Source: a virus. From it: a DNA stretch of 64,000 bases. The translations under genes were made by a program, and so were the position numbers. The notes beneath the pieces were generated by a model, which saw nothing but the letters and a program-made list of their open reading frames with translations, searched no databases and was not told the DNA's origin. Within the stretch, counting starts at the first letter, position 1. Each line of letters starts with the position of its first letter. The stretch is taken from IMG/VR virus record IMGVR_UViG_3300020160_000289, positions 27,549-91,548 of that record; one strand, given 5' to 3'. Shown here piece after piece: positions 1-64,000 of this stretch.

Positions 1-734
1 GTAGATCCAGCATTACCTGCGTTACCTACACTGCCAGTAGCACCTGTTAGTCCGGTTGATCCTTGATTACCAGTGGCGCCAGTCGATCCTTGTGATCCCG
101 TTGAGCCAGCTGGTCCAGTAGCACCTGTTGTTCCTTGTAGACCTGTAGCACCAGTAGAACCTGGATTACCTAGTCCACCAGCACCTCCAGTAGCACCAAC
201 TGGTCCTGTCGAGCCGGTAGCACCGGGATAACCTGTAGCACCCTGACCGCCTGTTGCTCCTGTGCCACCAGTTTGTCCTGTCGCGCCCTGTGGCCCTGTT
301 GAACCAGCTGGTCCAGTAGAACCTGTTGATCCGGTGGCACCCGTTCCGCCAACCCCGCCAACACCTCCGCCAGCACCTGTAGCACCTACTGGTCCAGTAG
401 AGCCTGTGGTTCCCTGAGCACCTGTAGCACCTTGAGGGCCTGTTGATCCGGTAGAACCTGTAGTTCCTCGTAGCCCCGTAGCACCAGTGGAACCAAACGG
501 TCCAGTGGCACCTGTAGCACCCGTTGTTCCAATTGGACCCGTAGCACCTGTGCCTCCTTGAAAACCTGTAGAACCAGAATTTGGAGAAATAAACGATAAA
601 ACGCCTGTTCCATCCGTGGATAAAATGTAGCCAGTGGCGCCGACTTCAGATGGTAAGGTTAAAGTAACCGTACCTGTGTTGGGCGATTTTAGGGTTACGC
701 TTCCTTGTTGACTGGTATCTAAATTAATTGACAT
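1..734 (-). CDS. Collagen-like Gly-X-Thr repeat virion protein (3' part outside window)
   Basis: Translating the minus strand from the ATG at 734 gives an open frame to the window edge (about 244 codons seen, no stop). About 60 non-repetitive residues come first, then an almost unbroken run of Gly-X-Y triplets rich in Gly-Ala-Thr, Gly-Ser-Thr and Gly-Pro-X. Such collagen-like triplet runs occur in phage fibres and appendages, where they form trimeric rod shafts. Here Y is mostly Thr rather than Pro, as in bacterial and phage collagen-like proteins. A TAAATA-type late promoter lies just upstream (756-763), so late expression as a virion appendage is likely. The C-terminal knob, which would indicate its target, is not in the window. 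The repeat nature is certain; the exact role is inferred. Confidence 0.8.
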
Positions 735-755
735 AGCTTATGACTTGTTATCCAA

Positions 756-763
756 TATTTATC
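756..763 (-). promoter_or_regulatory. Late promoter, GATAAATA
   Basis: The minus strand reads GATAAATA, one base from the T4 late consensus TATAAATA, about 20 bases upstream of the collagen-like gene start at 734. It lies in the short gap after the 232-residue fibre gene. Confidence 0.65.
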
Positions 764-770
764 TGTAAAT

Positions 771-1469
771 TTATGTTGTGATTTCCACAGTTTCGACTCT
801 TGCTACAAACCTTACAGGGTTTGAATCTGCGGCAGTTGCTACTACTTGAAGTCCTCCGTATACTGTATCTGCTATGACATTGACGTCATAGGCAGCATTG
901 CTTGACCAAATTTTTGTTTTGTTTACTACTTTTACAGCAGTAGAAGCAGTTCCTGTTACTTTAGAAATTATTCCATTAAATTCCCAAGCACCTTCGTTAG
1001 CAGATGTTGTGGCTTTTGCTGTAACTAAAATTTTAAAAGAAAACGCAGAATTATTTGGTAGTATAATTTGATTAGTCGTTCCTGCCGCAGTTCCATCTGT
1101 AGTTAATGCGGTTGCTATTGCGGCGGCTACTTGTCTACGTAGTATATAAAATCCTGCTTGAGCATCTCCGTCAAACTGGAAATTGCCCGAAGAGATTATA
1201 TGAGCATAGTTAATGTTTCTAGTAATAGCACCAGGGCCTACTACAAGATTGCCAGCGATACCGGCTCCGCCATACACAACCAATCCGCCTGTAGCAGTAC
1301 TAGTAGCATTTGTAGAAGTAGTTACAATTACTCTTTTAGCAGTAAACGGATCTAAGCTGGTAATTGCTGATTGAATCTGCCAGGCGTTGCCGTTCCAGAC
1401 CCAGGTCCTGGTTCCTATATTATAGGTATCGCCTACATTGGGATTTGAGGGAAAATTTAAATCTGCCAT
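771..1469 (-). CDS. Short fibre-type virion protein with one GALxVxGG module
   Basis: 232 residues. The N-terminus (residues 1-35) has a PxVGDTY...WVWNGxAW pattern seen at the start of many phage fibre and appendage proteins. Residues about 50-80 hold one copy of the STxTGxLVVxGGxGIxGN module found many times in the neighbouring giant fibres. The remaining 150 residues are a Thr/Ala/Val-rich beta-type domain without cysteine, probably a C-terminal head domain. A late promoter-like GTTAAATA lies 17 bases upstream (1486-1493). It sits between the collagen-like protein and the 1858-residue fibre, so it may be a small fibre or an adaptor sharing an oligomerisation module with them. The specific role is unknown. 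Confidence 0.7.
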   Translation of the reverse strand: MADLNFPSNPNVGDTYNIGTRTWVWNGNAWQIQSAITSLDPFTAKRVIVTTSTNATSTATGGLVVYGGAGIAGNLVVGPGAITRNINYAHIISSGNFQFDGDAQAGFYILRRQVAAAIATALTTDGTAAGTTNQIILPNNSAFSFKILVTAKATTSANEGAWEFNGIISKVTGTASTAVKVVNKTKIWSSNAAYDVNVIADTVYGGLQVVATAADSNPVRFVARVETVEITT

Positions 1470-1485
1470 AATTAATTAACCGTTC

Positions 1486-1493
1486 TATTTAAC
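1486..1493 (-). promoter_or_regulatory. Late promoter-like GTTAAATA
   Basis: TAAATA core on the minus strand, about 17 bases upstream of the start at 1469. It overlaps the stop codon region of the upstream fibre gene. Same spacing class as the other late sites in the window. Confidence 0.45.
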
Positions 1494-1494
1494 A

Positions 1495-4400
1495 TTACAT
1501 GGCTCCTGTAAATTGGATCCAATAGTACCGTGTACCACTCCATATCCACTGATACTCAACGCCAATGCTTGGATCAATCCAAAAATCGCCCAACCTGTTA
1601 GTTGATGTTGTAGGTGGAGTAGTTGATACTGTTACCCTTGGTGTATATAACGGTGTTCCCCCTTGACTATAAACATCTCCTTGTATATAAACATCACCTG
1701 TAACGCCTATACCGCCCGATACTTGGACAGCATTACCTGCTACAGTTGATGTAGAATTGCCTGTGTTTGTAAACGAAACTATATTCGTAGTTGTAGCGCC
1801 ACGGTTTGTTATACTCTGTAACGTGCTTGTATTCCATACAGTAACCGCGCCAGTTGAAGTGCTAATCGCTGTATCTGTTCCAGCAGTTATGAAGCTTACA
1901 TAACTACCAACACCGCCTGTTCCTGATGTTAAAACTTCGTATCCAGCAACGAATAATTTTTCACCAATATAAACTGTTCCGCCAATGCCTGCCCCGCCAA
2001 TGATAGTTATTGCTCCGGTCAGTGTGCTTGTTGCCGAAGTAGAGTTGACTAATTCTAAAGAACCAAATTTAGCAGATCCCCATGTTCCTGTATTAGAGAA
2101 AGCAGCCGGATAGTTTTCAACTCCGCCGGGATAGACATTAGTTTTATAAACTAATTTTTGAGTAGCATTATCCATACCTAAGAAGGCATGGTTATCATAG
2201 GCAGTATTAAGTGTGCTTGTTGTGTTATAGTGAAGTACTAGACCTCTATCGTACCCGTCGTTAATGCCTAATAGCGTATCGTTGGCACCAGCGCCTAACT
2301 CGATAACAGGATCAGTTATATAAGTTTGTGTAGAATTTACAAAAGTTTGACTACCAAATACCTGTAACGAACCATTAATTACTGCGTTACCGTTGACATT
2401 TAGTGCCCCGCCAATACCTACGCCACCAGTTACAACTAATGCTCCGTTGGTTGTAGCAGTACTTGCCGTAGCATTAGTAATACGAATAGCGTTATTAGTT
2501 GTAGATCCTCTATTCGTGACACTTTGTAAAGTACTAGTATTCGAGATTGTAATAGTACCGGTATTGGATGTAACTGAAAGATCAGCACCTGCTGTTAGAG
2601 TTTGAACACCTAAGTTAGTAATGGTAACAATACCGGTACCGGAATTTACACCTATATAGGTCGAACCTTGTATAGCAATTACACCGGTGTTGTCAATAGT
2701 AAATGAAGTTGCTGTGCCAACAGTGACAGCACCGGATCTAATACTAATTCCTGTTCCGCCAACTGGGGTAACACTTGTTACGACTCGATTTGATTGATCG
2801 TAAAGGGCACCTGCGAATACGTTTCCTGCTATTCCTGCGCCACCTGCTATAATTACAGCACCGGTACTTGTGCTTATTGAAGCAGTAGTAGCAGTTACAT
2901 TAAGAATGCCGGAAACGTTAACAGTATTTAGATTTGAAGTAAGGAGAACGTCTAGAGTATTACCAATAGTTGCGTTACCTTGCGGAATGCTAAGTCCGCC
3001 AATAATGATTGAATTAGTGGTAGAATTTCCTCTGGAGGTAACAGCGGTAAGGTCGTCAATACTTTGAATTATTACGTTACCGGTACTGGTATTAATAGAA
3101 ATACCGCCACCCGATGCTGTGTTAATAGATGTTACACCATAAGTTCCTAGGGTAGCATTTGTAATTACTAAACTTCCATTAGCATAGATGTTGTTAGCTT
3201 TAATATCTCCACCAACTTCTAGCTGTGCAGTAGCAGTGGTTACATTGATACCAACAAAATTTGAACCAAATCCTCCTTGTTGGACACGAATAACTTCATT
3301 TGGTCCAAGTGCTAAACCTAAAGCACTGTTTACATTTAGAGAAAAATATCCTGTTGAATTTGTTCCTGTAAAGTATAGATCTAATAATCCGCCAGTTGAA
3401 TCGTTCCATGATTGGAGACGATAATTTCCGTTTACGTTTAATGGGGATCTCGAATCAACGCCACCGTCTCCAACAGTTACTTCTCCAGTTACATACGTTC
3501 GTTTAGCAACATACAATCCGCCGGATAACTGTACGGCAAATTGACTTCCGTTAATTGTAGCTTGAGATGTATTAGAGAATGTTATTGCTCTATCAGTTGT
3601 TGCCCCGCGCTGTGTAACTAATTGAAGAGTATCAGTTTCTGTCGTTAATGTCTTAACGCCATTTGAGTAAATGTCCTTGGCCCAAATGTCTCCAGTGACT
3701 CCGATACCGCCTGCTACTGTTAGTGCTCCAGTAGTAGTAGAAGTAGACGACGTAGCATTAGTAATGTTTATAGCATTAGTAGTAGTAAATCCTCTACCGG
3801 TCACTGTCTGCAAGGTGCTATTATTCCAAACATACACTTGTCCAGTTTGACTACTTACCGAAGTATCAGTGCCGGCATATAGTGCTGTTATACCTAAACT
3901 GCCGATGCTACCTTGAGTAACAACTAAGCTACCGTCTGAATAGAGATTGGCACCGTAAATATCGCCGCCGACACCTAATCCGCCAACTATAGTGACCGCA
4001 CCAGTTACTGTACTAGTTGCCTGAGAAGTATTTGTAAATTGTACTACAACGTTAGTAGAACTTCCTCTACTGGTTACGGTCTGTAATGTGCTTGTAGTCC
4101 ATACGGTTACTGCTCCAGTTGAAGTGTTTACCGCGGTATCTGTTCCGGCAGTAAGAGTTGTTACAGCATACTGAGGAATAGTTACAATAGAAATTAACTT
4201 GCCGTCGACGTCATAAAAGTTAGCGCCGCTATAAACTCTCTTGGCAAAGTATGCTCCACCGTTGGATATTAGTGAGCCAGAACCACTACCGCTAGAATCG
4301 CCAGTACTTTCTAATTTTAGTGTACCAAATCTTGCGGCACCCCACGTTCCTAAACTAAGGAATGAAGGAGTAATTTGACTAAATGGTCCAGTGGCTACTC

Positions 4401-7071
4401 CAGTTTTAAAGATCAACGTTTCTGATGCGTTGTCCATACCAAAGAAGCTTCGTCTGTATGTTGCTGTGCTAATGACCGCGCTAGGATTATAGTGGAATAA
4501 TAAACCTCGATCAAATCCGTCGTTTATTAAGATATCAGAATTGTCTGGGTTAGTACCTAAATCTATTACAGGGTCTGCGATAGAAGTCTGAGTACTGTTC
4601 ACTATTGTGGTCGTACCTTTAACAGTTAGGTTACCAACAACAGTAGCACTTCCACCCACATAGATATCTTTGCCAATACCTACGCCACCGTTAACAACAA
4701 TAGCACCGGTGGTGGTCGATACAGCATTATCCATGCTGGTAGCAAACAACTGATTAGTAAAGTTTAAACTGCCGTTTACCTGTAGATCGCTTTCGATTGT
4801 GGTCAATGACCCCGATGGATCTAATACAAGATTACCGCTAATTGTTTGAACTCTGTTTGACGAGAATAATAATGAACCAACCTGAATACTTGTTGGCTGA
4901 AGCACTGACGCATTAACGCCGTCACTGATTGTTAAACTTGATAACGGTCCTAATCTAAAGTTGGCCGTTCCAAAATCCACGTTGCCTGAACGCTGATTAA
5001 TACGGAACTGATCGCCGACACGGAAATCTCCAAGTTGATCAACTGTTTGATAGTAAACTTTTGCGCCGTTTAGTTTGACAATTTCATTATCTTGTACAGT
5101 TAGTGTCGGATCGTTGGTAAAATCTTTTCCTGAGCCAATGAAGCTCATGTTAAACGCAATGGCTTTTATGTCAATACCTTCACCGTCGGCATAGATACCA
5201 TAATTTCCGTAGCAGGCTGCGCTGCCGATACATCTTAACTCACCACCAAACTGTCTGTAGTCTGCTAGAGTAATCTGAAGGGCGCTGGCAACAACTGTGG
5301 CTGTATAAGAAGCAGTTGTTGAATAGATATTTTGTGCGCCCTGCCCATCATCTTTAAAATCTATACTGGTAGTGGCTCCATCTGCGTGGATCAATATTGT
5401 AGTATAAACATCAGAATTATAAGCAGTAGTGCTAGGAGTAAACGTGGTGGTGTTTCTACAAATGTTACTAACACGGATTTCATCCATGTAACCCTTTAAC
5501 GATACACTAGGTACTACTCCGTTACCACCAATTTCTAAAGCATCGCTGTTAGTGATACTGGCTGTTGCTGTGGTAGTTCCTTCTAGAACACCGTTAACAA
5601 ACAATCTGTTGGTGTTAAACGCATCTCGAGACATTTGCACATGATACCAACTGCCTGCGCTCAATGCTGTAGTTGCTGTGAATAGGATAGTACCGTGTTG
5701 GCCGACTAGCTTATTGTCGGCTCCAATGTACATACCAAAGGTAGTCGAAGGTGCCGACCCTTTGTTAAACAGTTGTTGTTTAGCATTAATGGAATCTAAA
5801 TAGACCCAAGATTCTAACGTGTAGGCGTTTAGGCCGTACTGTAAATCACTGTCACTAACAATGTTTAATAAGTCGCCGTTGGTTGTAAAATGTGCTGATG
5901 CTGTTCCAATTTTACGTTGGAAGCTGTCCATTGCTACATTACCGTAGACATTAATTACTTTGCCGCTACGATCTTGTGCTTCAACAAAGCCGCTGGCCTT
6001 GCCAGTTAGATATATGTATTCTGGAGTTACTTCATTAATAACGCCACTAGCCGCTACGGTACCTGTAGAGCTGATGTAATATAAATTATGCCCTACGGTG
6101 AATGTACCTGTGCTGTTGGCTAATCGTAATCGTGTACGGCCGGCGCCGCCCCAACCGGCTGATCCACTTTCGTAATGGATTCCTTTGTTGGCAAAATAGC
6201 TAAAGCCGTTTAGTAACTCTACTCGTGTACCGTTAGTAACATATACTGCGGTAGCATTTGGAGTAATGAATGTTGCTTCGTTGAATAAAAATGCCGCTTC
6301 AAGACTGGTAGAATCTACAAGAGCACCATCTAAGTATGCGCCGCCACCAGCATCTGTGCTGTCGTAGCCATATGGATCGCCTGATACAGGATTAGATCCT
6401 TTTGTAATAACACTAACTCGTTCTACATAGGGACTACGTGTTGTAATTTTCATTCCAGGATCGTATTCAAACGCATAACCTGGTTTATAAAATCCGCCAA
6501 CTGTAAGGTCGCTGATTGTAGTTTCGCCATTTAATAAAAATGCTGAACTGGTATTTGTTGCTGTAGTAGGTTTTACATATACTTGTCGAAGGCCTGCGCC
6601 ACGAACACTGACTCCGGTAGGAACAGTTAGTGGAAATTGTTCAGTATAGGTACCAGCAAGGATGTGTACAACTGCATTTTCTCCCACTGCGCCCGCAAGC
6701 TCTAAACCTTGCTTAATTGTTTGTACTGCGCTCTGAGGAATTTTTCCGTTAGCAGTATCATCACCTTGTTCGGAAACATAAAATACATGTTGGTCGGCTC
6801 GAAGGATATCCGTACCTTGTATTCTTAGTGTTCCGCCAATGTTTACATCACTGGAAAAGCCAACGCCGCCTAAAACTGTTAGGGCACCAGAAGTTGAATT
6901 CGTCGAAGAAGTAGTGGAAACAATGTTTAGCGGGCCGCCAAACGTAGATTGGCCAGATAGGCCTATGCCCCCTTTGATTATTAGGGCACCTGTAGTTGTG
7001 CTTGTCGATGTGGCAGTTAATCCGTTAAGGACTACCGCACCGTTTTTAACGATGAAATCACTTTGTGCCAT
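1495..7071 (-). CDS. Giant modular tail fibre, beta-helix with LamG-like insert
   Basis: 1858 residues. Order seen: two GALxVxGGxG modules (residues about 25-85); a pectin-lyase-like beta-helix starting with a FYVSEQGDD motif (about 95-370); a concanavalin/LamG-like domain (about 375-555; pattern LESWVYLDS, GSWYHVQMSRD, LFVNGVLEG, GYMDEIRVSN); beta-helix resumption and a VKLNGAKVYYQTVDQLGDFR segment shared with the other giants (to about 700). A long shaft follows with about nine more GALxVxGG modules and two copies of a DPVIDLG...DRGL..HYN...FGMDN domain. It ends in a short Tyr/Trp-rich tip (FWIDPSIGVEYQW). LamG domains usually bind glycans and beta-helices form trimeric phage fibre shafts, so host-surface recognition is the likely role. 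A terminator and a late promoter separate it from the gene upstream. Confidence 0.8.
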   Translation of the reverse strand: MAQSDFIVKNGAVVLNGLTATSTSTTTGALIIKGGIGLSGQSTFGGPLNIVSTTSSTNSTSGALTVLGGVGFSSDVNIGGTLRIQGTDILRADQHVFYVSEQGDDTANGKIPQSAVQTIKQGLELAGAVGENAVVHILAGTYTEQFPLTVPTGVSVRGAGLRQVYVKPTTATNTSSAFLLNGETTISDLTVGGFYKPGYAFEYDPGMKITTRSPYVERVSVITKGSNPVSGDPYGYDSTDAGGGAYLDGALVDSTSLEAAFLFNEATFITPNATAVYVTNGTRVELLNGFSYFANKGIHYESGSAGWGGAGRTRLRLANSTGTFTVGHNLYYISSTGTVAASGVINEVTPEYIYLTGKASGFVEAQDRSGKVINVYGNVAMDSFQRKIGTASAHFTTNGDLLNIVSDSDLQYGLNAYTLESWVYLDSINAKQQLFNKGSAPSTTFGMYIGADNKLVGQHGTILFTATTALSAGSWYHVQMSRDAFNTNRLFVNGVLEGTTTATASITNSDALEIGGNGVVPSVSLKGYMDEIRVSNICRNTTTFTPSTTAYNSDVYTTILIHADGATTSIDFKDDGQGAQNIYSTTASYTATVVASALQITLADYRQFGGELRCIGSAACYGNYGIYADGEGIDIKAIAFNMSFIGSGKDFTNDPTLTVQDNEIVKLNGAKVYYQTVDQLGDFRVGDQFRINQRSGNVDFGTANFRLGPLSSLTISDGVNASVLQPTSIQVGSLLFSSNRVQTISGNLVLDPSGSLTTIESDLQVNGSLNFTNQLFATSMDNAVSTTTGAIVVNGGVGIGKDIYVGGSATVVGNLTVKGTTTIVNSTQTSIADPVIDLGTNPDNSDILINDGFDRGLLFHYNPSAVISTATYRRSFFGMDNASETLIFKTGVATGPFSQITPSFLSLGTWGAARFGTLKLESTGDSSGSGSGSLISNGGAYFAKRVYSGANFYDVDGKLISIVTIPQYAVTTLTAGTDTAVNTSTGAVTVWTTSTLQTVTSRGSSTNVVVQFTNTSQATSTVTGAVTIVGGLGVGGDIYGANLYSDGSLVVTQGSIGSLGITALYAGTDTSVSSQTGQVYVWNNSTLQTVTGRGFTTTNAINITNATSSTSTTTGALTVAGGIGVTGDIWAKDIYSNGVKTLTTETDTLQLVTQRGATTDRAITFSNTSQATINGSQFAVQLSGGLYVAKRTYVTGEVTVGDGGVDSRSPLNVNGNYRLQSWNDSTGGLLDLYFTGTNSTGYFSLNVNSALGLALGPNEVIRVQQGGFGSNFVGINVTTATAQLEVGGDIKANNIYANGSLVITNATLGTYGVTSINTASGGGISINTSTGNVIIQSIDDLTAVTSRGNSTTNSIIIGGLSIPQGNATIGNTLDVLLTSNLNTVNVSGILNVTATTASISTSTGAVIIAGGAGIAGNVFAGALYDQSNRVVTSVTPVGGTGISIRSGAVTVGTATSFTIDNTGVIAIQGSTYIGVNSGTGIVTITNLGVQTLTAGADLSVTSNTGTITISNTSTLQSVTNRGSTTNNAIRITNATASTATTNGALVVTGGVGIGGALNVNGNAVINGSLQVFGSQTFVNSTQTYITDPVIELGAGANDTLLGINDGYDRGLVLHYNTTSTLNTAYDNHAFLGMDNATQKLVYKTNVYPGGVENYPAAFSNTGTWGSAKFGSLELVNSTSATSTLTGAITIIGGAGIGGTVYIGEKLFVAGYEVLTSGTGGVGSYVSFITAGTDTAISTSTGAVTVWNTSTLQSITNRGATTTNIVSFTNTGNSTSTVAGNAVQVSGGIGVTGDVYIQGDVYSQGGTPLYTPRVTVSTTPPTTSTNRLGDFWIDPSIGVEYQWIWSGTRYYWIQFTGAM

Positions 7072-7110
7072 TCAGTTTCCCTTTCCACGTGAAGGCGGCT
7101 TTAATAGAAA

Positions 7111-7118
7111 TATTTATC
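7111..7118 (-). promoter_or_regulatory. Late promoter, GATAAATA
   Basis: GATAAATA on the minus strand, about 40 bases upstream of the 1858-residue fibre start and immediately downstream of a terminator hairpin. The fibre therefore starts its own transcription unit. Confidence 0.65.
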
Positions 7119-7125
7119 CGTATGT

Positions 7126-7148
7126 TAAAAAGGGCTCCTAAGAGCCCT
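7126..7148 (-). terminator. Rho-independent terminator after the 1088-residue fibre
   Basis: AGGGCTC (7131-7137) pairs perfectly with GAGCCCT (7142-7148) around a 4-base loop. On the minus strand the stem is followed by a T run. It begins 6 bases after the stop codon of the upstream fibre gene. Confidence 0.8.
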
Positions 7149-7153
7149 AAGTG

Positions 7154-10100
7154 TTAGGTTACAATAGCCATTCGTAACGCTCGTATGTTCATACTCACCG
7201 GAGTATAGTTAGGAGTAAAGACCACTTGTATATCACCTGTGTTATAGCTAACATCAAATGCTCCAAGTTCTCCTGTGTTGGTAAGAATGCCATACTGACT
7301 GATGTACACGCCATTTTGTGTTGCGCTTCCGTCGTAAGTTACCATCAACTCTACTACATGGAATTTATTAGGTGTACCAGTATCAGTCACTTGAACTAGA
7401 TATTTTGCTGTTGTAAATTGATTTCCTACATAAGTATCGATCAATACTGGACTAGTATCATTTTTACCCGCTACTTTAGAAGAACTAATTTTGTTAGAAT
7501 CAGCCGCTGTTCCAGTACCAATTAATAGAGACCCTGCTTTAGCATAGCCGCCGGCAGTAATGTTTCCGCTGATACCTACGCCACCAAATACCTGTAATGC
7601 TCCAGTTGCTGTAGTACCGTCGTTTCCGCTAGATGTATTGATCCTTACATCACCGTTGGAAACGTATAATGCCCATTTCTTAGTAGCAGTTGCGCCGCCA
7701 GTAAATGTTGGAGCATTATCGATATATAATGTGGTAGCATTGTCCCAGTTAGGCGCAAGTGTACCAAGTATTGTCGGTTGACCCAAACTGTGAATTGCTA
7801 AAGTACCGGCATTTGCTCCGATTGTTGTTAAATCAACATATGAAGAAGCAGGCAATGATAAACCTGCGCCAGTTGTTCCAATGACAGATTTTGATACTGT
7901 GCCGTTTCTTGTGATAGATCCGCCAATGTAAACATCTTTAGCAATGCCCGCACCGCCATCAACAATTATCGCACCGCTATTTGTTCCAATGGATGTTGTT
8001 GTAGACTGTACACGTATGTTTCCGCCGATCCAAACATCTTGTCCAATACCTACTCCGCCAACAACAGTTAAATCTCCTGTAGTCGTCGATACAGCATTTG
8101 ATCCGCTGGTGATACTAGCAGTCTCAATATTGATTCTGGTAGCATTAATGGTCTTGCCAACGCCCAATCCACCGGCAATTACAATGGCACCTGTAGTTTT
8201 ATCAGTACTATCAATAGTACTTAATACATCTAAACGTTCAACAGTCAATGTATTAACAACACTAACCAATCCACCAACGTTTAAATCACCGTAAATGCCT
8301 GCGCCACCTTGTACAACCAATGCGCCTGTGTCGGAACTAGTGCTTTCTGTAGCATCGTATATTCTTGTTTGGCCGCCAACATTAAGTCTCTTGCCAATGC
8401 CAACACCGCCATCAACTACTAACGCACCGCTAGCGGTATTATAGGACTCTGTTAGATTGTAAACATGTATCGTACCTGTAGTAGTTACACTGCCGCCAAT
8501 GTTAAGATCTTGACCAATACCAACGCCACCATTAATAATAACAGCACCGGTGCTAGTACCATATGACGGAGTTTGATTCGAGAAGTAGAATGTATTGGTA
8601 AATTCACCGCCAATTCCTGCGTTAACTGTACCGGTTGTTAAAATTTGTGCGCCGTTGATCCAGCCTTGATCGGCTACATACAAATACTTTGTGCCAATGC
8701 CGCCGTCTGGAACTTTTATAGCATTATTTTCAATGCTGGTTATGCTCCAATGCTCGGCTGTATTTGTTACAGTATTGGCAAATATAGAATTATTGCCAAA
8801 GTATGCTCCGCCTGTTACTCTTAAGGTGCCTGTTAAGTTGTCTGTTGAAACATTATTGTCTCGTAAAACTAAACTACCAGCTTCTAAAGTACTCCAGGTC
8901 CCTGAGTTGTAGTAATCACCATACGGATCGTTACCGCCTACATCTGAATCGATGCCTTGTTTAAAAATAAAGCGTTGTGTAGTATTTTCTAAACCTAAGA
9001 AAGCTCTAAAATCACTTGCTGTGTTGACAGCAGTTTGATAATGAATTAATAAACCCTTGTCATAGATATCTGGTACTGTTAAGATACCTTTATTAGGAGC
9101 ACCGCCAATATCAATTACAGGATCAACAATATATGTATTTGTAGAATTAACTGTTACCTGTGTACCTTGACCTAATAGTAATAAGTCGCCTTCAATTATG
9201 GCGCTGCCTTTAACTGTTAGATCTCTACCTACCCAAGCACCTCCAGCAACTACTAATGCATTTGACGCTTCTGTTCCTGTAGAAGTAGCAGTACTTCCAA
9301 TGATTAAATTCTTACCTATTCCAACGCCACCTGCTACAGTAAAAGGTGCTGTCGCAGAATCAGTAGCAATGGTATCATTAACAACTTTAATTGTATCGGC
9401 TGTTAAGTTTCTTCCAACAGCAACACCACCAGTTACTACTAATGCGCCTACACCTTGACCTATTGAGTCCGTATTATCGGAAATTTGTATAAGACTTTCG
9501 AATCTCGATGGACCAGCAACTCCAATACCACCAGAAGTTATTTGAACAGCATTGCCGCCTACAGTTGATGTACTGCCTTGATTAGATGTAAAGAATCCTC
9601 GTTGAGCCCATATGTCTTGTCCAACTCCGAGGCCGCCGTTAATAACAAGTGCGCCTGTTGAAGTTGATACAGCATTTTGTGTACTTTGAATAGTGGCCGT
9701 AGTTAGGACAGCAAGATAGCCACCAACATAAACATTACCGCTGATGCCTGCTCCACCGCCTTTAGACAGTATCAACGCACCGGTTTGTGTACTAACTGCC
9801 TGCGTACTTGTGGAAATTAAGATACCGTCGGGGAATTCTGCCAAACCTACGTTTGCTGTAGCACGAGTTAAAATTTCGCTGTCGTTTAATTGGAACGGAC
9901 CGTAAAAGCTGCCGCCGCCTTGACCGTAAATTCCGTTACCAAAACTAATACCGCCATTAACCTGTAGGGCTTGGCCTGCTGCAGTTGATGTACTGCCTTT
10001 TGTTTCGCCGATGAAGACTGTACCAGAAGTAATATAAACTGACCAGGCTTTTTCAATTGTTAAATTGGCGCCACCTGTTGGTGCGCCTTTAATATATAAA

Positions 10101-10420
10101 CTTGTTGCGTTTGTATAGGTTGCGTTTTCACTAACTGCGTCTAAAACACTGCTACCAAAGTAGTTTACAACGCCCCAGGCTGTTCTACCAGATGTTAAAC
10201 TATCTGTAAATGTGGCATCGCCTAAGGCAAATTGGGCACCCAGGTTATGATTAATACCAGTTACATTACCTGTTCGTTTGATGGAACCTGCAATGTTAAC
10301 ATCTTTTGCGATTCCTGCTCCGCCGTAGACAATTAAAGCGCCGCTAGTAGTGTTGGTAGATTGGGTTACCCCTTCTATCTGCAGGCCTTCCTTGACAACG
10401 AAATCTTTATATAGTGCCAT
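7154..10420 (-). CDS. Tail fibre shaft protein built of about 16 GALxVxGGxG modules
   Basis: 1088 residues, nearly all repeat. About 16 copies of a TTGALxVxGGxGIGxDxxxGG module follow each other at irregular spacing of roughly 45-70 residues. They are separated by short Thr/Ser-rich linkers. Near residues 410-510 lies one copy of the DPVIDIG...YDKGLLIHYQ...FLGLEN domain also found in the 1858-residue neighbour. The C-terminal 90 residues (VLIDTYVGNQFTTAKYLVQ onwards) match the end of the 581-residue neighbour in pattern (TSKNLIQ, KFHVVEIVV, SEYGII, GVFDVDYN, VRLLFT), so the two share a C-terminal head. No catalytic motif is seen. Likely a trimeric shaft protein. It is followed by a good terminator and is co-directional with the next fibre gene upstream. 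Confidence 0.75.
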   Translation of the reverse strand: MALYKDFVVKEGLQIEGVTQSTNTTSGALIVYGGAGIAKDVNIAGSIKRTGNVTGINHNLGAQFALGDATFTDSLTSGRTAWGVVNYFGSSVLDAVSENATYTNATSLYIKGAPTGGANLTIEKAWSVYITSGTVFIGETKGSTSTAAGQALQVNGGISFGNGIYGQGGGSFYGPFQLNDSEILTRATANVGLAEFPDGILISTSTQAVSTQTGALILSKGGGAGISGNVYVGGYLAVLTTATIQSTQNAVSTSTGALVINGGLGVGQDIWAQRGFFTSNQGSTSTVGGNAVQITSGGIGVAGPSRFESLIQISDNTDSIGQGVGALVVTGGVAVGRNLTADTIKVVNDTIATDSATAPFTVAGGVGIGKNLIIGSTATSTGTEASNALVVAGGAWVGRDLTVKGSAIIEGDLLLLGQGTQVTVNSTNTYIVDPVIDIGGAPNKGILTVPDIYDKGLLIHYQTAVNTASDFRAFLGLENTTQRFIFKQGIDSDVGGNDPYGDYYNSGTWSTLEAGSLVLRDNNVSTDNLTGTLRVTGGAYFGNNSIFANTVTNTAEHWSITSIENNAIKVPDGGIGTKYLYVADQGWINGAQILTTGTVNAGIGGEFTNTFYFSNQTPSYGTSTGAVIINGGVGIGQDLNIGGSVTTTGTIHVYNLTESYNTASGALVVDGGVGIGKRLNVGGQTRIYDATESTSSDTGALVVQGGAGIYGDLNVGGLVSVVNTLTVERLDVLSTIDSTDKTTGAIVIAGGLGVGKTINATRINIETASITSGSNAVSTTTGDLTVVGGVGIGQDVWIGGNIRVQSTTTSIGTNSGAIIVDGGAGIAKDVYIGGSITRNGTVSKSVIGTTGAGLSLPASSYVDLTTIGANAGTLAIHSLGQPTILGTLAPNWDNATTLYIDNAPTFTGGATATKKWALYVSNGDVRINTSSGNDGTTATGALQVFGGVGISGNITAGGYAKAGSLLIGTGTAADSNKISSSKVAGKNDTSPVLIDTYVGNQFTTAKYLVQVTDTGTPNKFHVVELMVTYDGSATQNGVYISQYGILTNTGELGAFDVSYNTGDIQVVFTPNYTPVSMNIRALRMAIVT

Positions 10421-10440
10421 TTCTTTTTAATCCTTAAAGT

Positions 10441-12186
10441 TTACCTACTGATGCCGGTTTTTATAACCTTAACCTGTTTAACTGAAGCCTGATTTGCCGT
10501 GAACAACAATCTTACTAGCCCATTTCCACTTATGTTATAATCCACGTCAAACACTCCAACTGCCCCTCCTGTAGTAATAATACCGTATTCTGACTTATAA
10601 ACGTTGCCATCGTTGTCCACTAATACGACTATTTCAACTACGTGAAATTTTGCCCCAGGTCCTACGCCATCAGCTATTTGAATTAAGTTCTTGGAAGTCC
10701 TATAACTCGAAGCAGGAAAACTGTCTATTACCGTAGTACTTGTGTTATTTATGCTGGTACTGCGTGTAAACAGCTGACCGTCTCCAAAACGGATGCTTCC
10801 CGAGACCTGTAATTTGTCTACGCCATTGTCGATCTGTGGGCCTAATAGTAAATTTCCGCTTGATTTTACAACTGCTAGCCTGACGGTGTTGGCAGTATCG
10901 CTGTAAAGTGTTAAACCACCTTCGAATAGATTGGTGCCGCCCTGTCCTGAAAAGTTATTTCCGCCAACTTGCCATGTGTAACTCTGTCCGTTTGTGGCAG
11001 TATTACGCATTCTAAAGTAGACTCTGTCTGTTGCTATGTTACTTTCTAAAGTAATGCTTTTTCCAACAAATAAATCACCGCCAATTCCAACTCCGCCCCA
11101 TACTTGGACGGCTCCAGTTTGCGTACTTGTAGCTAGAGCAGGGTTGTTAACTTTGAATGGAGCAGTAATTGTACCACCATTCCAATATAGATTGTCTAAC
11201 GGAACGCCTTCGGAGAAATATCGTTGAGCAAAAACATCGCCATTAACACCAAGTCCGCCGCCAACTTGTAGTGCTCCAGTAAAGGTACTTGTGGCAGATG
11301 TAAGGTCGTATATTTTTACTGGGCCGCCAATATTCATGTTGCCGCCAATACCTACGCCGCCGGCAACTACTAACGCACCACTATCTGTAGTTGTTGATGT
11401 TTCTGTGCTGGTTAATCTTAGTTTACTAGCCTGAAAAGTTCCAGTTGAAGAAATTTCAGTAAAGAAACCTTTTCCAGGAATTTTAACACCAATGTCAGTT
11501 GCGTTAATTTGTTTATTTGTAATGTCCTGACTTAAGGTATCGCCTACTAATTGAAACCAGTAAACAGGATCTGTATCTAAAATTTCTTGTTCAGTAAACG
11601 TAGTATAATAATATCTACCCTTGTACAGAGTACCGTTAGATACGTAAACTATAGCACCAGATAGTTTAGCAGATGTATTAGCATCTGTTGATCTTGTCCA
11701 AGTTCCGTTTGTGCCAATTCCTAAATTAGAAACTATATAGATACCATTTTCAACAGGATCGTCCTGCTGAGAAACTAAAACACGATCATCTTTTAATAAA
11801 GAAACTCCGTCAACTTCAATAGGAGCACCTCCTACCAAGTCAATCGTTCCGGTAGTTGCGGCTTTTACTGGACCTTTGAACGCAGTAACTGCATTTAATT
11901 GAGGAATGCTTACAGGCCCGTTGATAGTAAATGTTCCGGTCCCGTTTGGATTGTAAACTACATCCCCATTTGGTATTAAGCTCTGTATGAATGTTGCCGT
12001 TGTAGTTGCGCTAAAGTTAATAAATCCTAAACTAGTTGCGTAGGTAGTTTGAGAATTTACTGTAACGATTGTAAAACCAGTAGACGTACTCGGAGTATTA
12101 CCCAACGCAGCCTGAGTTTGTTGTAGTGTAATAAACCCGGTCGGTGATGTAGGGTTTCTAACTGATCCGCTTAATAATATTGCCAC
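10441..12186 (-). CDS. Fibre protein with shared C-terminal head domain
   Basis: 581 residues. The N-terminus (about 1-115) is a distinct beta-rich domain. Residues about 115-215 contain an ATTGTIDLVGGAPIEVDGV...DDRVLVSQQ...NGIYIVS...WTRSTD pattern that I recognise from phage fibre proteins. Three GALxVxGGxG modules follow (about 265-385). The last 85 residues (KNLIQIADG, KFHVVEIVV, GVFDVDYN, VRLLFTANQ) match the C-terminus of the 1088-residue protein and probably form a common tip. It starts one base after the stop of the 2444-residue gene, so it is translationally linked to it. The function in adsorption is inferred. Confidence 0.75.
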   Translation of the reverse strand: MAILLSGSVRNPTSPTGFITLQQTQAALGNTPSTSTGFTIVTVNSQTTYATSLGFINFSATTTATFIQSLIPNGDVVYNPNGTGTFTINGPVSIPQLNAVTAFKGPVKAATTGTIDLVGGAPIEVDGVSLLKDDRVLVSQQDDPVENGIYIVSNLGIGTNGTWTRSTDANTSAKLSGAIVYVSNGTLYKGRYYYTTFTEQEILDTDPVYWFQLVGDTLSQDITNKQINATDIGVKIPGKGFFTEISSTGTFQASKLRLTSTETSTTTDSGALVVAGGVGIGGNMNIGGPVKIYDLTSATSTFTGALQVGGGLGVNGDVFAQRYFSEGVPLDNLYWNGGTITAPFKVNNPALATSTQTGAVQVWGGVGIGGDLFVGKSITLESNIATDRVYFRMRNTATNGQSYTWQVGGNNFSGQGGTNLFEGGLTLYSDTANTVRLAVVKSSGNLLLGPQIDNGVDKLQVSGSIRFGDGQLFTRSTSINNTSTTVIDSFPASSYRTSKNLIQIADGVGPGAKFHVVEIVVLVDNDGNVYKSEYGIITTGGAVGVFDVDYNISGNGLVRLLFTANQASVKQVKVIKTGISR

Positions 12187-12187
12187 G

Positions 12188-15100
12188 TTATGCTCCTACC
12201 ACCAAGATGAACGGTGTCATAGTTGCGTACAAACTCTTTTCAAAGGTTCGTCCAGCAAGTACACCAGTACTCTGACTAATAACTAATGTTGGTCCGATTC
12301 TAAAATCTCCGTTTTGGTCTGTTGATGTAAAGAACACCTTACCGTTATTTAATTGAACCACTTCTTTGTTCTGTTGTGGGTCAGCAGTACCTACTTGAGG
12401 CAGAGCACCGTATTGTGTACCAGCACCTACATACTCAAATAAGTATCCAGACGCTGAAATGTAACTCTGTTGATAGAATCTTACTGTAGCACCATCGATG
12501 AATAATGTTGGGTCTGTTACGTTTTGTTCTAGTCGAACAATGTGATACTGTCCTTTTCGATTAAAGTAACCGTTACCTGTGTTTACAGAATTATAATTTC
12601 CACCGTATATTAAATCGTATCCTACCGCATCAATGATTGCTCCAACATCTCGATAACACTTATCTTTAGGATAATTTGGAGCGTCGGTAAACGCAGTATC
12701 AATATACGCAATAACTTCAGCTTTGATAAAATCTCTATTTGCCAATAGTAAGTCAAATGCGTTGATAACTTGAGTACTTGTACTTGCTACTTGACTAATT
12801 GGTTGTTTTGCTGGTGCTACTCCGGGACCATTGTTAATAATATTTGTAATATTATCTATTTTATCTTGTACTAAGGAAACTTCGATACTAGTTCCAGTTG
12901 ACGCAGATAATACTTGCGGAACTTTAAATTGGTAAGTGTTATCTAATGATGTTCCGGTAATAATATTACCGACTATGGTCTTAATATAGTCATACGCGGC
13001 AGTTGTTTGAGGAATTTGATCGTCAATGGCAGTATCAGCGGCATTAAATCCGTAGTAGTATACGCCGCTGGTAATACTTTGCCTGTTGCCGCCGTGTAAT
13101 AGATCAAAACTTAATGAATCGACTATGTACCCAACATCTCTATAACAAATTTCTCTATCGTAACTAAACTCTTGATTATCTAAATCTATACGAGCAATAA
13201 CTTCATCTTGAATAAATGCTTTATTAGCTCTTAATATATCGTAACTTGCTAGTATATTGGTGCTAGTTGAAACTACTCCGTTTGGAACAATTAAGTCAGT
13301 TACTCCAGTAGTTCCACCTGTCAATATTGACAGAATTAAATCAACATTATTTTGTACTGTTTGAGAAATCTTAACAGTACCCGTAGATAAATTTAACACT
13401 TGTGCTGTAGAAGTTGTAGCATCTACCGGTTCGTTGACTATGACTTTGCCTACTAATTCTTTAATATATCTTATAGCATTTGTAGTTGTTGTTAGTTGTG
13501 AAATTATTTCTCCAGTATAGGCATCTTGGTTCCAGTACTGTAATCCGGCAAACGTGCTTTCAGTTGTACCTTCGTACAACAAATCAAAAGCAATACTATC
13601 GATAATTAAACCAGTGTCTCTCTTACATTTTGTTTTATCATATAAAAATCCAGTGTTGTAAGTGTTATTAATATAGGCAATAGTTTCTGCTCTAATAAAA
13701 TCTCTATTAGCATTTAATAGTTTAACAGCGTTGACAGTAGAAGTGCTGGTGCTTGCTGTTACAGAAATTGATTCTTTAACCGTAACTTCGTCTGGACCGC
13801 GCTCAATAATATTATTAATTAAATTAACATTATTCTTAACTATTTGTGCTTCGACTGTTGTTCCAGTCTGTGTACTAATAACCTGAGTGATTAATGTTTG
13901 TTGTGGGTCCGTAATTAAAGTTCCCGTAACAATATTTTCAACAATACTTTCAATGAAATTATAAGCACTGGTAGTCTGTGGAATTTCTTTAGGTATTGCT
14001 GTGTCTTCTCCGTTATATCCGTAATAGTATACACCGCTTTGAACAGCTTGTTTGTTACCACCGTAGAGTAAATCAACGCTTACGCTGTCGATCATATAAC
14101 CTATATCTCGGAAACATTTTTCTTTGTCGTAAACAAACCCTGTAAAATTACTGTTAATATAAGAAACAATTTCGTCTTGAATAAATGTTCTATTGGCTAA
14201 CAATAAATCAAAAGCATAAGTTGAGTTAATGTCACTGCTCGCAGTTAAACTAATAGAAGTTAATGTTCCGGCAATCGCAGGTCCATTGTTGATAATATTT
14301 GTGATTTTATCAACCTTTGCTTTGGCCTTTGTTATTGTAGTACTATTAGCAGGCAACATATAAGTTATCTGATTTGTAGTATTTCCTGCGCTAGGAATAA
14401 TTTCAACTCCGCTGATAATATTACCAAGTATGTCTTTTAGTCGATTATAAGCGGCTGTAGTTTGGGGAATTTCATTTAAAATAGCTGTAGACGTACTAAT
14501 ATATCCGTAATACAACACTCCGCTCTGAATACTCTGCTTATTGCCGCCGTGTAGTAGATCAAATGCCACACTGTCAATCATGTATCCTGCGTCTCTTTGG
14601 CATTTAGCAGAGTCGTAAGTAAATCCACTTGTCTTAGTAGTTTCAACATAGGCAATAACTTCAGCTATTAGATATTCTTTGTTAGAAAGTAACAAATTAT
14701 AAGCATAGTTTGTATTTGTAGAAGAACGTCTTTTTCCGTTAGGAACAATAATATCAGTGACTCCGTTAGTTCCGGTGTTTAAAATATCAATAATAAAACC
14801 AAAGTTATTTCCAACAACAGCCGATTCGTTTGATGTTGCCACTAATGTTGAAGTAGTTTGTGTAACGGTACTTTGATATCTTGTGCCGCTCTGATTATTA
14901 ACTACAACTTTTTGCGCCAATGAGCTAAGGTATATAATAGCGTTAGTAGTAGTTGTTATTTCGTTGGCAATATTTCCAACATAACTATTTTGATTCCAAT
15001 ATTGGATTCCGGCAAATGTACTTTGACTATCGTTAGTTGACGGATATAATAGATCAAACGCAATACTGTCAACAATTAATCCTGTATCTCTCAAACACTT

Positions 15101-18100
15101 GGCCTGATCATATACAAAGTTAGATGTTTGATCAACATAGGCAACAACTTCATGTTGTAGATATTCCTTATTTGCCTGAAGTAAAGTATATGCCGAAATT
15201 GTTGAAGTGGACGTACTCGCAGTTATTCCGTTTGGTACAATTATGTCTGTTACGCCTTCGGTACCGTTTTCAAGAATAGTTAAGATTACATCAAAATCCT
15301 TCCCTACATTGGCAGCAACAATTGATGTGGAACTAGTTATTGTACTAGTCACTTGAGTAACAGTACTTTGATATCTATATCCAGATGTATTATTACGAAC
15401 AACTTGTTGTGCTAGAGACTTTAAGTAACTAATTGCTCTAGTTGTAGTGGTTTCTTCACCAGGAATAACACTTGCGTTTTGGTTCCAATATTGAAGGCCG
15501 GCAAATGTACTCTGGCTTGTTCCTTGGAATAATAAATCCTGTGCTAGAGAATCAACGATCAGTCCTGTATCTCGACTGCACTTAGCAGGATCGTAACTAA
15601 ATTTACTTGGCCATAGATCGTCAACAAATGCTACAGTTTCTTCTTGGATAAATCTTCTATTCTTATCAAGCAACTTTTTAGCATTTAATATATTGATGTT
15701 AGGGTCAACATATTGTCTAGGTCGAGTAATTTCTGGACTACTAGTAGATCCGTCTTTGATTATATTAGCGATAATGTCAAATTTAGATCCTAGAGATCCG
15801 ACAGCATCGATTCCGCCAGTTAAAGTTGAATCAAATATCTGTGAATACGCAGTTTGATACGTTCCAAGATCGTTGGTAGAATTAATATAGGCAATTACTT
15901 CTTCTTGGATAAATGATCGATTAGCTTGTAAGGCAAGATACGCATTATAATCTTCCGGAATTAACGATTCTGTTAAAGAAACAGGAACCTTAGCGTTGGC
16001 CGCATTGGGTCCGTTGTTAATAATATCAACAATAAGATCAATGCTATCTTGTAATTTTGTTACTTCTGTTATTGTGGCAGTAGAAATATTTGTTATTTGA
16101 GGAACAAAAGTCTGATAAGTAGAAGTTGTTATTCCTTGTACTACATACGGAATTAATTGTCGGATATAATTATAGGCCGCAGTAGTTGCTGGGATCTCAT
16201 TAGCTATCGCAGTTGAAGAAGAATTGTATCCGTAGTAACTAACGCCACTTTGAATAGCCTGTCTGTTACTCGACACATCTCCGTACGGATGTAGCAAATC
16301 AAACGCTACGCTGTCAATCATATACCCTACGTCTCGATAGCAAAGGCCGGCATCGTAAGTAAATCCAGAAGTTTTTGTTGTTTCAACATAGGCAATCGCT
16401 TCTTCTTGGATATATGTTTTATTACCTAATAATAAATTATAAGCCTTTGTTCTTTCTTCTGTTCCTGATATTTCACCGTTAGGAATAATTTTATCAGTTA
16501 CTCCTGCAACTCCATCAACGATGATATCTAATATTACCTCAAAATCATTTCCTACGATTGTAGCGGCTACGATCGAAGCAGGTGGCGGAGAAATATTTTG
16601 TGTAACAGTAGATTGGTAACGAGTTCCTGAGCTAACGCTACCTGTTATATTTTGAACAATTTCTTGTGCTAACTGCTTAACATACCTAATGGCATTAGTA
16701 GTAGTGGTCAGTTCGTTGGCAATGGTGCCAATATACTGATCTTGATTCCAGTATTGAAGACCGCTAAAATTACTCTGACTTAGTTCAGTTGTTGGGTATA
16801 ACAGATCTACGGCAATAGAGTCAATTATTAGTCCAGTGTCTCTCTTACATTTTGCCTGATTATATACTAATCCGGCGACCGGTTCATTTTGTATTACTCG
16901 AAGAGCGAGATTTTTAGCATAGCTAACTGCTAAAGATGTGGTTGTTTCTTGGCCAGGAACAAGTGTCACTTGATTTGTAACAGTTGACGACAATGACTCG
17001 TCGACTATACTTGACAATACTGTATAATATGCGTTACCACAGAAATATAAATTAAAAAACGCATCGTAATTTAAGTCTTGATACCCGGATACTATTGGAC
17101 GGTCTAAAGTTATCGATCTAAAATTGACATCAATTACCTGTGTACCAGTAGTGATATAAGGAATGCCTGTATCTGGATTTACAGAGTTTCCAAAAACATC
17201 AGTCACATAAAGTGTATGACCGACTGCGACGTCAGTTACATCGATATCATTGATAGTGTAACTGTTAGTAACAAGGGTGTTAGTGTTAATTGTGGCAATC
17301 AGGTATCCTGGATATCCTGCTGAATTAACGTAAGGAACCCTATCACCATTGTAATCAAGGTAAGTATCAGGGGCAACAACTTCCATAACTTGCCCGATGT
17401 GTGGACGATCTCTATCGTTAGGAATAAAGACTTCCATTCTTTGTTTGTTTGGCCAAAAACCTAATGGGTAGAAATCACTGTTAGGTACGTTTGTAGGATA
17501 CGCAGGGTTTCTAACAAATCCTGCGAATGCCAATTTGCCTAAACCTTTTGCCGTTAAACAAGTATCACCAAAGTTTGCGTTAGAGTTAGTAATAGAAGCA
17601 ATGCCGCCGTTCTCAACAATAACAGCCTGACTACACATAATAGTAAACACAGAAACTAACTGTGCGTATCCGTTATTAATAATGTGGACTCCGATACCGC
17701 CTTGTGTAACTTGCGTGAACGCATCAAACACAAAAGATTGAATAGGTGATCGTATACTCGGAGCGTTCCCGTCAACTAATGCGCCACCCCCAGACCCTAT
17801 AGGATCAAGTCTACGATCAGCATACTTGTCTCCGTCATTTACAGTCCATGCTGTGGGTATATCAGCATCTAAGAACGGATATACCGAAGTTTCTCCAAAA
17901 TAGATTGTTGCGTTATCGCTAGGACTTACAGTAGGAGAACTTAATGTAATTAAGTATACATTATCTGACACGGTTGTGATCGCAGTTATTGTAGACGCAT
18001 TATTAACGCCATTGGGACTTAGACCAGTTGGATATATTAATCCGTAAAGATCTTCTTTAGGATTTGGAACACTGCTTTCGCCGCTTTGGATGATTGATGA

Positions 18101-19522
18101 AATTAAATTAAAACTTTCAATTATTCTAGTATTAACAACTTGACCGTTGTCTAAATTTAAATTGATAACCTGGAAGGTAGAAGTATCAAATAAATTAGTT
18201 ACAGTATTATTGACAATAATATCTACTGATAAATCTCTAATATAATTAATTGCCGCGATTGTTTGAAATTGTTCTCCGGAAATTAAACTGGTATTCCCGG
18301 ACCAATAGGCTAGCCCTGCTTCGATACTTCTTTTGTTCCCGCCGAATCGAGCGTCACCAGCAACCGCATCAACGATATATCCTACATCGCGATAACACTT
18401 AACTTGATTATATACTAAATCTGGAAATTGATCTTCTACGAATGCAACAGCTTGTGTTTGTAGAAATATCCTATTCTTTTCTAGTAACAACTGAGCATTT
18501 CTATATCCTTCGTTGGCAGCATCATTGACTGCCATACCTACAGAAATAGTACCTGTATATACAGAAACTACAATTTGATTTTGATCTGCTGTCCAGGTTG
18601 ATGTTCCTGCGGCTAACGGAATTTGTATTGTTTGATTTGGGTTAAACATTGTCCCGTCTTTCAACCACGGACCACTTTGATTGGTACAGTTTTGAATGTA
18701 CGGAGAATGATATAAATCTATAGGATTTTCTAAGTTAGGAGGAAACGCACACATGTATGCGCCAGTTGTGTATGTACCTTGACCTCCGGGAGCATATCTT
18801 TCAACACTTCCTCTACGTAGATTACGCATTTGCATTTGTGCAATGTATACACCAGAATTAACATGGAATAAATCTAAATCTTTATTCAATGGTTCAACAA
18901 AAGTAGTTCTTAAGTCATTACCAACCACCGAAGTGTATGCCTTTAGAGGTATTGGGTTATCTTCAAAATAAGTACCTGCGGCAACTCTAATTGTTGTGCC
19001 TTCGGTATACAATGGACTACGAACAGCTCCACTGATTGTTCTACATGCTCTTGTAGAATCAAGCGCAGATCCGTCATTATTATCATTTCCGTTTGGAGTA
19101 ACATATAGGGTCAACGGATTAATTGGAAATGTTCCTAGAGGAATACCGCTTACAGTAAAATCCCCGGTTACCGAACCGTCGCCAGTTACTGCTAAATCTT
19201 GTTCAATGTCTACATCACCTGCTATTTGAACTTTCTGAAATGGTGTTAGTATAATATTTGAGTTAGAGTCTACACCGTTAATTTCAATTTCAGTGCCATT
19301 TTGCGTGGATCTAATAACCTGACTTGTGAAACTTAGTTTACCTAAAGTATTTGTAAAAGTAGCTTTACCACTATCGTCTGTTTGTAACGTATAACCAGTA
19401 TTAGACTCCGGAGCAACGCCGAGCGCAGGCTGAGCATTATCTACTCCTAGATAATCCCATCTATCTGGTTTTAAATTCTCTGGGCGAGGAACCGGTTTTC
19501 TATTACTTAATAAACGTGGCAT
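12188..19522 (-). CDS. Giant fibre protein, interrupted beta-helix with ten Cys-RD repeats
   Basis: 2444 residues. An N-terminal adaptor (1-140) leads to a pectin-lyase-like beta-helix half (about 145-310; LYVTPNGNDNNDG, IRVAAGTYFEDN, LFHVNSGVYI). One alpha-helical repeat follows (Cys376), then a second beta-helix half (about 548-850; GSGGGALVDG, QGGIGVHIINNGYAQL, ASITNSNANFGD). Nine more repeats have Cys at 892, 1061, 1315, 1476, 1641, 1803, 1966, 2126 and 2289. The repeat motif is YDxxKCxRDxGxIxDS, with period mostly 160-165 residues. The end (2328-2444) is a conserved tip, with EVVQLNNGKVFFTS and NGDFRIGPTLVIS, shared with the 2190-residue paralogue. The role of the repeats is unknown. A virion fibre is likely from the beta-helix and the neighbours. 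No promoter is evident; it probably belongs to the unit that starts near 26.6 kb. Confidence 0.8.
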   Translation of the reverse strand: MPRLLSNRKPVPRPENLKPDRWDYLGVDNAQPALGVAPESNTGYTLQTDDSGKATFTNTLGKLSFTSQVIRSTQNGTEIEINGVDSNSNIILTPFQKVQIAGDVDIEQDLAVTGDGSVTGDFTVSGIPLGTFPINPLTLYVTPNGNDNNDGSALDSTRACRTISGAVRSPLYTEGTTIRVAAGTYFEDNPIPLKAYTSVVGNDLRTTFVEPLNKDLDLFHVNSGVYIAQMQMRNLRRGSVERYAPGGQGTYTTGAYMCAFPPNLENPIDLYHSPYIQNCTNQSGPWLKDGTMFNPNQTIQIPLAAGTSTWTADQNQIVVSVYTGTISVGMAVNDAANEGYRNAQLLLEKNRIFLQTQAVAFVEDQFPDLVYNQVKCYRDVGYIVDAVAGDARFGGNKRSIEAGLAYWSGNTSLISGEQFQTIAAINYIRDLSVDIIVNNTVTNLFDTSTFQVINLNLDNGQVVNTRIIESFNLISSIIQSGESSVPNPKEDLYGLIYPTGLSPNGVNNASTITAITTVSDNVYLITLSSPTVSPSDNATIYFGETSVYPFLDADIPTAWTVNDGDKYADRRLDPIGSGGGALVDGNAPSIRSPIQSFVFDAFTQVTQGGIGVHIINNGYAQLVSVFTIMCSQAVIVENGGIASITNSNANFGDTCLTAKGLGKLAFAGFVRNPAYPTNVPNSDFYPLGFWPNKQRMEVFIPNDRDRPHIGQVMEVVAPDTYLDYNGDRVPYVNSAGYPGYLIATINTNTLVTNSYTINDIDVTDVAVGHTLYVTDVFGNSVNPDTGIPYITTGTQVIDVNFRSITLDRPIVSGYQDLNYDAFFNLYFCGNAYYTVLSSIVDESLSSTVTNQVTLVPGQETTTSLAVSYAKNLALRVIQNEPVAGLVYNQAKCKRDTGLIIDSIAVDLLYPTTELSQSNFSGLQYWNQDQYIGTIANELTTTTNAIRYVKQLAQEIVQNITGSVSSGTRYQSTVTQNISPPPASIVAATIVGNDFEVILDIIVDGVAGVTDKIIPNGEISGTEERTKAYNLLLGNKTYIQEEAIAYVETTKTSGFTYDAGLCYRDVGYMIDSVAFDLLHPYGDVSSNRQAIQSGVSYYGYNSSSTAIANEIPATTAAYNYIRQLIPYVVQGITTSTYQTFVPQITNISTATITEVTKLQDSIDLIVDIINNGPNAANAKVPVSLTESLIPEDYNAYLALQANRSFIQEEVIAYINSTNDLGTYQTAYSQIFDSTLTGGIDAVGSLGSKFDIIANIIKDGSTSSPEITRPRQYVDPNINILNAKKLLDKNRRFIQEETVAFVDDLWPSKFSYDPAKCSRDTGLIVDSLAQDLLFQGTSQSTFAGLQYWNQNASVIPGEETTTTRAISYLKSLAQQVVRNNTSGYRYQSTVTQVTSTITSSTSIVAANVGKDFDVILTILENGTEGVTDIIVPNGITASTSTSTISAYTLLQANKEYLQHEVVAYVDQTSNFVYDQAKCLRDTGLIVDSIAFDLLYPSTNDSQSTFAGIQYWNQNSYVGNIANEITTTTNAIIYLSSLAQKVVVNNQSGTRYQSTVTQTTSTLVATSNESAVVGNNFGFIIDILNTGTNGVTDIIVPNGKRRSSTNTNYAYNLLLSNKEYLIAEVIAYVETTKTSGFTYDSAKCQRDAGYMIDSVAFDLLHGGNKQSIQSGVLYYGYISTSTAILNEIPQTTAAYNRLKDILGNIISGVEIIPSAGNTTNQITYMLPANSTTITKAKAKVDKITNIINNGPAIAGTLTSISLTASSDINSTYAFDLLLANRTFIQDEIVSYINSNFTGFVYDKEKCFRDIGYMIDSVSVDLLYGGNKQAVQSGVYYYGYNGEDTAIPKEIPQTTSAYNFIESIVENIVTGTLITDPQQTLITQVISTQTGTTVEAQIVKNNVNLINNIIERGPDEVTVKESISVTASTSTSTVNAVKLLNANRDFIRAETIAYINNTYNTGFLYDKTKCKRDTGLIIDSIAFDLLYEGTTESTFAGLQYWNQDAYTGEIISQLTTTTNAIRYIKELVGKVIVNEPVDATTSTAQVLNLSTGTVKISQTVQNNVDLILSILTGGTTGVTDLIVPNGVVSTSTNILASYDILRANKAFIQDEVIARIDLDNQEFSYDREICYRDVGYIVDSLSFDLLHGGNRQSITSGVYYYGFNAADTAIDDQIPQTTAAYDYIKTIVGNIITGTSLDNTYQFKVPQVLSASTGTSIEVSLVQDKIDNITNIINNGPGVAPAKQPISQVASTSTQVINAFDLLLANRDFIKAEVIAYIDTAFTDAPNYPKDKCYRDVGAIIDAVGYDLIYGGNYNSVNTGNGYFNRKGQYHIVRLEQNVTDPTLFIDGATVRFYQQSYISASGYLFEYVGAGTQYGALPQVGTADPQQNKEVVQLNNGKVFFTSTDQNGDFRIGPTLVISQSTGVLAGRTFEKSLYATMTPFILVVGA
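12560..16960 (-). repeat. Array of nine ~162-residue Cys-RD repeats
   Basis: Inside the 2444-residue fibre. The conserved Cys codons lie at about 16849, 16342, 15580, 15096, 14602, 14116, 13627, 13147 and 12658, mostly 480-495 bases apart. One long interval (16342 to 15580) contains a degenerate partial copy that lacks the KCxRD core. Two subtypes occur: RDTGL...STFAGLQYWNQ and RDVGY...GGNxQSxxSGVxYYGY. Confidence 0.85.
18060..18530 (-). repeat. Single Cys-RD repeat inserted between beta-helix halves
   Basis: One copy (Cys codon at about 18397, residue 376) with the VKCYRDVGYIVDA core. It splits the beta-helix of the 2444-residue fibre. The 2190-residue paralogue has five copies at the same place. 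Confidence 0.8.
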
Positions 19523-19543
19523 CGTTTTCTCTTATGTTTTATT

Positions 19544-19930
19544 TTAATTGTTTGCTGTTTCTAACACGCTTAATACAAGTTTACACGAGCCGGCTGCGTC
19601 TGAATAAGCTCTGATACTATCTTGACTTTCGAGAATCATCTTGCCAGTAATTAACGATGCTGAGTCATTGGGCGGAATTGGGAAGTTCATTACCAACTCC
19701 GATGTTGTATTTGGCTCTTGTGCGTTATTACCTTGGGCGTCAGGAAGAACTCTAAATCTTCTATGATGACTGAAAGTAACAGTATGTGTAGCTTGACTAT
19801 CAACGTTGGCCACCTGTGCCATCAAGATAATAGAAGTAACTCCGATTGGTGCTACATAAACAGTAGCAGTAGTATTAGTATCTAAAATCTTTGTCTTTGT
19901 CTTAAACGTGTTTAATGGAATTAATGCCAT
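19544..19930 (-). CDS. Small virion-associated beta protein
   Basis: 128 residues, strongly beta-patterned, with no signal peptide or membrane segment. Pattern: TTATVYVAPIGVTSIILMA near the start, then IPPNDSASLITGKMILES and DSIRAYS. The 105-residue protein at 27369-27686 has the same plan (IPAGETFSMDTERFILQDGDSVQAQAS), so the two look like distant paralogues. It lies between the two giant paralogous fibres and has a good ribosome-binding site (AAAGGAG about 7 bases upstream). It may be a small structural or assembly partner of the giant fibres. I do not recognise a named family. Confidence 0.65.
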   Translation of the reverse strand: MALIPLNTFKTKTKILDTNTTATVYVAPIGVTSIILMAQVANVDSQATHTVTFSHHRRFRVLPDAQGNNAQEPNTTSELVMNFPIPPNDSASLITGKMILESQDSIRAYSDAAGSCKLVLSVLETANN

Positions 19931-19941
19931 GTATTTCTCCT

Positions 19942-22900
19942 TTATTCGCTGCCGCCCGCTTCAACAGCTAAGATGAATGGTGTCATCTGGGCAAACAAGC
20001 TCTTTTCAAATGTCCTGCCAGACAACACACCTGTTGCCTGACTAATCACTAATGTTGGACCGATACGGAAATCTCCGTTTTGGTCTGTTGAAGTAAAGAA
20101 CACCTTACCATTATTTAACTGAACAACTTCTTTGGTCTGTTCGGGGTCAACTCTTCCTACTTGAGGCAAGGCACCGTATTGTGTTCCTGCTCCGCAATAT
20201 TCAAACAAGTAGCCTGACGCACTTTGATAACTTCGTTGATAGAAGTTAACTGTACTACCGTCAACAAATAACAATTGATTTCTTACGTTATCTTCCAAAG
20301 TAGCGATATGGTAAGTACCTTCTCTTGTGTAATATGTCTTAGCTGCCTCGACACTCCTAAAGTTGCCCCCAGTTTGTAAATCCGCTATGAGAGCATCGAT
20401 CATTAAGCCGGCATCTCTTCGACATTTTTGTTTATTGTATACAAACGTTTGAGGGAACGTTTCATTGATATAGGCAATCGTTTCTGCTTTGATAAATTCT
20501 TTATTAGCAAGTAATAACGCAAATGCTTTTAATCTATTCGGATTAGCATTTTGTACAAGACCAACTGGTACCTTTTCGCCTGCTTCGTCTGGGCCGTTTC
20601 TAATAATATCAGTTATAATATCAACCTTTGACTGAAGTACTGCAGCTTCTGCTAAAGTGGCAGGGTTTAAATTAGTTACCTGAGGTACTGCTGTTTGGAA
20701 ATTTGGAGATGTTGGAGTACCAGTTACAATATCTCCAACAATGGCTTTGATAAAATTATAGGCAGCTTCTGTTTGTGGAATTTGATTATCAATCGCAGAG
20801 TCGGCAGGGTTAAATCCGTAGTAGTAAACTCCTGACATGATACTTTGTCTGTTACCGCCATGAAGCATATCAAAGCAAACTGAGTCTACAATATATCCAA
20901 CATCTCGGCGACACTTAGTTTCATCGTAGCTAAAACCGCCGCCGTAAGTTGAAGTTATGTAGTTAATAACTTGTGTTTTGTAAGATTCTTTGCTTGCTTG
21001 GACGTTGGCTACTGCTGTCAATGCTGTAAAGTCAGTAGTTTTAAAACCGTTTGGAACGATATCATCTGATATTCCAACAATTCCGTTATCTAATATGTCA
21101 AGTATGTTGTCAAAACGTTGGCCAGCAACTACACCTGGTGCGCCGCCAGCAGTTGATACTACTAACGATTTTAGATAAGCAATCGCGCCCCTAGTCTGTA
21201 CGATTTGATCAATAATATCTCCAGTATAGCTGTCTTGATTCCAATATTGTAATCCAGCAAATGTACTTTGAGAAATGCTATCGTAAAGCATGTCAATAGC
21301 AATACTGTCAACAATCAACCCTGTATCTCTTGAACACTTGGCTTCATCGTAAGTAAATCCTCCGTAGATAGCATCTACATAGCTTACAGTTTCGTTCATT
21401 AGAAAGATTTTATTCTTTTTAAGCAAAGCAATAGCATCATTTTTTCCAGCAACTGCAGTTCCTGTAGTCTTAACTTGCGGTGCGGCCTGTGGTCCAGCTA
21501 GTATTACTCCTGTAATAATACCTAGACTATCACTAATAAATCCAGTTGAATTATTTCCTGACGGAAAACCATTGTCAATAGTTTGAGCTACACTAGTGCT
21601 GTATGTAGCAGTCATTAAAATATTTGATACTACATTGTTAGATATGTCTCTTAGATAGTTAATAGCGTCAATTGTTTCGGTCTCTTGGCCTAATATTTTA
21701 CTTTGACCAGTTGGATACGGACTAGTAACTGTTTTGCTACTTAAAATGTTATAGTATGCGTTTCCACAGCAATAGATATTAAAATAATTTCCGTTGCCGT
21801 ATTGGCCGCCACCTTGTAGAATAGGGTTACTCAGTGTAATTGATTGATAATTAACTTCGGTGATTGTCGTACCTGTTGTTAAGTAAGCAACTCCGTCACC
21901 GTTATCATCTGCTTCATATCCAAACTGATCTCTTATATAAACAGTCTGTCCTACTGAAACTCCCGTTACATCAATTCCATCAACTGTATAACTGCTGGTC
22001 GTTAAACTAGATGTGTTGACAATGGCTGTTAAAAATCCCGGAAATCCTTGTTCGTTAATGTACGGAACAGTTATTCCGTCGTAGTTTACATATTCGTCTG
22101 GAGGAACAACTTCCATCACTAAACTAATGTGTGGTCTATTGGCAGGATCTGGCACAAACACACATACCTGCTGGCTAGTAGGGAAATAGCCTTGTGGATA
22201 ATATTCGTTAGCTTCAAAGCTATTTGTTAACTCGTTATAGGCAACGTTGGCCGGATTGTAAATTGTTCCTCCAAATTTACGTCTTCCATACCCTCGAGAT
22301 AAAAGACATAAGTCACCAAAGTTATTATTTGAGTTGGTAATAGAAGCAATACCGCCGGCATCAGTTTCAACAGCAATGTTACAGAAAATTGTAAACACAG
22401 ATACTAACTGAGCATAGCCTTCATTGATAATATGAATTCCTCTTCCACCTTGGGTAATTTGTGTAAACGCATCAAACACAAAAGATTGAATTGGACTTCT
22501 AGTAGATGGCGCAAATCCGTCGACGAGAGCACCGCCACCGGAGCCGTTAGGATCAATTCTTCTATCAGCAAATCCGTCAAGACTCCATTCGCCTGGCATA
22601 TTTTTATCTTCTTCTGGGTATACTGTCGTATAACCAATATACATAATATCATTTGTTGCTGACGCAATCGTTGAAGTACTTAGATGTAGAATGAACTGAG
22701 TTAATGTGGAATTTGTACTAGGAGGTGCGAAAGGTGGACCATTTTCTATAATAGTAGCGATAGCATCAAAATTGTTTCTTACTAAATCTCTAGCAACATA
22801 ACCGCCATTCAATTGACTGTTAATAAGTTGCGGTACAACGATTGTAGCAGTAGTTGAGCTTGAACCAGGGACTGTAATTTGTTTGGATGTTTGGTATAAA

Positions 22901-25900
22901 GAAGTTACTGGATTATTAGCAATAACTTCTAATGCTAGATTTTTAAAATATAAGATAGCGCCAGCAGTTTCTTTTGTTTGTCCTTCGATTACACTAACCG
23001 CATTATCCCAGTAGGCATATCCTGCTTCTAAAGATTTAATATTTGATCGATTAACAATATCTTGAGCAACAGCATCCACGATTAACCCAACATCTCTAAA
23101 ACATTTTTCTTCATTGTACTTGAATACGTAAGGGTTGATAAATGTAGTATTAACAAACTCAACTACTTCGGCAACAATAAAATCTCTGTTTGCTACTAGT
23201 AGATCATATGCTCGAAGAACTGATGTTGATGTGCTAATATCTAAACCTATCGATGATAGCTCCGGAGCAGCCGATGGTCCGTATTTTATAATTTTTCTAA
23301 TTAAGTCAATGTTATCGCCAACCGCTCGAGACTCATCAGCAGTTGCTGCCAGATAGTCTGTATTTTGTAAAATATTAGGCTGATATGTTCTTGTAGCAGT
23401 TATACGTTGAACAACTTTGTCAACTAACGCTTTCATGTACTTGTAAGCCGCCATGGTCTGCGGTATTTCATTTATAAGAACTGTGCTGGTGGAGTTATAT
23501 CCGTAATAAGAAACTCCTGCTTGTACGCTTTGTCTATTGCCGCCGCGTAATAAATCCATAGTAACGCTGTTTACTATGTACCCAGCATCTCTTCTACATT
23601 TTGTTTGATCGTATACAAAACCGCTTGGTTTATTTGCTTCAACATACGCCACTACCTCATCTTGAATAAATGACTTATTATTTTTTAAAGTTTGAACAGC
23701 ATATAATACATCAACATCTGTAGATACAGCACCGTTTGGTACGATTGTATCAGTGACCCCTGCTGTACCAACTGTTAAAATATTCAATATTACATCATAT
23801 TTGTCAACAAGATCAGACACGACTGTGACACTAGTAGCCGTTACTGAGGTATCTTGTATAGCTGTGCTTAGTTTGCTAACAGTAAAATTTTGTACTATTT
23901 GTTCTGATATCTGTTTAGCATAATTAAAAGCATTTCTTGTAATAGTCTCTTCGCCAGGTATCTCAGTTGTGCCTTGATTCCAATATTGTAGTCCGGCAAA
24001 AGTTGATTGGCTTGATCCTCCATATACTAGATCTAACGTTAAGCCGTCTAAAATTAATCCAGTATCTCGTTCGCAATGTGATTCATTGTAAACAAAATCT
24101 AATTTTGTAAAAGTAGTATCAACATAGGCCACTACTTCGTGTTGTAAGAATTCTTTATTAGCTACTAAAAGATCGTAGCTGTTAACAATTTCCGATATTG
24201 TGCTAGGATTAACACTATTAGAAACTAAAGATGAAGTTTGCTTTCCTTGAATTCGGCGATTGATTAATACAATATTCCTGCTAACAAGTTCAACGGCAGC
24301 ATTTGTGCCGGTAGTTAAATTGACAATCTGTGTAACTGTTGATTGATAACTGTCTAATAGTTGATTTTTTAATATTACATCTCTAACGATTGAACCTAGA
24401 TAAGTTATTGCTGAAACTGTTTCGTCTATTTGGTTCGCTATTACTGCTCCGTTAGAGTAACTTGCGCCAGCGGCAGTTGATTGCTCATTGCCACCATATA
24501 GCAAGTCAGTTGCTAAGGCATCGATTAATAGTCCAGTATCTCTAAAACATTTTGATCTATCGTAGGTAAAACTTGGAATTGATTGTCCTACGTAAGTTTC
24601 ATTTACAAATGATACTACTTCCGCTTGTAAGAATCCTCTATTAGCATTTAACAATGCCGCGGCATTTTCGTAACCTGGTTGATTTTCTAGAATGTCTACT
24701 AGTAAACTAATCGAGTTATCAATTCCGCCTACTACTACTGAGCCGCCATTAGATGCTGTATTAAATGATTGAAATGCTATCGTACCTGTAGTTTTTGTAA
24801 CAGTTACATTAGATACGATATCTTTAGCAATAACTCCAATCCTATTAAACGCTGCAATAGTTGCAGTAGTTTCGTTGCCTAAAATTTGAACATTGTTTAC
24901 ATAATAAGATTTACCAGCAGTAACAATACTTTCGTTGCCGCCTAAAATAACATCATTAACAAGAGCATCTACAACATAACCAACGTCTCTTCTACATTTT
25001 ACTCTGTCATAAACAAGATCTGAATAAAAGAAATCTACATATGAAACAACTTCGTCTTGTATAAAAGATTTATTATCTACTAATAATCCTTTAGCAGTTT
25101 GAAAATTTGGATCAGGATTTTCAATAGCGTCAATAGTGGCGACTAGTATATCTGGATCAATTAAAATACCTTTTCCGTTAATAGACATTCCTATCTCGGG
25201 CATCTGACCTGAAATTTCAGGGAGTATGTTTACAGTTATAACCGTGGTGTTGATTACGTATGTGGATGTAGCAACTACTAATGGAACTTGAACTGTTTGA
25301 TTTGGCACAAACATTGTTCCATCAAACAGCCACGGACCTGATTGATTAGTACAGTTTTGAATATAGGGACTGTGAAATACGTCAATTGGATTATCTAGCT
25401 TAGGTGGAAAGGCAACACAATACGCACCGGTTGTGTATGTGCCAGCACCGCCCGGCACGTAGCGAGTAACTTCTCCTCGACGAAGGTCTCGCATGGTCAT
25501 CCCAGTAATATAAACACCGCTGTTTACATGGAACAAATCAACTGCGTTGTTTAATGGAAATACAAAAACTCCCCTTAAGCTGTCTCCATATACAGATGTG
25601 TAAGGCAACAATTCAATAGGATTGTCTTCGTAATATTTTCCAGGAGCAACTTTAATAACAGTACCTTGTTTGTAATAAGGACTTTTAGTTGCTCCACTAA
25701 TCGTACGGCAAGCACGGCTTGAGTCCATGGCTCTACCATCATTTTCGTCACTACCGTTTTCGTTTACGTATAGTATATTATTAACAACAGGGGCAGTTCC
25801 AATTGGATTTCCGCCGTAGACTCGAATGTCTCCGTTAATTTGTACGCTCTTGTTTAGGGTTCTTTCTAGTAGAGGTATATCTGGAAAGAATTGAACGTTA

Positions 25901-26514
25901 GTATATGTACCAACAGTATCTACTTGCTTAGTAAAAATATTTTCTAAGTAAGCACTCTTCCAGTAAGAAGTAGTATTACCGATACTGTAATCAGAAATAA
26001 TATTAGTATTGGTAATAAATTCTGTTACTGTAAATCCGTTAGTAACTGTGGTAACAAATGTCCCGGAACTTAGATAGGGTAATAGATCAGTATCAATCTC
26101 TCCAAGTAGACTAATCGTGTCGCTTGATGTAGTATCGCCTAATTTAATATTTCCTTGGGCAAAGAAATTTCCTGTAGCAAATACATCACCGTCAACTCGT
26201 AGGTCAGAGTTGATAAATGTATCATCTGTACCGCCTGGTGTAATATTAAATGGACCGTAGATGGTCGAAACTGTGCTACTAGATGTTGAGCTTTCTATGG
26301 TTATTAAACCGATAGTAGCGGTATTAAGGATTATTTTGGCAGCTCTAATTGTGCCTGTGTTAACATCTAACTCGTATGCCGGAGCAGATTGTCTAATACC
26401 AATTCGGCCGTTTACAACGTCAACATATAGCAAATCATCGTCAATTGCTATGTCTATGCCGTCTCGTCGCAAGTTGCTTGCGAGTAACGGACCAGTAATG
26501 CGACCAATGGCCAT
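19942..26514 (-). CDS. Giant fibre protein, interrupted beta-helix with eight Cys-RD repeats (paralogue)
   Basis: 2190 residues, a paralogue of the 2444-residue fibre. Order: N-terminal adaptor with DLRVDGDVFATGNFF-type short repeats (1-240); beta-helix half (about 245-420; LYVNENGSDENDG, LFHVNSGVYITGMTMRDLRR). Five alpha-helical repeats follow (Cys507, 656, 814, 973, 1138), then the second beta-helix half (about 1290-1590; GSGGGALVDG, GRGIHIINEGYAQL). Three repeats come next (Cys1727, 1868, 2031) and a C-terminal tip (about 2060-2190) almost identical to the paralogue (GYLFEYCGAGTQYGALPQV, NGDFRIGPTLVIS). The beta-helix halves and tip align well; the repeat count differs at both insertion points. 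A late promoter lies about 90 bases upstream. Likely a fibre or tail appendage; no enzymatic motif is visible. Confidence 0.8.
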   Translation of the reverse strand: MAIGRITGPLLASNLRRDGIDIAIDDDLLYVDVVNGRIGIRQSAPAYELDVNTGTIRAAKIILNTATIGLITIESSTSSSTVSTIYGPFNITPGGTDDTFINSDLRVDGDVFATGNFFAQGNIKLGDTTSSDTISLLGEIDTDLLPYLSSGTFVTTVTNGFTVTEFITNTNIISDYSIGNTTSYWKSAYLENIFTKQVDTVGTYTNVQFFPDIPLLERTLNKSVQINGDIRVYGGNPIGTAPVVNNILYVNENGSDENDGRAMDSSRACRTISGATKSPYYKQGTVIKVAPGKYYEDNPIELLPYTSVYGDSLRGVFVFPLNNAVDLFHVNSGVYITGMTMRDLRRGEVTRYVPGGAGTYTTGAYCVAFPPKLDNPIDVFHSPYIQNCTNQSGPWLFDGTMFVPNQTVQVPLVVATSTYVINTTVITVNILPEISGQMPEIGMSINGKGILIDPDILVATIDAIENPDPNFQTAKGLLVDNKSFIQDEVVSYVDFFYSDLVYDRVKCRRDVGYVVDALVNDVILGGNESIVTAGKSYYVNNVQILGNETTATIAAFNRIGVIAKDIVSNVTVTKTTGTIAFQSFNTASNGGSVVVGGIDNSISLLVDILENQPGYENAAALLNANRGFLQAEVVSFVNETYVGQSIPSFTYDRSKCFRDTGLLIDALATDLLYGGNEQSTAAGASYSNGAVIANQIDETVSAITYLGSIVRDVILKNQLLDSYQSTVTQIVNLTTGTNAAVELVSRNIVLINRRIQGKQTSSLVSNSVNPSTISEIVNSYDLLVANKEFLQHEVVAYVDTTFTKLDFVYNESHCERDTGLILDGLTLDLVYGGSSQSTFAGLQYWNQGTTEIPGEETITRNAFNYAKQISEQIVQNFTVSKLSTAIQDTSVTATSVTVVSDLVDKYDVILNILTVGTAGVTDTIVPNGAVSTDVDVLYAVQTLKNNKSFIQDEVVAYVEANKPSGFVYDQTKCRRDAGYIVNSVTMDLLRGGNRQSVQAGVSYYGYNSTSTVLINEIPQTMAAYKYMKALVDKVVQRITATRTYQPNILQNTDYLAATADESRAVGDNIDLIRKIIKYGPSAAPELSSIGLDISTSTSVLRAYDLLVANRDFIVAEVVEFVNTTFINPYVFKYNEEKCFRDVGLIVDAVAQDIVNRSNIKSLEAGYAYWDNAVSVIEGQTKETAGAILYFKNLALEVIANNPVTSLYQTSKQITVPGSSSTTATIVVPQLINSQLNGGYVARDLVRNNFDAIATIIENGPPFAPPSTNSTLTQFILHLSTSTIASATNDIMYIGYTTVYPEEDKNMPGEWSLDGFADRRIDPNGSGGGALVDGFAPSTRSPIQSFVFDAFTQITQGGRGIHIINEGYAQLVSVFTIFCNIAVETDAGGIASITNSNNNFGDLCLLSRGYGRRKFGGTIYNPANVAYNELTNSFEANEYYPQGYFPTSQQVCVFVPDPANRPHISLVMEVVPPDEYVNYDGITVPYINEQGFPGFLTAIVNTSSLTTSSYTVDGIDVTGVSVGQTVYIRDQFGYEADDNGDGVAYLTTGTTITEVNYQSITLSNPILQGGGQYGNGNYFNIYCCGNAYYNILSSKTVTSPYPTGQSKILGQETETIDAINYLRDISNNVVSNILMTATYSTSVAQTIDNGFPSGNNSTGFISDSLGIITGVILAGPQAAPQVKTTGTAVAGKNDAIALLKKNKIFLMNETVSYVDAIYGGFTYDEAKCSRDTGLIVDSIAIDMLYDSISQSTFAGLQYWNQDSYTGDIIDQIVQTRGAIAYLKSLVVSTAGGAPGVVAGQRFDNILDILDNGIVGISDDIVPNGFKTTDFTALTAVANVQASKESYKTQVINYITSTYGGGFSYDETKCRRDVGYIVDSVCFDMLHGGNRQSIMSGVYYYGFNPADSAIDNQIPQTEAAYNFIKAIVGDIVTGTPTSPNFQTAVPQVTNLNPATLAEAAVLQSKVDIITDIIRNGPDEAGEKVPVGLVQNANPNRLKAFALLLANKEFIKAETIAYINETFPQTFVYNKQKCRRDAGLMIDALIADLQTGGNFRSVEAAKTYYTREGTYHIATLEDNVRNQLLFVDGSTVNFYQRSYQSASGYLFEYCGAGTQYGALPQVGRVDPEQTKEVVQLNNGKVFFTSTDQNGDFRIGPTLVISQATGVLSGRTFEKSLFAQMTPFILAVEAGGSE
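20330..21430 (-). repeat. Three Cys-RD repeats, C-terminal site
   Basis: Cys codons at about 21336, 20913 and 20424 (residues 1727, 1868, 2031). Same position as the nine-copy array in the paralogue, after the second beta-helix half. Confidence 0.8.
22690..25110 (-). repeat. Five Cys-RD repeats inserted between beta-helix halves
   Basis: Cys codons at about 24996, 24549, 24075, 23598 and 23103 (residues 507-1138), spaced 149-165 residues. The array interrupts the beta-helix at the same point where the paralogue has one copy. Confidence 0.8.
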
Positions 26515-26604
26515 TCTAGCTCCTTATACACCGAGTTTCACGGATAACCACCTTGCATTGCGGGTTTACCACAGTATAATCCTGCCAAAAATTTGGCATC
26601 GTTG

Positions 26605-26612
26605 TATTTATT
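26605..26612 (-). promoter_or_regulatory. Late promoter, AATAAATA
   Basis: AATAAATA on the minus strand about 90 bases upstream of the 2190-residue fibre start. The leader it would produce contains a short hairpin, TGCCAA/TTGGCA at 26583-26598. Confidence 0.6.
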
Positions 26613-26641
26613 TGGAAAGCAATATTTGTGCCGTATAGGCG

Positions 26642-27364
26642 TTAGCCTGGAGGGAAATATCCGTCGTATCCAAGCATTGCTACTACTGGCTTTGCTGGCA
26701 CTGGTCCGGAGAAAGTTATATAACTTCCAGTATTAAATGTAAATGTTAATGCTGTACCTTCTGTCAGTGTTCCAGTTAACGCATTAGAGATTGTAATGTT
26801 AAATGTATTGTCTAAAGTTCCTAACACCACAGTTCCGTTTGGTATAGACGAGTCGCCTGTGACTGTTGTTCCTGGTTGAACGTTAAACACATTGTCGAGT
26901 TGTAGTATTGTATTTCCGGCAGTAGTTGTTGCTGTAGTTGTAGCCGAAGCTGGGTTAGGATCTGTTGTTAGATCGTAGTTAGTTCCGGGAATTTGAAATA
27001 CGTTATCAACATAGACCATAACGTTTTGAGCGCCGGCATCGTATGACGGTTGATAATCTTGGTTTAATGGTCCAAACAAATTGCTATAATAATTTCCACT
27101 TCCTAAATTTTGAGCCACGATCGTAGCCGGTCGTACCATTCTAACTCTTTCCCAAACATTATTTGATAGAGCTTCAAACTCTAGCATTGTTAAATTATGT
27201 CTAATTTGGCCCGGAGTTACGTCAAGCGGAAGTTCTTGAGTTGTTCCAGATGGCAGTCTTAAACTTTGTGTGGTATCGATAATAGCACGGCCATCTTGCT
27301 CTACAGCAAGAGTATTGCTTTGCGGACTATGAGAATCTAAATTTAGTCTTTTATAAAATTTCAT
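26642..27364 (-). CDS. Virion structural protein, fibre-locus hypothetical
   Basis: 240 residues. The first 80 residues include TPGQIRHNLTMLEFEAL and WERVRMVRPATI. The middle has VMVYVDNVFQIPGTNYDLT, a phrase common in phage fibre-associated proteins where an inserted beta domain presents a surface loop. A Thr-rich stretch and a beta-type C-terminus follow. There is no transmembrane segment or catalytic motif. It is the third gene of a short co-directional group (342-, 105- and 240-residue proteins, 4-9 bases apart). By context it is probably a minor fibre or neck/tail appendage. I do not recognise a named family. Confidence 0.6.
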   Translation of the reverse strand: MKFYKRLNLDSHSPQSNTLAVEQDGRAIIDTTQSLRLPSGTTQELPLDVTPGQIRHNLTMLEFEALSNNVWERVRMVRPATIVAQNLGSGNYYSNLFGPLNQDYQPSYDAGAQNVMVYVDNVFQIPGTNYDLTTDPNPASATTTATTTAGNTILQLDNVFNVQPGTTVTGDSSIPNGTVVLGTLDNTFNITISNALTGTLTEGTALTFTFNTGSYITFSGPVPAKPVVAMLGYDGYFPPG

Positions 27365-27368
27365 AGTA

Positions 27369-27686
27369 TTAACCTACTAGAACATAGCTACATGTGCAGG
27401 TAATAATTGTATTTTGACTTGCCTGAGCTTGCACGCTGTCACCGTCTTGTAAAATAAATCTTTCTGTGTCCATGCTAAAAGTTTCTCCGGCCGGAACAGA
27501 AATTTGATTTAAAATTATATTTGCGTCACCTGCGGCAATAGCAGACGGTACCATCCATACGCTCACTGTTGCGTCAACAGTTAAACTTGAATTACAAAAT
27601 ATTAAGCAGGTAACAGCGTTTTCTCCGTTGGCTACAAAGACTTCTGTTTTTTGTGATGCGCTTAATTGCGAGTTAGTGATTGCCAT
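27369..27686 (-). CDS. Small virion-associated beta protein
   Basis: 105 residues with four cysteines, including a CTC pair near the C-terminus. It is beta-patterned and related in plan to the 128-residue protein at 19544-19930 (segment IPAGETFSMDTERFILQDGDSV). The start at 27686 follows the 342-residue gene by 9 bases and the end lies 4 bases before the next gene, so the three are co-transcribed. The function is unknown. Small beta proteins of this sort in fibre loci are often structural or act as connectors. Confidence 0.6.
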   Translation of the reverse strand: MAITNSQLSASQKTEVFVANGENAVTCLIFCNSSLTVDATVSVWMVPSAIAAGDANIILNQISVPAGETFSMDTERFILQDGDSVQAQASQNTIITCTCSYVLVG

Positions 27687-27695
27687 ATAAATTCC

Positions 27696-28724
27696 TTATC
27701 CAAATATAATGCTGTATACCAATGCTTTTCTAGCCGATACTAGTTCACCTGTAACTGTAACGTCTGGATTAGCACCCACGTCAATTGTTTTAAAGAACAA
27801 TCCAGTGCCGCCTGCTCCAGGAGTTGATGTTGTATAAACTTTAACTACACCGTATTCTGCTTGAGGCGGTGTGTTAGACATTCCGACTGACAGTCCATTA
27901 TTTACAACTGTTGTACCTGTTCCGATAGTTGTCAAGAACAAGTTTGCGTTTGGTGCTAGTGTTCTAAGAGTTGTTCCTACAACTGCTAGGCTTCCTAATT
28001 GGATACTACTGCCTTGAACAATCATAGTTCCTACACCATCAATGTAGGTTGTTATTTTACTAGGTACACCTGTAACGCTATCGTCTGCGACAGTGATATA
28101 AGTATTACCTTGTCTTAATTCTAAAGATGTTAGAGCATTAGTAGCGGTGCCTCGTAAAGCCGAGTTATCAACGTAGTATTTGTTTGGAATGTCATCGTCA
28201 TGGACAACACGACTAGCGTAATTAGTTTGGCCTGCTACAGATAACACCGCGGCTGATCCTCGACCTAAGAAGTTAAGGGTGCGTCTATTAAATCCGTCTA
28301 GCGGAGCACTACTTGATAGTACGATTCCACCAACTTCGATCGCTGTACCAGTGCTTCCAGACTTTATTGTCCAAAGTCCTTGAGTTGTTTTATTAGTTTG
28401 CGTAGAAGCAACAATTGACCAAGACCTAGCATCGTCATATAAGAACGTAGCGGCTGTAATTAAACTACCGTTATTTCCTCTATCAACTAAAATACCAGCT
28501 TGTCCTAGTGTTACGTAGTTGTTACTTTCACCAGAGTTTAAAACTAAGATGTTATCTCTAACATTGGTATTTGTAGACGAGATAGCTGTTTGAACGCCAC
28601 GGACGTCAAGGTTTCCTGTAATAATTACAGTACCGGTATTAACACCAGTGTCAAGAGTCAGTATACCGGCATTGCCAGTTTTGATCTTTAGATCACCAGA
28701 ATATGATAAAACGTCTAAGGCCAT
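27696..28724 (-). CDS. Fibre-type virion protein
   Basis: 342 residues. Residues about 30-75 (GTVIITGNLDVRGVQTAI, then NVRDNILVLNSGE and ILVDRG) are a divergent copy of the DPVIDLG...DRGL domain found in the 1858- and 1088-residue fibres. The central part has HDDDIPNKYYVDNSAL, a motif common near the ends of T4-type fibre subunits, then repetitive beta sequence to the end. A CTAAATA late-type site lies about 20 bases upstream. Likely a fibre subunit or an adaptor that shares the shaft fold. Confidence 0.65.
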   Translation of the reverse strand: MALDVLSYSGDLKIKTGNAGILTLDTGVNTGTVIITGNLDVRGVQTAISSTNTNVRDNILVLNSGESNNYVTLGQAGILVDRGNNGSLITAATFLYDDARSWSIVASTQTNKTTQGLWTIKSGSTGTAIEVGGIVLSSSAPLDGFNRRTLNFLGRGSAAVLSVAGQTNYASRVVHDDDIPNKYYVDNSALRGTATNALTSLELRQGNTYITVADDSVTGVPSKITTYIDGVGTMIVQGSSIQLGSLAVVGTTLRTLAPNANLFLTTIGTGTTVVNNGLSVGMSNTPPQAEYGVVKVYTTSTPGAGGTGLFFKTIDVGANPDVTVTGELVSARKALVYSIIFG

Positions 28725-28742
28725 GTATTCTTCCTTTATACA

Positions 28743-28750
28743 TATTTAGC
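28743..28750 (-). promoter_or_regulatory. Late promoter-like GCTAAATA
   Basis: TAAATA core on the minus strand 19 bases upstream of the 342-residue fibre gene and just after the terminator at 28761-28780. It would start the fibre group. Confidence 0.5.
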
Positions 28751-28760
28751 AGATCATAAG

Positions 28761-28780
28761 AAAAGGGCCAAAGCCCTTTT
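28761..28780. terminator. Bidirectional-looking hairpin terminator
   Basis: AAAAGGGC (28761-28768) pairs perfectly with GCCCTTTT (28773-28780) around a 4-base loop. It lies 19 bases after the stop of the 238-residue gene on the minus strand, and the T run is part of the stem. Confidence 0.75.
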
Positions 28781-28798
28781 CTGTTGTGCTAATACAAA

Positions 28799-29515
28799 TT
28801 AATTATTAGCCAAAGTAACGGTGTCATTGGTTACTGCAGTAGTGATATTCCACTTGACCCAAGACTCGTCAGCAAATTCGTGACCAGCTGAACCATATTG
28901 TTTTAGTTTTGCCTTGCGGCCATTTAACTTCATAACATAGTATGTTTTACCGGCATAGTCAGTTGCTGTTAAATCAGCTTCGCCGGCTGCGTCGGCAACA
29001 CCATCATACACTAATTTAACACGGCCAACACCTTCTGATGTAGCTACTAGATATTTGTTACTGCCTGTTTGACGGATAATATCGCCTAATAGACGTGCTG
29101 TTCCACCAGTACCGGATACTAGACCAGCGGTACCACTAGCAGGAATATAAGCATATATAGCAAGACCGTTAGCACGAGCAGCCGCTGTTAAACCAATTGC
29201 GTATGTGGCAGCAGATCCAGTTGTTGCTGGACTTACTGTTACAGTAACACTACCTGTTGAAGTATAACCACTACCTGCGTTTCCGACACTAAATGCTGTT
29301 ACGCGACGATCGGTTCCGATAGTTAATGTACCAGTGGCAGCTTGGCCGCCGGCAATTTGAGGTGTTGAACCTGCCCATGTATAGTTTGTTGTAGTAGAAT
29401 ATAGTGTACCTGTTGTAACTACCGCTACTGAAGCAAATCCTTCTCCGCCTACGCCTTCACCGTCTAACGCTACGTTAGTGTTGGCAAAAAATTTCTTTTG
29501 AATTGGACGTCCCAT
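28799..29515 (-). CDS. Probable head-surface virion protein downstream of the capsid gene
   Basis: 238 residues. It begins MGRPIQKKFF, an N-terminus I associate with small virion proteins of marine T4-like phages encoded beside gene 23. The middle (residues about 85-110; NAGSGYTSTGSVTVTV) is a glycine/threonine-rich beta motif. The C-terminal third has GSNKYLVATSEGVGRVKLV and ends in a beta segment with KLKQYGSAGHEF. It has its own late promoter-like site (29587-29594) and terminator, so it is a single-gene unit right after gp23. A head decoration or vertex protein is plausible from position but not proven. Confidence 0.6.
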   Translation of the reverse strand: MGRPIQKKFFANTNVALDGEGVGGEGFASVAVVTTGTLYSTTTNYTWAGSTPQIAGGQAATGTLTIGTDRRVTAFSVGNAGSGYTSTGSVTVTVSPATTGSAATYAIGLTAAARANGLAIYAYIPASGTAGLVSGTGGTARLLGDIIRQTGSNKYLVATSEGVGRVKLVYDGVADAAGEADLTATDYAGKTYYVMKLNGRKAKLKQYGSAGHEFADESWVKWNITTAVTNDTVTLANN

Positions 29516-29586
29516 TTTTTTCTCCTTATTTGGCTACAGGGCGTTCTATGCCCATACGCGGTGGGGACCGCATAACTGTAGTCGTG

Positions 29587-29594
29587 TATTTAAC
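29587..29594 (-). promoter_or_regulatory. Late promoter-like GTTAAATA
   Basis: Minus-strand GTTAAATA about 72 bases upstream of the 238-residue gene, directly after the gp23 terminator stem. Confidence 0.5.
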
Positions 29595-29620
29595 AAAAAA
29601 CCCGCCGAAGCGGGTTTTTT
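29595..29620. terminator. Strong hairpin terminator after gene 23
   Basis: AAAAAACCCGC pairs with GCGGGTTTTTT around a short loop (CGAA on the plus strand). It lies 26 bases past the gp23 stop codon. The symmetric A and T runs would let it work in both directions. Confidence 0.9.
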
Positions 29621-29645
29621 GATTGGTTTAAAGTAACTTTTCGAA

Positions 29646-30824
29646 TTAACGGAAAGAAACGTTTGCGCTTGTGATAGCAACTTTGCCTAGGTAGTCAGCT
29701 GCATTACCTAGAGAAGAAGCAGTGTTTGTCAACTCAACATAGCCGTAGCGTGTTAAGAAGCCAACTACTGGTTCGAATGTTGCTGGGTCTAGAACAACAC
29801 CAGAACTCATTAGAGGAATGTAAGGGCAATAGAATGCCGCTGCATCAGCCTCGGAAGGTCCTTTGTAACCAATTAGACATTGGTTGTTGTCGTCTGTATC
29901 GCTTAGATAAGCATCAACATAGATTCTCATGCTGTTATTCAATGTACCAACAAACTTAGTGTTTGTAGGAGCTTCGAATGTACCTTCTGTTGTACGAGCA
30001 AATGCGCTTGTAGTAGCAGATTGTAGGATTGTCAAAGCCTGGTTAGAAATAACTGCCCAGTTAGCAGAACCACGACGTGTACGCTGAGCGATCAAGTTAG
30101 CAACACGGTTGATCTGAACTGCCAATGCGGCATGCTCGTCACCAACGAATGTAGCTGTACCAGATACAGCGGCTTGGTCATAAGTTTGTTCAACTGTGCC
30201 TAGAGCACGTAAAGAACCTAGAATTTCTTGGTCGATTTCAGCAGTAATTTCTTGTGCTAAAGCGGCCATGATTTCTGCTTCGATGTCAATACCTTGCATA
30301 GCTTGAGCATCTTGTGCTGCCTCGAAAGTCCAACGAGCGCTTAGTTTACGAGACTTAGCTTCGACTGGTGCTTTCAAGATTTGAATGCTCATACGCTTGC
30401 CTGGTTGGCCTTCTAAGATAGAAGTTGTTTGAGCTTTCGGTGTTGCATTGTTGTTACCGGAGTAACCAGCTGCAATCTTGAATGGGCTTAGTGCCTCATC
30501 TCCAGCTACCACGGAATCGCCGCTTGATGTATCAGCGTAACGAACACGTAGAGTATGGATTTGTGCTACTGGGCCTGTCATTGGTTGAACACCAACGATT
30601 TCGTTAGCAATAACGGTTGGCATAACACGACGAATAACTGGAAGAATAACGCGGTTTAAAGTTGCGATATTACCAGTGCTTGTAGCACCTGCGGATGCAG
30701 ATTCTGCCAAGTACTTGCGTGTGTTTTCCAAGCAAACTGCCATTGAAGACTTACGTGTACCGGATAGGCCTTCAAGCAGAGCTTCTTTGGTCTCTGACCA
30801 TCTTTCATTTAATAATTGTGACAT
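29646..30824 (-). CDS. 23: Major capsid protein gp23
   Basis: 392 residues, shorter than T4 gp23 (521). The conserved core starts at about residue 55 with LNRVILPVIRRVMPTVIAN followed by EIVGVQPM, TGPVAQIHTLRVRYA, the family hallmark. The later parts RTRRGSANWAVIS and the FKVYVDAY-like segment near residue 300 also fit. The preceding RKYLAE gives a prohead-protease type site (Leu-X-Glu), so maturation after Glu41 is predicted. It forms the icosahedral shell. It lies last in the head cassette 20-21-22-23 and is followed by a strong terminator. Ribosome-binding site AAGGAGAAG about 10 bases upstream. A clear late promoter directly upstream is not seen, so transcription may come from further up the cassette. 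Confidence 0.95.
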   Translation of the reverse strand: MSQLLNERWSETKEALLEGLSGTRKSSMAVCLENTRKYLAESASAGATSTGNIATLNRVILPVIRRVMPTVIANEIVGVQPMTGPVAQIHTLRVRYADTSSGDSVVAGDEALSPFKIAAGYSGNNNATPKAQTTSILEGQPGKRMSIQILKAPVEAKSRKLSARWTFEAAQDAQAMQGIDIEAEIMAALAQEITAEIDQEILGSLRALGTVEQTYDQAAVSGTATFVGDEHAALAVQINRVANLIAQRTRRGSANWAVISNQALTILQSATTSAFARTTEGTFEAPTNTKFVGTLNNSMRIYVDAYLSDTDDNNQCLIGYKGPSEADAAAFYCPYIPLMSSGVVLDPATFEPVVGFLTRYGYVELTNTASSLGNAADYLGKVAITSANVSFR

Positions 30825-30850
30825 TTTATGTCTTCTCCTTGAATATTAAA

Positions 30851-31951
30851 TTATTTTAGTCCCGCTAATTTGCGGATATCTAAAATATTATCTGAGCCTA
30901 CCTGTGGCTGTTTGTTTTCACGATCTCCAGTTACAACTGCGCTTTCAGATAGCATTTCTGGGGCTTTCGCCTTTACTGCTTTCTTCATACCGCCTTCCAT
31001 AACTGCTGGTAGGTATTTGTCAAATGCTTCATTCAGTTTTGCAGTCTGTACAGACTCTAGCAATTCTTTCATGATTCCCTTTTTGTCAGCACTTAGTGGT
31101 GCTAACAATTCCGCCATTACTTCTTTGCGATTAGCAACGTCATGAGCAACGCGGATTTCGCGGTCTTTAGACTCTACTAATTTTGCCTTTTCAGTAACAA
31201 CAGATCTTGCTTCAGCTAGCTCTAGCTCTTTCTTTTCGATAACCTTTAACAGTTTTGATGTTTCAGATTTTTCGTTCAAGTAGCTTGTGCTGAACTCTTG
31301 AGCAAACGCTTCAAATAAACGACGACCGAATGAGTTTTCACGAGCTGAGTCGATGTCTTCCTTGAGCTGTTTCATCTCTTTGGTCAATGTCTTCTTAACT
31401 GTTTCTTCAACAATTCCGGCGCTACGTTTAATAAACTTAGCTCTAACTTCTTCAAATTTGCCTTTAGCTTCGCGGACTAGACGAACTTTAGCTTCAGCTA
31501 AATCGCGCTTGTCTACAGCAAACTCGTTTATTTCTCTTGCTAGAGCAGTTACAATGAACTGTTCTAACTTAGCAAAATTCTCACTAACTTTCTTACGATC
31601 GCTTTGGAACTCTACCATTTCCTTACCTAGCTGTTTTAGAATAAATGATTCCATAACTTTGGCATCACTACCCATCTTGCGTTGATAAGCAACCTTAGCT
31701 TCCGCTAATGCTTTTTTATCTTCAGCAAGTTCAGCCATTTCAACGGCCAATCTCTCACCGACCATCTTGTCAAGTGCTTCAACCATTACGCTCTTATCAT
31801 GAGAATAACGTTGAGCAAACTCTTCACGAAGTTCAGCAGTGACTTGGTCGCGATTCTCTTGAATCTTCTGATTTAAAGCAGATTCAATCATAGACTTATC
31901 GTCTTCTGACATCATGCCACTTTCGACCAGCTTATTGAATGCGTCCAACAT
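30851..31951 (-). CDS. 22: Prohead scaffold protein gp22
   Basis: 366 residues, almost wholly helical and charged with long coiled-coil stretches rich in Lys, Glu and Ala, as expected of a T4-type scaffolding core protein. The segment SFGRRLFEAFAQEFSTSYLNE (around residues 205-225) is a family-typical patch. The C-terminus ends DILDIRKLAGL, a short conserved-looking tail that may contact the shell protein. It acts inside the prohead and is degraded by the gp21 protease during maturation. Position between 21 and 23, with 12- and 26-base gaps, matches the T4 order. Confidence 0.9.
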   Translation of the reverse strand: MLDAFNKLVESGMMSEDDKSMIESALNQKIQENRDQVTAELREEFAQRYSHDKSVMVEALDKMVGERLAVEMAELAEDKKALAEAKVAYQRKMGSDAKVMESFILKQLGKEMVEFQSDRKKVSENFAKLEQFIVTALAREINEFAVDKRDLAEAKVRLVREAKGKFEEVRAKFIKRSAGIVEETVKKTLTKEMKQLKEDIDSARENSFGRRLFEAFAQEFSTSYLNEKSETSKLLKVIEKKELELAEARSVVTEKAKLVESKDREIRVAHDVANRKEVMAELLAPLSADKKGIMKELLESVQTAKLNEAFDKYLPAVMEGGMKKAVKAKAPEMLSESAVVTGDRENKQPQVGSDNILDIRKLAGLK

Positions 31952-31963
31952 CGCTTTGTCTCC

Positions 31964-32596
31964 TTAGGGTTTTAACCCATTAATAATATTAAGCATCGCC
32001 TCGCGGAGATACTTCTGGGCCTTTGGATCTTGTTTTACCTCTTGCGCCACCCTAAACGCTCTACTACCGCCTCTCATATTCATAAGATGCTCGTAGACTG
32101 GTGTAGGATAAGCTCCTGGCGCACTTGGCTGGGCAACAATGTCGACTGTGATAATCTCAAATTCGGATACTTTACCGCTAGCCTCGTCAACGTTTCCGCT
32201 GCCTCGACTGCTGACGCCAAGTTTTACACCGGCTTCAAGCATAGTACGAACTAAATTGCCCATCGGAGTAGGAAGGACTTTCATCTTTCCATAACCATTA
32301 GGACCGTCCATCCACATATCTGTTATCATGTGTGACACACGGTCTAAATTTACTTTTAAGTCATCTGGATGATCAACTTCGCCTAGAACACTATAACCAT
32401 TTTGAATCTGGTCATTTAAAGTTTTAACGGCATTTGTAATTTCATCTACAGGATACACACGCTGGTTAGCATTGCGTATACCGCCTTGGATAGCAATACC
32501 TTTTAGAAAAAGGTTCTTGCCATCTTTGTCGTCAGATTCTAAAACTACTCTAGCTTGATCAAAACTTAAATGTTCTCTTAGGTATGATAATTTCAT
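31964..32596 (-). CDS. 21: Prohead core protease gp21
   Basis: 210 residues, the usual length for T4 gp21. The serine protease of the herpesvirus-assemblin/phage prohead type is recognisable: His76 in GEVDHP and Ser129/Ser130 in LGVSSRGSG are the expected catalytic His and Ser region. ITVDIVAQPSAPGA follows at about residue 150 with a conserved Asp. The N-terminal segment has NANQRVYP, another family mark. It cleaves scaffold, core and capsid proteins after (Leu/Ile)-X-Glu. Encoded 13 bases after the acidic core protein and 12 bases before gp22. Confidence 0.93.
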   Translation of the reverse strand: MKLSYLREHLSFDQARVVLESDDKDGKNLFLKGIAIQGGIRNANQRVYPVDEITNAVKTLNDQIQNGYSVLGEVDHPDDLKVNLDRVSHMITDMWMDGPNGYGKMKVLPTPMGNLVRTMLEAGVKLGVSSRGSGNVDEASGKVSEFEIITVDIVAQPSAPGAYPTPVYEHLMNMRGGSRAFRVAQEVKQDPKAQKYLREAMLNIINGLKP

Positions 32597-32609
32597 CCCG
32601 ATTTCCTAA

Positions 32610-33635
32610 TTAAGCGTTACGATTAGGAGCACCATTTAATGGGCTCTTTACAACACCAACGCTTGTCTGTCCTGCTTTGTCACCTGATCCAGAACCAACT
32701 GGGCCTGCTGACTTGTTATTACCTGGATATCCAGAGCCTTGCTTGCTTGTAGCAGAACCGCTCTTCATGCTTGAGGAAGAACTGCTAGAGATGTTCTTTT
32801 CAACACCTTTAGTGAATTCACCTTTTGTAGCGCCTAAAAGACCACGTGAGCCTTTGTCAGCGTTAGGGCTTGTACCAGTATTGCTACTAGTGTCAGCACC
32901 TTTACCACCTAGGATATTGTGTGCTGATGCGCCTGTAGTAGGCTTGCCTTTACCAGAACTTACTGGGCTTTTTGTATCAGATACAGAAGTTTGACCAGCC
33001 ATTTCGCCTTTACCAGAACCTACTGGACCTGGAGTCTTCATGCTGTTCTTTTCCCAGTCGTTACCTACTTTTTCACGGTATTCACGAGTCATTTGACGTG
33101 ATTCAAATTGACCCATACCCATGGATTCGTCTTCATCTTCTTCGTCTGCTTCTTCGTCATCAGCTTCTTCGCCGTCTTCTTCGCCGCCAAAATCAGGATC
33201 TTCTTCACCATCATTGTGCTCTGGCTCATTTTGTTCATCAGCCATTAGTGCTTCAAATTCAGCTTTTAGTTCTTCTAGAGCATCCTCTAGATCGGAAATT
33301 CTTTCTTCTTCGGTTCCCTCAGCGTCATCACCGATATCGCCGGCCATGTCACCTTCGTCACCCATATCGCCCATAGCGGAAGGGTCACTTAGATCGCCGA
33401 CCATGTCGTCGGTTTCGTCGCCACCAATTTCTAGGGTAGTTTCTTCTTCGATGGATTCATCATCTTCTTCATCAGAAGCTTCTTCCATTTCTTCCTCTTC
33501 CTTTGCTTCTTCAGCAATCATATTTTCGTATATTTCTCTAGACTTCTCAACAACGATTTCATGGAACAATTCATTTGCCTTGTCCATTTCCTCGTTGACT
33601 AGAAGATCTAATAGTTGTTCAAACTTGTTAGACAT
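32610..33635 (-). CDS. Acidic prohead core protein, gp67-like
   Basis: 341 residues in two contrasting halves. Residues 1-55 (LLDLLVNEEMDKANELFHE and VVEKSREIYENMIAEE) follow the pattern of the short T4 core protein gp67. Residues about 45-175 are extremely acidic (Asp/Glu runs). From about 190 the chain changes to a Gly/Ser/Lys-rich basic low-complexity tail. That tail has two copies of a GPVGSGxGxxAGQTSV motif (about residues 200 and 315). It lies between the portal gene and gp21, where T4 has 67 and 68, so a prohead core role is likely. T4 gp67 is only 80 residues; the long basic tail is unusual. A late promoter-like site lies 43 bases upstream. Confidence 0.65.
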   Translation of the reverse strand: MSNKFEQLLDLLVNEEMDKANELFHEIVVEKSREIYENMIAEEAKEEEEMEEASDEEDDESIEEETTLEIGGDETDDMVGDLSDPSAMGDMGDEGDMAGDIGDDAEGTEEERISDLEDALEELKAEFEALMADEQNEPEHNDGEEDPDFGGEEDGEEADDEEADEEDEDESMGMGQFESRQMTREYREKVGNDWEKNSMKTPGPVGSGKGEMAGQTSVSDTKSPVSSGKGKPTTGASAHNILGGKGADTSSNTGTSPNADKGSRGLLGATKGEFTKGVEKNISSSSSSSMKSGSATSKQGSGYPGNNKSAGPVGSGSGDKAGQTSVGVVKSPLNGAPNRNA

Positions 33636-33677
33636 TGCGGTATTCTCCTTTAATTAGATGCGGCAAGGCTGTCGATG

Positions 33678-33685
33678 TATTTACA
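33678..33685 (-). promoter_or_regulatory. Late promoter-like TGTAAATA
   Basis: Minus-strand TGTAAATA about 43 bases upstream of the acidic core gene. A second similar site (GTTAAATA, 33782-33789) lies about 100 bases further up in the same 181-base gap. Confidence 0.5.
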
Positions 33686-33781
33686 GCCAAGATGTAATAC
33701 TTATGTGAAATGGGTCGAAAACGGTCAATTCCGACAAAAGGTGACAGAGTTTTAACTCTTTTTTGATTTGTTTTGTAAAAA

Positions 33782-33789
33782 TATTTAAC
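33782..33789 (-). promoter_or_regulatory. Second late promoter-like GTTAAATA
   Basis: Minus strand, in the gap between the 80-residue gene and the acidic core gene, 147 bases upstream of the latter. Confidence 0.35.
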
Positions 33790-33816
33790 GATTTATTAGA
33801 AAAATTAACTAATAAG

Positions 33817-34059
33817 TTATTGAGCCATCTCGGGAGGAGGCGGTGCGTACATCACTTTTACAAACTCTAAATGTTCTTTTTGCTCTTTCTCTCGAGCATC
33901 TCCAGCTTTTCGTAAATCATTTAACATACGTAAAGTTAATCGTGTCTTACGTGTGTCTTTAGCACTTACAATAGATTTGTCGTCAAACGGATTGTACCTA
34001 TCATCATTGTCTAGGGCACTTTCGGTTTCTTTAAAGTAAATAAATTCGTTTAGCAACAT
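33817..34059 (-). CDS. Small head-cassette protein of unknown function
   Basis: 80 residues, charged, starting MLLNEFIYFKETES with a basic middle (KDTRKTRLTLRMLNDLRKA) and ending in a PPPPEM proline patch. It lies between portal gp20 (18-base gap) and the acidic core protein, where T4 carries small core genes, but its sequence does not look like T4 gp67 or gp68. There is no good ribosome-binding site at the normal distance. Instead GATAAATA ends 6 bases before the ATG, so either the message is nearly leaderless or it is translated by coupling with gp20. Probably a minor head or connector protein. Confidence 0.55.
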   Translation of the reverse strand: MLLNEFIYFKETESALDNDDRYNPFDDKSIVSAKDTRKTRLTLRMLNDLRKAGDAREKEQKEHLEFVKVMYAPPPPEMAQ

Positions 34060-34064
34060 ATCAA

Positions 34065-34072
34065 TATTTATC
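34065..34072 (-). promoter_or_regulatory. Late promoter, GATAAATA, very close to the ATG
   Basis: GATAAATA ends 6 bases before the start at 34059. T4-type late transcription starts a few bases beyond this box, so the transcript would have almost no leader. Confidence 0.45.
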
Positions 34073-34077
34073 CAAAT

Positions 34078-35784
34078 TTATGCCGTAGGAGCCGGTGCGC
34101 CGTTGCCCATATCAGTAGGTGCTCCGCCTGCCTCAGCGCCAGGTTCGGGAGCAAGTTCTCCTGCCTGTCCTAGATTTTCCATATCGCTCTGCATACCACC
34201 GCTAGTAACTCCGCCTGAACGTAGTTCTGAACTAGCACTTGGTGCTTTCATACTTAAACCGTTTTCTTCTTTCCACATTTCTTCGTTTTCTGCCATTTCT
34301 TCTTGTGTTAGACCTAAGTAGCGTTTTAAAGCAAAGCGTTTGCTGATATGTGGAATAGTTACAATGGTTCCAAAGCTACTAATTCTAGCAGTATCCATTT
34401 CAGTTTGACGATATGCGGCAAAGTTTTGTGGAGGATTAAACTGTAATTCAAATACATTAGGGTCAAAGTTAATGCCTTTGTCCTGTAGATATTCCTTGAA
34501 TCCTACATCAAATTTCTCATTTAACAGGCTTTGTAATCGCTCGCAGTACTTGTTAAATCTTAATTCCTGTATGTAAGCAGTACCGACTCTGCCATCATTG
34601 AAACTGCTTCCTCCGTCATCTGGTCCAGTAGGTAAGTAGCTACTAGGAATACGTAAAGCACGGAACAACTTGTTAGTAAAATAACGTAAATCATCAATTT
34701 CTCCTAGGTTAGTGCCACCTGGTAAAATTTCAACTTTACTGCCTCGACCTTCGCTTGTCTGTGGAAAAAAGTAGTCTTCGTTAATGCTTAACGGGTTGTA
34801 GCTACTGTCCACAACAGTTTGTCCACCTCCAGTAACTGAAGGAATTCGTCGCTGATTAACTTCGTTTTTAACACGCTCAACAAAAGACATAGCAAGGTGA
34901 CTTGGCATATTACCAACGTCAATATAAAATACCCTTCGTTCTGGAGCACGTTGGACGCGGTAGATAATGATAGCATCTTCTAGTAATTCCTTTTGCTTGT
35001 AAACTTTAAAAATACTTTCTAAAAGACTGTTTCCAAAAGGAAAGTTATTGTCTAACCCTTCACTCATTGACAAATGAACTACGTGTTTAGCATCAATTGC
35101 CCATTGAGTTTGATTGACTCCAAACCTGTTTCCTACGTTTGTAGGATAGGAGCCTGTCATCGATCTGCCGGTGCCGCCAGAGGTACTAACGTTTCCATTA
35201 GGAGGCCCGCCGTTTGTAGCATTAGGTGCGATCTGTGTCACACTTAAATTTAAAAAATTAGGATTTAGATCACGGATTACATACTGTTCAGGATGCTTTC
35301 CATCGCTTTCATTGACGATAATCTTGTCAACTTTTTGCGGATCTACATAAAACCAAGCCTGTGTTTCTGGGTCTCTAACAAAGAAACAATCGCCATATTT
35401 GAATGCGTTTCTTACAATTTTAAAGATGCGTGTTTGAAATTTATTAAGTTTTGTCCACTGCTGTAGATACTTTTTAATAACTTTTACTTCAGTAGGAGTA
35501 GCTTGATCTTTAAAGAAAATTTGGAACGGAGTACCGTTTTCTTCATTTAGTTGGCAACAAAACTCTGCTAAAATATCAAGAGCGGCATTTACTTCACTGT
35601 CGCTGTCCATGGTATCGTACTGCTGATATCGATCAAGACGATTTGGATGTCCTGAATAAACATCTGGTAGATAAGAACTATAATTAGATCGGCTACCTGT
35701 TGGGCGGTCAGCACCACCGCCACTTAATGGACTAAGTGCTCCTGAAGTATTTGCTACTGGTGTAAAGTATTTTTTCCAAGACAT
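34078..35784 (-). CDS. 20: Portal vertex protein gp20
   Basis: 568 residues (T4 gp20 524). Recognisable segments: YQQYDTMDSDSEVNAALDILAEF near residue 55, FKYGDCFFVRD near 130, and VVHLSMSEGLDNNFPFGNS near 240. VQRAPERRVFYIDVGNMP near 285, the YFFPQTSEGRGSKVEILPGG segment near 345, and RIPSSYLP near 390 complete the set. The C-terminal tail from about 520 is Gly/Ala/Pro-rich. It forms the dodecameric portal through which DNA is packaged. The start lies 1 base after the tape measure stop codon, so the two are in one transcription unit. This order differs from T4, where tail tube gene 19 precedes gene 20. Confidence 0.94.
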   Translation of the reverse strand: MSWKKYFTPVANTSGALSPLSGGGADRPTGSRSNYSSYLPDVYSGHPNRLDRYQQYDTMDSDSEVNAALDILAEFCCQLNEENGTPFQIFFKDQATPTEVKVIKKYLQQWTKLNKFQTRIFKIVRNAFKYGDCFFVRDPETQAWFYVDPQKVDKIIVNESDGKHPEQYVIRDLNPNFLNLSVTQIAPNATNGGPPNGNVSTSGGTGRSMTGSYPTNVGNRFGVNQTQWAIDAKHVVHLSMSEGLDNNFPFGNSLLESIFKVYKQKELLEDAIIIYRVQRAPERRVFYIDVGNMPSHLAMSFVERVKNEVNQRRIPSVTGGGQTVVDSSYNPLSINEDYFFPQTSEGRGSKVEILPGGTNLGEIDDLRYFTNKLFRALRIPSSYLPTGPDDGGSSFNDGRVGTAYIQELRFNKYCERLQSLLNEKFDVGFKEYLQDKGINFDPNVFELQFNPPQNFAAYRQTEMDTARISSFGTIVTIPHISKRFALKRYLGLTQEEMAENEEMWKEENGLSMKAPSASSELRSGGVTSGGMQSDMENLGQAGELAPEPGAEAGGAPTDMGNGAPAPTA

Positions 35785-35785
35785 A

Positions 35786-38392
35786 TTATTGGTATAGGTT
35801 TCCGTTTAGCGATCTAGTTGCATCAAGCTGTCTTTCATCAAATTCAACAGCTCGCTTAATTAAGCCGAGCGTTTGTCTAGATATGTTATTTAACGTTTGC
35901 AGCTCTTCTAGCAATTTTTCACTGCCGCCTATACCTAGGGCACTGGCTGCTCCTTGTACACCTTGACGAGCATCTTGAACTAACGGATCGGCCGCCCTGG
36001 CTAGTTTTTGTCCAAATTCAGTTACTGCCTTAGTTGCGTCAGCCAAGGCCGCTTGTGGATTGTTTGCTACGTTTTGGATCTTAGTAGATACTTCGCTAGC
36101 AGATGGTAATCCGCTGATAAACTCTTTTATAGAACTTCGTGTTATGCCGCCTCCGCCTAACGGAACAACTGCTTCGTTGCCGTGTAATCGCACATCGTAC
36201 CCAGTTTTTGGTCCATTAAAAACTCCGCCAGTGCGTGCAGCAGGAGGTACTTTCTTAGCTTCCTCGGCATCTTTTCTCTTTAGCTCTTCAACTTTTTTAG
36301 CTAGCGAACCCAACGTAACATCCTTGCCCTCTTTCATTAGGTCTTCTTGGGCTCGATTTCTGTACTGATTGTCATTCATCTTTTGCTGAGTTTGAGCAGC
36401 CGGTGCCCTAGCTTGAGGAGCAACAGCATTGCCTGCTGTACCCTTTCTAGCTTCTTCTTCTCGTTGTTTTATTATGCTGTCCTGGATGGGTTTAAGTTTC
36501 TTAAACCCAGCTATCTCTGCTTCAATCTGAGCTTTTTCTTCAGCTGTTAATTTTTCCTTAGAATCTGCATTAGCCTTGGCGCTGTCTTTTAATTTTGTTT
36601 CTCTCATCTGTATTTCATGAGCAGTTCTAGCGGCATCGGCTTTGGCATCATATATTGCTTTTTCCGCATTTAATTTCTTTCTATCGTTCTCAGCATCTTT
36701 TTCGTCGTAAAGCCAACTAGGCAATATTCCTTTTTTAACTTCAATTAATATATTTTTAAACGCCCATAGTATGTCATTGATAATTTTATCTTGGCCTTCT
36801 TTGGTAAAAATATCTTTGACAAATCTTTGAAGGAAGGCGCCTAGCATCCTTGCGCCTTCTTGTATTGCTGGCATATTATCTCTAGCAAAATTTAAAAGAC
36901 TTTTAGCAACTTCAGACACAACAGGACCCATTGCTTCAAACACTGGTAACAACGCACCCATTAGTTCAGACCCTAATGCTTTTAGAGCTTTTTCTGCTTG
37001 GGCGGCTGCGGCTGCGGCTGAAGTGTTTTGTTTTAATTGCTTTTCACGTTCATCTCGAATTGCTTGTTGAATTGCAGCTTCTTCTGTTAAACCTTTTGCT
37101 TTGTATTTGTTTACAGTTTCTTGTACAGACATCAACGTAGTGGCAAACTTATCACCAGTCATACCACCGGCACGCATTACAGTTTCAAATTGTTTTAAAT
37201 CTTTAATATTACCTGCTACTGCTTTACCAAAAGTTTTGTCTAGAGCAAGTTGACTTTCTTGCAAAGTTTTTCCATTTTTAACAATTTTGTAAAATTCTTC
37301 AATACTTTGACCACCTTGCTGCATGGTAGCCATGTACATTTGTGCTTCTTCTGTCAACGGAGGAAGTCCCATTAGTTTGGCCTTAAGGGCGTCGGCTGCG
37401 CCTTTGCCTCCACTTTCCATTGCTAAACGTAGTGCAGCATTGGCTTTTTCTCTTTCGTCTGCGTCTAATCCATTTAGGTAGCTTTGAAAGTTAGCATCCT
37501 GAGTCATCGACTCTTGTTGTTTTTCTAATTCTTCTCTACTCTTACCAGTTAGTCGAGCTAGCACATCAAGTTCTTTTCCGTAGTTTGCTACAGATTGAGA
37601 AACACCACGATAGTCTTTCTTTTGAGCTTCACTTAGTCCGCCGTTGACTTTAACATAGTTGGCCGCAAGTTCGTTTATGTCTTTGAACCCGTAACCTAAT
37701 GCTAGCAGATTATTACCTAAGTTACCTGTAGTTAATGCCTTGGCTATTCCTCTAAATGCGCGAGCTCCGTCGTCTGTACTACTGCCTAGTAAACTGATAG
37801 ATTTAGCATTTTCTTTAATAAATGAACCATACTGTTCCATAGTTAGGCCGGCTTCTAATGCCTGTAGTCTAACTTGATTTAAGTCTCCTCCAAGATTAAC
37901 ACCTACCTTAGATAAGTCTCTAAACGCATTTAGGTTAGCTTCTTGGAACTGTGCCATCTTTTCAAATAAGCCAGCAACTAGACCGAGCCCTAACGGAAGA
38001 TCTTTAAATGCTCCAAACAGTCCACTTACACTGGCAGTACCGTCGAGCAACTTGCCAGCAAAGTCAGTTAGATTGCCTACAGTTTTAAATGCACTGGCAG
38101 TTAGGTCACCAATGACTCCGCCTAACACTAGGGCAGTTTTTGCTAGTCCACCCATTGCCACTGACGCAATTTTGCCAGCGCCAAAGGCAGCTTGCCCTAA
38201 AGCATTTGCTCCTTTGTTAGCTTCAGCAATGGCTTTTGGATCCATACCGGACCTTGATGCTAGATTAACCAATCTAGTCATCTGGGCGTTAGAACCAGAT
38301 ACCGCTTGCAACAGAGCTTTTAACGTCGCTTCCGTGGCCGCATTATCTAATGCTACATCATTATCGCCAATTCTTCCGGTTACTTCTGCCAT
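35786..38392 (-). CDS. 29: Tape measure protein (gp29-type)
   Basis: 868 residues. A hydrophobic, Gly/Ala-rich segment near residues 70-115 (SVAMGGLAKTALVLGGVIG) is followed by long helical stretches and a second Ala-rich coiled region near 460. Charged helices (about 570-690) come next, then the C-terminal GGVFNGPKTGYDVRLHGNE followed by AVVPL, a motif typical of tape measure proteins. It sets tail length and fills the tube. At about 0.15 nm per residue it predicts a tail near 130 nm, longer than T4 with 590 residues. Opposite in direction to gp26, whose product is probably its assembly chaperone. A late promoter lies 56 bases upstream. Confidence 0.85.
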   Translation of the reverse strand: MAEVTGRIGDNDVALDNAATEATLKALLQAVSGSNAQMTRLVNLASRSGMDPKAIAEANKGANALGQAAFGAGKIASVAMGGLAKTALVLGGVIGDLTASAFKTVGNLTDFAGKLLDGTASVSGLFGAFKDLPLGLGLVAGLFEKMAQFQEANLNAFRDLSKVGVNLGGDLNQVRLQALEAGLTMEQYGSFIKENAKSISLLGSSTDDGARAFRGIAKALTTGNLGNNLLALGYGFKDINELAANYVKVNGGLSEAQKKDYRGVSQSVANYGKELDVLARLTGKSREELEKQQESMTQDANFQSYLNGLDADEREKANAALRLAMESGGKGAADALKAKLMGLPPLTEEAQMYMATMQQGGQSIEEFYKIVKNGKTLQESQLALDKTFGKAVAGNIKDLKQFETVMRAGGMTGDKFATTLMSVQETVNKYKAKGLTEEAAIQQAIRDEREKQLKQNTSAAAAAAQAEKALKALGSELMGALLPVFEAMGPVVSEVAKSLLNFARDNMPAIQEGARMLGAFLQRFVKDIFTKEGQDKIINDILWAFKNILIEVKKGILPSWLYDEKDAENDRKKLNAEKAIYDAKADAARTAHEIQMRETKLKDSAKANADSKEKLTAEEKAQIEAEIAGFKKLKPIQDSIIKQREEEARKGTAGNAVAPQARAPAAQTQQKMNDNQYRNRAQEDLMKEGKDVTLGSLAKKVEELKRKDAEEAKKVPPAARTGGVFNGPKTGYDVRLHGNEAVVPLGGGGITRSSIKEFISGLPSASEVSTKIQNVANNPQAALADATKAVTEFGQKLARAADPLVQDARQGVQGAASALGIGGSEKLLEELQTLNNISRQTLGLIKRAVEFDERQLDATRSLNGNLYQ

Positions 38393-38418
38393 TGTTATTT
38401 TCCTGGATTCTGTGCGTA

Positions 38419-38426
38419 CATAAATA
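38419..38426 (+). promoter_or_regulatory. Late promoter, CATAAATA, for gene 26
   Basis: CATAAATA on the plus strand about 42 bases upstream of the gp26 start. It faces the opposing late promoter at 38448-38455. Confidence 0.65.
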
Positions 38427-38447
38427 ATACGCAGACTTGTACTAGAT

Positions 38448-38455
38448 TATTTATC
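38448..38455 (-). promoter_or_regulatory. Late promoter, GATAAATA, for the tape measure gene
   Basis: GATAAATA on the minus strand 56 bases upstream of the tape measure ATG. It sits inside the leader region of gp26, so the two late transcripts would overlap by a few bases. Confidence 0.65.
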
Positions 38456-38467
38456 GGAGAATCAAAC

Positions 38468-39337
38468 ATGGTTTCAGAACAAAAAATTACGCCCAATCCA
38501 TTAGTAGGACTAATGCGTCAACCCAAGATTTTTATCAGGCTACCGAGTGGTGGTGAATATTGGGAAACGGGCTCTATTGATGTTCCAGATAACAGAGAGT
38601 TTCCTGTTTACTCAATGACGGCTCGAGACGAACTTATGTTAAAAGTTCCAGATGCTCTTATGAATGGTCAAGCAGTTGTTGATGTAATTCAGCATTGTAT
38701 GCCTAACATCAAGAACGCATGGAAAGCACCTAATCTAGATCTTGATGCTATACTGATCGCTATTCGCATTGCCACTTACGGTGAAAAGATGACTATCCCG
38801 TTAAGAATTAACGACGACGTTGATAATGAGTACACATTAGATCTACGTGTGGTGCTTGACGGACTACAAAATCAGATCTCTTGGGATCCTGTCGTACCTA
38901 TCAATGACGACCTTACTGTTTACGTAAGGCCGCTCAGTTATAAAGTCATGACGGACAGCGCACTTCAAACATTTGAAACACAAAAGATTATTCAACTGGT
39001 CAGCGATGATGCTATTCCAGAAGATCAAAAAATTGCAGCTTTTAAAGAAAGTTTTGCTAAATTAAATCAAATGACAATCAGTGTGATCAACAACAGCGTG
39101 TTCAAAGTTGAAAGCAGTCAAGGTACTACTGTTGACCAACGACACATTCAAGATTTCATGACCAATGCTGATAAAACAGTTTTTGATAAAGTTAAAAATC
39201 ACATTGATAAACTTAGAGAAAACAATTCTATCAAACCTTTAAAGATTGCTACCACAACAGAAATGCGTGCAGCGGGCGTAGTTGAAGACGAAATAGAATA
39301 TCCACTACAGTTTGATCCTACAAATTTTTTCGTCTAA
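38468..39337 (+). CDS. 26: Baseplate hub/tail assembly protein gp26-like
   Basis: 289 residues. Diagnostic segments are RQPKIFIRLPSGGEYW, FPVYSMTARDELMLK with DALMNGQAVVDVIQ, CMPNIKNAWKAP, and DLDAILIAIRIATYGE, as in T4-type gp26 (208 residues in T4). The C-terminal 100 residues are helical. Good ribosome-binding site (GGAGA, about 8 bases upstream). T4 genetics place gp26 in hub assembly with tape measure gp29, and here it stands next to the tape measure gene. Near its end the codons ACA AAT TTT contain the slippery heptamer A AAT TTT (39322-39328). A -1 shift there leads without a stop into the next frame, giving a 364-residue fusion. Confidence 0.88.
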   Translation: MVSEQKITPNPLVGLMRQPKIFIRLPSGGEYWETGSIDVPDNREFPVYSMTARDELMLKVPDALMNGQAVVDVIQHCMPNIKNAWKAPNLDLDAILIAIRIATYGEKMTIPLRINDDVDNEYTLDLRVVLDGLQNQISWDPVVPINDDLTVYVRPLSYKVMTDSALQTFETQKIIQLVSDDAIPEDQKIAAFKESFAKLNQMTISVINNSVFKVESSQGTTVDQRHIQDFMTNADKTVFDKVKNHIDKLRENNSIKPLKIATTTEMRAAGVVEDEIEYPLQFDPTNFFV

Positions 39338-39381
39338 GGCTTTTGTCTCTTAGCTTAGATGAAATTCAAGAGCTAAGTGAC
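39322..39381 (+). promoter_or_regulatory. Candidate -1 programmed frameshift signal
   Basis: Slippery A AAT TTT at 39322-39328 in the gp26 frame. The stop TAA is at 39335-39337. A -1 shift reads through an open frame into the small downstream ORF. Downstream, GTCtCTTAGCT (39345-39355) pairs with AGCTAAGtGAC (39371-39381): ten base pairs with one T-T mismatch and a 15-base loop, beginning 16 bases after the slippery site. Confidence 0.6.
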
Positions 39382-39561
39382 AAGATGGAAAAAGAGACAA
39401 AAGCCTATAAACTAGAACTTTATAGAATATGCTGGTTTATGCGAGGTAGTCTATCTGTCACTGAAGCGTTTGAACTTACTAATGAAGATATTGATGTGAT
39501 GGGGAATCTAATTAAAGATAATTTAGAAACTACCAAGAAGAGCCAACTGCCCTTCTTTTAA
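39343..39561 (+). CDS. Short downstream frame of the gp26 locus (tail assembly chaperone extension, gp51 position)
   Basis: 72 residues if started at TTG 39343; no better start is seen. The sequence (YRICWFMRGSLSVTEAFEL and KDNLETTKKSQLPFF) is conserved-looking and I associate it with the small frame after gp26 in T4-like phages, where T4 has gene 51. An AAGG lies only 3 bases before the TTG, which is too close, and the TTG lies in a predicted hairpin. Expression as the -1 frameshift extension of gp26 is therefore at least as likely as independent initiation. This parallels the G/GT chaperone pairs next to tape measure genes in many tailed phages. Its stop shares TTAA with the stop of the convergent gene. 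Confidence 0.7.
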   Translation: MSLSLDEIQELSDKMEKETKAYKLELYRICWFMRGSLSVTEAFELTNEDIDVMGNLIKDNLETTKKSQLPFF

Positions 39562-40379
39562 ATGTAGCAACCTAAGAACTTGCTGTAACCAACGCTTTCA
39601 CGCTGTACATTTTGTTTGAATACTGGATTGCCTTGAGCATCAGCACCGGCTAATTTCTGTCCTCCACCACCTTGAACATACTGATTAAACCCACCGCCTG
39701 TTTGCGTTGCCATGCTTTTACCTGCGGCACGTTGACCTTGTAGTCTAGCTTTAGTTGCAGCTTGTTGTGCTTTAGGATCAGGAGTGTTTGAAGCTACAGC
39801 ATTTACTTTGCCTTGTTGCTGTCCAATGCCAGGTTGGACTGGAGGAGTGGTTGCCGCAGTAGCAGGATTTGCTGCCATCTGATCTTGTGCTACCTGAGCC
39901 GCAGCCGCTTGTTTCTGTTTTCTAATATCTGCCGGAGTTGGTTGAGCAACTGCTTCAGGTTCTGTTGCTGCCGGCGCTGTTGGCTCCGGAGTATTATTGG
40001 CCACCGCCGCTACCTGTCCTTGCTGTTGACCAATTCCTGGTTCAACTTTAGGAGCACCTAATTGTTTTTGTAAATCTGCTATCTCTGCTTTCTTCTGAGC
40101 AATCTGCTGTCGTATGTCAGTCGGGTCAGCAACTCCTGCTGTACTAGCACCTGTACTTGCCGGAGCTGTACCACCTGTAGCTGGAGCAGTTTGAGGAGCA
40201 GGACCACCAGCTACTGCCAGCTTACCGCCTTGATACCCCTGCTTAAATGCAGAACCCATACCTGCAAGGCCACCTATTGCAGCACCAGTTCCTTTAGCAA
40301 GTCCCCTAGCACCTGTAGCTAGAGCAGATCCAAGACCTTCATCAGTTTGTTGTTCCGAGATTAATTCTTTAATATTCAT
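39558..40379 (-). CDS. Low-complexity virion protein with possible capsid-targeting peptide
   Basis: 273 residues rich in Ala, Gln, Gly, Pro and Thr. The N-terminus MNIKELISEQQTDEGL resembles in plan the T4 internal-protein targeting peptide (about ten residues ending in (Leu/Ile)-X-Glu, cut by gp21); cleavage after Glu9 would fit. Two copies of a PGIGQQQGxVxAVAxNTPxP motif (near residues 113 and 183) show internal duplication, with a short coiled coil (DIRQQIAQKKAEIADLQKQL) before them. The end GYSKFLGCYI is distinct. It has its own late promoter (40410-40417) and ribosome-binding site (AGGAAAA). Possibly an internal head protein delivered with the DNA; the function is otherwise unknown. Confidence 0.6.
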   Translation of the reverse strand: MNIKELISEQQTDEGLGSALATGARGLAKGTGAAIGGLAGMGSAFKQGYQGGKLAVAGGPAPQTAPATGGTAPASTGASTAGVADPTDIRQQIAQKKAEIADLQKQLGAPKVEPGIGQQQGQVAAVANNTPEPTAPAATEPEAVAQPTPADIRKQKQAAAAQVAQDQMAANPATAATTPPVQPGIGQQQGKVNAVASNTPDPKAQQAATKARLQGQRAAGKSMATQTGGGFNQYVQGGGGQKLAGADAQGNPVFKQNVQRESVGYSKFLGCYI

Positions 40380-40409
40380 GTCATTTTCCTAAACAGGGAT
40401 TAATACGTT

Positions 40410-40417
40410 TATTTATG
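40410..40417 (-). promoter_or_regulatory. Late promoter, CATAAATA
   Basis: Minus-strand CATAAATA 31 bases upstream of the start of the 273-residue gene, just after the perfect stem at 40423-40442. Confidence 0.65.
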
Positions 40418-40422
40418 TGGTT

Positions 40423-40442
40423 AAATGAGCTAACGCTCATTT
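40423..40442. terminator. Possible bidirectional terminator stem
   Basis: AAATGAGC and GCTCATTT pair perfectly with a 4-base loop. Only a short T run follows on either strand, so the assignment is tentative. It would insulate the late promoter at 40410 from upstream transcription. Confidence 0.4.
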
Positions 40443-40881
40443 GCTTCTTCGCTAATCGCTCGAAGCAATTTTATATGAAACATATAGTGCGAAGCACTTA
40501 AATATTATCTAGATTAAGCGGTCACACTAAGCCCGCTAAGGGCAAAGTTGGTTGTGAACATTATCTGAGTATCACAGTCACATAGCGTTAGAGCGGTTAC
40601 AGTGGCGGTTGTCCGGTACCACGAGCTCTGTCTTAACAACGGCGGCTTACAAATATACGCTATCATATTTGTAAAGCGTGGGGTTATGGTTAGTTCCCCA
40701 TCCTTGGGCCTTTTAAAATTTTCTTCAAACAATCAAACCGCGGCAGTTTAGCGATCTACGTCCTGTAAAGGATAGTGATTGAGTACTCTTTGCGGCGAGA
40801 GATTTCCATCCCAGCGACCCGAGGTCCTGGTTTAGGGCACCAGAAGTTTGCCAGTGCGAGCGTTATTACCGCGTGATGAGC

Positions 40882-41310
40882 CTAAATTTTATTTTTTATG
40901 TGAGAGCCATGGACACGGACTGAGATCTGTCCGTTATAATATTCATTTGATTCTAATACTTTGCGGTCGAATTGTTCTCGGGCCTCAATGTAAGATGTTT
41001 CTGCTTTGCTTTTACAGTAGTGTAAAATTTCTCTTGTGAAGTTTTCTTTGCCGTGCAACTCAACGTCCTTGTTGAGTTCTAAGTTTGAGCCATAATAGTC
41101 TTGCCAGTCGCTTTCTATTTTGCTTCTGATCTTCTTTTTCTTCTTGTTGCCGTTCTTTAACTTTACAGTCTTGTAGGTCGTTTTACTAAACTTTGCTAAT
41201 TTTTTGCCAACATAAAGCCTGCCAGAAGTATTACATGAGATGAGATAAACGAATCCCACACAATCCTCAGGCAGTTCTGTGACTATAGAACCTTTATGGT
41301 ACCAAGTCAT
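40882..41310 (-). CDS. GIY-YIG-type nuclease domain protein
   Basis: 142 residues. VGFVYLISCNTSGRLYVGKK holds the variant GIY-YIG core (VYL...YVG). DWQDYYGSNLELNKDVELHG and FTREILHYC, then SYIEAREQFDRKVL and YYNGQISVRVHGSHI, complete the pattern of a small single-domain GIY-YIG protein often seen in T4-like phages (annotated Seg-like or homing-type). Glu in the YIEA segment is the likely metal ligand. A lysine-rich stretch near residue 50-62 replaces a loop. It is the last gene of the gp47/46 operon, 3 bases after the Hc1-like gene, and not inside an intron. It could be a freestanding homing or DNA-processing nuclease; the substrate is unknown. Confidence 0.75.
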   Translation of the reverse strand: MTWYHKGSIVTELPEDCVGFVYLISCNTSGRLYVGKKLAKFSKTTYKTVKLKNGNKKKKKIRSKIESDWQDYYGSNLELNKDVELHGKENFTREILHYCKSKAETSYIEAREQFDRKVLESNEYYNGQISVRVHGSHIKNKI

Positions 41311-41313
41311 TGA

Positions 41314-41508
41314 TTACTTTGCTGCCTTAGCTTCCTTGCGAGCGTTCTTCTCGGCAGTGATTTCATTGCGGCGGGCTTTGACTGCCTTGCCGACATCAGC
41401 TAATGCCTTGCGGGCGCGAGTACCTGCGGCGCTGTTACCTTTTTCAAACTTTTCGTTTTCTGACATATATGCTTCGTATGCAGCTAGTAAATCTTGTTGT
41501 GTGTTCAT
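41314..41508 (-). CDS. Histone H1-like (Hc1-type) small DNA-binding protein
   Basis: 64 residues, basic, Ala- and Lys-rich. The segment EKGNSAAGTRARKALADVGK with the following AVKARRNEI is the hallmark of Hc1-like bacterial histone-H1 homologues, also found in phages. It probably binds DNA without sequence specificity. The start at 41508 overlaps the preceding basic gene by four bases (ATGA type), so they are translationally coupled. Its place in a recombination-nuclease operon suggests a role on replicating or recombining phage DNA, though this is only inferred from context. Confidence 0.75.
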   Translation of the reverse strand: MNTQQDLLAAYEAYMSENEKFEKGNSAAGTRARKALADVGKAVKARRNEITAEKNARKEAKAAK

Positions 41509-41801
41509 TTTTGTTTCCTTTTTTCTCTATCTTCTTTTCTTCGAGCTTTGGCTTCTTCCTTTTCTCGAAGTTGATTTCTATGTTCAGCCCATAATCTTTT
41601 TTGTTCTGCTTTATAGGCTTCTCTAAAAATCATTACTTCTGATCTATAAGCATGCATGTGGTCTTGTAGATCAGTTATTGCCCGCTTTAGCCTTAGCGAA
41701 GGTTCGTGGGTTGCGTTCTTTTTAAATGCTATGTGAGCATTGTGTATCTCCGCAACTTTATCGATAAATTCACTATAGACCTTGTCGTAATTGTTTAGCA
41801 T
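41505..41801 (-). CDS. Basic helical protein, possibly Hc1-related
   Basis: 98 residues, predicted fully helical, with a very basic C-terminus (EEAKARRKEDREKRKQK). The middle, THEPSLRLKRAITDLQDHM, has the spacing of the KGNSAAGTRARKAL segment of the next gene, so it may be a divergent relative. The start at 41801 overlaps the gp46 stop by one base and the end overlaps the Hc1-like gene by four. Nucleic-acid binding is likely from charge; no named family is recognised. Confidence 0.6.
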   Translation of the reverse strand: MLNNYDKVYSEFIDKVAEIHNAHIAFKKNATHEPSLRLKRAITDLQDHMHAYRSEVMIFREAYKAEQKRLWAEHRNQLREKEEAKARRKEDREKRKQK

Positions 41802-43579
41802 TATGCTTCAATGTAGTCGGCACTATTTGAGTAAGAGGTAAAACCATTTTCTTTTATAACTTTCAAAACGTTATTAACTCTACCAATTAACTCATCTTTG
41901 TGCGATATCAAGTATATATTCTTATTTCGTTCCCTGGCCATCTTTTTTAGGACCGCAAGCCCAGCTTCAACTCCGGCAGCATCCATGCCTGCGTCGATCA
42001 ACTCGTCAATGAATAACAAATTAATATGTTGATATAAATTTTCCCAAACATCACGGAAGGCAAAGCTCAAGGACAATATCAAACGATTGCGTTCTCCACG
42101 TGACAAGTTATCAAAGTCTAAGTCTTGCCCTAACTGAGTGATCTCAACATTAAGATCGTTAAGGAATTTTACCTGATGCGGTAGGCCTAGTTTAGAAATG
42201 TAATAGCTCAATCGCTTGTTCAAGTAGTTCAAGTTCTGGTCAATAATTTTCTTACGAATAAAACTATCTTTGTTTGTTAACAATTTTAACAGGAATTCTT
42301 GATGATCTCTATACTTTGTAAGCTCGTTTACAGTTGCCCAGTCGATCGGTTGAAGTGCTGTATGTTTTAGCTCTTCAATTTGTTCTTCGTACGGGTTTGC
42401 TTCTACAACTTTAGATTCTAAACTACGCTCTAAGCTAGCAAGATTATTTTTATGTCCCAACGCTTCTGCTTCTGTCTCATAAAATGTTTCCGGCCTCCGA
42501 GGAACATCACCTGTACCTATTTCATCTACAATCTTTTTTAAATCCTGCGATACTTTATCAAAGTATTTCATGGCTTCGCCTAAATGATGAGTAGCACTAG
42601 CAGTCATTTCTTCGTGTTTATGGTCGTGAAGTTCTTGTTCGCAAGCATGACAAGTCTTATTTGCTAGACTTTCTAATTCTTTTCCATACTTTGTTAGACT
42701 TTTTTCGGCTTGACCGACAGCAGATTCTAAAGTTGCTCGCTGTTTGTTTAAATTTTGAATCTTAGTTTTGTGTTCAAGCCATGCTTTAAGCTGAGCATGG
42801 GCCGCTAATTCTGCGTCGATGTCAACGCTTTCTAATTGTAATATTGCCTTGCCCAGGCTTTCTAATTCTTGATCTTTCTTAGTTTCCCAAGCACTGCTCT
42901 TTAAACCTAGGCTGTTGATGCTCTTTTGAACGTTTTCGTTGGCAGTTTTAATACCTTCGATCTTAAATGTTTCAGTTTGAATAGCATCTTTTGTGGTTTT
43001 AACTTCAGTTTTAAGCTTCTCTGCCTTCTCTGATAATAGAGTTATGCCTAACAGTTGCTCAATTACTTCACGTTGATCTGCCGCTTTAAGACTCAAAAAC
43101 GGTTCAGTATAGGTGTTCAATGCCACTAGATGCTTGAACATAGTATGGGTCATGCCCAGCATCAGCTCGATTGCCTTCTGTGTTTCTCTACTGTCGCCCT
43201 GCGACTCGTCATCATCCTTGGCTTTTTGCTCTTCTTCATTAACAAACAGCCTGAGTATGTTAGGTTTGCGACCTCGTTCGATACGAAATGCTTGCCCGTT
43301 AACCTCGAACTCAACTGTAACCAGCATGTGCTTGGCATTAGTCTTGTTAATTAAGTTTTCTTTTCTAATATTGGTCAATGCTTGGCCGTAGAGAGCATAG
43401 CTGATTGCGTTAACAATCGTAGTTTTGCCTGTGCCATTGCGAGATCCGCTGTCATCCCCACCTAGGTCTAAGTTTTCGCCTAGTACTAAAGTTAGTGCTT
43501 CTTTAGAAAAATCAACGGCTTGTGTTTGATTACCGACACTTAGGAAGTTTTTTACTGTTATATTTTTTATTTTGAACAT
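41801..43579 (-). CDS. 46: Recombination endonuclease subunit gp46 (SbcC/Rad50-like ATPase)
   Basis: 592 residues, near T4 gp46 (560). An N-terminal Walker A reads GEN...NGTGKTT (residues 34-54) with an extra LDLGGDDSGSR loop inside the P-loop region, a feature I know from other T4-like gp46 proteins. Coiled-coil arms follow. The zinc hook C310-HA-C313 sits at the apex, then the ABC signature LSRGER (493-498), Walker B LLFIDE (521-526) and H-loop SHKD (about 559). With gp47 it resects DNA ends in recombination-dependent replication. The start overlaps the gp47 stop by one base, giving tight coupling in an early-type operon. Confidence 0.94.
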   Translation of the reverse strand: MFKIKNITVKNFLSVGNQTQAVDFSKEALTLVLGENLDLGGDDSGSRNGTGKTTIVNAISYALYGQALTNIRKENLINKTNAKHMLVTVEFEVNGQAFRIERGRKPNILRLFVNEEEQKAKDDDESQGDSRETQKAIELMLGMTHTMFKHLVALNTYTEPFLSLKAADQREVIEQLLGITLLSEKAEKLKTEVKTTKDAIQTETFKIEGIKTANENVQKSINSLGLKSSAWETKKDQELESLGKAILQLESVDIDAELAAHAQLKAWLEHKTKIQNLNKQRATLESAVGQAEKSLTKYGKELESLANKTCHACEQELHDHKHEEMTASATHHLGEAMKYFDKVSQDLKKIVDEIGTGDVPRRPETFYETEAEALGHKNNLASLERSLESKVVEANPYEEQIEELKHTALQPIDWATVNELTKYRDHQEFLLKLLTNKDSFIRKKIIDQNLNYLNKRLSYYISKLGLPHQVKFLNDLNVEITQLGQDLDFDNLSRGERNRLILSLSFAFRDVWENLYQHINLLFIDELIDAGMDAAGVEAGLAVLKKMARERNKNIYLISHKDELIGRVNNVLKVIKENGFTSYSNSADYIEA

Positions 43580-44592
43580 TATAGGCTATTATAGATATCT
43601 AATAAAGTCTTTTTATCGAACTGATCGCTGTCGATATTAACAAGTTGCTCAGTTACAATCTGATCAACGCTTTCAAATTTACTGTCTACTTGATCTTCTA
43701 GTACAGCATCTAAATTATCTTTGTCCTGTATTAAACTGATTTCTCTAACATCGTGTTCTTTAACAAATGTCTCTTTGATAAAGTTAGCTTCTTCAAAGCT
43801 GATATCGATATCTAGGTTGACTTTTAGATACATTTTACTTTTCATAATTGTATCTTTTTCGTCAATTAATCGACTAAGTTTAACTGATCTAAATTTAGGA
43901 GCATCGGGCCAGACACGATATTCAGGAGTTCCTCCCCAATCCATAAACATCATACCTCGATCATCGTCCCATGTATCGGAAAAATTGTGCGGAAACGCAT
44001 TGCCGATATAGACAATCTTGTCACGGGCTTGTCGTTTATGGAAGTGACCACTAAAAACATAGTCTTGATGCTTGAAGTGATTGGCCTGTAATTCCCCGTG
44101 ATCAGGCATTTGTACCATAGCGTTCATATAGAACAGGGGTAATTCAAAATGCCCGAACATGTATTTGCTTTTAACTTGACTGATAGTCTTCCACTCGTCA
44201 CCTACTAACCACGGTACAAGGGTAACATCGCCTAAAGTGGTGACAGAGTCTACGACAGTTACGCCGGGAATATGGCGTCCGAACGCACTACTATGGATGT
44301 CTCGCTTGTCCTTGTAGAACAAATCATGGTTACCTGGGAACCAAAAGAACTGCTCAAATGCGGCACCTAGCTTTTCTAAGCACCGCATTGAAGTATCTAA
44401 CGTAATTAAATTGATTGAGTTACGATTATGATGCCAATCCCCGAGGAAGATACAAGTTTCACAACCTTCTTTTTTAGCTTCAACAATAAACCAATCTACA
44501 AAATCTTCACAATCTTGATTGTGTGTAGAACTATTTGATTTTAGTCCAAAATGTATATCGGTAAAACAAGCAACTTTCTTGAATAATGGCAT
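43579..44592 (-). CDS. 47: Recombination endonuclease subunit gp47 (SbcD/Mre11-like)
   Basis: 337 residues, the usual length. Metallophosphoesterase motifs in order: Asp12 and His14 in CFTDIHFG, GDWHH (51-55), GNHD (87-90), a GHFE segment near residue 145 and SGHFHKRQ near 180. The C-terminal third is the capping part. It is the nuclease partner of gp46, acting on phage DNA ends for recombination and host DNA breakdown. First gene of the operon, with a sigma-70-type promoter upstream and an AGGAG ribosome-binding site, so early or middle expression is expected. Confidence 0.94.
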   Translation of the reverse strand: MPLFKKVACFTDIHFGLKSNSSTHNQDCEDFVDWFIVEAKKEGCETCIFLGDWHHNRNSINLITLDTSMRCLEKLGAAFEQFFWFPGNHDLFYKDKRDIHSSAFGRHIPGVTVVDSVTTLGDVTLVPWLVGDEWKTISQVKSKYMFGHFELPLFYMNAMVQMPDHGELQANHFKHQDYVFSGHFHKRQARDKIVYIGNAFPHNFSDTWDDDRGMMFMDWGGTPEYRVWPDAPKFRSVKLSRLIDEKDTIMKSKMYLKVNLDIDISFEEANFIKETFVKEHDVREISLIQDKDNLDAVLEDQVDSKFESVDQIVTEQLVNIDSDQFDKKTLLDIYNSL

Positions 44593-44613
44593 TAATTAGG
44601 CTCTCCTAGAACT

Positions 44614-44643
44614 AGTATAACAGAATTACACTAGTAAGATCAA
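44614..44643 (-). promoter_or_regulatory. Sigma-70-type promoter for the gp47-gp46 operon
   Basis: Minus strand: TTGATC (44638-44643), 18-base spacer, TATACT (44614-44619), about 22 bases before the gp47 ATG. The -35 overlaps the end of the gp55 gene. There is no TAAATA box here. Confidence 0.6.
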
Positions 44644-45545
44644 GCCCCTTCCTCTTCTTCGACGTCCGGTTCTTCTGATTTAGGCTGTCTAAAGTGTTTG
44701 TACAACTCTGCTTGTCGAGCAGTTTCTTCTGCGTATTCATCTCGACTTTGACGAGTAGAACTAGGAGTTAACCCATTTACTTCTAACATGTCATCACGAA
44801 TATTCTGCATCTTCTTTTCAATGTTTAATACTCGAGTAAAACTGTTAGTAACGGCAGCGGTATAGTAGGCAAACGGGTTTTCACTTTTTGATTCGTCAAA
44901 CTGTAATCCAATTTGGCTTAGTTGTAGGATCGCCTGTCCGCGCATTTCTTCATTGTAGGTATACCCCCGCCAATTGCTACGTTGTGCGTAACGTTCGCTA
45001 AGTTTAATAAACATGCGACCTAAGTTTTCTGTAATTCGACCATGGTCTTTGCTAAAGTTGCCTTTGTCTAAAGTTCCTTTCCAGTGACTTTTTCCAACAC
45101 ATACTAGTTCATCATTGTCCTCAAATTTCCAATGCTGGAAAGGAGGAAAGTTAATTTTGTCATGAGCATCTGCTGTACTTTTAACTGTTTTCTTTCTTCC
45201 AGGAGCCTCTGGAATATGATCAAACGTCATGATTCTAAAAACTAATTCGTTTTTTTGTATAGTTTTATAGTCCGGAGTCACATCTGCTAGTTTAATTTTT
45301 TTATCTCCGTCTAACCTTGCTTGATTAAACGCAAGCAATCCTAGTCTTTTTGCTTTAATTCTTTTTGCTTCGGCGATCGTTCTAATATTAATCTTATCTA
45401 GATTTGTTAAGATTATATCGTGCTGACTATATTCTGGTTTGATAAAACTTGAAAACGTAACCTTACTTCTATGTATTTCTGCTAATAAATCTCTATTATT
45501 TAAATACCGGACTTTGCGTCCTGTGGGCGATATTGATGTGGCCAT
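44640..45545 (-). CDS. 55: Late-transcription sigma factor gp55
   Basis: 301 residues, longer than T4 gp55 (185), with an N-terminal extension of about 100 residues. The core (residues about 170-246) matches: ITENLGRMFIKLSERYAQR, the YTYNEEMRGQAILQL segment, then ESKSENPFAYYTAAVTNSF and LNIEKK, the sigma region-2 like part used by T4-like late factors. The C-terminus is acidic (EEPDVEEEEG); T4 gp55 uses its C-terminus to contact the sliding clamp, so this tail may do the same. It directs host RNA polymerase to the TAAATA-type promoters in this window. Good ribosome-binding site AAAGGAG. It has both a host-type and a late-type promoter upstream. Confidence 0.9.
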   Translation of the reverse strand: MATSISPTGRKVRYLNNRDLLAEIHRSKVTFSSFIKPEYSQHDIILTNLDKINIRTIAEAKRIKAKRLGLLAFNQARLDGDKKIKLADVTPDYKTIQKNELVFRIMTFDHIPEAPGRKKTVKSTADAHDKINFPPFQHWKFEDNDELVCVGKSHWKGTLDKGNFSKDHGRITENLGRMFIKLSERYAQRSNWRGYTYNEEMRGQAILQLSQIGLQFDESKSENPFAYYTAAVTNSFTRVLNIEKKMQNIRDDMLEVNGLTPSSTRQSRDEYAEETARQAELYKHFRQPKSEEPDVEEEEGA

Positions 45546-45570
45546 CTTGGTGTGGTCTCCTTTATTTGTT

Positions 45571-45600
45571 AGTGTAGCATTTACGCAACACCGTTGTCAA
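45571..45600 (-). promoter_or_regulatory. Sigma-70-type promoter for gene 55
   Basis: Minus strand: perfect -35 TTGACA (45595-45600), 18-base spacer, -10 TACACT (45571-45576), 26 bases from the ATG. This is what a factor needed before late transcription should have. Confidence 0.7.
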
Positions 45601-45619
45601 CCATTAAAAAACTGTGTTT

Positions 45620-45627
45620 TATTTATG
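45620..45627 (-). promoter_or_regulatory. Late promoter-like CATAAATA upstream of gene 55
   Basis: Minus-strand CATAAATA 75 bases upstream of the gp55 ATG. It abuts the plus-strand late site at 45629-45636. Confidence 0.5.
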
Positions 45628-45628
45628 G

Positions 45629-45636
45629 GTAAATAA
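45629..45636 (+). promoter_or_regulatory. Late promoter-like GTAAATAA for the baseplate operon
   Basis: Plus-strand GTAAATAA 19 bases upstream of the first baseplate gene, followed by AGGAAAA as ribosome-binding site. Confidence 0.55.
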
Positions 45637-45654
45637 CGGTATAGGAAAATAACT

Positions 45655-46854
45655 ATGGCCACATTAGACGAACTAGACGCACAATGGAACGCACAATATG
45701 CGGTAGTGCTAGCAAAGAACAAAGAACGCATCGCCGCTCTAACAGCCGTTGCTCTATCTGCCGAATATCAAAATGGCAACGAAGCTACTAAAAGCCGTCT
45801 GGAAAGCCAATCGGGACCTGCTGAAGCAGCCAGATTAGCATTTAACGAAGAAAATCAAAAGCTCACGGCAATAGCAAATGAATTTAATGCAGCCAAGCGC
45901 GAAGCGGCCGCCGCCGCCAAGGCCGCCGCCGCAGAAGCAAAAGCTGCCGAACCTGAATCTACTGTTAAAACTCCGGGAGCGACAAACGATTCTCAGAGCG
46001 ATCAAGCAACAACTAATGCCTATGCTAATCCTAGTTTAACACCGGATCCGACGACACAAACATTTGACGACGGCAGTTCTATCCAAACATTCGATGACGG
46101 ATCTACTTTAGTCACAGATTCCGAAGGTGGATATTCATCAACTAACAGTACTGATTCTGATTCAGGGCAAGAGTCTCGTTTTGGTAATCTTAGAAGTATT
46201 TTTGGAGGTGCTATATCTAAAGGAGCAGAACCCTCAACTTCTAAAGGCGCATCGGCAAAATGGGGCGGAGCAAAAGATCTTAGAGCTTATTTGCGTGTAC
46301 CTGGCTCTTATCTATCAAGCAACTATACAAGCGCATTGAGAGAATTTGCAGGAATATTATTTCCCTATACGCCGGACATTAGTTATGACAATCAGGCAAA
46401 TTATTCTGCGGTAAATCCTACACACTCTAACTATACACAATATTTTTTCAAGAACAGTTCTGTTAGTGCGATATCAGTAACTGGAAAATTTACAGTACAA
46501 AATGAAAAAGAAGCAATTATATACCTAAGCGTTCTTCACTTATTAAGATCTTTAACAAAGATGCGCTTTGGCGACGACTCCAACGCCGGAGCCCCACCGC
46601 CGGTTTGTAGGTTTGACGCATACGGTGATTTTATGTTAAGCAATGTTCCTGTTTCAGTAGCATCTTTTAAAACTGAATTACCAAATAATGTTGATTATAT
46701 TTCAGTTAAGAGCGGAAATTTTAAAACTAGTTTAGTTCCTACAATTTCTACTATTAACCTTTCATTGAATTTAATGTACAGTAGAAAAGAAATTCAAGAA
46801 TTTTCTGTCGACGGATGGTTGTCAGGAAGTCTTAAAGGTAGAGGATATCTATGA
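45655..46854 (+). CDS. 54: Baseplate tail-tube cap/initiator protein, gp54/gp48-like
   Basis: 399 residues. Residues about 1-110 are helical with an Ala/Lys run, and 110-200 are a low-complexity Thr/Ser/Asp linker (FDDGSSIQTFDDGSTLVTD). The folded part from about 205 to the end carries AYLRVPGSYL, FAGILFPYTPDISYDNQAN with HSNYTQYFFKNSSV, LHLLRSLTKMRFG and GAPPPVCRFDAYGDFM, typical of T4-like gp54/gp48. These proteins cap the baseplate and seed tail-tube growth. Which of the two it is cannot be decided, because only one copy occurs here. The stop overlaps the start of gp53 (ATGA). Confidence 0.85.
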   Translation: MATLDELDAQWNAQYAVVLAKNKERIAALTAVALSAEYQNGNEATKSRLESQSGPAEAARLAFNEENQKLTAIANEFNAAKREAAAAAKAAAAEAKAAEPESTVKTPGATNDSQSDQATTNAYANPSLTPDPTTQTFDDGSSIQTFDDGSTLVTDSEGGYSSTNSTDSDSGQESRFGNLRSIFGGAISKGAEPSTSKGASAKWGGAKDLRAYLRVPGSYLSSNYTSALREFAGILFPYTPDISYDNQANYSAVNPTHSNYTQYFFKNSSVSAISVTGKFTVQNEKEAIIYLSVLHLLRSLTKMRFGDDSNAGAPPPVCRFDAYGDFMLSNVPVSVASFKTELPNNVDYISVKSGNFKTSLVPTISTINLSLNLMYSRKEIQEFSVDGWLSGSLKGRGYL

Positions 46855-47150
46855 CAACTTATTCTAAAACAAGTCCGTATTATACAACTGAAGAAACTGG
46901 ATCGTATCTGGATGTTATTAATTTTAGAGATATTCCGGCGCAATCCGACGATATTCTTTTTATGGTAACCCAACAATATACGCATCGCCCAGATTTGCTT
47001 GCTTACGATCTCTATAGTGATGTTAACTTGTGGTGGGTATTTTCTGTAAGAAATAAAGATGTCTTAAAAGATCCTATATATGATATGACAGCAGGACAGA
47101 GAATATATCTTCCTAAATTATCTACAATAACAAACTCTCTAGGATTGTAA
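46851..47150 (+). CDS. 53: Baseplate wedge protein gp53
   Basis: 99 residues. HRPDLLAYDLYSDVNLWWV followed by FSVRNKDVLKDPIYDMTAG and RIYLPKL is the gp53 pattern, a LysM-like fold. T4 gp53 is 196 residues; short versions are common in distant relatives. It clamps adjacent wedges around the hub. Four-base overlap with the preceding gene and 1-base gap to the next. Confidence 0.9.
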   Translation: MTTYSKTSPYYTTEETGSYLDVINFRDIPAQSDDILFMVTQQYTHRPDLLAYDLYSDVNLWWVFSVRNKDVLKDPIYDMTAGQRIYLPKLSTITNSLGL

Positions 47151-47151
47151 T

Positions 47152-50100
47152 ATGGCTGATAATTGGCAAGGTCCTCCATCAAATGATCCAGGAGACAACT
47201 CTAATATATTAAACAATTATAAGTCAGTGACCTATAATTTTACTCTTGCGGCCATTAGTCCTACTGATCTAAAAAATCCTTCTTCTTATAGAAATAACAA
47301 ATTAAAATATATAATTGCCGCTAGCAAGGGCAAAGGTATCAACGCCATGTCTTCGGATGTAGTTCCTATCGAAACAAACATTACCGAAACTGAAACAATT
47401 AGAGAAGGCGGCCGAGTGTTAACTACTGTAGATAAGGTCACAGGAGTCAAAGTAGATTCTAAAACAGGAGAATCGGCAGTCAATAGCTTTAATGAACTTA
47501 GTCCCGGTGCCTTGGATTTGTTTATTGATGGGCTAGAAGTTGAATCAATTATTGCCCCTAACAATCAAACAGGTGTCGCTACTTCTACTAAACTTAGATT
47601 TGAAATTTTTGAACCTTATAGTGCTAACGGTTTTATTGAAGCTATCCACGTTGCAGCAGTGGCAGCAGGATGGACCGGATATTTAGGCGCGGCATACTTG
47701 ATAAAAATAGAATTTTTAGGATATCCTGATAATATTACAGACCCAGTTGCTGAACCAGAAACTGTTAAAGCTACCAAATATATTCCAATAAGACTAACCG
47801 GAACAGAAATGGAAGTTACTGAAAACGGTACTAGGTATAGATGTTCAGCTATTCCGTTCAACGAAGCCGCACACAGTATTCCTAATCAAATTTTCACTGA
47901 CGTGTCTTTCAGCGGCGACGATGTGGGATCAGTATTAACTAATCTTTTTGAAAATTTAAACAAAAGTTCCGAAGCTAGAGAGCAAAAAGAAAAATCAGCA
48001 GACGCTGCCAAAGTCTTTGACAAGTACGAAATTTATTTTCCCGAGTTGCCAAAAGAAGGCGAAGCAATATCGCTAGATTCTAATCTTAAGAAGAACGATA
48101 TAGCTGGAGCAAAAATAAATGAAAATTTAAGATCTAACAACATTTATAAATTTCCTCCAATTGAAAATTCTCCTAATGCTGATCGTCCTAAGAACATGAA
48201 ACAAAATACCGAGACTGGAGAAATGTATGATGCAGGAGACATTCCTCCTCCGGCCGGAACACAAAAGAAAACACCTCAAGTACAATTTTCTAAAGGCGCT
48301 AATATAACAGAGATCATTGAGGCTGTAATTCGAGATAGTCATTTTTTAAAAGAAATTTTAGAAGACGTTGAAAAGTCCAAAGACTCTGACGGCATGATAT
48401 CTTATTTTCAAATAATGATCAATACCATTCCAGGAGCAATGGATAGTACAACTAATCAACAAAAATTTACATATCAATATATTGTTGTTCCGTACAAGGT
48501 ACATTTTTCTAGATTACCAGGCCAAGAAAAATCAAAGTACAAAGCTGAGAACATGAAACGATATGTAAAAAGAGAGTACAACTATCTTTATACAGGAAAA
48601 AATATTGATGTATTAGCATTTAAATTAAATTTTAACAACTTATTTTTCCAGGCTGCTGTACCAAAAATGGCCAACAGCGATCAATCCGGTACCGCAGACG
48701 GCGCTGGAGCATCTAATCAATCCGATGTCAAACAACCAACCGGCGCCGGCTCTGGAGCAGACCAATCTCAATTAGGCGTTGCAGCTACTAGGAGTGATGG
48801 CAACGCAGTTACATCTAGTGGTAAAGGCCAAAGTTCGCAAACAGATCCGTATTTTAAAATTGCTGAGCTTGCTCATAATTCGATCTTAGAAAGTGTCAAT
48901 CTAATAACAGGTGATATAGAAATATTAGGAGATCCTTTTTATCTTTCTACATCGGGCATGGGCAATTATTTGCCTAAATTAAAAGATAATGCCATGACAG
49001 CCGACGGCGAAGCATCTTTTAATACTGGTCCGGTTGTGGTACGAATTAATTTTAGAAACCCAATTGATATTGACAACACAACCGGATTTGTAAGATTTTC
49101 AGATAAGGTACCTTTTAGCGGAATATATCAGGTACTTAAATGTAGAAACTCTTTTAGAGACGGAGTTTTTAAGCAGACATTATCCATTATGAGATTCCCG
49201 GGGCAGATAGAAAATAACCCTATTAAATTAAAAGAAACACCTGCCTTTGATTTTATTGAAGGTCCTAAGATCGGAGAACAAACAGTTATTGATTCAGCTC
49301 CGGCTGATGTTGGTAAATTTGGTGCTAAGTCAAATGACCTTAACATATATTCTCTAGTAGGCAAAGGCTTCCCGCAAGTAGGTGCCGTATCGGCACAATT
49401 TAAAACTGCCGCCGGTCTGCTTGGCGCAGGCTCAGCATTGTTAAATCAAGCAACGTCCGGATTACCTACAGGATTAAATTTAGCGGCAGGCGCAAATTCT
49501 TTACTTAAAGGAATACCTGCTGGAGTCGACACACTGGCTAAACTAGCAACATCAAATTTTAGTTTAAATCCAGCGGCCGCATTAACACAGGCTGGAAATA
49601 TAGCATCGTCTGTTATCCCCGGAGATCCTGGATCATTGCTAACACAGAATTTTTCATCGTCGGCTGCTAACATAGTTAACAATGCCTACAATGCTTCGGC
49701 AAATGCCGGAATTAAAACTTCTTATAGTTTAAATTCTGCGTTAGGTGCGACCAGGGGACTTCTTGGAAATTCTCTAGCAACTGCTAGTAGTCTAGGAGAC
49801 CCGTCATCATTTATCAACAGCGTTGGGGACAAAGTTTCAAACATTACTTCTATCCTACCAAACGGCGAGACTGGCGGATTAACACCTGCTCAGGCGGCAT
49901 CAGTTATTTCTGATGCGACGGCAAGAGGTGTATCTGCTGCATCTGCTTTAACCAACGCCAACGCATTTGGATTCAACCTTTCTGGATCTTCATTGACTCC
50001 GGCAAGTATTACAGCTAAGTTGGGAATTGATGCTAGCCAACTATCTGGATTAACAGGGAAACTTGATAGTAAACTTGCGGCTGAAGTTGAATCGATCGCC

Positions 50101-50790
50101 AAGTCAATTCCGGAAAATGTTAATTTAAACTCCGTTAAAGATACTGGTATTGTAATGGCCAATCTAGCAAAAGACTCACTACAGAATTTGCCAGCGATGC
50201 CACTTAAACTTAAGGCACCAGCCGCCGACCTTCCGGCGAGATCTTTTAGTTCTGAGCTTACTGCAGAACAACGTGCCGCTGTTATAACAGAAGCCACAGA
50301 AAAAGGAATCCCGGTAGAACAGGCCTTAAGAAATGCGGCAATGTTTGGTATTAATATTCCAAACTTGTCTTCTGCCGCTAAGGCAATTTCTCTAGCTGAC
50401 TTGCCTCAGCCGTTGCGAGGAGGTTTGCCAGGCGCTGGACTTAACCTTCCTGGGTTGATGGATTCTGCTTTAGGAAAACTAACGTCAGTACAAAAGAGCC
50501 TAGCAGGGATCGTCCCCGGTGCCGGAGCATTTGGTTCTATAGAAAACGGTATATCAAGTGTTCAACAAGCACTAGGTAATCCAGGATCTGCGGTCACTCA
50601 ATTGGCAAACTTAGGAAAGAGCGTTACTTCTAAGTTTGGAAGTTTAACTGCATCCGCAGCCGGACCTTTAGACAAGCTAATGAACAATGCCGTAAATAGC
50701 TTAAACGATCCTAACGCCGCACCTTATACAGGAACAGATCCTATAGTAAGAAGACGTCTAGGTTTACCTCCGATAGAAGAAGAAGCATAA
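47152..50790 (+). CDS. Large baseplate hub-associated virion protein
   Basis: 1212 residues. The N-terminal part (1-720) is folded and beta-rich (LSPGALDLFIDGLEVESII, KIEFLGYPDNI, YIPIRLTGTEMEVTENGTR, then YLYTGKNIDVLAFKLNFNN and LITGDIEILGDPFYLST). The last recalls hub proteins of the gp27 kind. From about 740 the chain is low-complexity Ala/Ser/Leu/Gly helix with internal duplication: LTPAQAASVISDATARGVS near 910 and LTAEQRAAVITEATEKGIP near 1035. The position between gp53 and gp5 in the baseplate operon supports a hub role, but I cannot prove equivalence to gp27. Confidence 0.7.
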   Translation: MADNWQGPPSNDPGDNSNILNNYKSVTYNFTLAAISPTDLKNPSSYRNNKLKYIIAASKGKGINAMSSDVVPIETNITETETIREGGRVLTTVDKVTGVKVDSKTGESAVNSFNELSPGALDLFIDGLEVESIIAPNNQTGVATSTKLRFEIFEPYSANGFIEAIHVAAVAAGWTGYLGAAYLIKIEFLGYPDNITDPVAEPETVKATKYIPIRLTGTEMEVTENGTRYRCSAIPFNEAAHSIPNQIFTDVSFSGDDVGSVLTNLFENLNKSSEAREQKEKSADAAKVFDKYEIYFPELPKEGEAISLDSNLKKNDIAGAKINENLRSNNIYKFPPIENSPNADRPKNMKQNTETGEMYDAGDIPPPAGTQKKTPQVQFSKGANITEIIEAVIRDSHFLKEILEDVEKSKDSDGMISYFQIMINTIPGAMDSTTNQQKFTYQYIVVPYKVHFSRLPGQEKSKYKAENMKRYVKREYNYLYTGKNIDVLAFKLNFNNLFFQAAVPKMANSDQSGTADGAGASNQSDVKQPTGAGSGADQSQLGVAATRSDGNAVTSSGKGQSSQTDPYFKIAELAHNSILESVNLITGDIEILGDPFYLSTSGMGNYLPKLKDNAMTADGEASFNTGPVVVRINFRNPIDIDNTTGFVRFSDKVPFSGIYQVLKCRNSFRDGVFKQTLSIMRFPGQIENNPIKLKETPAFDFIEGPKIGEQTVIDSAPADVGKFGAKSNDLNIYSLVGKGFPQVGAVSAQFKTAAGLLGAGSALLNQATSGLPTGLNLAAGANSLLKGIPAGVDTLAKLATSNFSLNPAAALTQAGNIASSVIPGDPGSLLTQNFSSSAANIVNNAYNASANAGIKTSYSLNSALGATRGLLGNSLATASSLGDPSSFINSVGDKVSNITSILPNGETGGLTPAQAASVISDATARGVSAASALTNANAFGFNLSGSSLTPASITAKLGIDASQLSGLTGKLDSKLAAEVESIAKSIPENVNLNSVKDTGIVMANLAKDSLQNLPAMPLKLKAPAADLPARSFSSELTAEQRAAVITEATEKGIPVEQALRNAAMFGINIPNLSSAAKAISLADLPQPLRGGLPGAGLNLPGLMDSALGKLTSVQKSLAGIVPGAGAFGSIENGISSVQQALGNPGSAVTQLANLGKSVTSKFGSLTASAAGPLDKLMNNAVNSLNDPNAAPYTGTDPIVRRRLGLPPIEEEA

Positions 50791-50791
50791 C

Positions 50792-53095
50792 ATGTCATTT
50801 TTAACAAGAAAAAGATATAAATTACCACACCCAGGTCCTTGGGTCGGAGTTATTACAAATCACCTTGACCCTACTTATATGGGAGGTTTAGAAGTTTCTT
50901 TAATTAAATCTACGATGGGAGAACTTGAATTACAAAACGAAACGGTTGTAGTTAGACACATGACTCCTTTCTACGGAGTTACTCCTATATCAGCAGAAGG
51001 AACAAACTCATCAGATTTTAATGATGTTCAAAAAAGTTATGGAATGTGGTTTGTTCCCCCTGATCTAGGCACAAGGGTAATGTGTATATTTGTAGACGGT
51101 GATCCCAATCAAGGCTATTGGATAGGATGTGTACCTGACCAGTTTCAGAATCATATGGTTCCTGGAATCGCATCAAGCAAAGCGTCTGCGATGACTGCCG
51201 AACAAGAAAAGAAATACGGAACAAGAAATGTTCCTGTGGGAGAATTTTTAAAGAAAGGTAGAGATCTTTCAATTGGTCGGCCCGACGATTTTACTAAACC
51301 TATACATCCCTTTGCTGATCGATTGTTAGCACAGGGATTGTTGACAGACACAATTAGAGGGGGCAGTTCTAGTTCGGCTCGTCGAGAAGTTCCGAGTGCT
51401 GTATTTGGTATTAGTACTCCCGGCCCACTAGATAAAACCGGAAAAAAGGGTTATATTGGTTACGGAAAAGTAGCAACAGCGCCAGTTAGTAGACTAGGCG
51501 GATCTTCTTTTGTAATGGATGACGGAGATAAAGACGGCCAAAATGAACTAGTAAGAATACGAACAAGAACAGGCCACCAAATCTTATTACACAACAGTCA
51601 AGATTTAATTTATATTGCCAACAGTAAAGGTAGTGCTTGGATTGAACTTACAAGTAATGGCAAGATAGATATATTTGCTGAAGACAGCATAAGCATTCAT
51701 ACTGAGCAAGATTTTAACTTTAGGGCCGATCGAGATATTAATTTAGAAGCTGGCAGAGATTTAAAAATTTCAGTCGGTAGAAATATGCAAACTGAAGTTA
51801 CTAAGGATTTAGTCTTAGTAGTTTCTCGAAATGGTTTTATAACCTATTCTGGTACATTAGATCATAGTGTTGATTCCGATGCTGTATTTTCTTATGGTAC
51901 AAATTTACATGTTGGTGCTGGAGGTTCTATCTTTAATACAGCAACTAAGAATTATCATGTGACCGCCGGAACTAATATCTTTGAAACTGCAGTTGGCACG
52001 ATGAATTTAAAATCCGGAGGCAACATGCTACAGAGTACTGGCGCCACATTTAATGTTGGTGCGGTTGGGCTGTACTTGGCTACTGCTAGCGATATACATT
52101 TAAACGGTCCAGCGGCGTCCTCGGCCAAATCTGCTACTGCTGCCGATTCTGCTACAATTCCGTCTGCGCTTCCTCGATACTATTTGCCTAATAGACAAAA
52201 AGACTCAGGGTGGGATGATGGTAAGTTTTATAAAGCAACCGACCTTAATTCTATCATGAAGCGTGTTCCAACTCATGAACCTTGGGATCACCATGAAAAC
52301 GTTAATAGGTCGCTGTTTGAACCGACACTCACTGATACAGATGCGCCTACTCCTACTAAACAGCAAAAACAAAAAGGAACAGGGCCAGTAAGTCCTGTAA
52401 CTCAGTCTCCGGGAGAAGCAGGTAGGGGTACACAAGGTAATCCTAATCCAGCAAGACCGATATCCCCTCCGGTGCCAAATTTAAATAGGGCCGACATGCC
52501 AGCGGATTGGACTAAAGATTTAGCATTTTATAAGAAAGTTAAAGAAGTTGCTACGGCATTAAATTGTTCTCACATTGACTTATTATGTTGTATGGCGTTT
52601 GAAACAGGAAGAACGTTTAATCCAGCTTTAAGAAATAGTATCGGAGCAACTGGATTGATACAATTTATAAGACCAACTGCCATTGTCTTGGGAACAACTA
52701 CAGATTATCTAGCTACATTAACTAGAGTACAACAAATGGACTGGGTACTAAAATATTTTAAAGCAGGACCTATTAGAAAACTATCATCAGTTACATTAGA
52801 AGATCTTTACATGGCTATCCTTTGGCCAGCCGCAGTAGGTAAGCCAAATGACTATGTTCTATTCTCAAGTCCGTCTAAAGCCTATGAGCAGAATAAAGGC
52901 CTTGATAAAAATAAAGATGGTAACATTACTAAAGAAGAAGCGGCTGCTAAAGTTAGAGATCAGTTGAATTATATTAGAGGACAGTTGCTAAAGATACCAG
53001 ACGAGGGCGGAGTATGGACAGACAGCTCAGGCAATCCTATTTTGTCAGGAGATGGTACTCCAGTAAGATACGGCCCTTACCCGCCCGTTCGTTAA
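50792..53095 (+). CDS. 5: Baseplate spike protein gp5-like with C-terminal cell-wall hydrolase
   Basis: 767 residues. OB-fold domain (1-125: GPWVGVITNHLDPTYMGGL, GMWFVPPDLGTRV, GYWIGCVPD). Linker, then the gp5/VgrG-type beta-helix (about 240-440: NELVRIRTRTGHQILLHNSQ, then IDIFAEDSISIHTEQDFNF and LEAGRDLKISVGRN). A Pro/Gly/Gln linker (510-565) leads to a lysozyme/transglycosylase-like domain (570-735) with likely catalytic Glu604 in MAFETG, GATGLIQF (618-625), and an EF-hand-like loop at 705-716 (DKNKDGNITKEE). It punctures the outer membrane and cuts peptidoglycan. In T4 gp5 the lysozyme sits between the OB fold and the helix; here it follows the helix. Confidence 0.9.
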   Translation: MSFLTRKRYKLPHPGPWVGVITNHLDPTYMGGLEVSLIKSTMGELELQNETVVVRHMTPFYGVTPISAEGTNSSDFNDVQKSYGMWFVPPDLGTRVMCIFVDGDPNQGYWIGCVPDQFQNHMVPGIASSKASAMTAEQEKKYGTRNVPVGEFLKKGRDLSIGRPDDFTKPIHPFADRLLAQGLLTDTIRGGSSSSARREVPSAVFGISTPGPLDKTGKKGYIGYGKVATAPVSRLGGSSFVMDDGDKDGQNELVRIRTRTGHQILLHNSQDLIYIANSKGSAWIELTSNGKIDIFAEDSISIHTEQDFNFRADRDINLEAGRDLKISVGRNMQTEVTKDLVLVVSRNGFITYSGTLDHSVDSDAVFSYGTNLHVGAGGSIFNTATKNYHVTAGTNIFETAVGTMNLKSGGNMLQSTGATFNVGAVGLYLATASDIHLNGPAASSAKSATAADSATIPSALPRYYLPNRQKDSGWDDGKFYKATDLNSIMKRVPTHEPWDHHENVNRSLFEPTLTDTDAPTPTKQQKQKGTGPVSPVTQSPGEAGRGTQGNPNPARPISPPVPNLNRADMPADWTKDLAFYKKVKEVATALNCSHIDLLCCMAFETGRTFNPALRNSIGATGLIQFIRPTAIVLGTTTDYLATLTRVQQMDWVLKYFKAGPIRKLSSVTLEDLYMAILWPAAVGKPNDYVLFSSPSKAYEQNKGLDKNKDGNITKEEAAAKVRDQLNYIRGQLLKIPDEGGVWTDSSGNPILSGDGTPVRYGPYPPVR

Positions 53096-53117
53096 CGGCA
53101 AAATCATGGATATTAAA

Positions 53118-53129
53118 CCTAAATAAATA
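53118..53129 (+). promoter_or_regulatory. Late promoter-like CCTAAATAAATA before gene 25
   Basis: Overlapping TAAATA and AATAAATA boxes ending 5 bases before the gp25 ATG; a transcript from here would be nearly leaderless. Confidence 0.45.
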
Positions 53130-53134
53130 TTACT

Positions 53135-53569
53135 ATGGCCTATAAAAATATTGTAATTACACCTCCTAATTTACAGAATGTAACGACTAAGAAGACTAGT
53201 CAGTTCTATAAAGGATTTAGTACACTTGATGAAAATTCAACTAGTGTTAAGCTATTTGACCATGACGTTATTAAACAAGATCTTATTAATCAGTTTAACA
53301 CTAGAAAAGGCGAGCGTGTAATGAATCCTAATTTTGGATCTGTTATATGGGACTTGATATACGAACCACTAACTCCTGCAGTTAAACAACAAATTTCTTC
53401 TGATATTGATAGAATTCTAGCCTCAGAGCCTAGAGTAGTACCTACATTAGTTAATATTGTTGAACAAGACTACGGGTTCTTGCTTGAACTTACTCTTACC
53501 TATAAAGGCCTTGATGTGAGTGACAGCATGATTTTACAATTTGACAAGAATGTTGGACTATCTGGTTAA
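53135..53569 (+). CDS. 25: Baseplate wedge protein gp25
   Basis: 144 residues, close to T4 gp25 (132). HDVIKQDLINQFNTRKGER and MNPNFGSVIWDLIYEPLTP are the family core (GPW/gp25, sheath-initiator). It anchors the first sheath ring to the wedge. No convincing ribosome-binding site is seen; a TAAATA box lies directly before the ATG. Placed between gp5 and gp6. Confidence 0.93.
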   Translation: MAYKNIVITPPNLQNVTTKKTSQFYKGFSTLDENSTSVKLFDHDVIKQDLINQFNTRKGERVMNPNFGSVIWDLIYEPLTPAVKQQISSDIDRILASEPRVVPTLVNIVEQDYGFLLELTLTYKGLDVSDSMILQFDKNVGLSG

Positions 53570-53592
53570 TAAACCGGGTAGTTTATACACCT

Positions 53593-53600
53593 AATAAATA
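53593..53600 (+). promoter_or_regulatory. Late promoter, AATAAATA, for gene 6
   Basis: Plus-strand AATAAATA 25 bases upstream of the gp6 ATG, in the gap after gp25. A TAGG ribosome-binding element follows. Confidence 0.6.
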
Positions 53601-53624
53601 CGCTATAACTAGGCAAAATGATCT

Positions 53625-56600
53625 ATGATACCTTCAACAAACTCTAAATTATTGGTAGCAGAGGATTGGAAAAAAGTTTACCAATCCTTCAAGAACTCTG
53701 ATTTTAAGAGTTACGATTTTGAAACCCTACGTAGGACAATGATTGCCTACCTCCGTGAAAAGTATCCGGAAGATTTCAACGACTATATTGAGTCAAGTGA
53801 GTATGTTGCTCTTATCGATCTTATCGCATACTTGGGTCAAAATTTAAGTTTCCGGGTTGACTTGAATGCCCGTGAAAACTTCCTAGAAACCGCACAGCGC
53901 CGCGACAGCATTTTACGTCTAGCACAGTTAATCAACTATAACGCTAAAAGAAATACTCCAGCTAGCGGATTCTTAAAACTTACCGCTATTTCTACAACAG
54001 ATAACGTGTTTGATGCCAACGGCAGTAACTTAGCTAATTCTGTTATCGGATGGAACGATGTAAGTAATCTAAATTGGTATCAGCAGTTTGTCACCATCCT
54101 AAATTCTGCTATGCCGTCTACTACAACGTTTGGCCGCCCAGATGATAGAAAAGTTATTAACGGAATACCAACTGAGCAGTATACAATTAATTCTGCTAAT
54201 TTAGATGTGCCTGCCTATACCTTTACAAAAAATATCGGCGGCATCACTATGCCATTTGAAATAGTTGGGTGTACTTTTTCTGGACAGAATTATGTTTACG
54301 AAACTACTCCAAAGCCAGCTGATCAATTTAGATTTATCTTTCAAAACGATTCAAAGGGTAGTTCCAGTGCTAACACTGGTTTCTTTGTTCACTTTAAACA
54401 GGGTACACTGAACTTAACTGGATTTGGTGTCGACTCTCCGGTTGCTAATGAGATTGTGGGAATTAATGCCACTAATGTCAACAACGACGATGTGTGGTTA
54501 TGGCAACTTAGTGGCGACGGTGCTTTTTTAAATAATTGGACCAAGGTAAGTGCCCTATCCGGTAACAACATCATTTATAATAGTCTAAGTAATTCTCAAA
54601 GAAATATTTTTGCAGTTACCACTAGAGAAAACGATCAAATTGATTTAAATTTTGCCGACGGCACATTTGGAAATTTGCCTAAAGGACAATTTAGATTATT
54701 TTACAGACAAAGCAACGGCTTGAAGTATTCAATCAAGCCGGAAAATGTTAACGGCGTACAAATTAATATTCCATATTACACCAAGTCTGGACAGCAACAA
54801 ACTTTAACTTTAACATTTAGTCTACAATATACTGTTACAAATAGCGAAGGTCCCGAAAGTAATACTAATATTAAAACTAAAGCCCCCCAGGCATACTATA
54901 CACAGAATCGTATGATTACTGCTGAGGATTATAATATTGCTCCTTTAACAGCTGGCTCAGACATTTTAAAAGTTAAAAGTGTTAACAGGATTTCAAGTGG
55001 TATTTCTAAGTACTACGAGCTAAGTGATGTTAGCGGAAAATATTCCAGTACAAACATATTTGGAAACGATGGACTTATCTATCAAGACGATAAAACACAG
55101 ACTTTTAGTTTTTCTTTTACAACAAAGAACGAGATTTATTCTGTTTTAATTAATCGACTAATTCCAATATTAGAGTCTACAAGTACTCGAAACTTTTATT
55201 TGAATAATTGGCCTAGACCGCTACTAACAGATCCGAGTACCTTATGGAAACAAGTTACTAAATCTACAAATCAAACCACAGGGTACTTTACAGACACGTT
55301 GGGAAATCCTTTACAAACAGGTTCTTTCTCGTCCGGAAATCTTACCTATGTAACCGCCGGTGCCCTTATAAAATTTATTCCTGCCCCAGGTTTTGTATTT
55401 TCTAAAAACGGAAAACTAATCTCTGCATCTAAAGCCGATTCTACAACACGGACAGTTAAGTGGGTAAAAACAACATTGGTTATTGGAGATGGTTCATACA
55501 ACGGAAACGGAGCCCTACCGGATGGAACCGGTCCAGTAACATTAACTCAAATAGTCCCTGACGGGTGTTATGCTGAACAGGTTATACCTACATTTGATAC
55601 AAACCTTAGCTATGCTTTAAAGACAGACATGGTAAACCTTAGTCTTTCTAAAAGAAATTTTGGATTAAGTTTTGCCGAAGATACAAGATCTTGGTATTTG
55701 ATCAACGATACAGATTTAAATTTAACTAGTCCTTTTAGTCTAGCATATCAGAAAGATACAACTAATACTAGTCTAGACTCAAGCTGGATGGTTGCTTTTA
55801 TTTGGGACGGAATCAACTATCAGGTAAGATATAGAATTACAGATTACATTTTTGAAAGCGAAAAAGAAACCGCGTTCTTCTTTGATAAAACTTCAAGAAA
55901 TTATGATTTTGAAACTAATACAGTTATCAAAGATCAAATAACTGTGTTGGGAATTAATTCAAGTCCAACAACATCAACATCTTTGATTGTCGATTACGGC
56001 TGGCAAATTGATAGCAATGTTATTGAATCTGATGGATATGTTGAACCTAAGAAAGTTGTAGTTTCATTTTTAGATCAGTTTAATGATAGTCAAATTGATA
56101 ATCCAGATGCATTTTCTGAAATTGTTCAACCTGGATCGATAAACGCTTTTACAACTTTTAAAGACAAGTTTGTGTATTTTAAAAGATCAGCAGACGAACT
56201 TACATACAACGTAACTGATGATTACATTTTAGCTTATCCAACACAGGGAGATATACCCGATGATTCTAATATAAGAGAAGAGGGGCAATTATTTTATCTA
56301 TATGATCCCTTAGTCGATGTTGTTGTTAGCTACTCTACTTCAACTGAAATTCCGTTTACATTGGCGCCTGCTTATTTTGCAAAAGCAGGAAGAAAAGATT
56401 TAAAATTTCACTATAGACACAATAGTGGAGATGACAGACGATTAGACCCAAGTAAAACTAATCTTATTGACGTTTATGTTCTTACTAGCTCGTATGATAT
56501 ATCTTATAGAAACTGGCTAGTAACTAATTCGGGAATAGAACCTCTGGCTCCTACTAGTTCATCTTTAGAAGAAAATTACTCATCGGTGCTAGAACCAATT

Positions 56601-57041
56601 AAAGCGATTAGTGATCAGATAGTTTATCAACCAGTAAAATACAAAGTGTTATTTGGTCCTCAGGCCAATATCAATTTACAAGCAACATTTAAAGCAGTTA
56701 AGAACAGCACAAGATCAACAACAGAAAATGAATTGAAAACTAAAATTCTTTCAGCAATTGAAGGTTTCTTTTCGTTAGAAAATTGGGAGTTTGGTCAAAC
56801 TTTTTATTTTAGCGAATTGGCTACTTACGTTATGAATCTTTTAACACCGGATATTACTAACTTTATTGTAGTACCAAAATCTGATGTTTCGTTTGGTAGT
56901 CTGTATGAGATTGCTTGTCAAAACAACGAAATTTTTATTAACGGTGCCTCGGTTGACGATATAGAAATTATAGATGCAATTACTTCAAGTCAAATTAAAA
57001 CCACATCAACAATTATTAACAGCACAGTAGGAGTATATTAA
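53625..57041 (+). CDS. 6: Baseplate wedge protein gp6
   Basis: 1138 residues, much longer than T4 gp6 (660). The N-terminus is diagnostic: DFETLRRTMIAYLREKYPED, then EYVALIDLIAYLGQNLSFR and DLNARENFLETAQRRDSI. The segment NRMITAEDYNIAPLTAG near residue 430 and the C-terminal FSELATYVMNLLTPDITNF are also typical. Extra beta-rich sequence fills about 480-900. gp6 forms the inner ring of the baseplate that holds wedges together. The stop overlaps the next ATG by one base (TAATG), so the two are translationally coupled. Confidence 0.92.
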   Translation: MIPSTNSKLLVAEDWKKVYQSFKNSDFKSYDFETLRRTMIAYLREKYPEDFNDYIESSEYVALIDLIAYLGQNLSFRVDLNARENFLETAQRRDSILRLAQLINYNAKRNTPASGFLKLTAISTTDNVFDANGSNLANSVIGWNDVSNLNWYQQFVTILNSAMPSTTTFGRPDDRKVINGIPTEQYTINSANLDVPAYTFTKNIGGITMPFEIVGCTFSGQNYVYETTPKPADQFRFIFQNDSKGSSSANTGFFVHFKQGTLNLTGFGVDSPVANEIVGINATNVNNDDVWLWQLSGDGAFLNNWTKVSALSGNNIIYNSLSNSQRNIFAVTTRENDQIDLNFADGTFGNLPKGQFRLFYRQSNGLKYSIKPENVNGVQINIPYYTKSGQQQTLTLTFSLQYTVTNSEGPESNTNIKTKAPQAYYTQNRMITAEDYNIAPLTAGSDILKVKSVNRISSGISKYYELSDVSGKYSSTNIFGNDGLIYQDDKTQTFSFSFTTKNEIYSVLINRLIPILESTSTRNFYLNNWPRPLLTDPSTLWKQVTKSTNQTTGYFTDTLGNPLQTGSFSSGNLTYVTAGALIKFIPAPGFVFSKNGKLISASKADSTTRTVKWVKTTLVIGDGSYNGNGALPDGTGPVTLTQIVPDGCYAEQVIPTFDTNLSYALKTDMVNLSLSKRNFGLSFAEDTRSWYLINDTDLNLTSPFSLAYQKDTTNTSLDSSWMVAFIWDGINYQVRYRITDYIFESEKETAFFFDKTSRNYDFETNTVIKDQITVLGINSSPTTSTSLIVDYGWQIDSNVIESDGYVEPKKVVVSFLDQFNDSQIDNPDAFSEIVQPGSINAFTTFKDKFVYFKRSADELTYNVTDDYILAYPTQGDIPDDSNIREEGQLFYLYDPLVDVVVSYSTSTEIPFTLAPAYFAKAGRKDLKFHYRHNSGDDRRLDPSKTNLIDVYVLTSSYDISYRNWLVTNSGIEPLAPTSSSLEENYSSVLEPIKAISDQIVYQPVKYKVLFGPQANINLQATFKAVKNSTRSTTENELKTKILSAIEGFFSLENWEFGQTFYFSELATYVMNLLTPDITNFIVVPKSDVSFGSLYEIACQNNEIFINGASVDDIEIIDAITSSQIKTTSTIINSTVGVY

Positions 57042-60000
57042 TGGCTAAAGATTTATCTCAGGTATCAGATAAAAACGAACCTACAACTAGAAAATCTGTT
57101 AATCTATTGCCTGTTTTATTTAGAACAGACAAAAATTCAAAATTTTTAGCAGGAACACTTGATCAGTTAATACAACCTCCGCAACTAAAAAGAATTGACG
57201 GATGGGTGGGTAGTAAAATTACCCCTACATTTAATTCAAGTACTGATAATTACTTGCCTTCGAACTTAAAACTAAGACAAGATTATCAGGTTGAGCCATC
57301 ATTAGTAGTAACTAACAAGCTCTTACAAGTTACTAAAACAACGTCATACGATGATGTAATAAATCAACTTAATTTTGAAGGAGCAAATACTTCAAAATTA
57401 AACAGATTGTTTAACCCTGAAGTTTATTCCTACGATCCTCACATTGACTGGGATAAGTTCATTAACTTTGAAAAATACTATTGGCTTCCAAACGGTCCGG
57501 ATGCAGTTGTAATAACTGATAAGACAAAAGAAGTTGTTAGTACATACAATGTAACTGATACTGCTGATGGAAATTATTTTGTATTTTCGCCAGACGGTCT
57601 TACGCCTATTCCTCAAATAACTTTATATAGGGGAGTTACCTATAAATTTAATATTAATTCTGATAAAACATTTTGGATTAAAACTGCCAGGGTGGCAGGC
57701 AAGGAAGCACCATTTCGATCAGTTGAAAACAACGGAATTAAAAAAGGAGTTGTTACATTAACTGTTAATAATTTAACACCGTTCACCTTGTATTTTGTGT
57801 CCGAAGAAAACGCAGTCAACGGCGGCGAAATTGTTATTAAGAAGATTGAAGAAAACACATTCATTGATGTTGAAAATGAAATCGTAGGAAAACAAAATTA
57901 TACATCTACTAACGGAATAGAATTGACCAATGGATTAAAAATTAAATTCGTTGGAACTGTTATACCCGAAACGTATGCTAACAAAGAATTTATTGTAGAA
58001 GGTGTAGGCGATAAAATCAAATTAATTGATATAGATTCTTTATCGAATCCAGAAAAATATGCTCCGGTATTTGATGAAAGATATGATAATAGCGGGTTTG
58101 ATTCTTTAGGGTATGATCAACAAAGTGCTCTTGCCACCGTGCCAGATTATATAACCATTAACAGATCTAGTCAAGATAGAAACGCTTGGAGTCGTTATAA
58201 TCGCTGGTTCCACGAAGATGTACTTATTACGTCAGCTAATGCTAATGGTGTTCCTTTGCTGTTACCGATAGGAAGCAGAGCAAAAAGGCCAATTATTGAA
58301 TTTGAATCAGATCTTCAATTATACAATTATGGAAGTGTATCTAAACCAAATGTACAATTTGTCGATACCTCTACCAAGGATGTGTTCACTGACATTGAAG
58401 GACAGCTAGGTTATTACGTCGACGGACAAGAATTAGGTCAAGGCGACAGAATTATATTCACAGCTGATAACGATTCTTTTGTAAACGGAAAAACATTTAT
58501 AGTTAATTTTATAAATTTAAACGGAAAGTTTAGGATTAATTTAGAGGAAGAAGCAGATGTTACCCCTAGCGTGGGAGATTCTGTAACAGTTACTAAAGGG
58601 ACAACATACAAAGGTACTAACTGGTGGTACAACGGTACAACTTGGGTATATTCTCAGCAAAAAGAAAAAGTAAATCAATGTCCAAAATTTGATATTTTCG
58701 ACATCAATGGTATAAGCTATAGTGATACTTCTGTATATAATACATTATTTGCTGGATCAAAAGTTTTTGGTTATTCAATGGGAACTGGTGCCAATGATCC
58801 TATTTTAGGATTTCCGTTAAGCTATAAAAATATTGCTAATCAAGGATATTATCTGTTTAAAAATTATTTTATGACAGATCAAAGTTTCATTATTAATAAA
58901 CAAATTGATGTCTCTGCCGGTTACCTAAAGAAAAACATTTCTAAATCAAACTATTCGTATATAAATGTTTGGTCAGATAAGCAACCTTATGATATTCCTA
59001 TACTTCAATATCAGGTAATAACTGAAGGTACTACTGATATAGAAATAACATCTGTGTCTAATCCTGGATATCAAAATTTAGAAATTGACGTCTTTGTTAA
59101 CAACGTAAAGAAAACACTTCAAACAGATTATACTCTTTATGCTAATGGTAGAAGGTATTACGTTATTTTTAAATCTTCATTGGCAACAGGCAGTACTGTT
59201 TTATTAAAAATTAGAACTTCGGGAACTATAAGCGATACAGGAAGTTATGAAACTTCGATTGGTTGGACAAATAATCCTCTAAACGGTCCTATCGCAGAGT
59301 TTACTTTAAGTGAGCTGTCTGATCACGTTAAATCGATGGTCGATCGACATCCTGACTTCAAAGGATCGTTTCCCGGAACGAGTAATATTCGAAATCTTAA
59401 AACATTATCTTCTTATGGAACACGATTAGTTTCTAATCAAAATCCTCTTGCGTTTGCCGGATATTTTATTGCCAACGACGAGTTTAATTTAATTTCCGCA
59501 ACAAGATTAGTCAGTAAGCATTATAATCAATTTAAACTAGGTCTAATTGATCAAATTTCTAAATTGGCAGGTAAGTACTCGCCTATACAGGCATTAGATA
59601 TTGCTCTTTATAACATGAATGTGAATAAGGATACATCATTTCCTTATTCGTTAAGCGATATGCTAGGCTACGGTACTAATGCTGTAACAAGAGAATATCC
59701 TGTAACAGACAGCAGAAATAAAACATATTCTTTACTTTCTAATTTTAAGTTAACTGATGTATCTACCCGAGCTGTTATTGTTTATCAGATTACTGCCTCC
59801 GGAAAAATTAATCAATTATTAGCAGGAATAGATTACGAATTTGATTTATACGATTCGTCTGTTCATATTAACATATCATTATCTAAAGGAGATACAATTA
59901 GGATTGATGATTATCCTGATACTCAAGGATGTTTTGTTCCACCGACTCCTTCTAAATTAGGTCTGTATCCAAAATTTGCTCCTAGGATTTATCTAGACGA

Positions 60001-63000
60001 CACGTATGCCGATACTCCTCAACGGGTCATCGAAGGGCACGACGGCAGTATTATGCTTGCCTACGGCGATGATCGAGATGACATAATTTTAGAATACGAA
60101 AAGCGTGTATTTAATAATATTAAAACAAACTACAATCCGGAGTTAGTAAACATTGATTCTGTGAGACCTGGAGCATTTAGATCTAACGATTATACTCCTA
60201 CAGAAATTAATAATATTCTTTCAAGAGAATTTTTAAAATGGGATTCTTTTTACGGATTTAATTATTCTGATAATACAACAACGGGTGATAGTCCCAAAAC
60301 TTGGAATTTTAGATCAGGTAAAGATCTTGTAACTAAATTACCATTGCCTGGTAATTGGAGAGCAATTTACAAATATTTCTTTGATACAGATAGACCTCAT
60401 ACCAACCCTTGGGAAATGTTAGGCTTACCAATTAAGCCAAAATGGTGGGACGCAGTATATGGAGTTGCTCCATATACCAGGGGTAATGAAATACTTTGGG
60501 ATGACCTTGAGAATGGTGTAATAAGAGATCCTGCCGGTATTAAAACTAACAAATTTTATTCTCGACCAGGCCTATCGTCCATTATTCCTGTAAACGACAG
60601 CGGCGAATTGTTGATGCCAAATGCAGCTAATATTGCTACTAATCTTAATTTCTTAGATTTAGATAGTAATTGGGCATTTGGTGATATGGGACCAGTTGAA
60701 ACGGCCTGGAGACGTAGCAGTAACTATCCATTCGCTTTACAAATCTTATCAGCATTGACGCATCCTGCTAGCTACAGCTCACTGTTATTTGACACCAGTC
60801 GAATGAAATTAAGCCCGGCAGGACATTATGTCTACGGAGACTTTAATGATTATATCAGTTTTGATGTATTAAAAATATATCAAGATGTAGTTGACGATTC
60901 AACAATTTTATCTGCAGGTTACAGCGTATTCTTAATTGAAGCCGGAAAGCAACGAAATAAAGATTACATCACTAAATTAAAAAATGAAATTGCCTTATTG
61001 ACATCTAGATTAAGCTATAAAGCAGGCGGCTTTATTAATAAAGATAAGTTTAAAATCATAATTGATTCTGTTAACCCTAATTCTAGTAATCCTGGAGTAT
61101 CTCTATCTAACGAAGACTATGAAGTTTTCTTAGATAAGAGCAGTCCTATTAAGAGTTTAGGTGTAAGCGGAGTAATCGTACAGAAAACAAATAAAGGATA
61201 TTCAATTAGAGGATACGATACTAAAGATCCTTACTTTACTTGCCTAATGCCTGTCTTTTCTTCTGTTGATCCTGCGATTACTATCGGCGGAAAAAGTGAA
61301 ACATACGTTGAATGGACACCGTCTTCCTTTAATCCAATGTCGGGATTTGATACAACTTCCATTAGTACCAATGACGGATATAAATTTTATAAGCAAGGAC
61401 AAATTGTAAAATATCAAAATTTATTTTACAGATGTACAATAAGTCATAATGCCGGTACTTCTTTTAATACAGCAAACTTTCAAAAATTAGTCTCAATTCC
61501 TACAAAGGGAGGAGTTACTATACAAATTCCAAGTCGTTGGGAAAAAACCACTATAGAAATTCCTTATGGGACTGAATACGAAAATATCTCAGATCTATAT
61601 TCAGTCTTAATTGGATACGGACATTGGTTAGAAACCCAAGGATTAATTTTTGATGAATATAATTCTGAGTTAGGCGAATTATTAGATTGGACATTTACTT
61701 CAAAAGAAGCCATTTATTGGGCCACACAAAATTGGGCAGTAGGCAGTGTTATCACACTAAGCCCGTTTGCTTCTATACTAAAATTTAGCAGTAGTGTTGC
61801 CGTCGTTGATGATTTGACTAATATTTTTTACGAGTACAGTATACTAAAAGCAGACGGTGCTGCACTACCGGTTAAAAATATCTCCACAGTAAGAGATGAA
61901 AGTTTGTTCAAACTTACAACAACCAACACAACTGATGGAATTTATTTTGTAAGATTAAATTTGGTACAAAAGGAACATACTATTGTTCTTGATAACAGTA
62001 CACAATTTAATGATATCATTTACGATATCGAAACAGGATATAGACAACGAAGAATTAAACTGTTAGGCTTTGTTACAGATAACTGGAACGGAGATATCTT
62101 TAGTCCCGGGTTTATATATGATGAAGCAAATATTTCTTCTTGGGAAAGATACAAAGATTATTCTGTCGGCGATGTAGTATTCTTTTCCGGCAATTACTAT
62201 GTTGCCAATATAAAGTTAGTTGGGACTGAAAACTTTAACTATAATAATTGGAGTGTACTAGGAGAAAAACCCGTTGCCCAGTTGTTGCCTAATTTTGATT
62301 ATAAGATCAATCAGTTTGAAGATTTTTATAGTTTAGATATAGATAATTTTGATATTTCTCAACAACAACTATCACAGCATTTAACTGGATATAGTCCTCG
62401 ACAATACCTTGACAACATATTTGTTGATTCTATTGCCCAGTACAAATTTTATCAAGGGTTTATCAAAGAAAAAGGTACTAAAAATACTATTGATAAACTA
62501 GGAAAAGCAAGTATTGTTTCTCAAGGAAGTTACATTGACTTCTATGAAAATTGGGCAGTAAGAATTGGAGAGTATGGATCTTTTCCAACAAGCCAGACTC
62601 TTGAATTTAATTTAGACGAAACTAAATTTAAAGAAAATCCACAAATTGTTAAATTTGTTGATATTCCTCCAGTTGAACCTAACGAGTTTATAAATTACAG
62701 AACACCTAGTCAGGTTGTTATTAAACCTGATAACTATGATAACAATCCGTTTGTTACATCTAATTCATTAGCATCTAGCGGTACATTATTGCCTACGGCA
62801 GGGTATGTGAGATTAGACGATGTAACCGCGACTGCGTTTAACAAAAATAGTTTATTAGACGTTGCCAACAATCGTGGAATCAGGGATGGCGATACAGTAT
62901 GGATTGGATTTAATTCAAACGGTGACTGGGACGTTACTAGATATTCACAAATTGAAACAACAGTTATAGATGCTGCAATTTATATTCCCGGCGTATCTCT

Positions 63001-64000
63001 GTTATTAACCACAGACTATTTCCATGGTTTAAGAACCGGTGACCTAATAAGCGTAAGTCAGTTTGATTCTCAAGTTGATGGAATATACACTGTTGAAGCT
63101 GTTCCTGAATTAAATCAAATTATTGTTAGTTCTGTTCTATCCGATTTAACAATACCATTTAGTCCTGCTATTGGATTAATTTTTAAATTTATAAGTTCTA
63201 GATTTGAAACCTTTGACGATTTGGCAGACTTGCCTACACTTCACAGATTTGAAACCGGAGAAAAAGTTTGGATTGATAATACAGATATTACCTCTGATGA
63301 GTCTAAGTGGGCAGTTTATGAAAAGATAGATAATTTTTTAATTGATAAGTTTGAGTCTCCTTATAATGAGTATGAGTTGACTAGTAATCAAAGATTTGGA
63401 TATGCTATAACAGGAAATTCCCAAGGAACTCATATTGCTATTAGTTCTCCAAATTATCTTTCTCCTGTATCTCAAACAGCAGGAAGAATTTATACATATA
63501 GAAAAACAGGTCCAGGTGTCAGTGATTTAACATACACAGGAAATATTTTACCTAATGTAACAAGTATCCAAACTTATTTTACAGGAACAAATGTTTCTAG
63601 CTTTGGATCAGTAATGAAATTTGACAGCGACAATGATATTATCATTGCCGGAGCTCCACTAGCATCTGGTGTTCGATATTCTCTATCAGCAAACAAATTC
63701 AGTCCAGTGTCGTCTTCAAGTTTATATTTTCCTCCTAATAACTATATAGAACAGGGATTTATTACATTAACAAGAATTAATTTTGAAGAGGCCAGCTCTC
63801 CTGCTAGAATTGCTCTAGCTAGTCCACAGCCGCAGGCAGGAGCACGTTTTGGATCGGAAATTTTCTTAGGTAATATTACATCTTCTCAAAAGATTTTATT
63901 TGTATCAAGTCCTGAACAAGACGGTGTGGGCGCCGTACATTATACTAAGATCAATGTTAGCTCTTTAACTTCAATTGTTGATTCTGGGGTATCTGTTACA
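57041..64000 (+). CDS. Giant baseplate wedge-associated protein (3' end outside window)
   Basis: Open from ATG 57041 to the window edge, at least 2320 residues. The start (KSVNLLPVLFRTDKNSKFL, YDPHIDWDKFINFEKYYWL) and the segment ATVPDYITINRSSQDRNAW followed by SRYNRWFH are typical of a giant protein following gp6 in distant T4 relatives, where T4 has gene 7 (1032 residues). From about residue 2110 to the edge lie FG-GAP-like propeller repeats (HIAISSPNY...GRIYTYRK; FGSVMKFDSDNDIIIAGAP; FGSEIFLGN...ILFVSSPEQDG). These resemble integrin-type beta-propellers and may contact the host. Equivalent in position to gp7, but much larger; identity with gp7 is not proven. Confidence 0.75.
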   Translation, partial: MAKDLSQVSDKNEPTTRKSVNLLPVLFRTDKNSKFLAGTLDQLIQPPQLKRIDGWVGSKITPTFNSSTDNYLPSNLKLRQDYQVEPSLVVTNKLLQVTKTTSYDDVINQLNFEGANTSKLNRLFNPEVYSYDPHIDWDKFINFEKYYWLPNGPDAVVITDKTKEVVSTYNVTDTADGNYFVFSPDGLTPIPQITLYRGVTYKFNINSDKTFWIKTARVAGKEAPFRSVENNGIKKGVVTLTVNNLTPFTLYFVSEENAVNGGEIVIKKIEENTFIDVENEIVGKQNYTSTNGIELTNGLKIKFVGTVIPETYANKEFIVEGVGDKIKLIDIDSLSNPEKYAPVFDERYDNSGFDSLGYDQQSALATVPDYITINRSSQDRNAWSRYNRWFHEDVLITSANANGVPLLLPIGSRAKRPIIEFESDLQLYNYGSVSKPNVQFVDTSTKDVFTDIEGQLGYYVDGQELGQGDRIIFTADNDSFVNGKTFIVNFINLNGKFRINLEEEADVTPSVGDSVTVTKGTTYKGTNWWYNGTTWVYSQQKEKVNQCPKFDIFDINGISYSDTSVYNTLFAGSKVFGYSMGTGANDPILGFPLSYKNIANQGYYLFKNYFMTDQSFIINKQIDVSAGYLKKNISKSNYSYINVWSDKQPYDIPILQYQVITEGTTDIEITSVSNPGYQNLEIDVFVNNVKKTLQTDYTLYANGRRYYVIFKSSLATGSTVLLKIRTSGTISDTGSYETSIGWTNNPLNGPIAEFTLSELSDHVKSMVDRHPDFKGSFPGTSNIRNLKTLSSYGTRLVSNQNPLAFAGYFIANDEFNLISATRLVSKHYNQFKLGLIDQISKLAGKYSPIQALDIALYNMNVNKDTSFPYSLSDMLGYGTNAVTREYPVTDSRNKTYSLLSNFKLTDVSTRAVIVYQITASGKINQLLAGIDYEFDLYDSSVHINISLSKGDTIRIDDYPDTQGCFVPPTPSKLGLYPKFAPRIYLDDTYADTPQRVIEGHDGSIMLAYGDDRDDIILEYEKRVFNNIKTNYNPELVNIDSVRPGAFRSNDYTPTEINNILSREFLKWDSFYGFNYSDNTTTGDSPKTWNFRSGKDLVTKLPLPGNWRAIYKYFFDTDRPHTNPWEMLGLPIKPKWWDAVYGVAPYTRGNEILWDDLENGVIRDPAGIKTNKFYSRPGLSSIIPVNDSGELLMPNAANIATNLNFLDLDSNWAFGDMGPVETAWRRSSNYPFALQILSALTHPASYSSLLFDTSRMKLSPAGHYVYGDFNDYISFDVLKIYQDVVDDSTILSAGYSVFLIEAGKQRNKDYITKLKNEIALLTSRLSYKAGGFINKDKFKIIIDSVNPNSSNPGVSLSNEDYEVFLDKSSPIKSLGVSGVIVQKTNKGYSIRGYDTKDPYFTCLMPVFSSVDPAITIGGKSETYVEWTPSSFNPMSGFDTTSISTNDGYKFYKQGQIVKYQNLFYRCTISHNAGTSFNTANFQKLVSIPTKGGVTIQIPSRWEKTTIEIPYGTEYENISDLYSVLIGYGHWLETQGLIFDEYNSELGELLDWTFTSKEAIYWATQNWAVGSVITLSPFASILKFSSSVAVVDDLTNIFYEYSILKADGAALPVKNISTVRDESLFKLTTTNTTDGIYFVRLNLVQKEHTIVLDNSTQFNDIIYDIETGYRQRRIKLLGFVTDNWNGDIFSPGFIYDEANISSWERYKDYSVGDVVFFSGNYYVANIKLVGTENFNYNNWSVLGEKPVAQLLPNFDYKINQFEDFYSLDIDNFDISQQQLSQHLTGYSPRQYLDNIFVDSIAQYKFYQGFIKEKGTKNTIDKLGKASIVSQGSYIDFYENWAVRIGEYGSFPTSQTLEFNLDETKFKENPQIVKFVDIPPVEPNEFINYRTPSQVVIKPDNYDNNPFVTSNSLASSGTLLPTAGYVRLDDVTATAFNKNSLLDVANNRGIRDGDTVWIGFNSNGDWDVTRYSQIETTVIDAAIYIPGVSLLLTTDYFHGLRTGDLISVSQFDSQVDGIYTVEAVPELNQIIVSSVLSDLTIPFSPAIGLIFKFISSRFETFDDLADLPTLHRFETGEKVWIDNTDITSDESKWAVYEKIDNFLIDKFESPYNEYELTSNQRFGYAITGNSQGTHIAISSPNYLSPVSQTAGRIYTYRKTGPGVSDLTYTGNILPNVTSIQTYFTGTNVSSFGSVMKFDSDNDIIIAGAPLASGVRYSLSANKFSPVSSSSLYFPPNNYIEQGFITLTRINFEEASSPARIALASPQPQAGARFGSEIFLGNITSSQKILFVSSPEQDGVGAVHYTKINVSSLTSIVDSGVSVT

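Follow-up and report, generated by a model that had tools for sequence, protein, structure and literature searches.

Fibre genes and their scaffold

The 64,000-nucleotide window analysed here (positions 27,549 to 91,548 of IMG/VR record IMGVR_UViG_3300020160_000289) comes from an uncultured, probably jumbo, phage of the T4 superfamily. Two giant paralogous genes, separated by a small open reading frame, lie among its baseplate and fibre genes (Table 1). Their products, A and B, are homologous to annotated fibres and are baseplate or tail fibres; in each, a beta-helix scaffold is accompanied by a conserved tip at the C-terminal end. Megablast against phages with the fibres gave no match, a Pfam scan of whole A and B found no family, and a single-sequence search of the PDB with the fibres found no match.

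The initial annotation aligned the scaffold and tip of one paralogue with those of the other and had one of two insertion points split the beta-helix. The alignment was reproduced and extends to PSSM2_293 of Prochlorococcus phage P-SSM2, a 617-residue homologue that contains no repeat units. An AlphaFold model, the P-SSM2 alignment and a fold search all agree that the beta-helix-like scaffold is interrupted. Computation thereby shows that the units are an insertion into a scaffold that also exists without them. The scaffold has a weak fold match to beta-helix tailspikes such as LKA1 gp49; to our knowledge, no beta-helix phage tailspike carries inserted arrays of this kind.

Table 1. Features of the fibre genes in window coordinates. 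Units are named by the residue of their CxRD motif; site 1 and site 2 are the two insertion points.
Feature	Position	Strand	Basis or remark
Fibre protein A, 2444 aa	12188..19522	(-)	ORF; PHROG tail-fibre families
A scaffold part 1, beta-helix-like	18485..19108	(-)	aligns with PSSM2_293 residues 61-183; beta strands in AlphaFold model
A unit 376, sole (last) unit of site 1	18050..18499	(-)	CxRD; helical block in model m09ee36363a80
A scaffold part 2, beta-helix	16913..17884	(-)	aligns with P-SSM2 189-281
A half-unit, lone C-terminal helix ahead of site-2 array	16889..16978	(-)	weak unit-HMM match; helix 760-778 in model
A unit 892, L1, without first helix	16502..16885	(-)	subtype L; bracket partner Y1
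A unit 1061, Y1	15995..16444	(-)	subtype Y; partner L1, 52:52 = Tyr:His
A truncated unit, without CxRD core	15737..15931	(-)	unit-HMM matches first helix only
A unit 1315, L2, outer L of LLYY	15233..15682	(-)	partner Y2 across two units; 52:52 = Phe:Tyr
A unit 1476, L3, inner L	14750..15199	(-)	partner Y3; 52:52 = Tyr:His
A unit 1641, Y3, inner Y	14255..14704	(-)	partner L3
A unit 1803, Y2, outer Y	13769..14218	(-)	partner L2
A unit 1966, L4	13280..13729	(-)	partner Y4; AlphaFold model m71dbe71d244b
A unit 2126, Y4	12800..13249	(-)	partner L4; AlphaFold model m71dbe71d244b
A unit 2289, cap, N-terminal half only	12572..12760	(-)	unsupervised cluster solely of last-before-tip units
A conserved C-terminal tip	12191..12610	(-)	A/B alignment; P-SSM2 516-615
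Small ORF between B and A, 128 aa	19544..19930	(-)	kept beside such fibres in relatives and P-SSM2
Fibre protein B, 2190 aa, paralogue of A	19942..26514	(-)	ORF; PHROG tail-fibre families
B scaffold part 1	25165..25785	(-)	aligns with P-SSM2 57-183
B unit 507, A class	24649..25098	(-)	CxRD; class clustering
B unit 656, A class	24202..24651	(-)	CxRD; class clustering
B unit 814, L	23728..24177	(-)	paired with unit 973, 52:52 = Tyr:Arg
B unit 973, Y	23251..23700	(-)	partner unit 814
B unit 1138, last of site 1	22756..23205	(-)	40% identity to A unit 376
B scaffold part 2	21655..22623	(-)	aligns with P-SSM2 189-291
B unit 1727, L	20989..21438	(-)	L of site-2 pair
B unit 1868, Y	20566..21015	(-)	52:52 = Tyr:His
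B unit 2031, cap	20338..20526	(-)	64% identity to A cap
B conserved C-terminal tip	19954..20382	(-)	alignment

Conservation and predicted fold of the repeat unit

The CxRD positions bear out the 18 units first reported, arranged as 1+9 in A and 5+3 in B. That list missed a truncated 19th unit of A that lacks the CxRD core (about residues 1198-1262), the lone C-terminal half-unit helix that follows the second scaffold block in both proteins, and the distinct, shortened "cap" that forms the last unit ahead of the tip in both. A period of 160-170 residues recurs hundreds of times in relatives, and units within one main subtype share about 39-59% pairwise identity, far above chance. The Cys and Arg-Asp previously called invariant are near-invariant, with all three residues together in 92-100% of each class. 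A disulfide or thioester role for the Cys was considered and dropped, because the single conserved Cys per unit and the match to phycobiliproteins described below explain it better.

The fold, which the initial annotation could not name, can now be assigned from a fold search and profiles as phycobiliprotein-like globin. In model m09ee36363a80, unit 376 is the only substantial helical block between two scaffold blocks, and Foldseek matched this scaffold-plus-one-unit model to phycobiliproteins in the PDB with probability 1.00 and, across some 150 columns, a target TM of 0.52-0.69; they made up most of the top 50 matches listed. Searching the PDB with a profile of 78 units returned 12 sequences at E<=1; each is a phycocyanin (best E 0.002), an alpha chain wherever labelled, and the unit CxRD aligns on its bilin-attachment CxRD. 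In an earlier unit profile, phycobiliproteins accounted for 33 of 34 matches. The Pfam family Phycobilisome (PF00502) was matched by 11 of the 78 units (best 9e-5), whereas no other family listed was matched by more than a single unit. Phycobiliproteins (phycocyanin alpha, phycoerythrin) also resemble the units in length, about 162 residues, which equals the unit period. The profile matches start at phycocyanin residue 34-38, past the N-terminal X and Y helix region of light-harvesting phycobiliproteins, and counterparts of those helices ahead of the globin core are not evident from them.

A chance likeness between phycobiliproteins and an unrelated helical bundle could account for the weak single-sequence scores and for a second model, of two units with cap and tip, which gave nothing significant against the PDB and phycobiliproteins at low rank only. 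In the BFVD viral library, that two-unit model matched phage proteins at E<=0.001, including several tail proteins of cyanophages. We regard chance likeness as barely credible, since the 78-unit profile finds phycobiliproteins only, these dominate the fold search, and the CxRD motif falls at the same place in both. Fold, sequence homology and motif all place the units in the phycobiliprotein/bilin-binding globin superfamily, and on the evidence of one model and profiles of moderate E value they look like relatives of phycobiliproteins, the pigment proteins with which cyanobacteria harvest light. Searching the window's own record with PF00502 gave no match, and no Y-type units were found in bacterial genomes.

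Order, covariation and number of units

Two main subtypes, L (LQYWNQ) and Y (YYGY), were distinguished, and unsupervised clustering returned 255 units of each. These classes were used to write each array as a word; a positional rule that dropped the last unit of the array had broken some words wrongly. Across relatives the words run LY, LLYY, LLLYYY, LLYLLYLYYY and so on, and the order earlier described as mixed proved, in A, B and relatives, to be a balanced-bracket grammar. In the discovery set, 118 of 119 complete arrays were balanced; among those with four or more L/Y units, the figure was 61 of 61. Data added later and scored with frozen models gave 44 of 50 and 34 of 37, respectively, with nine balanced words not met before; three later arrays were unbalanced in the simple sense (YLYLYLYL, YLYL and YLLY). 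A-class units occur in odd number in some arrays.

Bracket partners reached MI-APC values of up to 0.487, compared with at most 0.138 when partners were shuffled within a protein. Couplings 52-52, 57-60, 57-56 and 130-58 hold in the 66 non-adjacent partners, where 52-52 and 57-60 outrank every other column pair; in L-L, Y-Y and Y-L neighbours, all four fall to about zero. Couplings 112-16 and 105-12, in contrast, track chain neighbours. L52:Y52 is Tyr:His or Phe:Tyr in partners even with other units between them, and the compensatory switch at 52:52 occurred in 15 of 19 independent clades, with the opposite switch in none. The 57-60 coupling (acid:Lys) is striking by counts, yet it involves few independent clades. 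Mirror-tree r was 0.63 for nested and 0.37 for sequential pairing; the nested value was reached in 0 of 2000 random swaps. In model m71dbe71d244b, strands 98-103 of L4 and 258-265 of Y4 are the only strands outside the low-confidence tip.

These couplings suggest that every array probably adopts a fold of hairpins nested within one another, each made of L:Y pairs, and closes onto the fibre loop that it leaves. Alternatively, the array could be a linear string of beads that does not fold in a nested way, in which L and Y are mere subtypes and the order arose by duplication of an L-Y dimer. Inserting LY dimers again and again between units gives balanced words only, so it is the covariation alone that argues for physical L:Y contact, and the subfamilies E-D and l-y are indeed inherited together. 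The string of beads nevertheless appears unlikely to us, given residue couplings that reach across at least two intervening units but are absent between like chain neighbours, the switches at 52:52, and the lack of clear single L or Y gains or losses, which unequal recombination would be expected to produce. L:Y pairing may also take place between chains of a multimer instead of within one chain.

Among 90 complete proteins of relatives the number of units ranges from 3 to 20, so the copy-number comparison called for at the outset showed a count that is not fixed. Orthologues of A carry 1+9, 1+11, 1+13 or 5+15 units, and B holds 5+3 in most close relatives. The closest sister contig has the same unit counts, with 100% identity over the compared scaffold segments. 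Core identity between units of one protein is at most 71%, i.e., there are no recent duplicates, and one L:Y pair was observed inserted inside another. Copy number thus changes slowly, by whole L:Y pairs. Of the expandable module that was thought to grow and shrink by recombination, an insertable unit with varying count is left, while free growth and shrinkage does not fit the low identity and the equal sister counts. A recombinational switch that freely varies copy number and tunes fibre length would explain the unequal numbers between relatives, but it is very unlikely in view of these same data, the constancy of B, and changes that arrive as pairs.

Taking together the predicted fold of the site-1 unit, the motif, the bracket order and the partner covariation, all shown by computation, we consider it likely that phycobiliprotein-like L and Y units form nested L:Y side arms inserted in a beta-helix fibre. 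Arrays of helical CxRD globin domains would be inserted at two places of the fibre body, with L and Y as specialised paralogues forming heterodimeric pairs. The array would run out through L units and back through their Y partners, such that pairs nest (in LLYY, the outer around the inner) and a closed, sometimes branched, arm results that starts and ends at the insertion point. Such an arm would lengthen or shorten by whole pairs, including a pair inserted within a pair, since any unit without a partner would keep it from closing. We infer that pairing lies within one chain and that the arms project from the fibre, where they could widen contact with the host surface. If so, domain order under a bracket grammar and compensatory covariation of distant domains would be new, a protein counterpart of RNA secondary structure read from sequence alone and extended by pair insertion; phycobiliprotein-like domains as virion building blocks would likewise be new.

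Bilin genes and comparison with known systems

CxRD is a motif through which phycobiliproteins bind bilins covalently, and in related CXRD globins this binding needs no lyases (PMC10151467). The near-invariant Cys, Arg and Asp suggest that the units carry bilins, although packing could be what keeps the motif, and carriage by the conserved Cys is the weakest step that we propose. Covalent bilins on the units, making a pigmented virion fibre, would be a compatible extension of the nested-arm reading, and we hold it to be possible but somewhat doubtful. Heme oxygenase adjoins bilin reductase in 5 of 42 unit-bearing records, and units occur in 6 of the 7 tested records that have a bilin reductase and measure 100 kb or more. 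Against this, the reductase was not seen in the other 37 unit-bearing records (mostly fragments), P-SSM2 has a bilin reductase without units, and none of the nine cultured phages with units has a reductase. Lineage confounds the link as well, because large phages with a related portal hold units anyway. A search of the 42 records for psbA and the lyases CpeT and CpeS found none, so the data do not establish these phages as cyanophages. The patchy synthesis genes neither prove nor exclude bilin on the units. If bilin is bound, the fibre may serve in light sensing or photoprotection, or the bilin may be a structural cofactor; some phages hold bilin-synthesis genes, for which such fibres would be a candidate acceptor. 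The fullest version, in which branched arms with RNA-like nested pairing bear chromophores and the heme oxygenase and bilin reductase found in some of these phages serve to colour the fibre of the virion, seems rather improbable.

Phycobiliproteins resemble L and Y further in comprising two paralogous kinds that form pairs. The units differ in being tandemly fused within a virion-fibre protein and inserted in a beta-helix; phycobilisome subunits are free and assemble, whereas the units are parts of fibre reading frames with tail-fibre PHROGs and do not belong with them. Bilin biosynthesis-associated globins (BBAGs; Rockwell et al. 2023, PMC10151467) are phycobiliprotein paralogues outside photosynthesis; some have CXRD, and they are associated with genes for heme oxygenase and bilin reductase. 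Those described there are encoded by bacteria, in gene clusters that also specify V4R, iron-sulfur or B12-binding proteins, unlike the many copies fused here in one phage fibre protein. The giant fibre of S-CREM2 was found in virions by mass spectrometry (PMC10665884); it was rejected as proof of units in the virion because a search of S-CREM2 found no units. We found no experiment on A or B in the literature and no report of phycobiliprotein-like repeats or nested L/Y-type pairing in phage fibres.

Giant structural proteins of cyanomyoviruses (S-PM2 T4-GC 830, S-ShM2 T4-GC 1121 and the Syn9 "structural protein, putative fiber") resemble A and B in having divergent units of the same family and in adjoining baseplate or virion genes. 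They differ in their few, mostly A-like units, with no clear L/Y split and no long nested arrays. S-WAM2, like S-PM2 and Syn9, is a cultured cyanophage that bears units. The S-ShM2 and Syn9 records label these distant unit-bearing relatives as structural proteins, and in many genomes of cyanophages and metagenomic phages the units annotate domains of giant proteins labelled "hypothetical" or "tail fibre".

Fold and placement of the repeat unit

The initial annotation had assigned the approximately 162-residue CxRD unit to two insertion points, with 1+9 copies in fibre protein A and 5+3 in its paralogue B, and these numbers were borne out by the CxRD positions (10 units in A, 8 in B). Site 1 splits the beta-helix scaffold, and site 2 precedes the conserved C-terminal tip. 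Beyond the CxRD units, A carries one truncated unit, and a lone half-unit helix follows the second scaffold block in both proteins.

Comparison of a one-unit model with the PDB returned a phycobiliprotein match (probability, 1.00). Among PDB sequences at an E value of ≤1, a profile of 78 units matched phycocyanins only (best E value, 0.002), with CxRD aligned to CxRD; phycobiliproteins had made up 33 of the 34 matches of an earlier unit profile. Phycobilisome was matched by 11/78 units and, among the Pfam families listed, was the sole one matched by more than one. Cys, Arg, and Asp are jointly present in 92 to 100% of each unit class; in phycobiliproteins, the bilin is covalently bound by this Cys and contacted by the Arg and Asp (PMC10151467). 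The unit very probably has a phycobiliprotein-like fold, a judgement held short of certainty because single-sequence scores in the phycobiliprotein comparison were modest and the match was not recovered with a two-unit model.

In PSSM2_293, a compact 617-aa homologue from the Prochlorococcus phage P-SSM2 with the same tip and zero units, both beta-helix blocks are joined directly (residue 183 versus 189). All of site 1, spanning approximately 300 residues in A and 940 in B, therefore occupies the position of a five-residue linker. Beta strands flank the helical unit on both sides in an AlphaFold model of A residues 100 to 885. An array inserted at site 1 must finish near its own start point.

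Bracket order of the L and Y units

IMG/VR scans yielded 114 distinct proteins with 871 units, and a later set comprised 46 non-overlapping proteins. Complete proteins hold 3 to 20 units; A orthologues are arranged as 1+9, 1+11, 1+13, or 5+15, and most close relatives have 5+3 in B. Since two units of one protein never exceed 71% identity over the core, the expansion is not recent. Unsupervised clustering of unit sequences gave the classes cap (the shortened last unit before the tip), P (the last unit of site 1), A-class, L (the LQYWNQ subtype), and Y (the YYGY subtype), the last two being equal in size (255 L, 255 Y).

When L is read as opening and Y as closing a bracket, LLYY being an outer L:Y pair around an inner one, 118 of 119 complete arrays were balanced, including 61/61 with at least four L/Y letters. 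With class models frozen, 44 of 50 arrays in the later set were balanced (34/37 with at least four L/Y letters), among them nine new words, e.g., LLYLLYLYYYLY and LLYLYYLLYLYLYY; letter shuffles of this set gave an expectation of 3.6 balanced among 16 distinct words. The exceptions were three arrays starting with Y, of opposite polarity, and three in which the Y units were weakly assigned and interspersed with A units. Because its sequences are distinct but the broad phage group is the same, the later set replicates the result without being fully independent. The open-access literature, to which the search was confined, held no description of bracket-ordered domain arrays or of phycobiliprotein-like domains in tail fibres.

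In A (residues ~880 to 1262) and at three other loci (L022, L013, and L029), a short L unit without its first helix is followed by its Y partner and then a truncated unit. The latter supplies the missing type of first helix, so that the pair resembles a circularly permuted one.

Covariation between bracket partners

Balanced words alone could arise by dimer insertion, and contact between partners was therefore looked for. Mutual information of bracket partners was concentrated in a small number of column pairs and greatly exceeded that of partners shuffled within proteins. The couplings 52-52, 57-60, 57-56, and 130-58 were kept in 66 non-adjacent partners and missing in L-L, Y-Y, and Y-L neighbours, and the couplings 105-12 and 112-16 showed the opposite pattern. 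Log-odds trained on adjacent pairs scored true non-adjacent partners above the remaining Y units from their own protein (for 52-52, z of 6.3 and 0/2000). The true partner came first in 31/66 cases versus 13.9 expected.

Position 52 in L and in its Y partner is chiefly Tyr:His (or Arg, Asn, or Thr for His) or Phe:Tyr, and both residues switched jointly in 15 of 19 independent clades, with a wrong-way switch in none. In the LLYY of A, position 52 reads Phe:Tyr in the outer pair and Tyr:His in the inner one. A mirror-tree result was consistent with bracket pairing, and in one family a new pair is inserted between the members of an older pair. Outside its low-confidence tip, a model of L4 and Y4 (A units 1966 and 2126) has two strands only, one per unit; since DSSP assigns a strand only where there is a bridge, the two must pair with one another or with part of the tip.

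Genomic setting and bilin genes

The window belongs to a 91.5-kb IMG/VR record. Its portal protein is nearest to those of jumbo phages infecting heterotrophic bacteria (Phosso, PA5oct, and TH47) rather than cyanophages, although nearly every fibre homologue in a cultured phage comes from a cyanophage. The 128-aa ORF between B and A, a possible fibre partner or attachment protein, occupies this position in every A/B relative checked; its counterpart, PSSM2_294, adjoins the compact P-SSM2 fibre. The fibre tip domain also occurs within a baseplate wedge-like protein (residues 637 to 698) that has a laminin-G/lectin domain.

Coordinates of the features discussed
Feature	Sequence	Position	Strand	Length
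Baseplate wedge-like protein	window	1495-7071	-	
Fibre protein A	window	12188-19522	-	2444 aa
ORF between B and A	window	19544-19930	-	128 aa
Fibre protein B	window	19942-26514	-	2190 aa
Portal protein	window	34078-35784	-	
CpeT-like gene	S-CAM4 (L370)	4478-5002		
'Short tail fiber' gene	S-CAM4 (L370)	5292 onward		

We hypothesize that the units bind bilin. Among 42 unit-bearing records, five have heme oxygenase adjoining bilin reductase (four of these exceed 200 kb), and the two ORFs overlap in all three loci read (L374, L375, and L376, in records G003, G038, and G017 of unit-bearing large phages). Units occurred in 6 of 24 reductase-bearing records tested, all 6 among the 7 records of at least 100 kb; however, large phages with a related portal have units anyway, so that lineage confounds a reductase-unit link. 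Neither lyase nor psbA was found in the 42 unit-bearing records, and reductase and units do not coincide in cultured phages.

The CpeT family is linked to bilin attachment. In S-CAM4, a CpeT-like gene lies beside a unit-bearing 'short tail fiber' gene, with only two tRNA genes between them.
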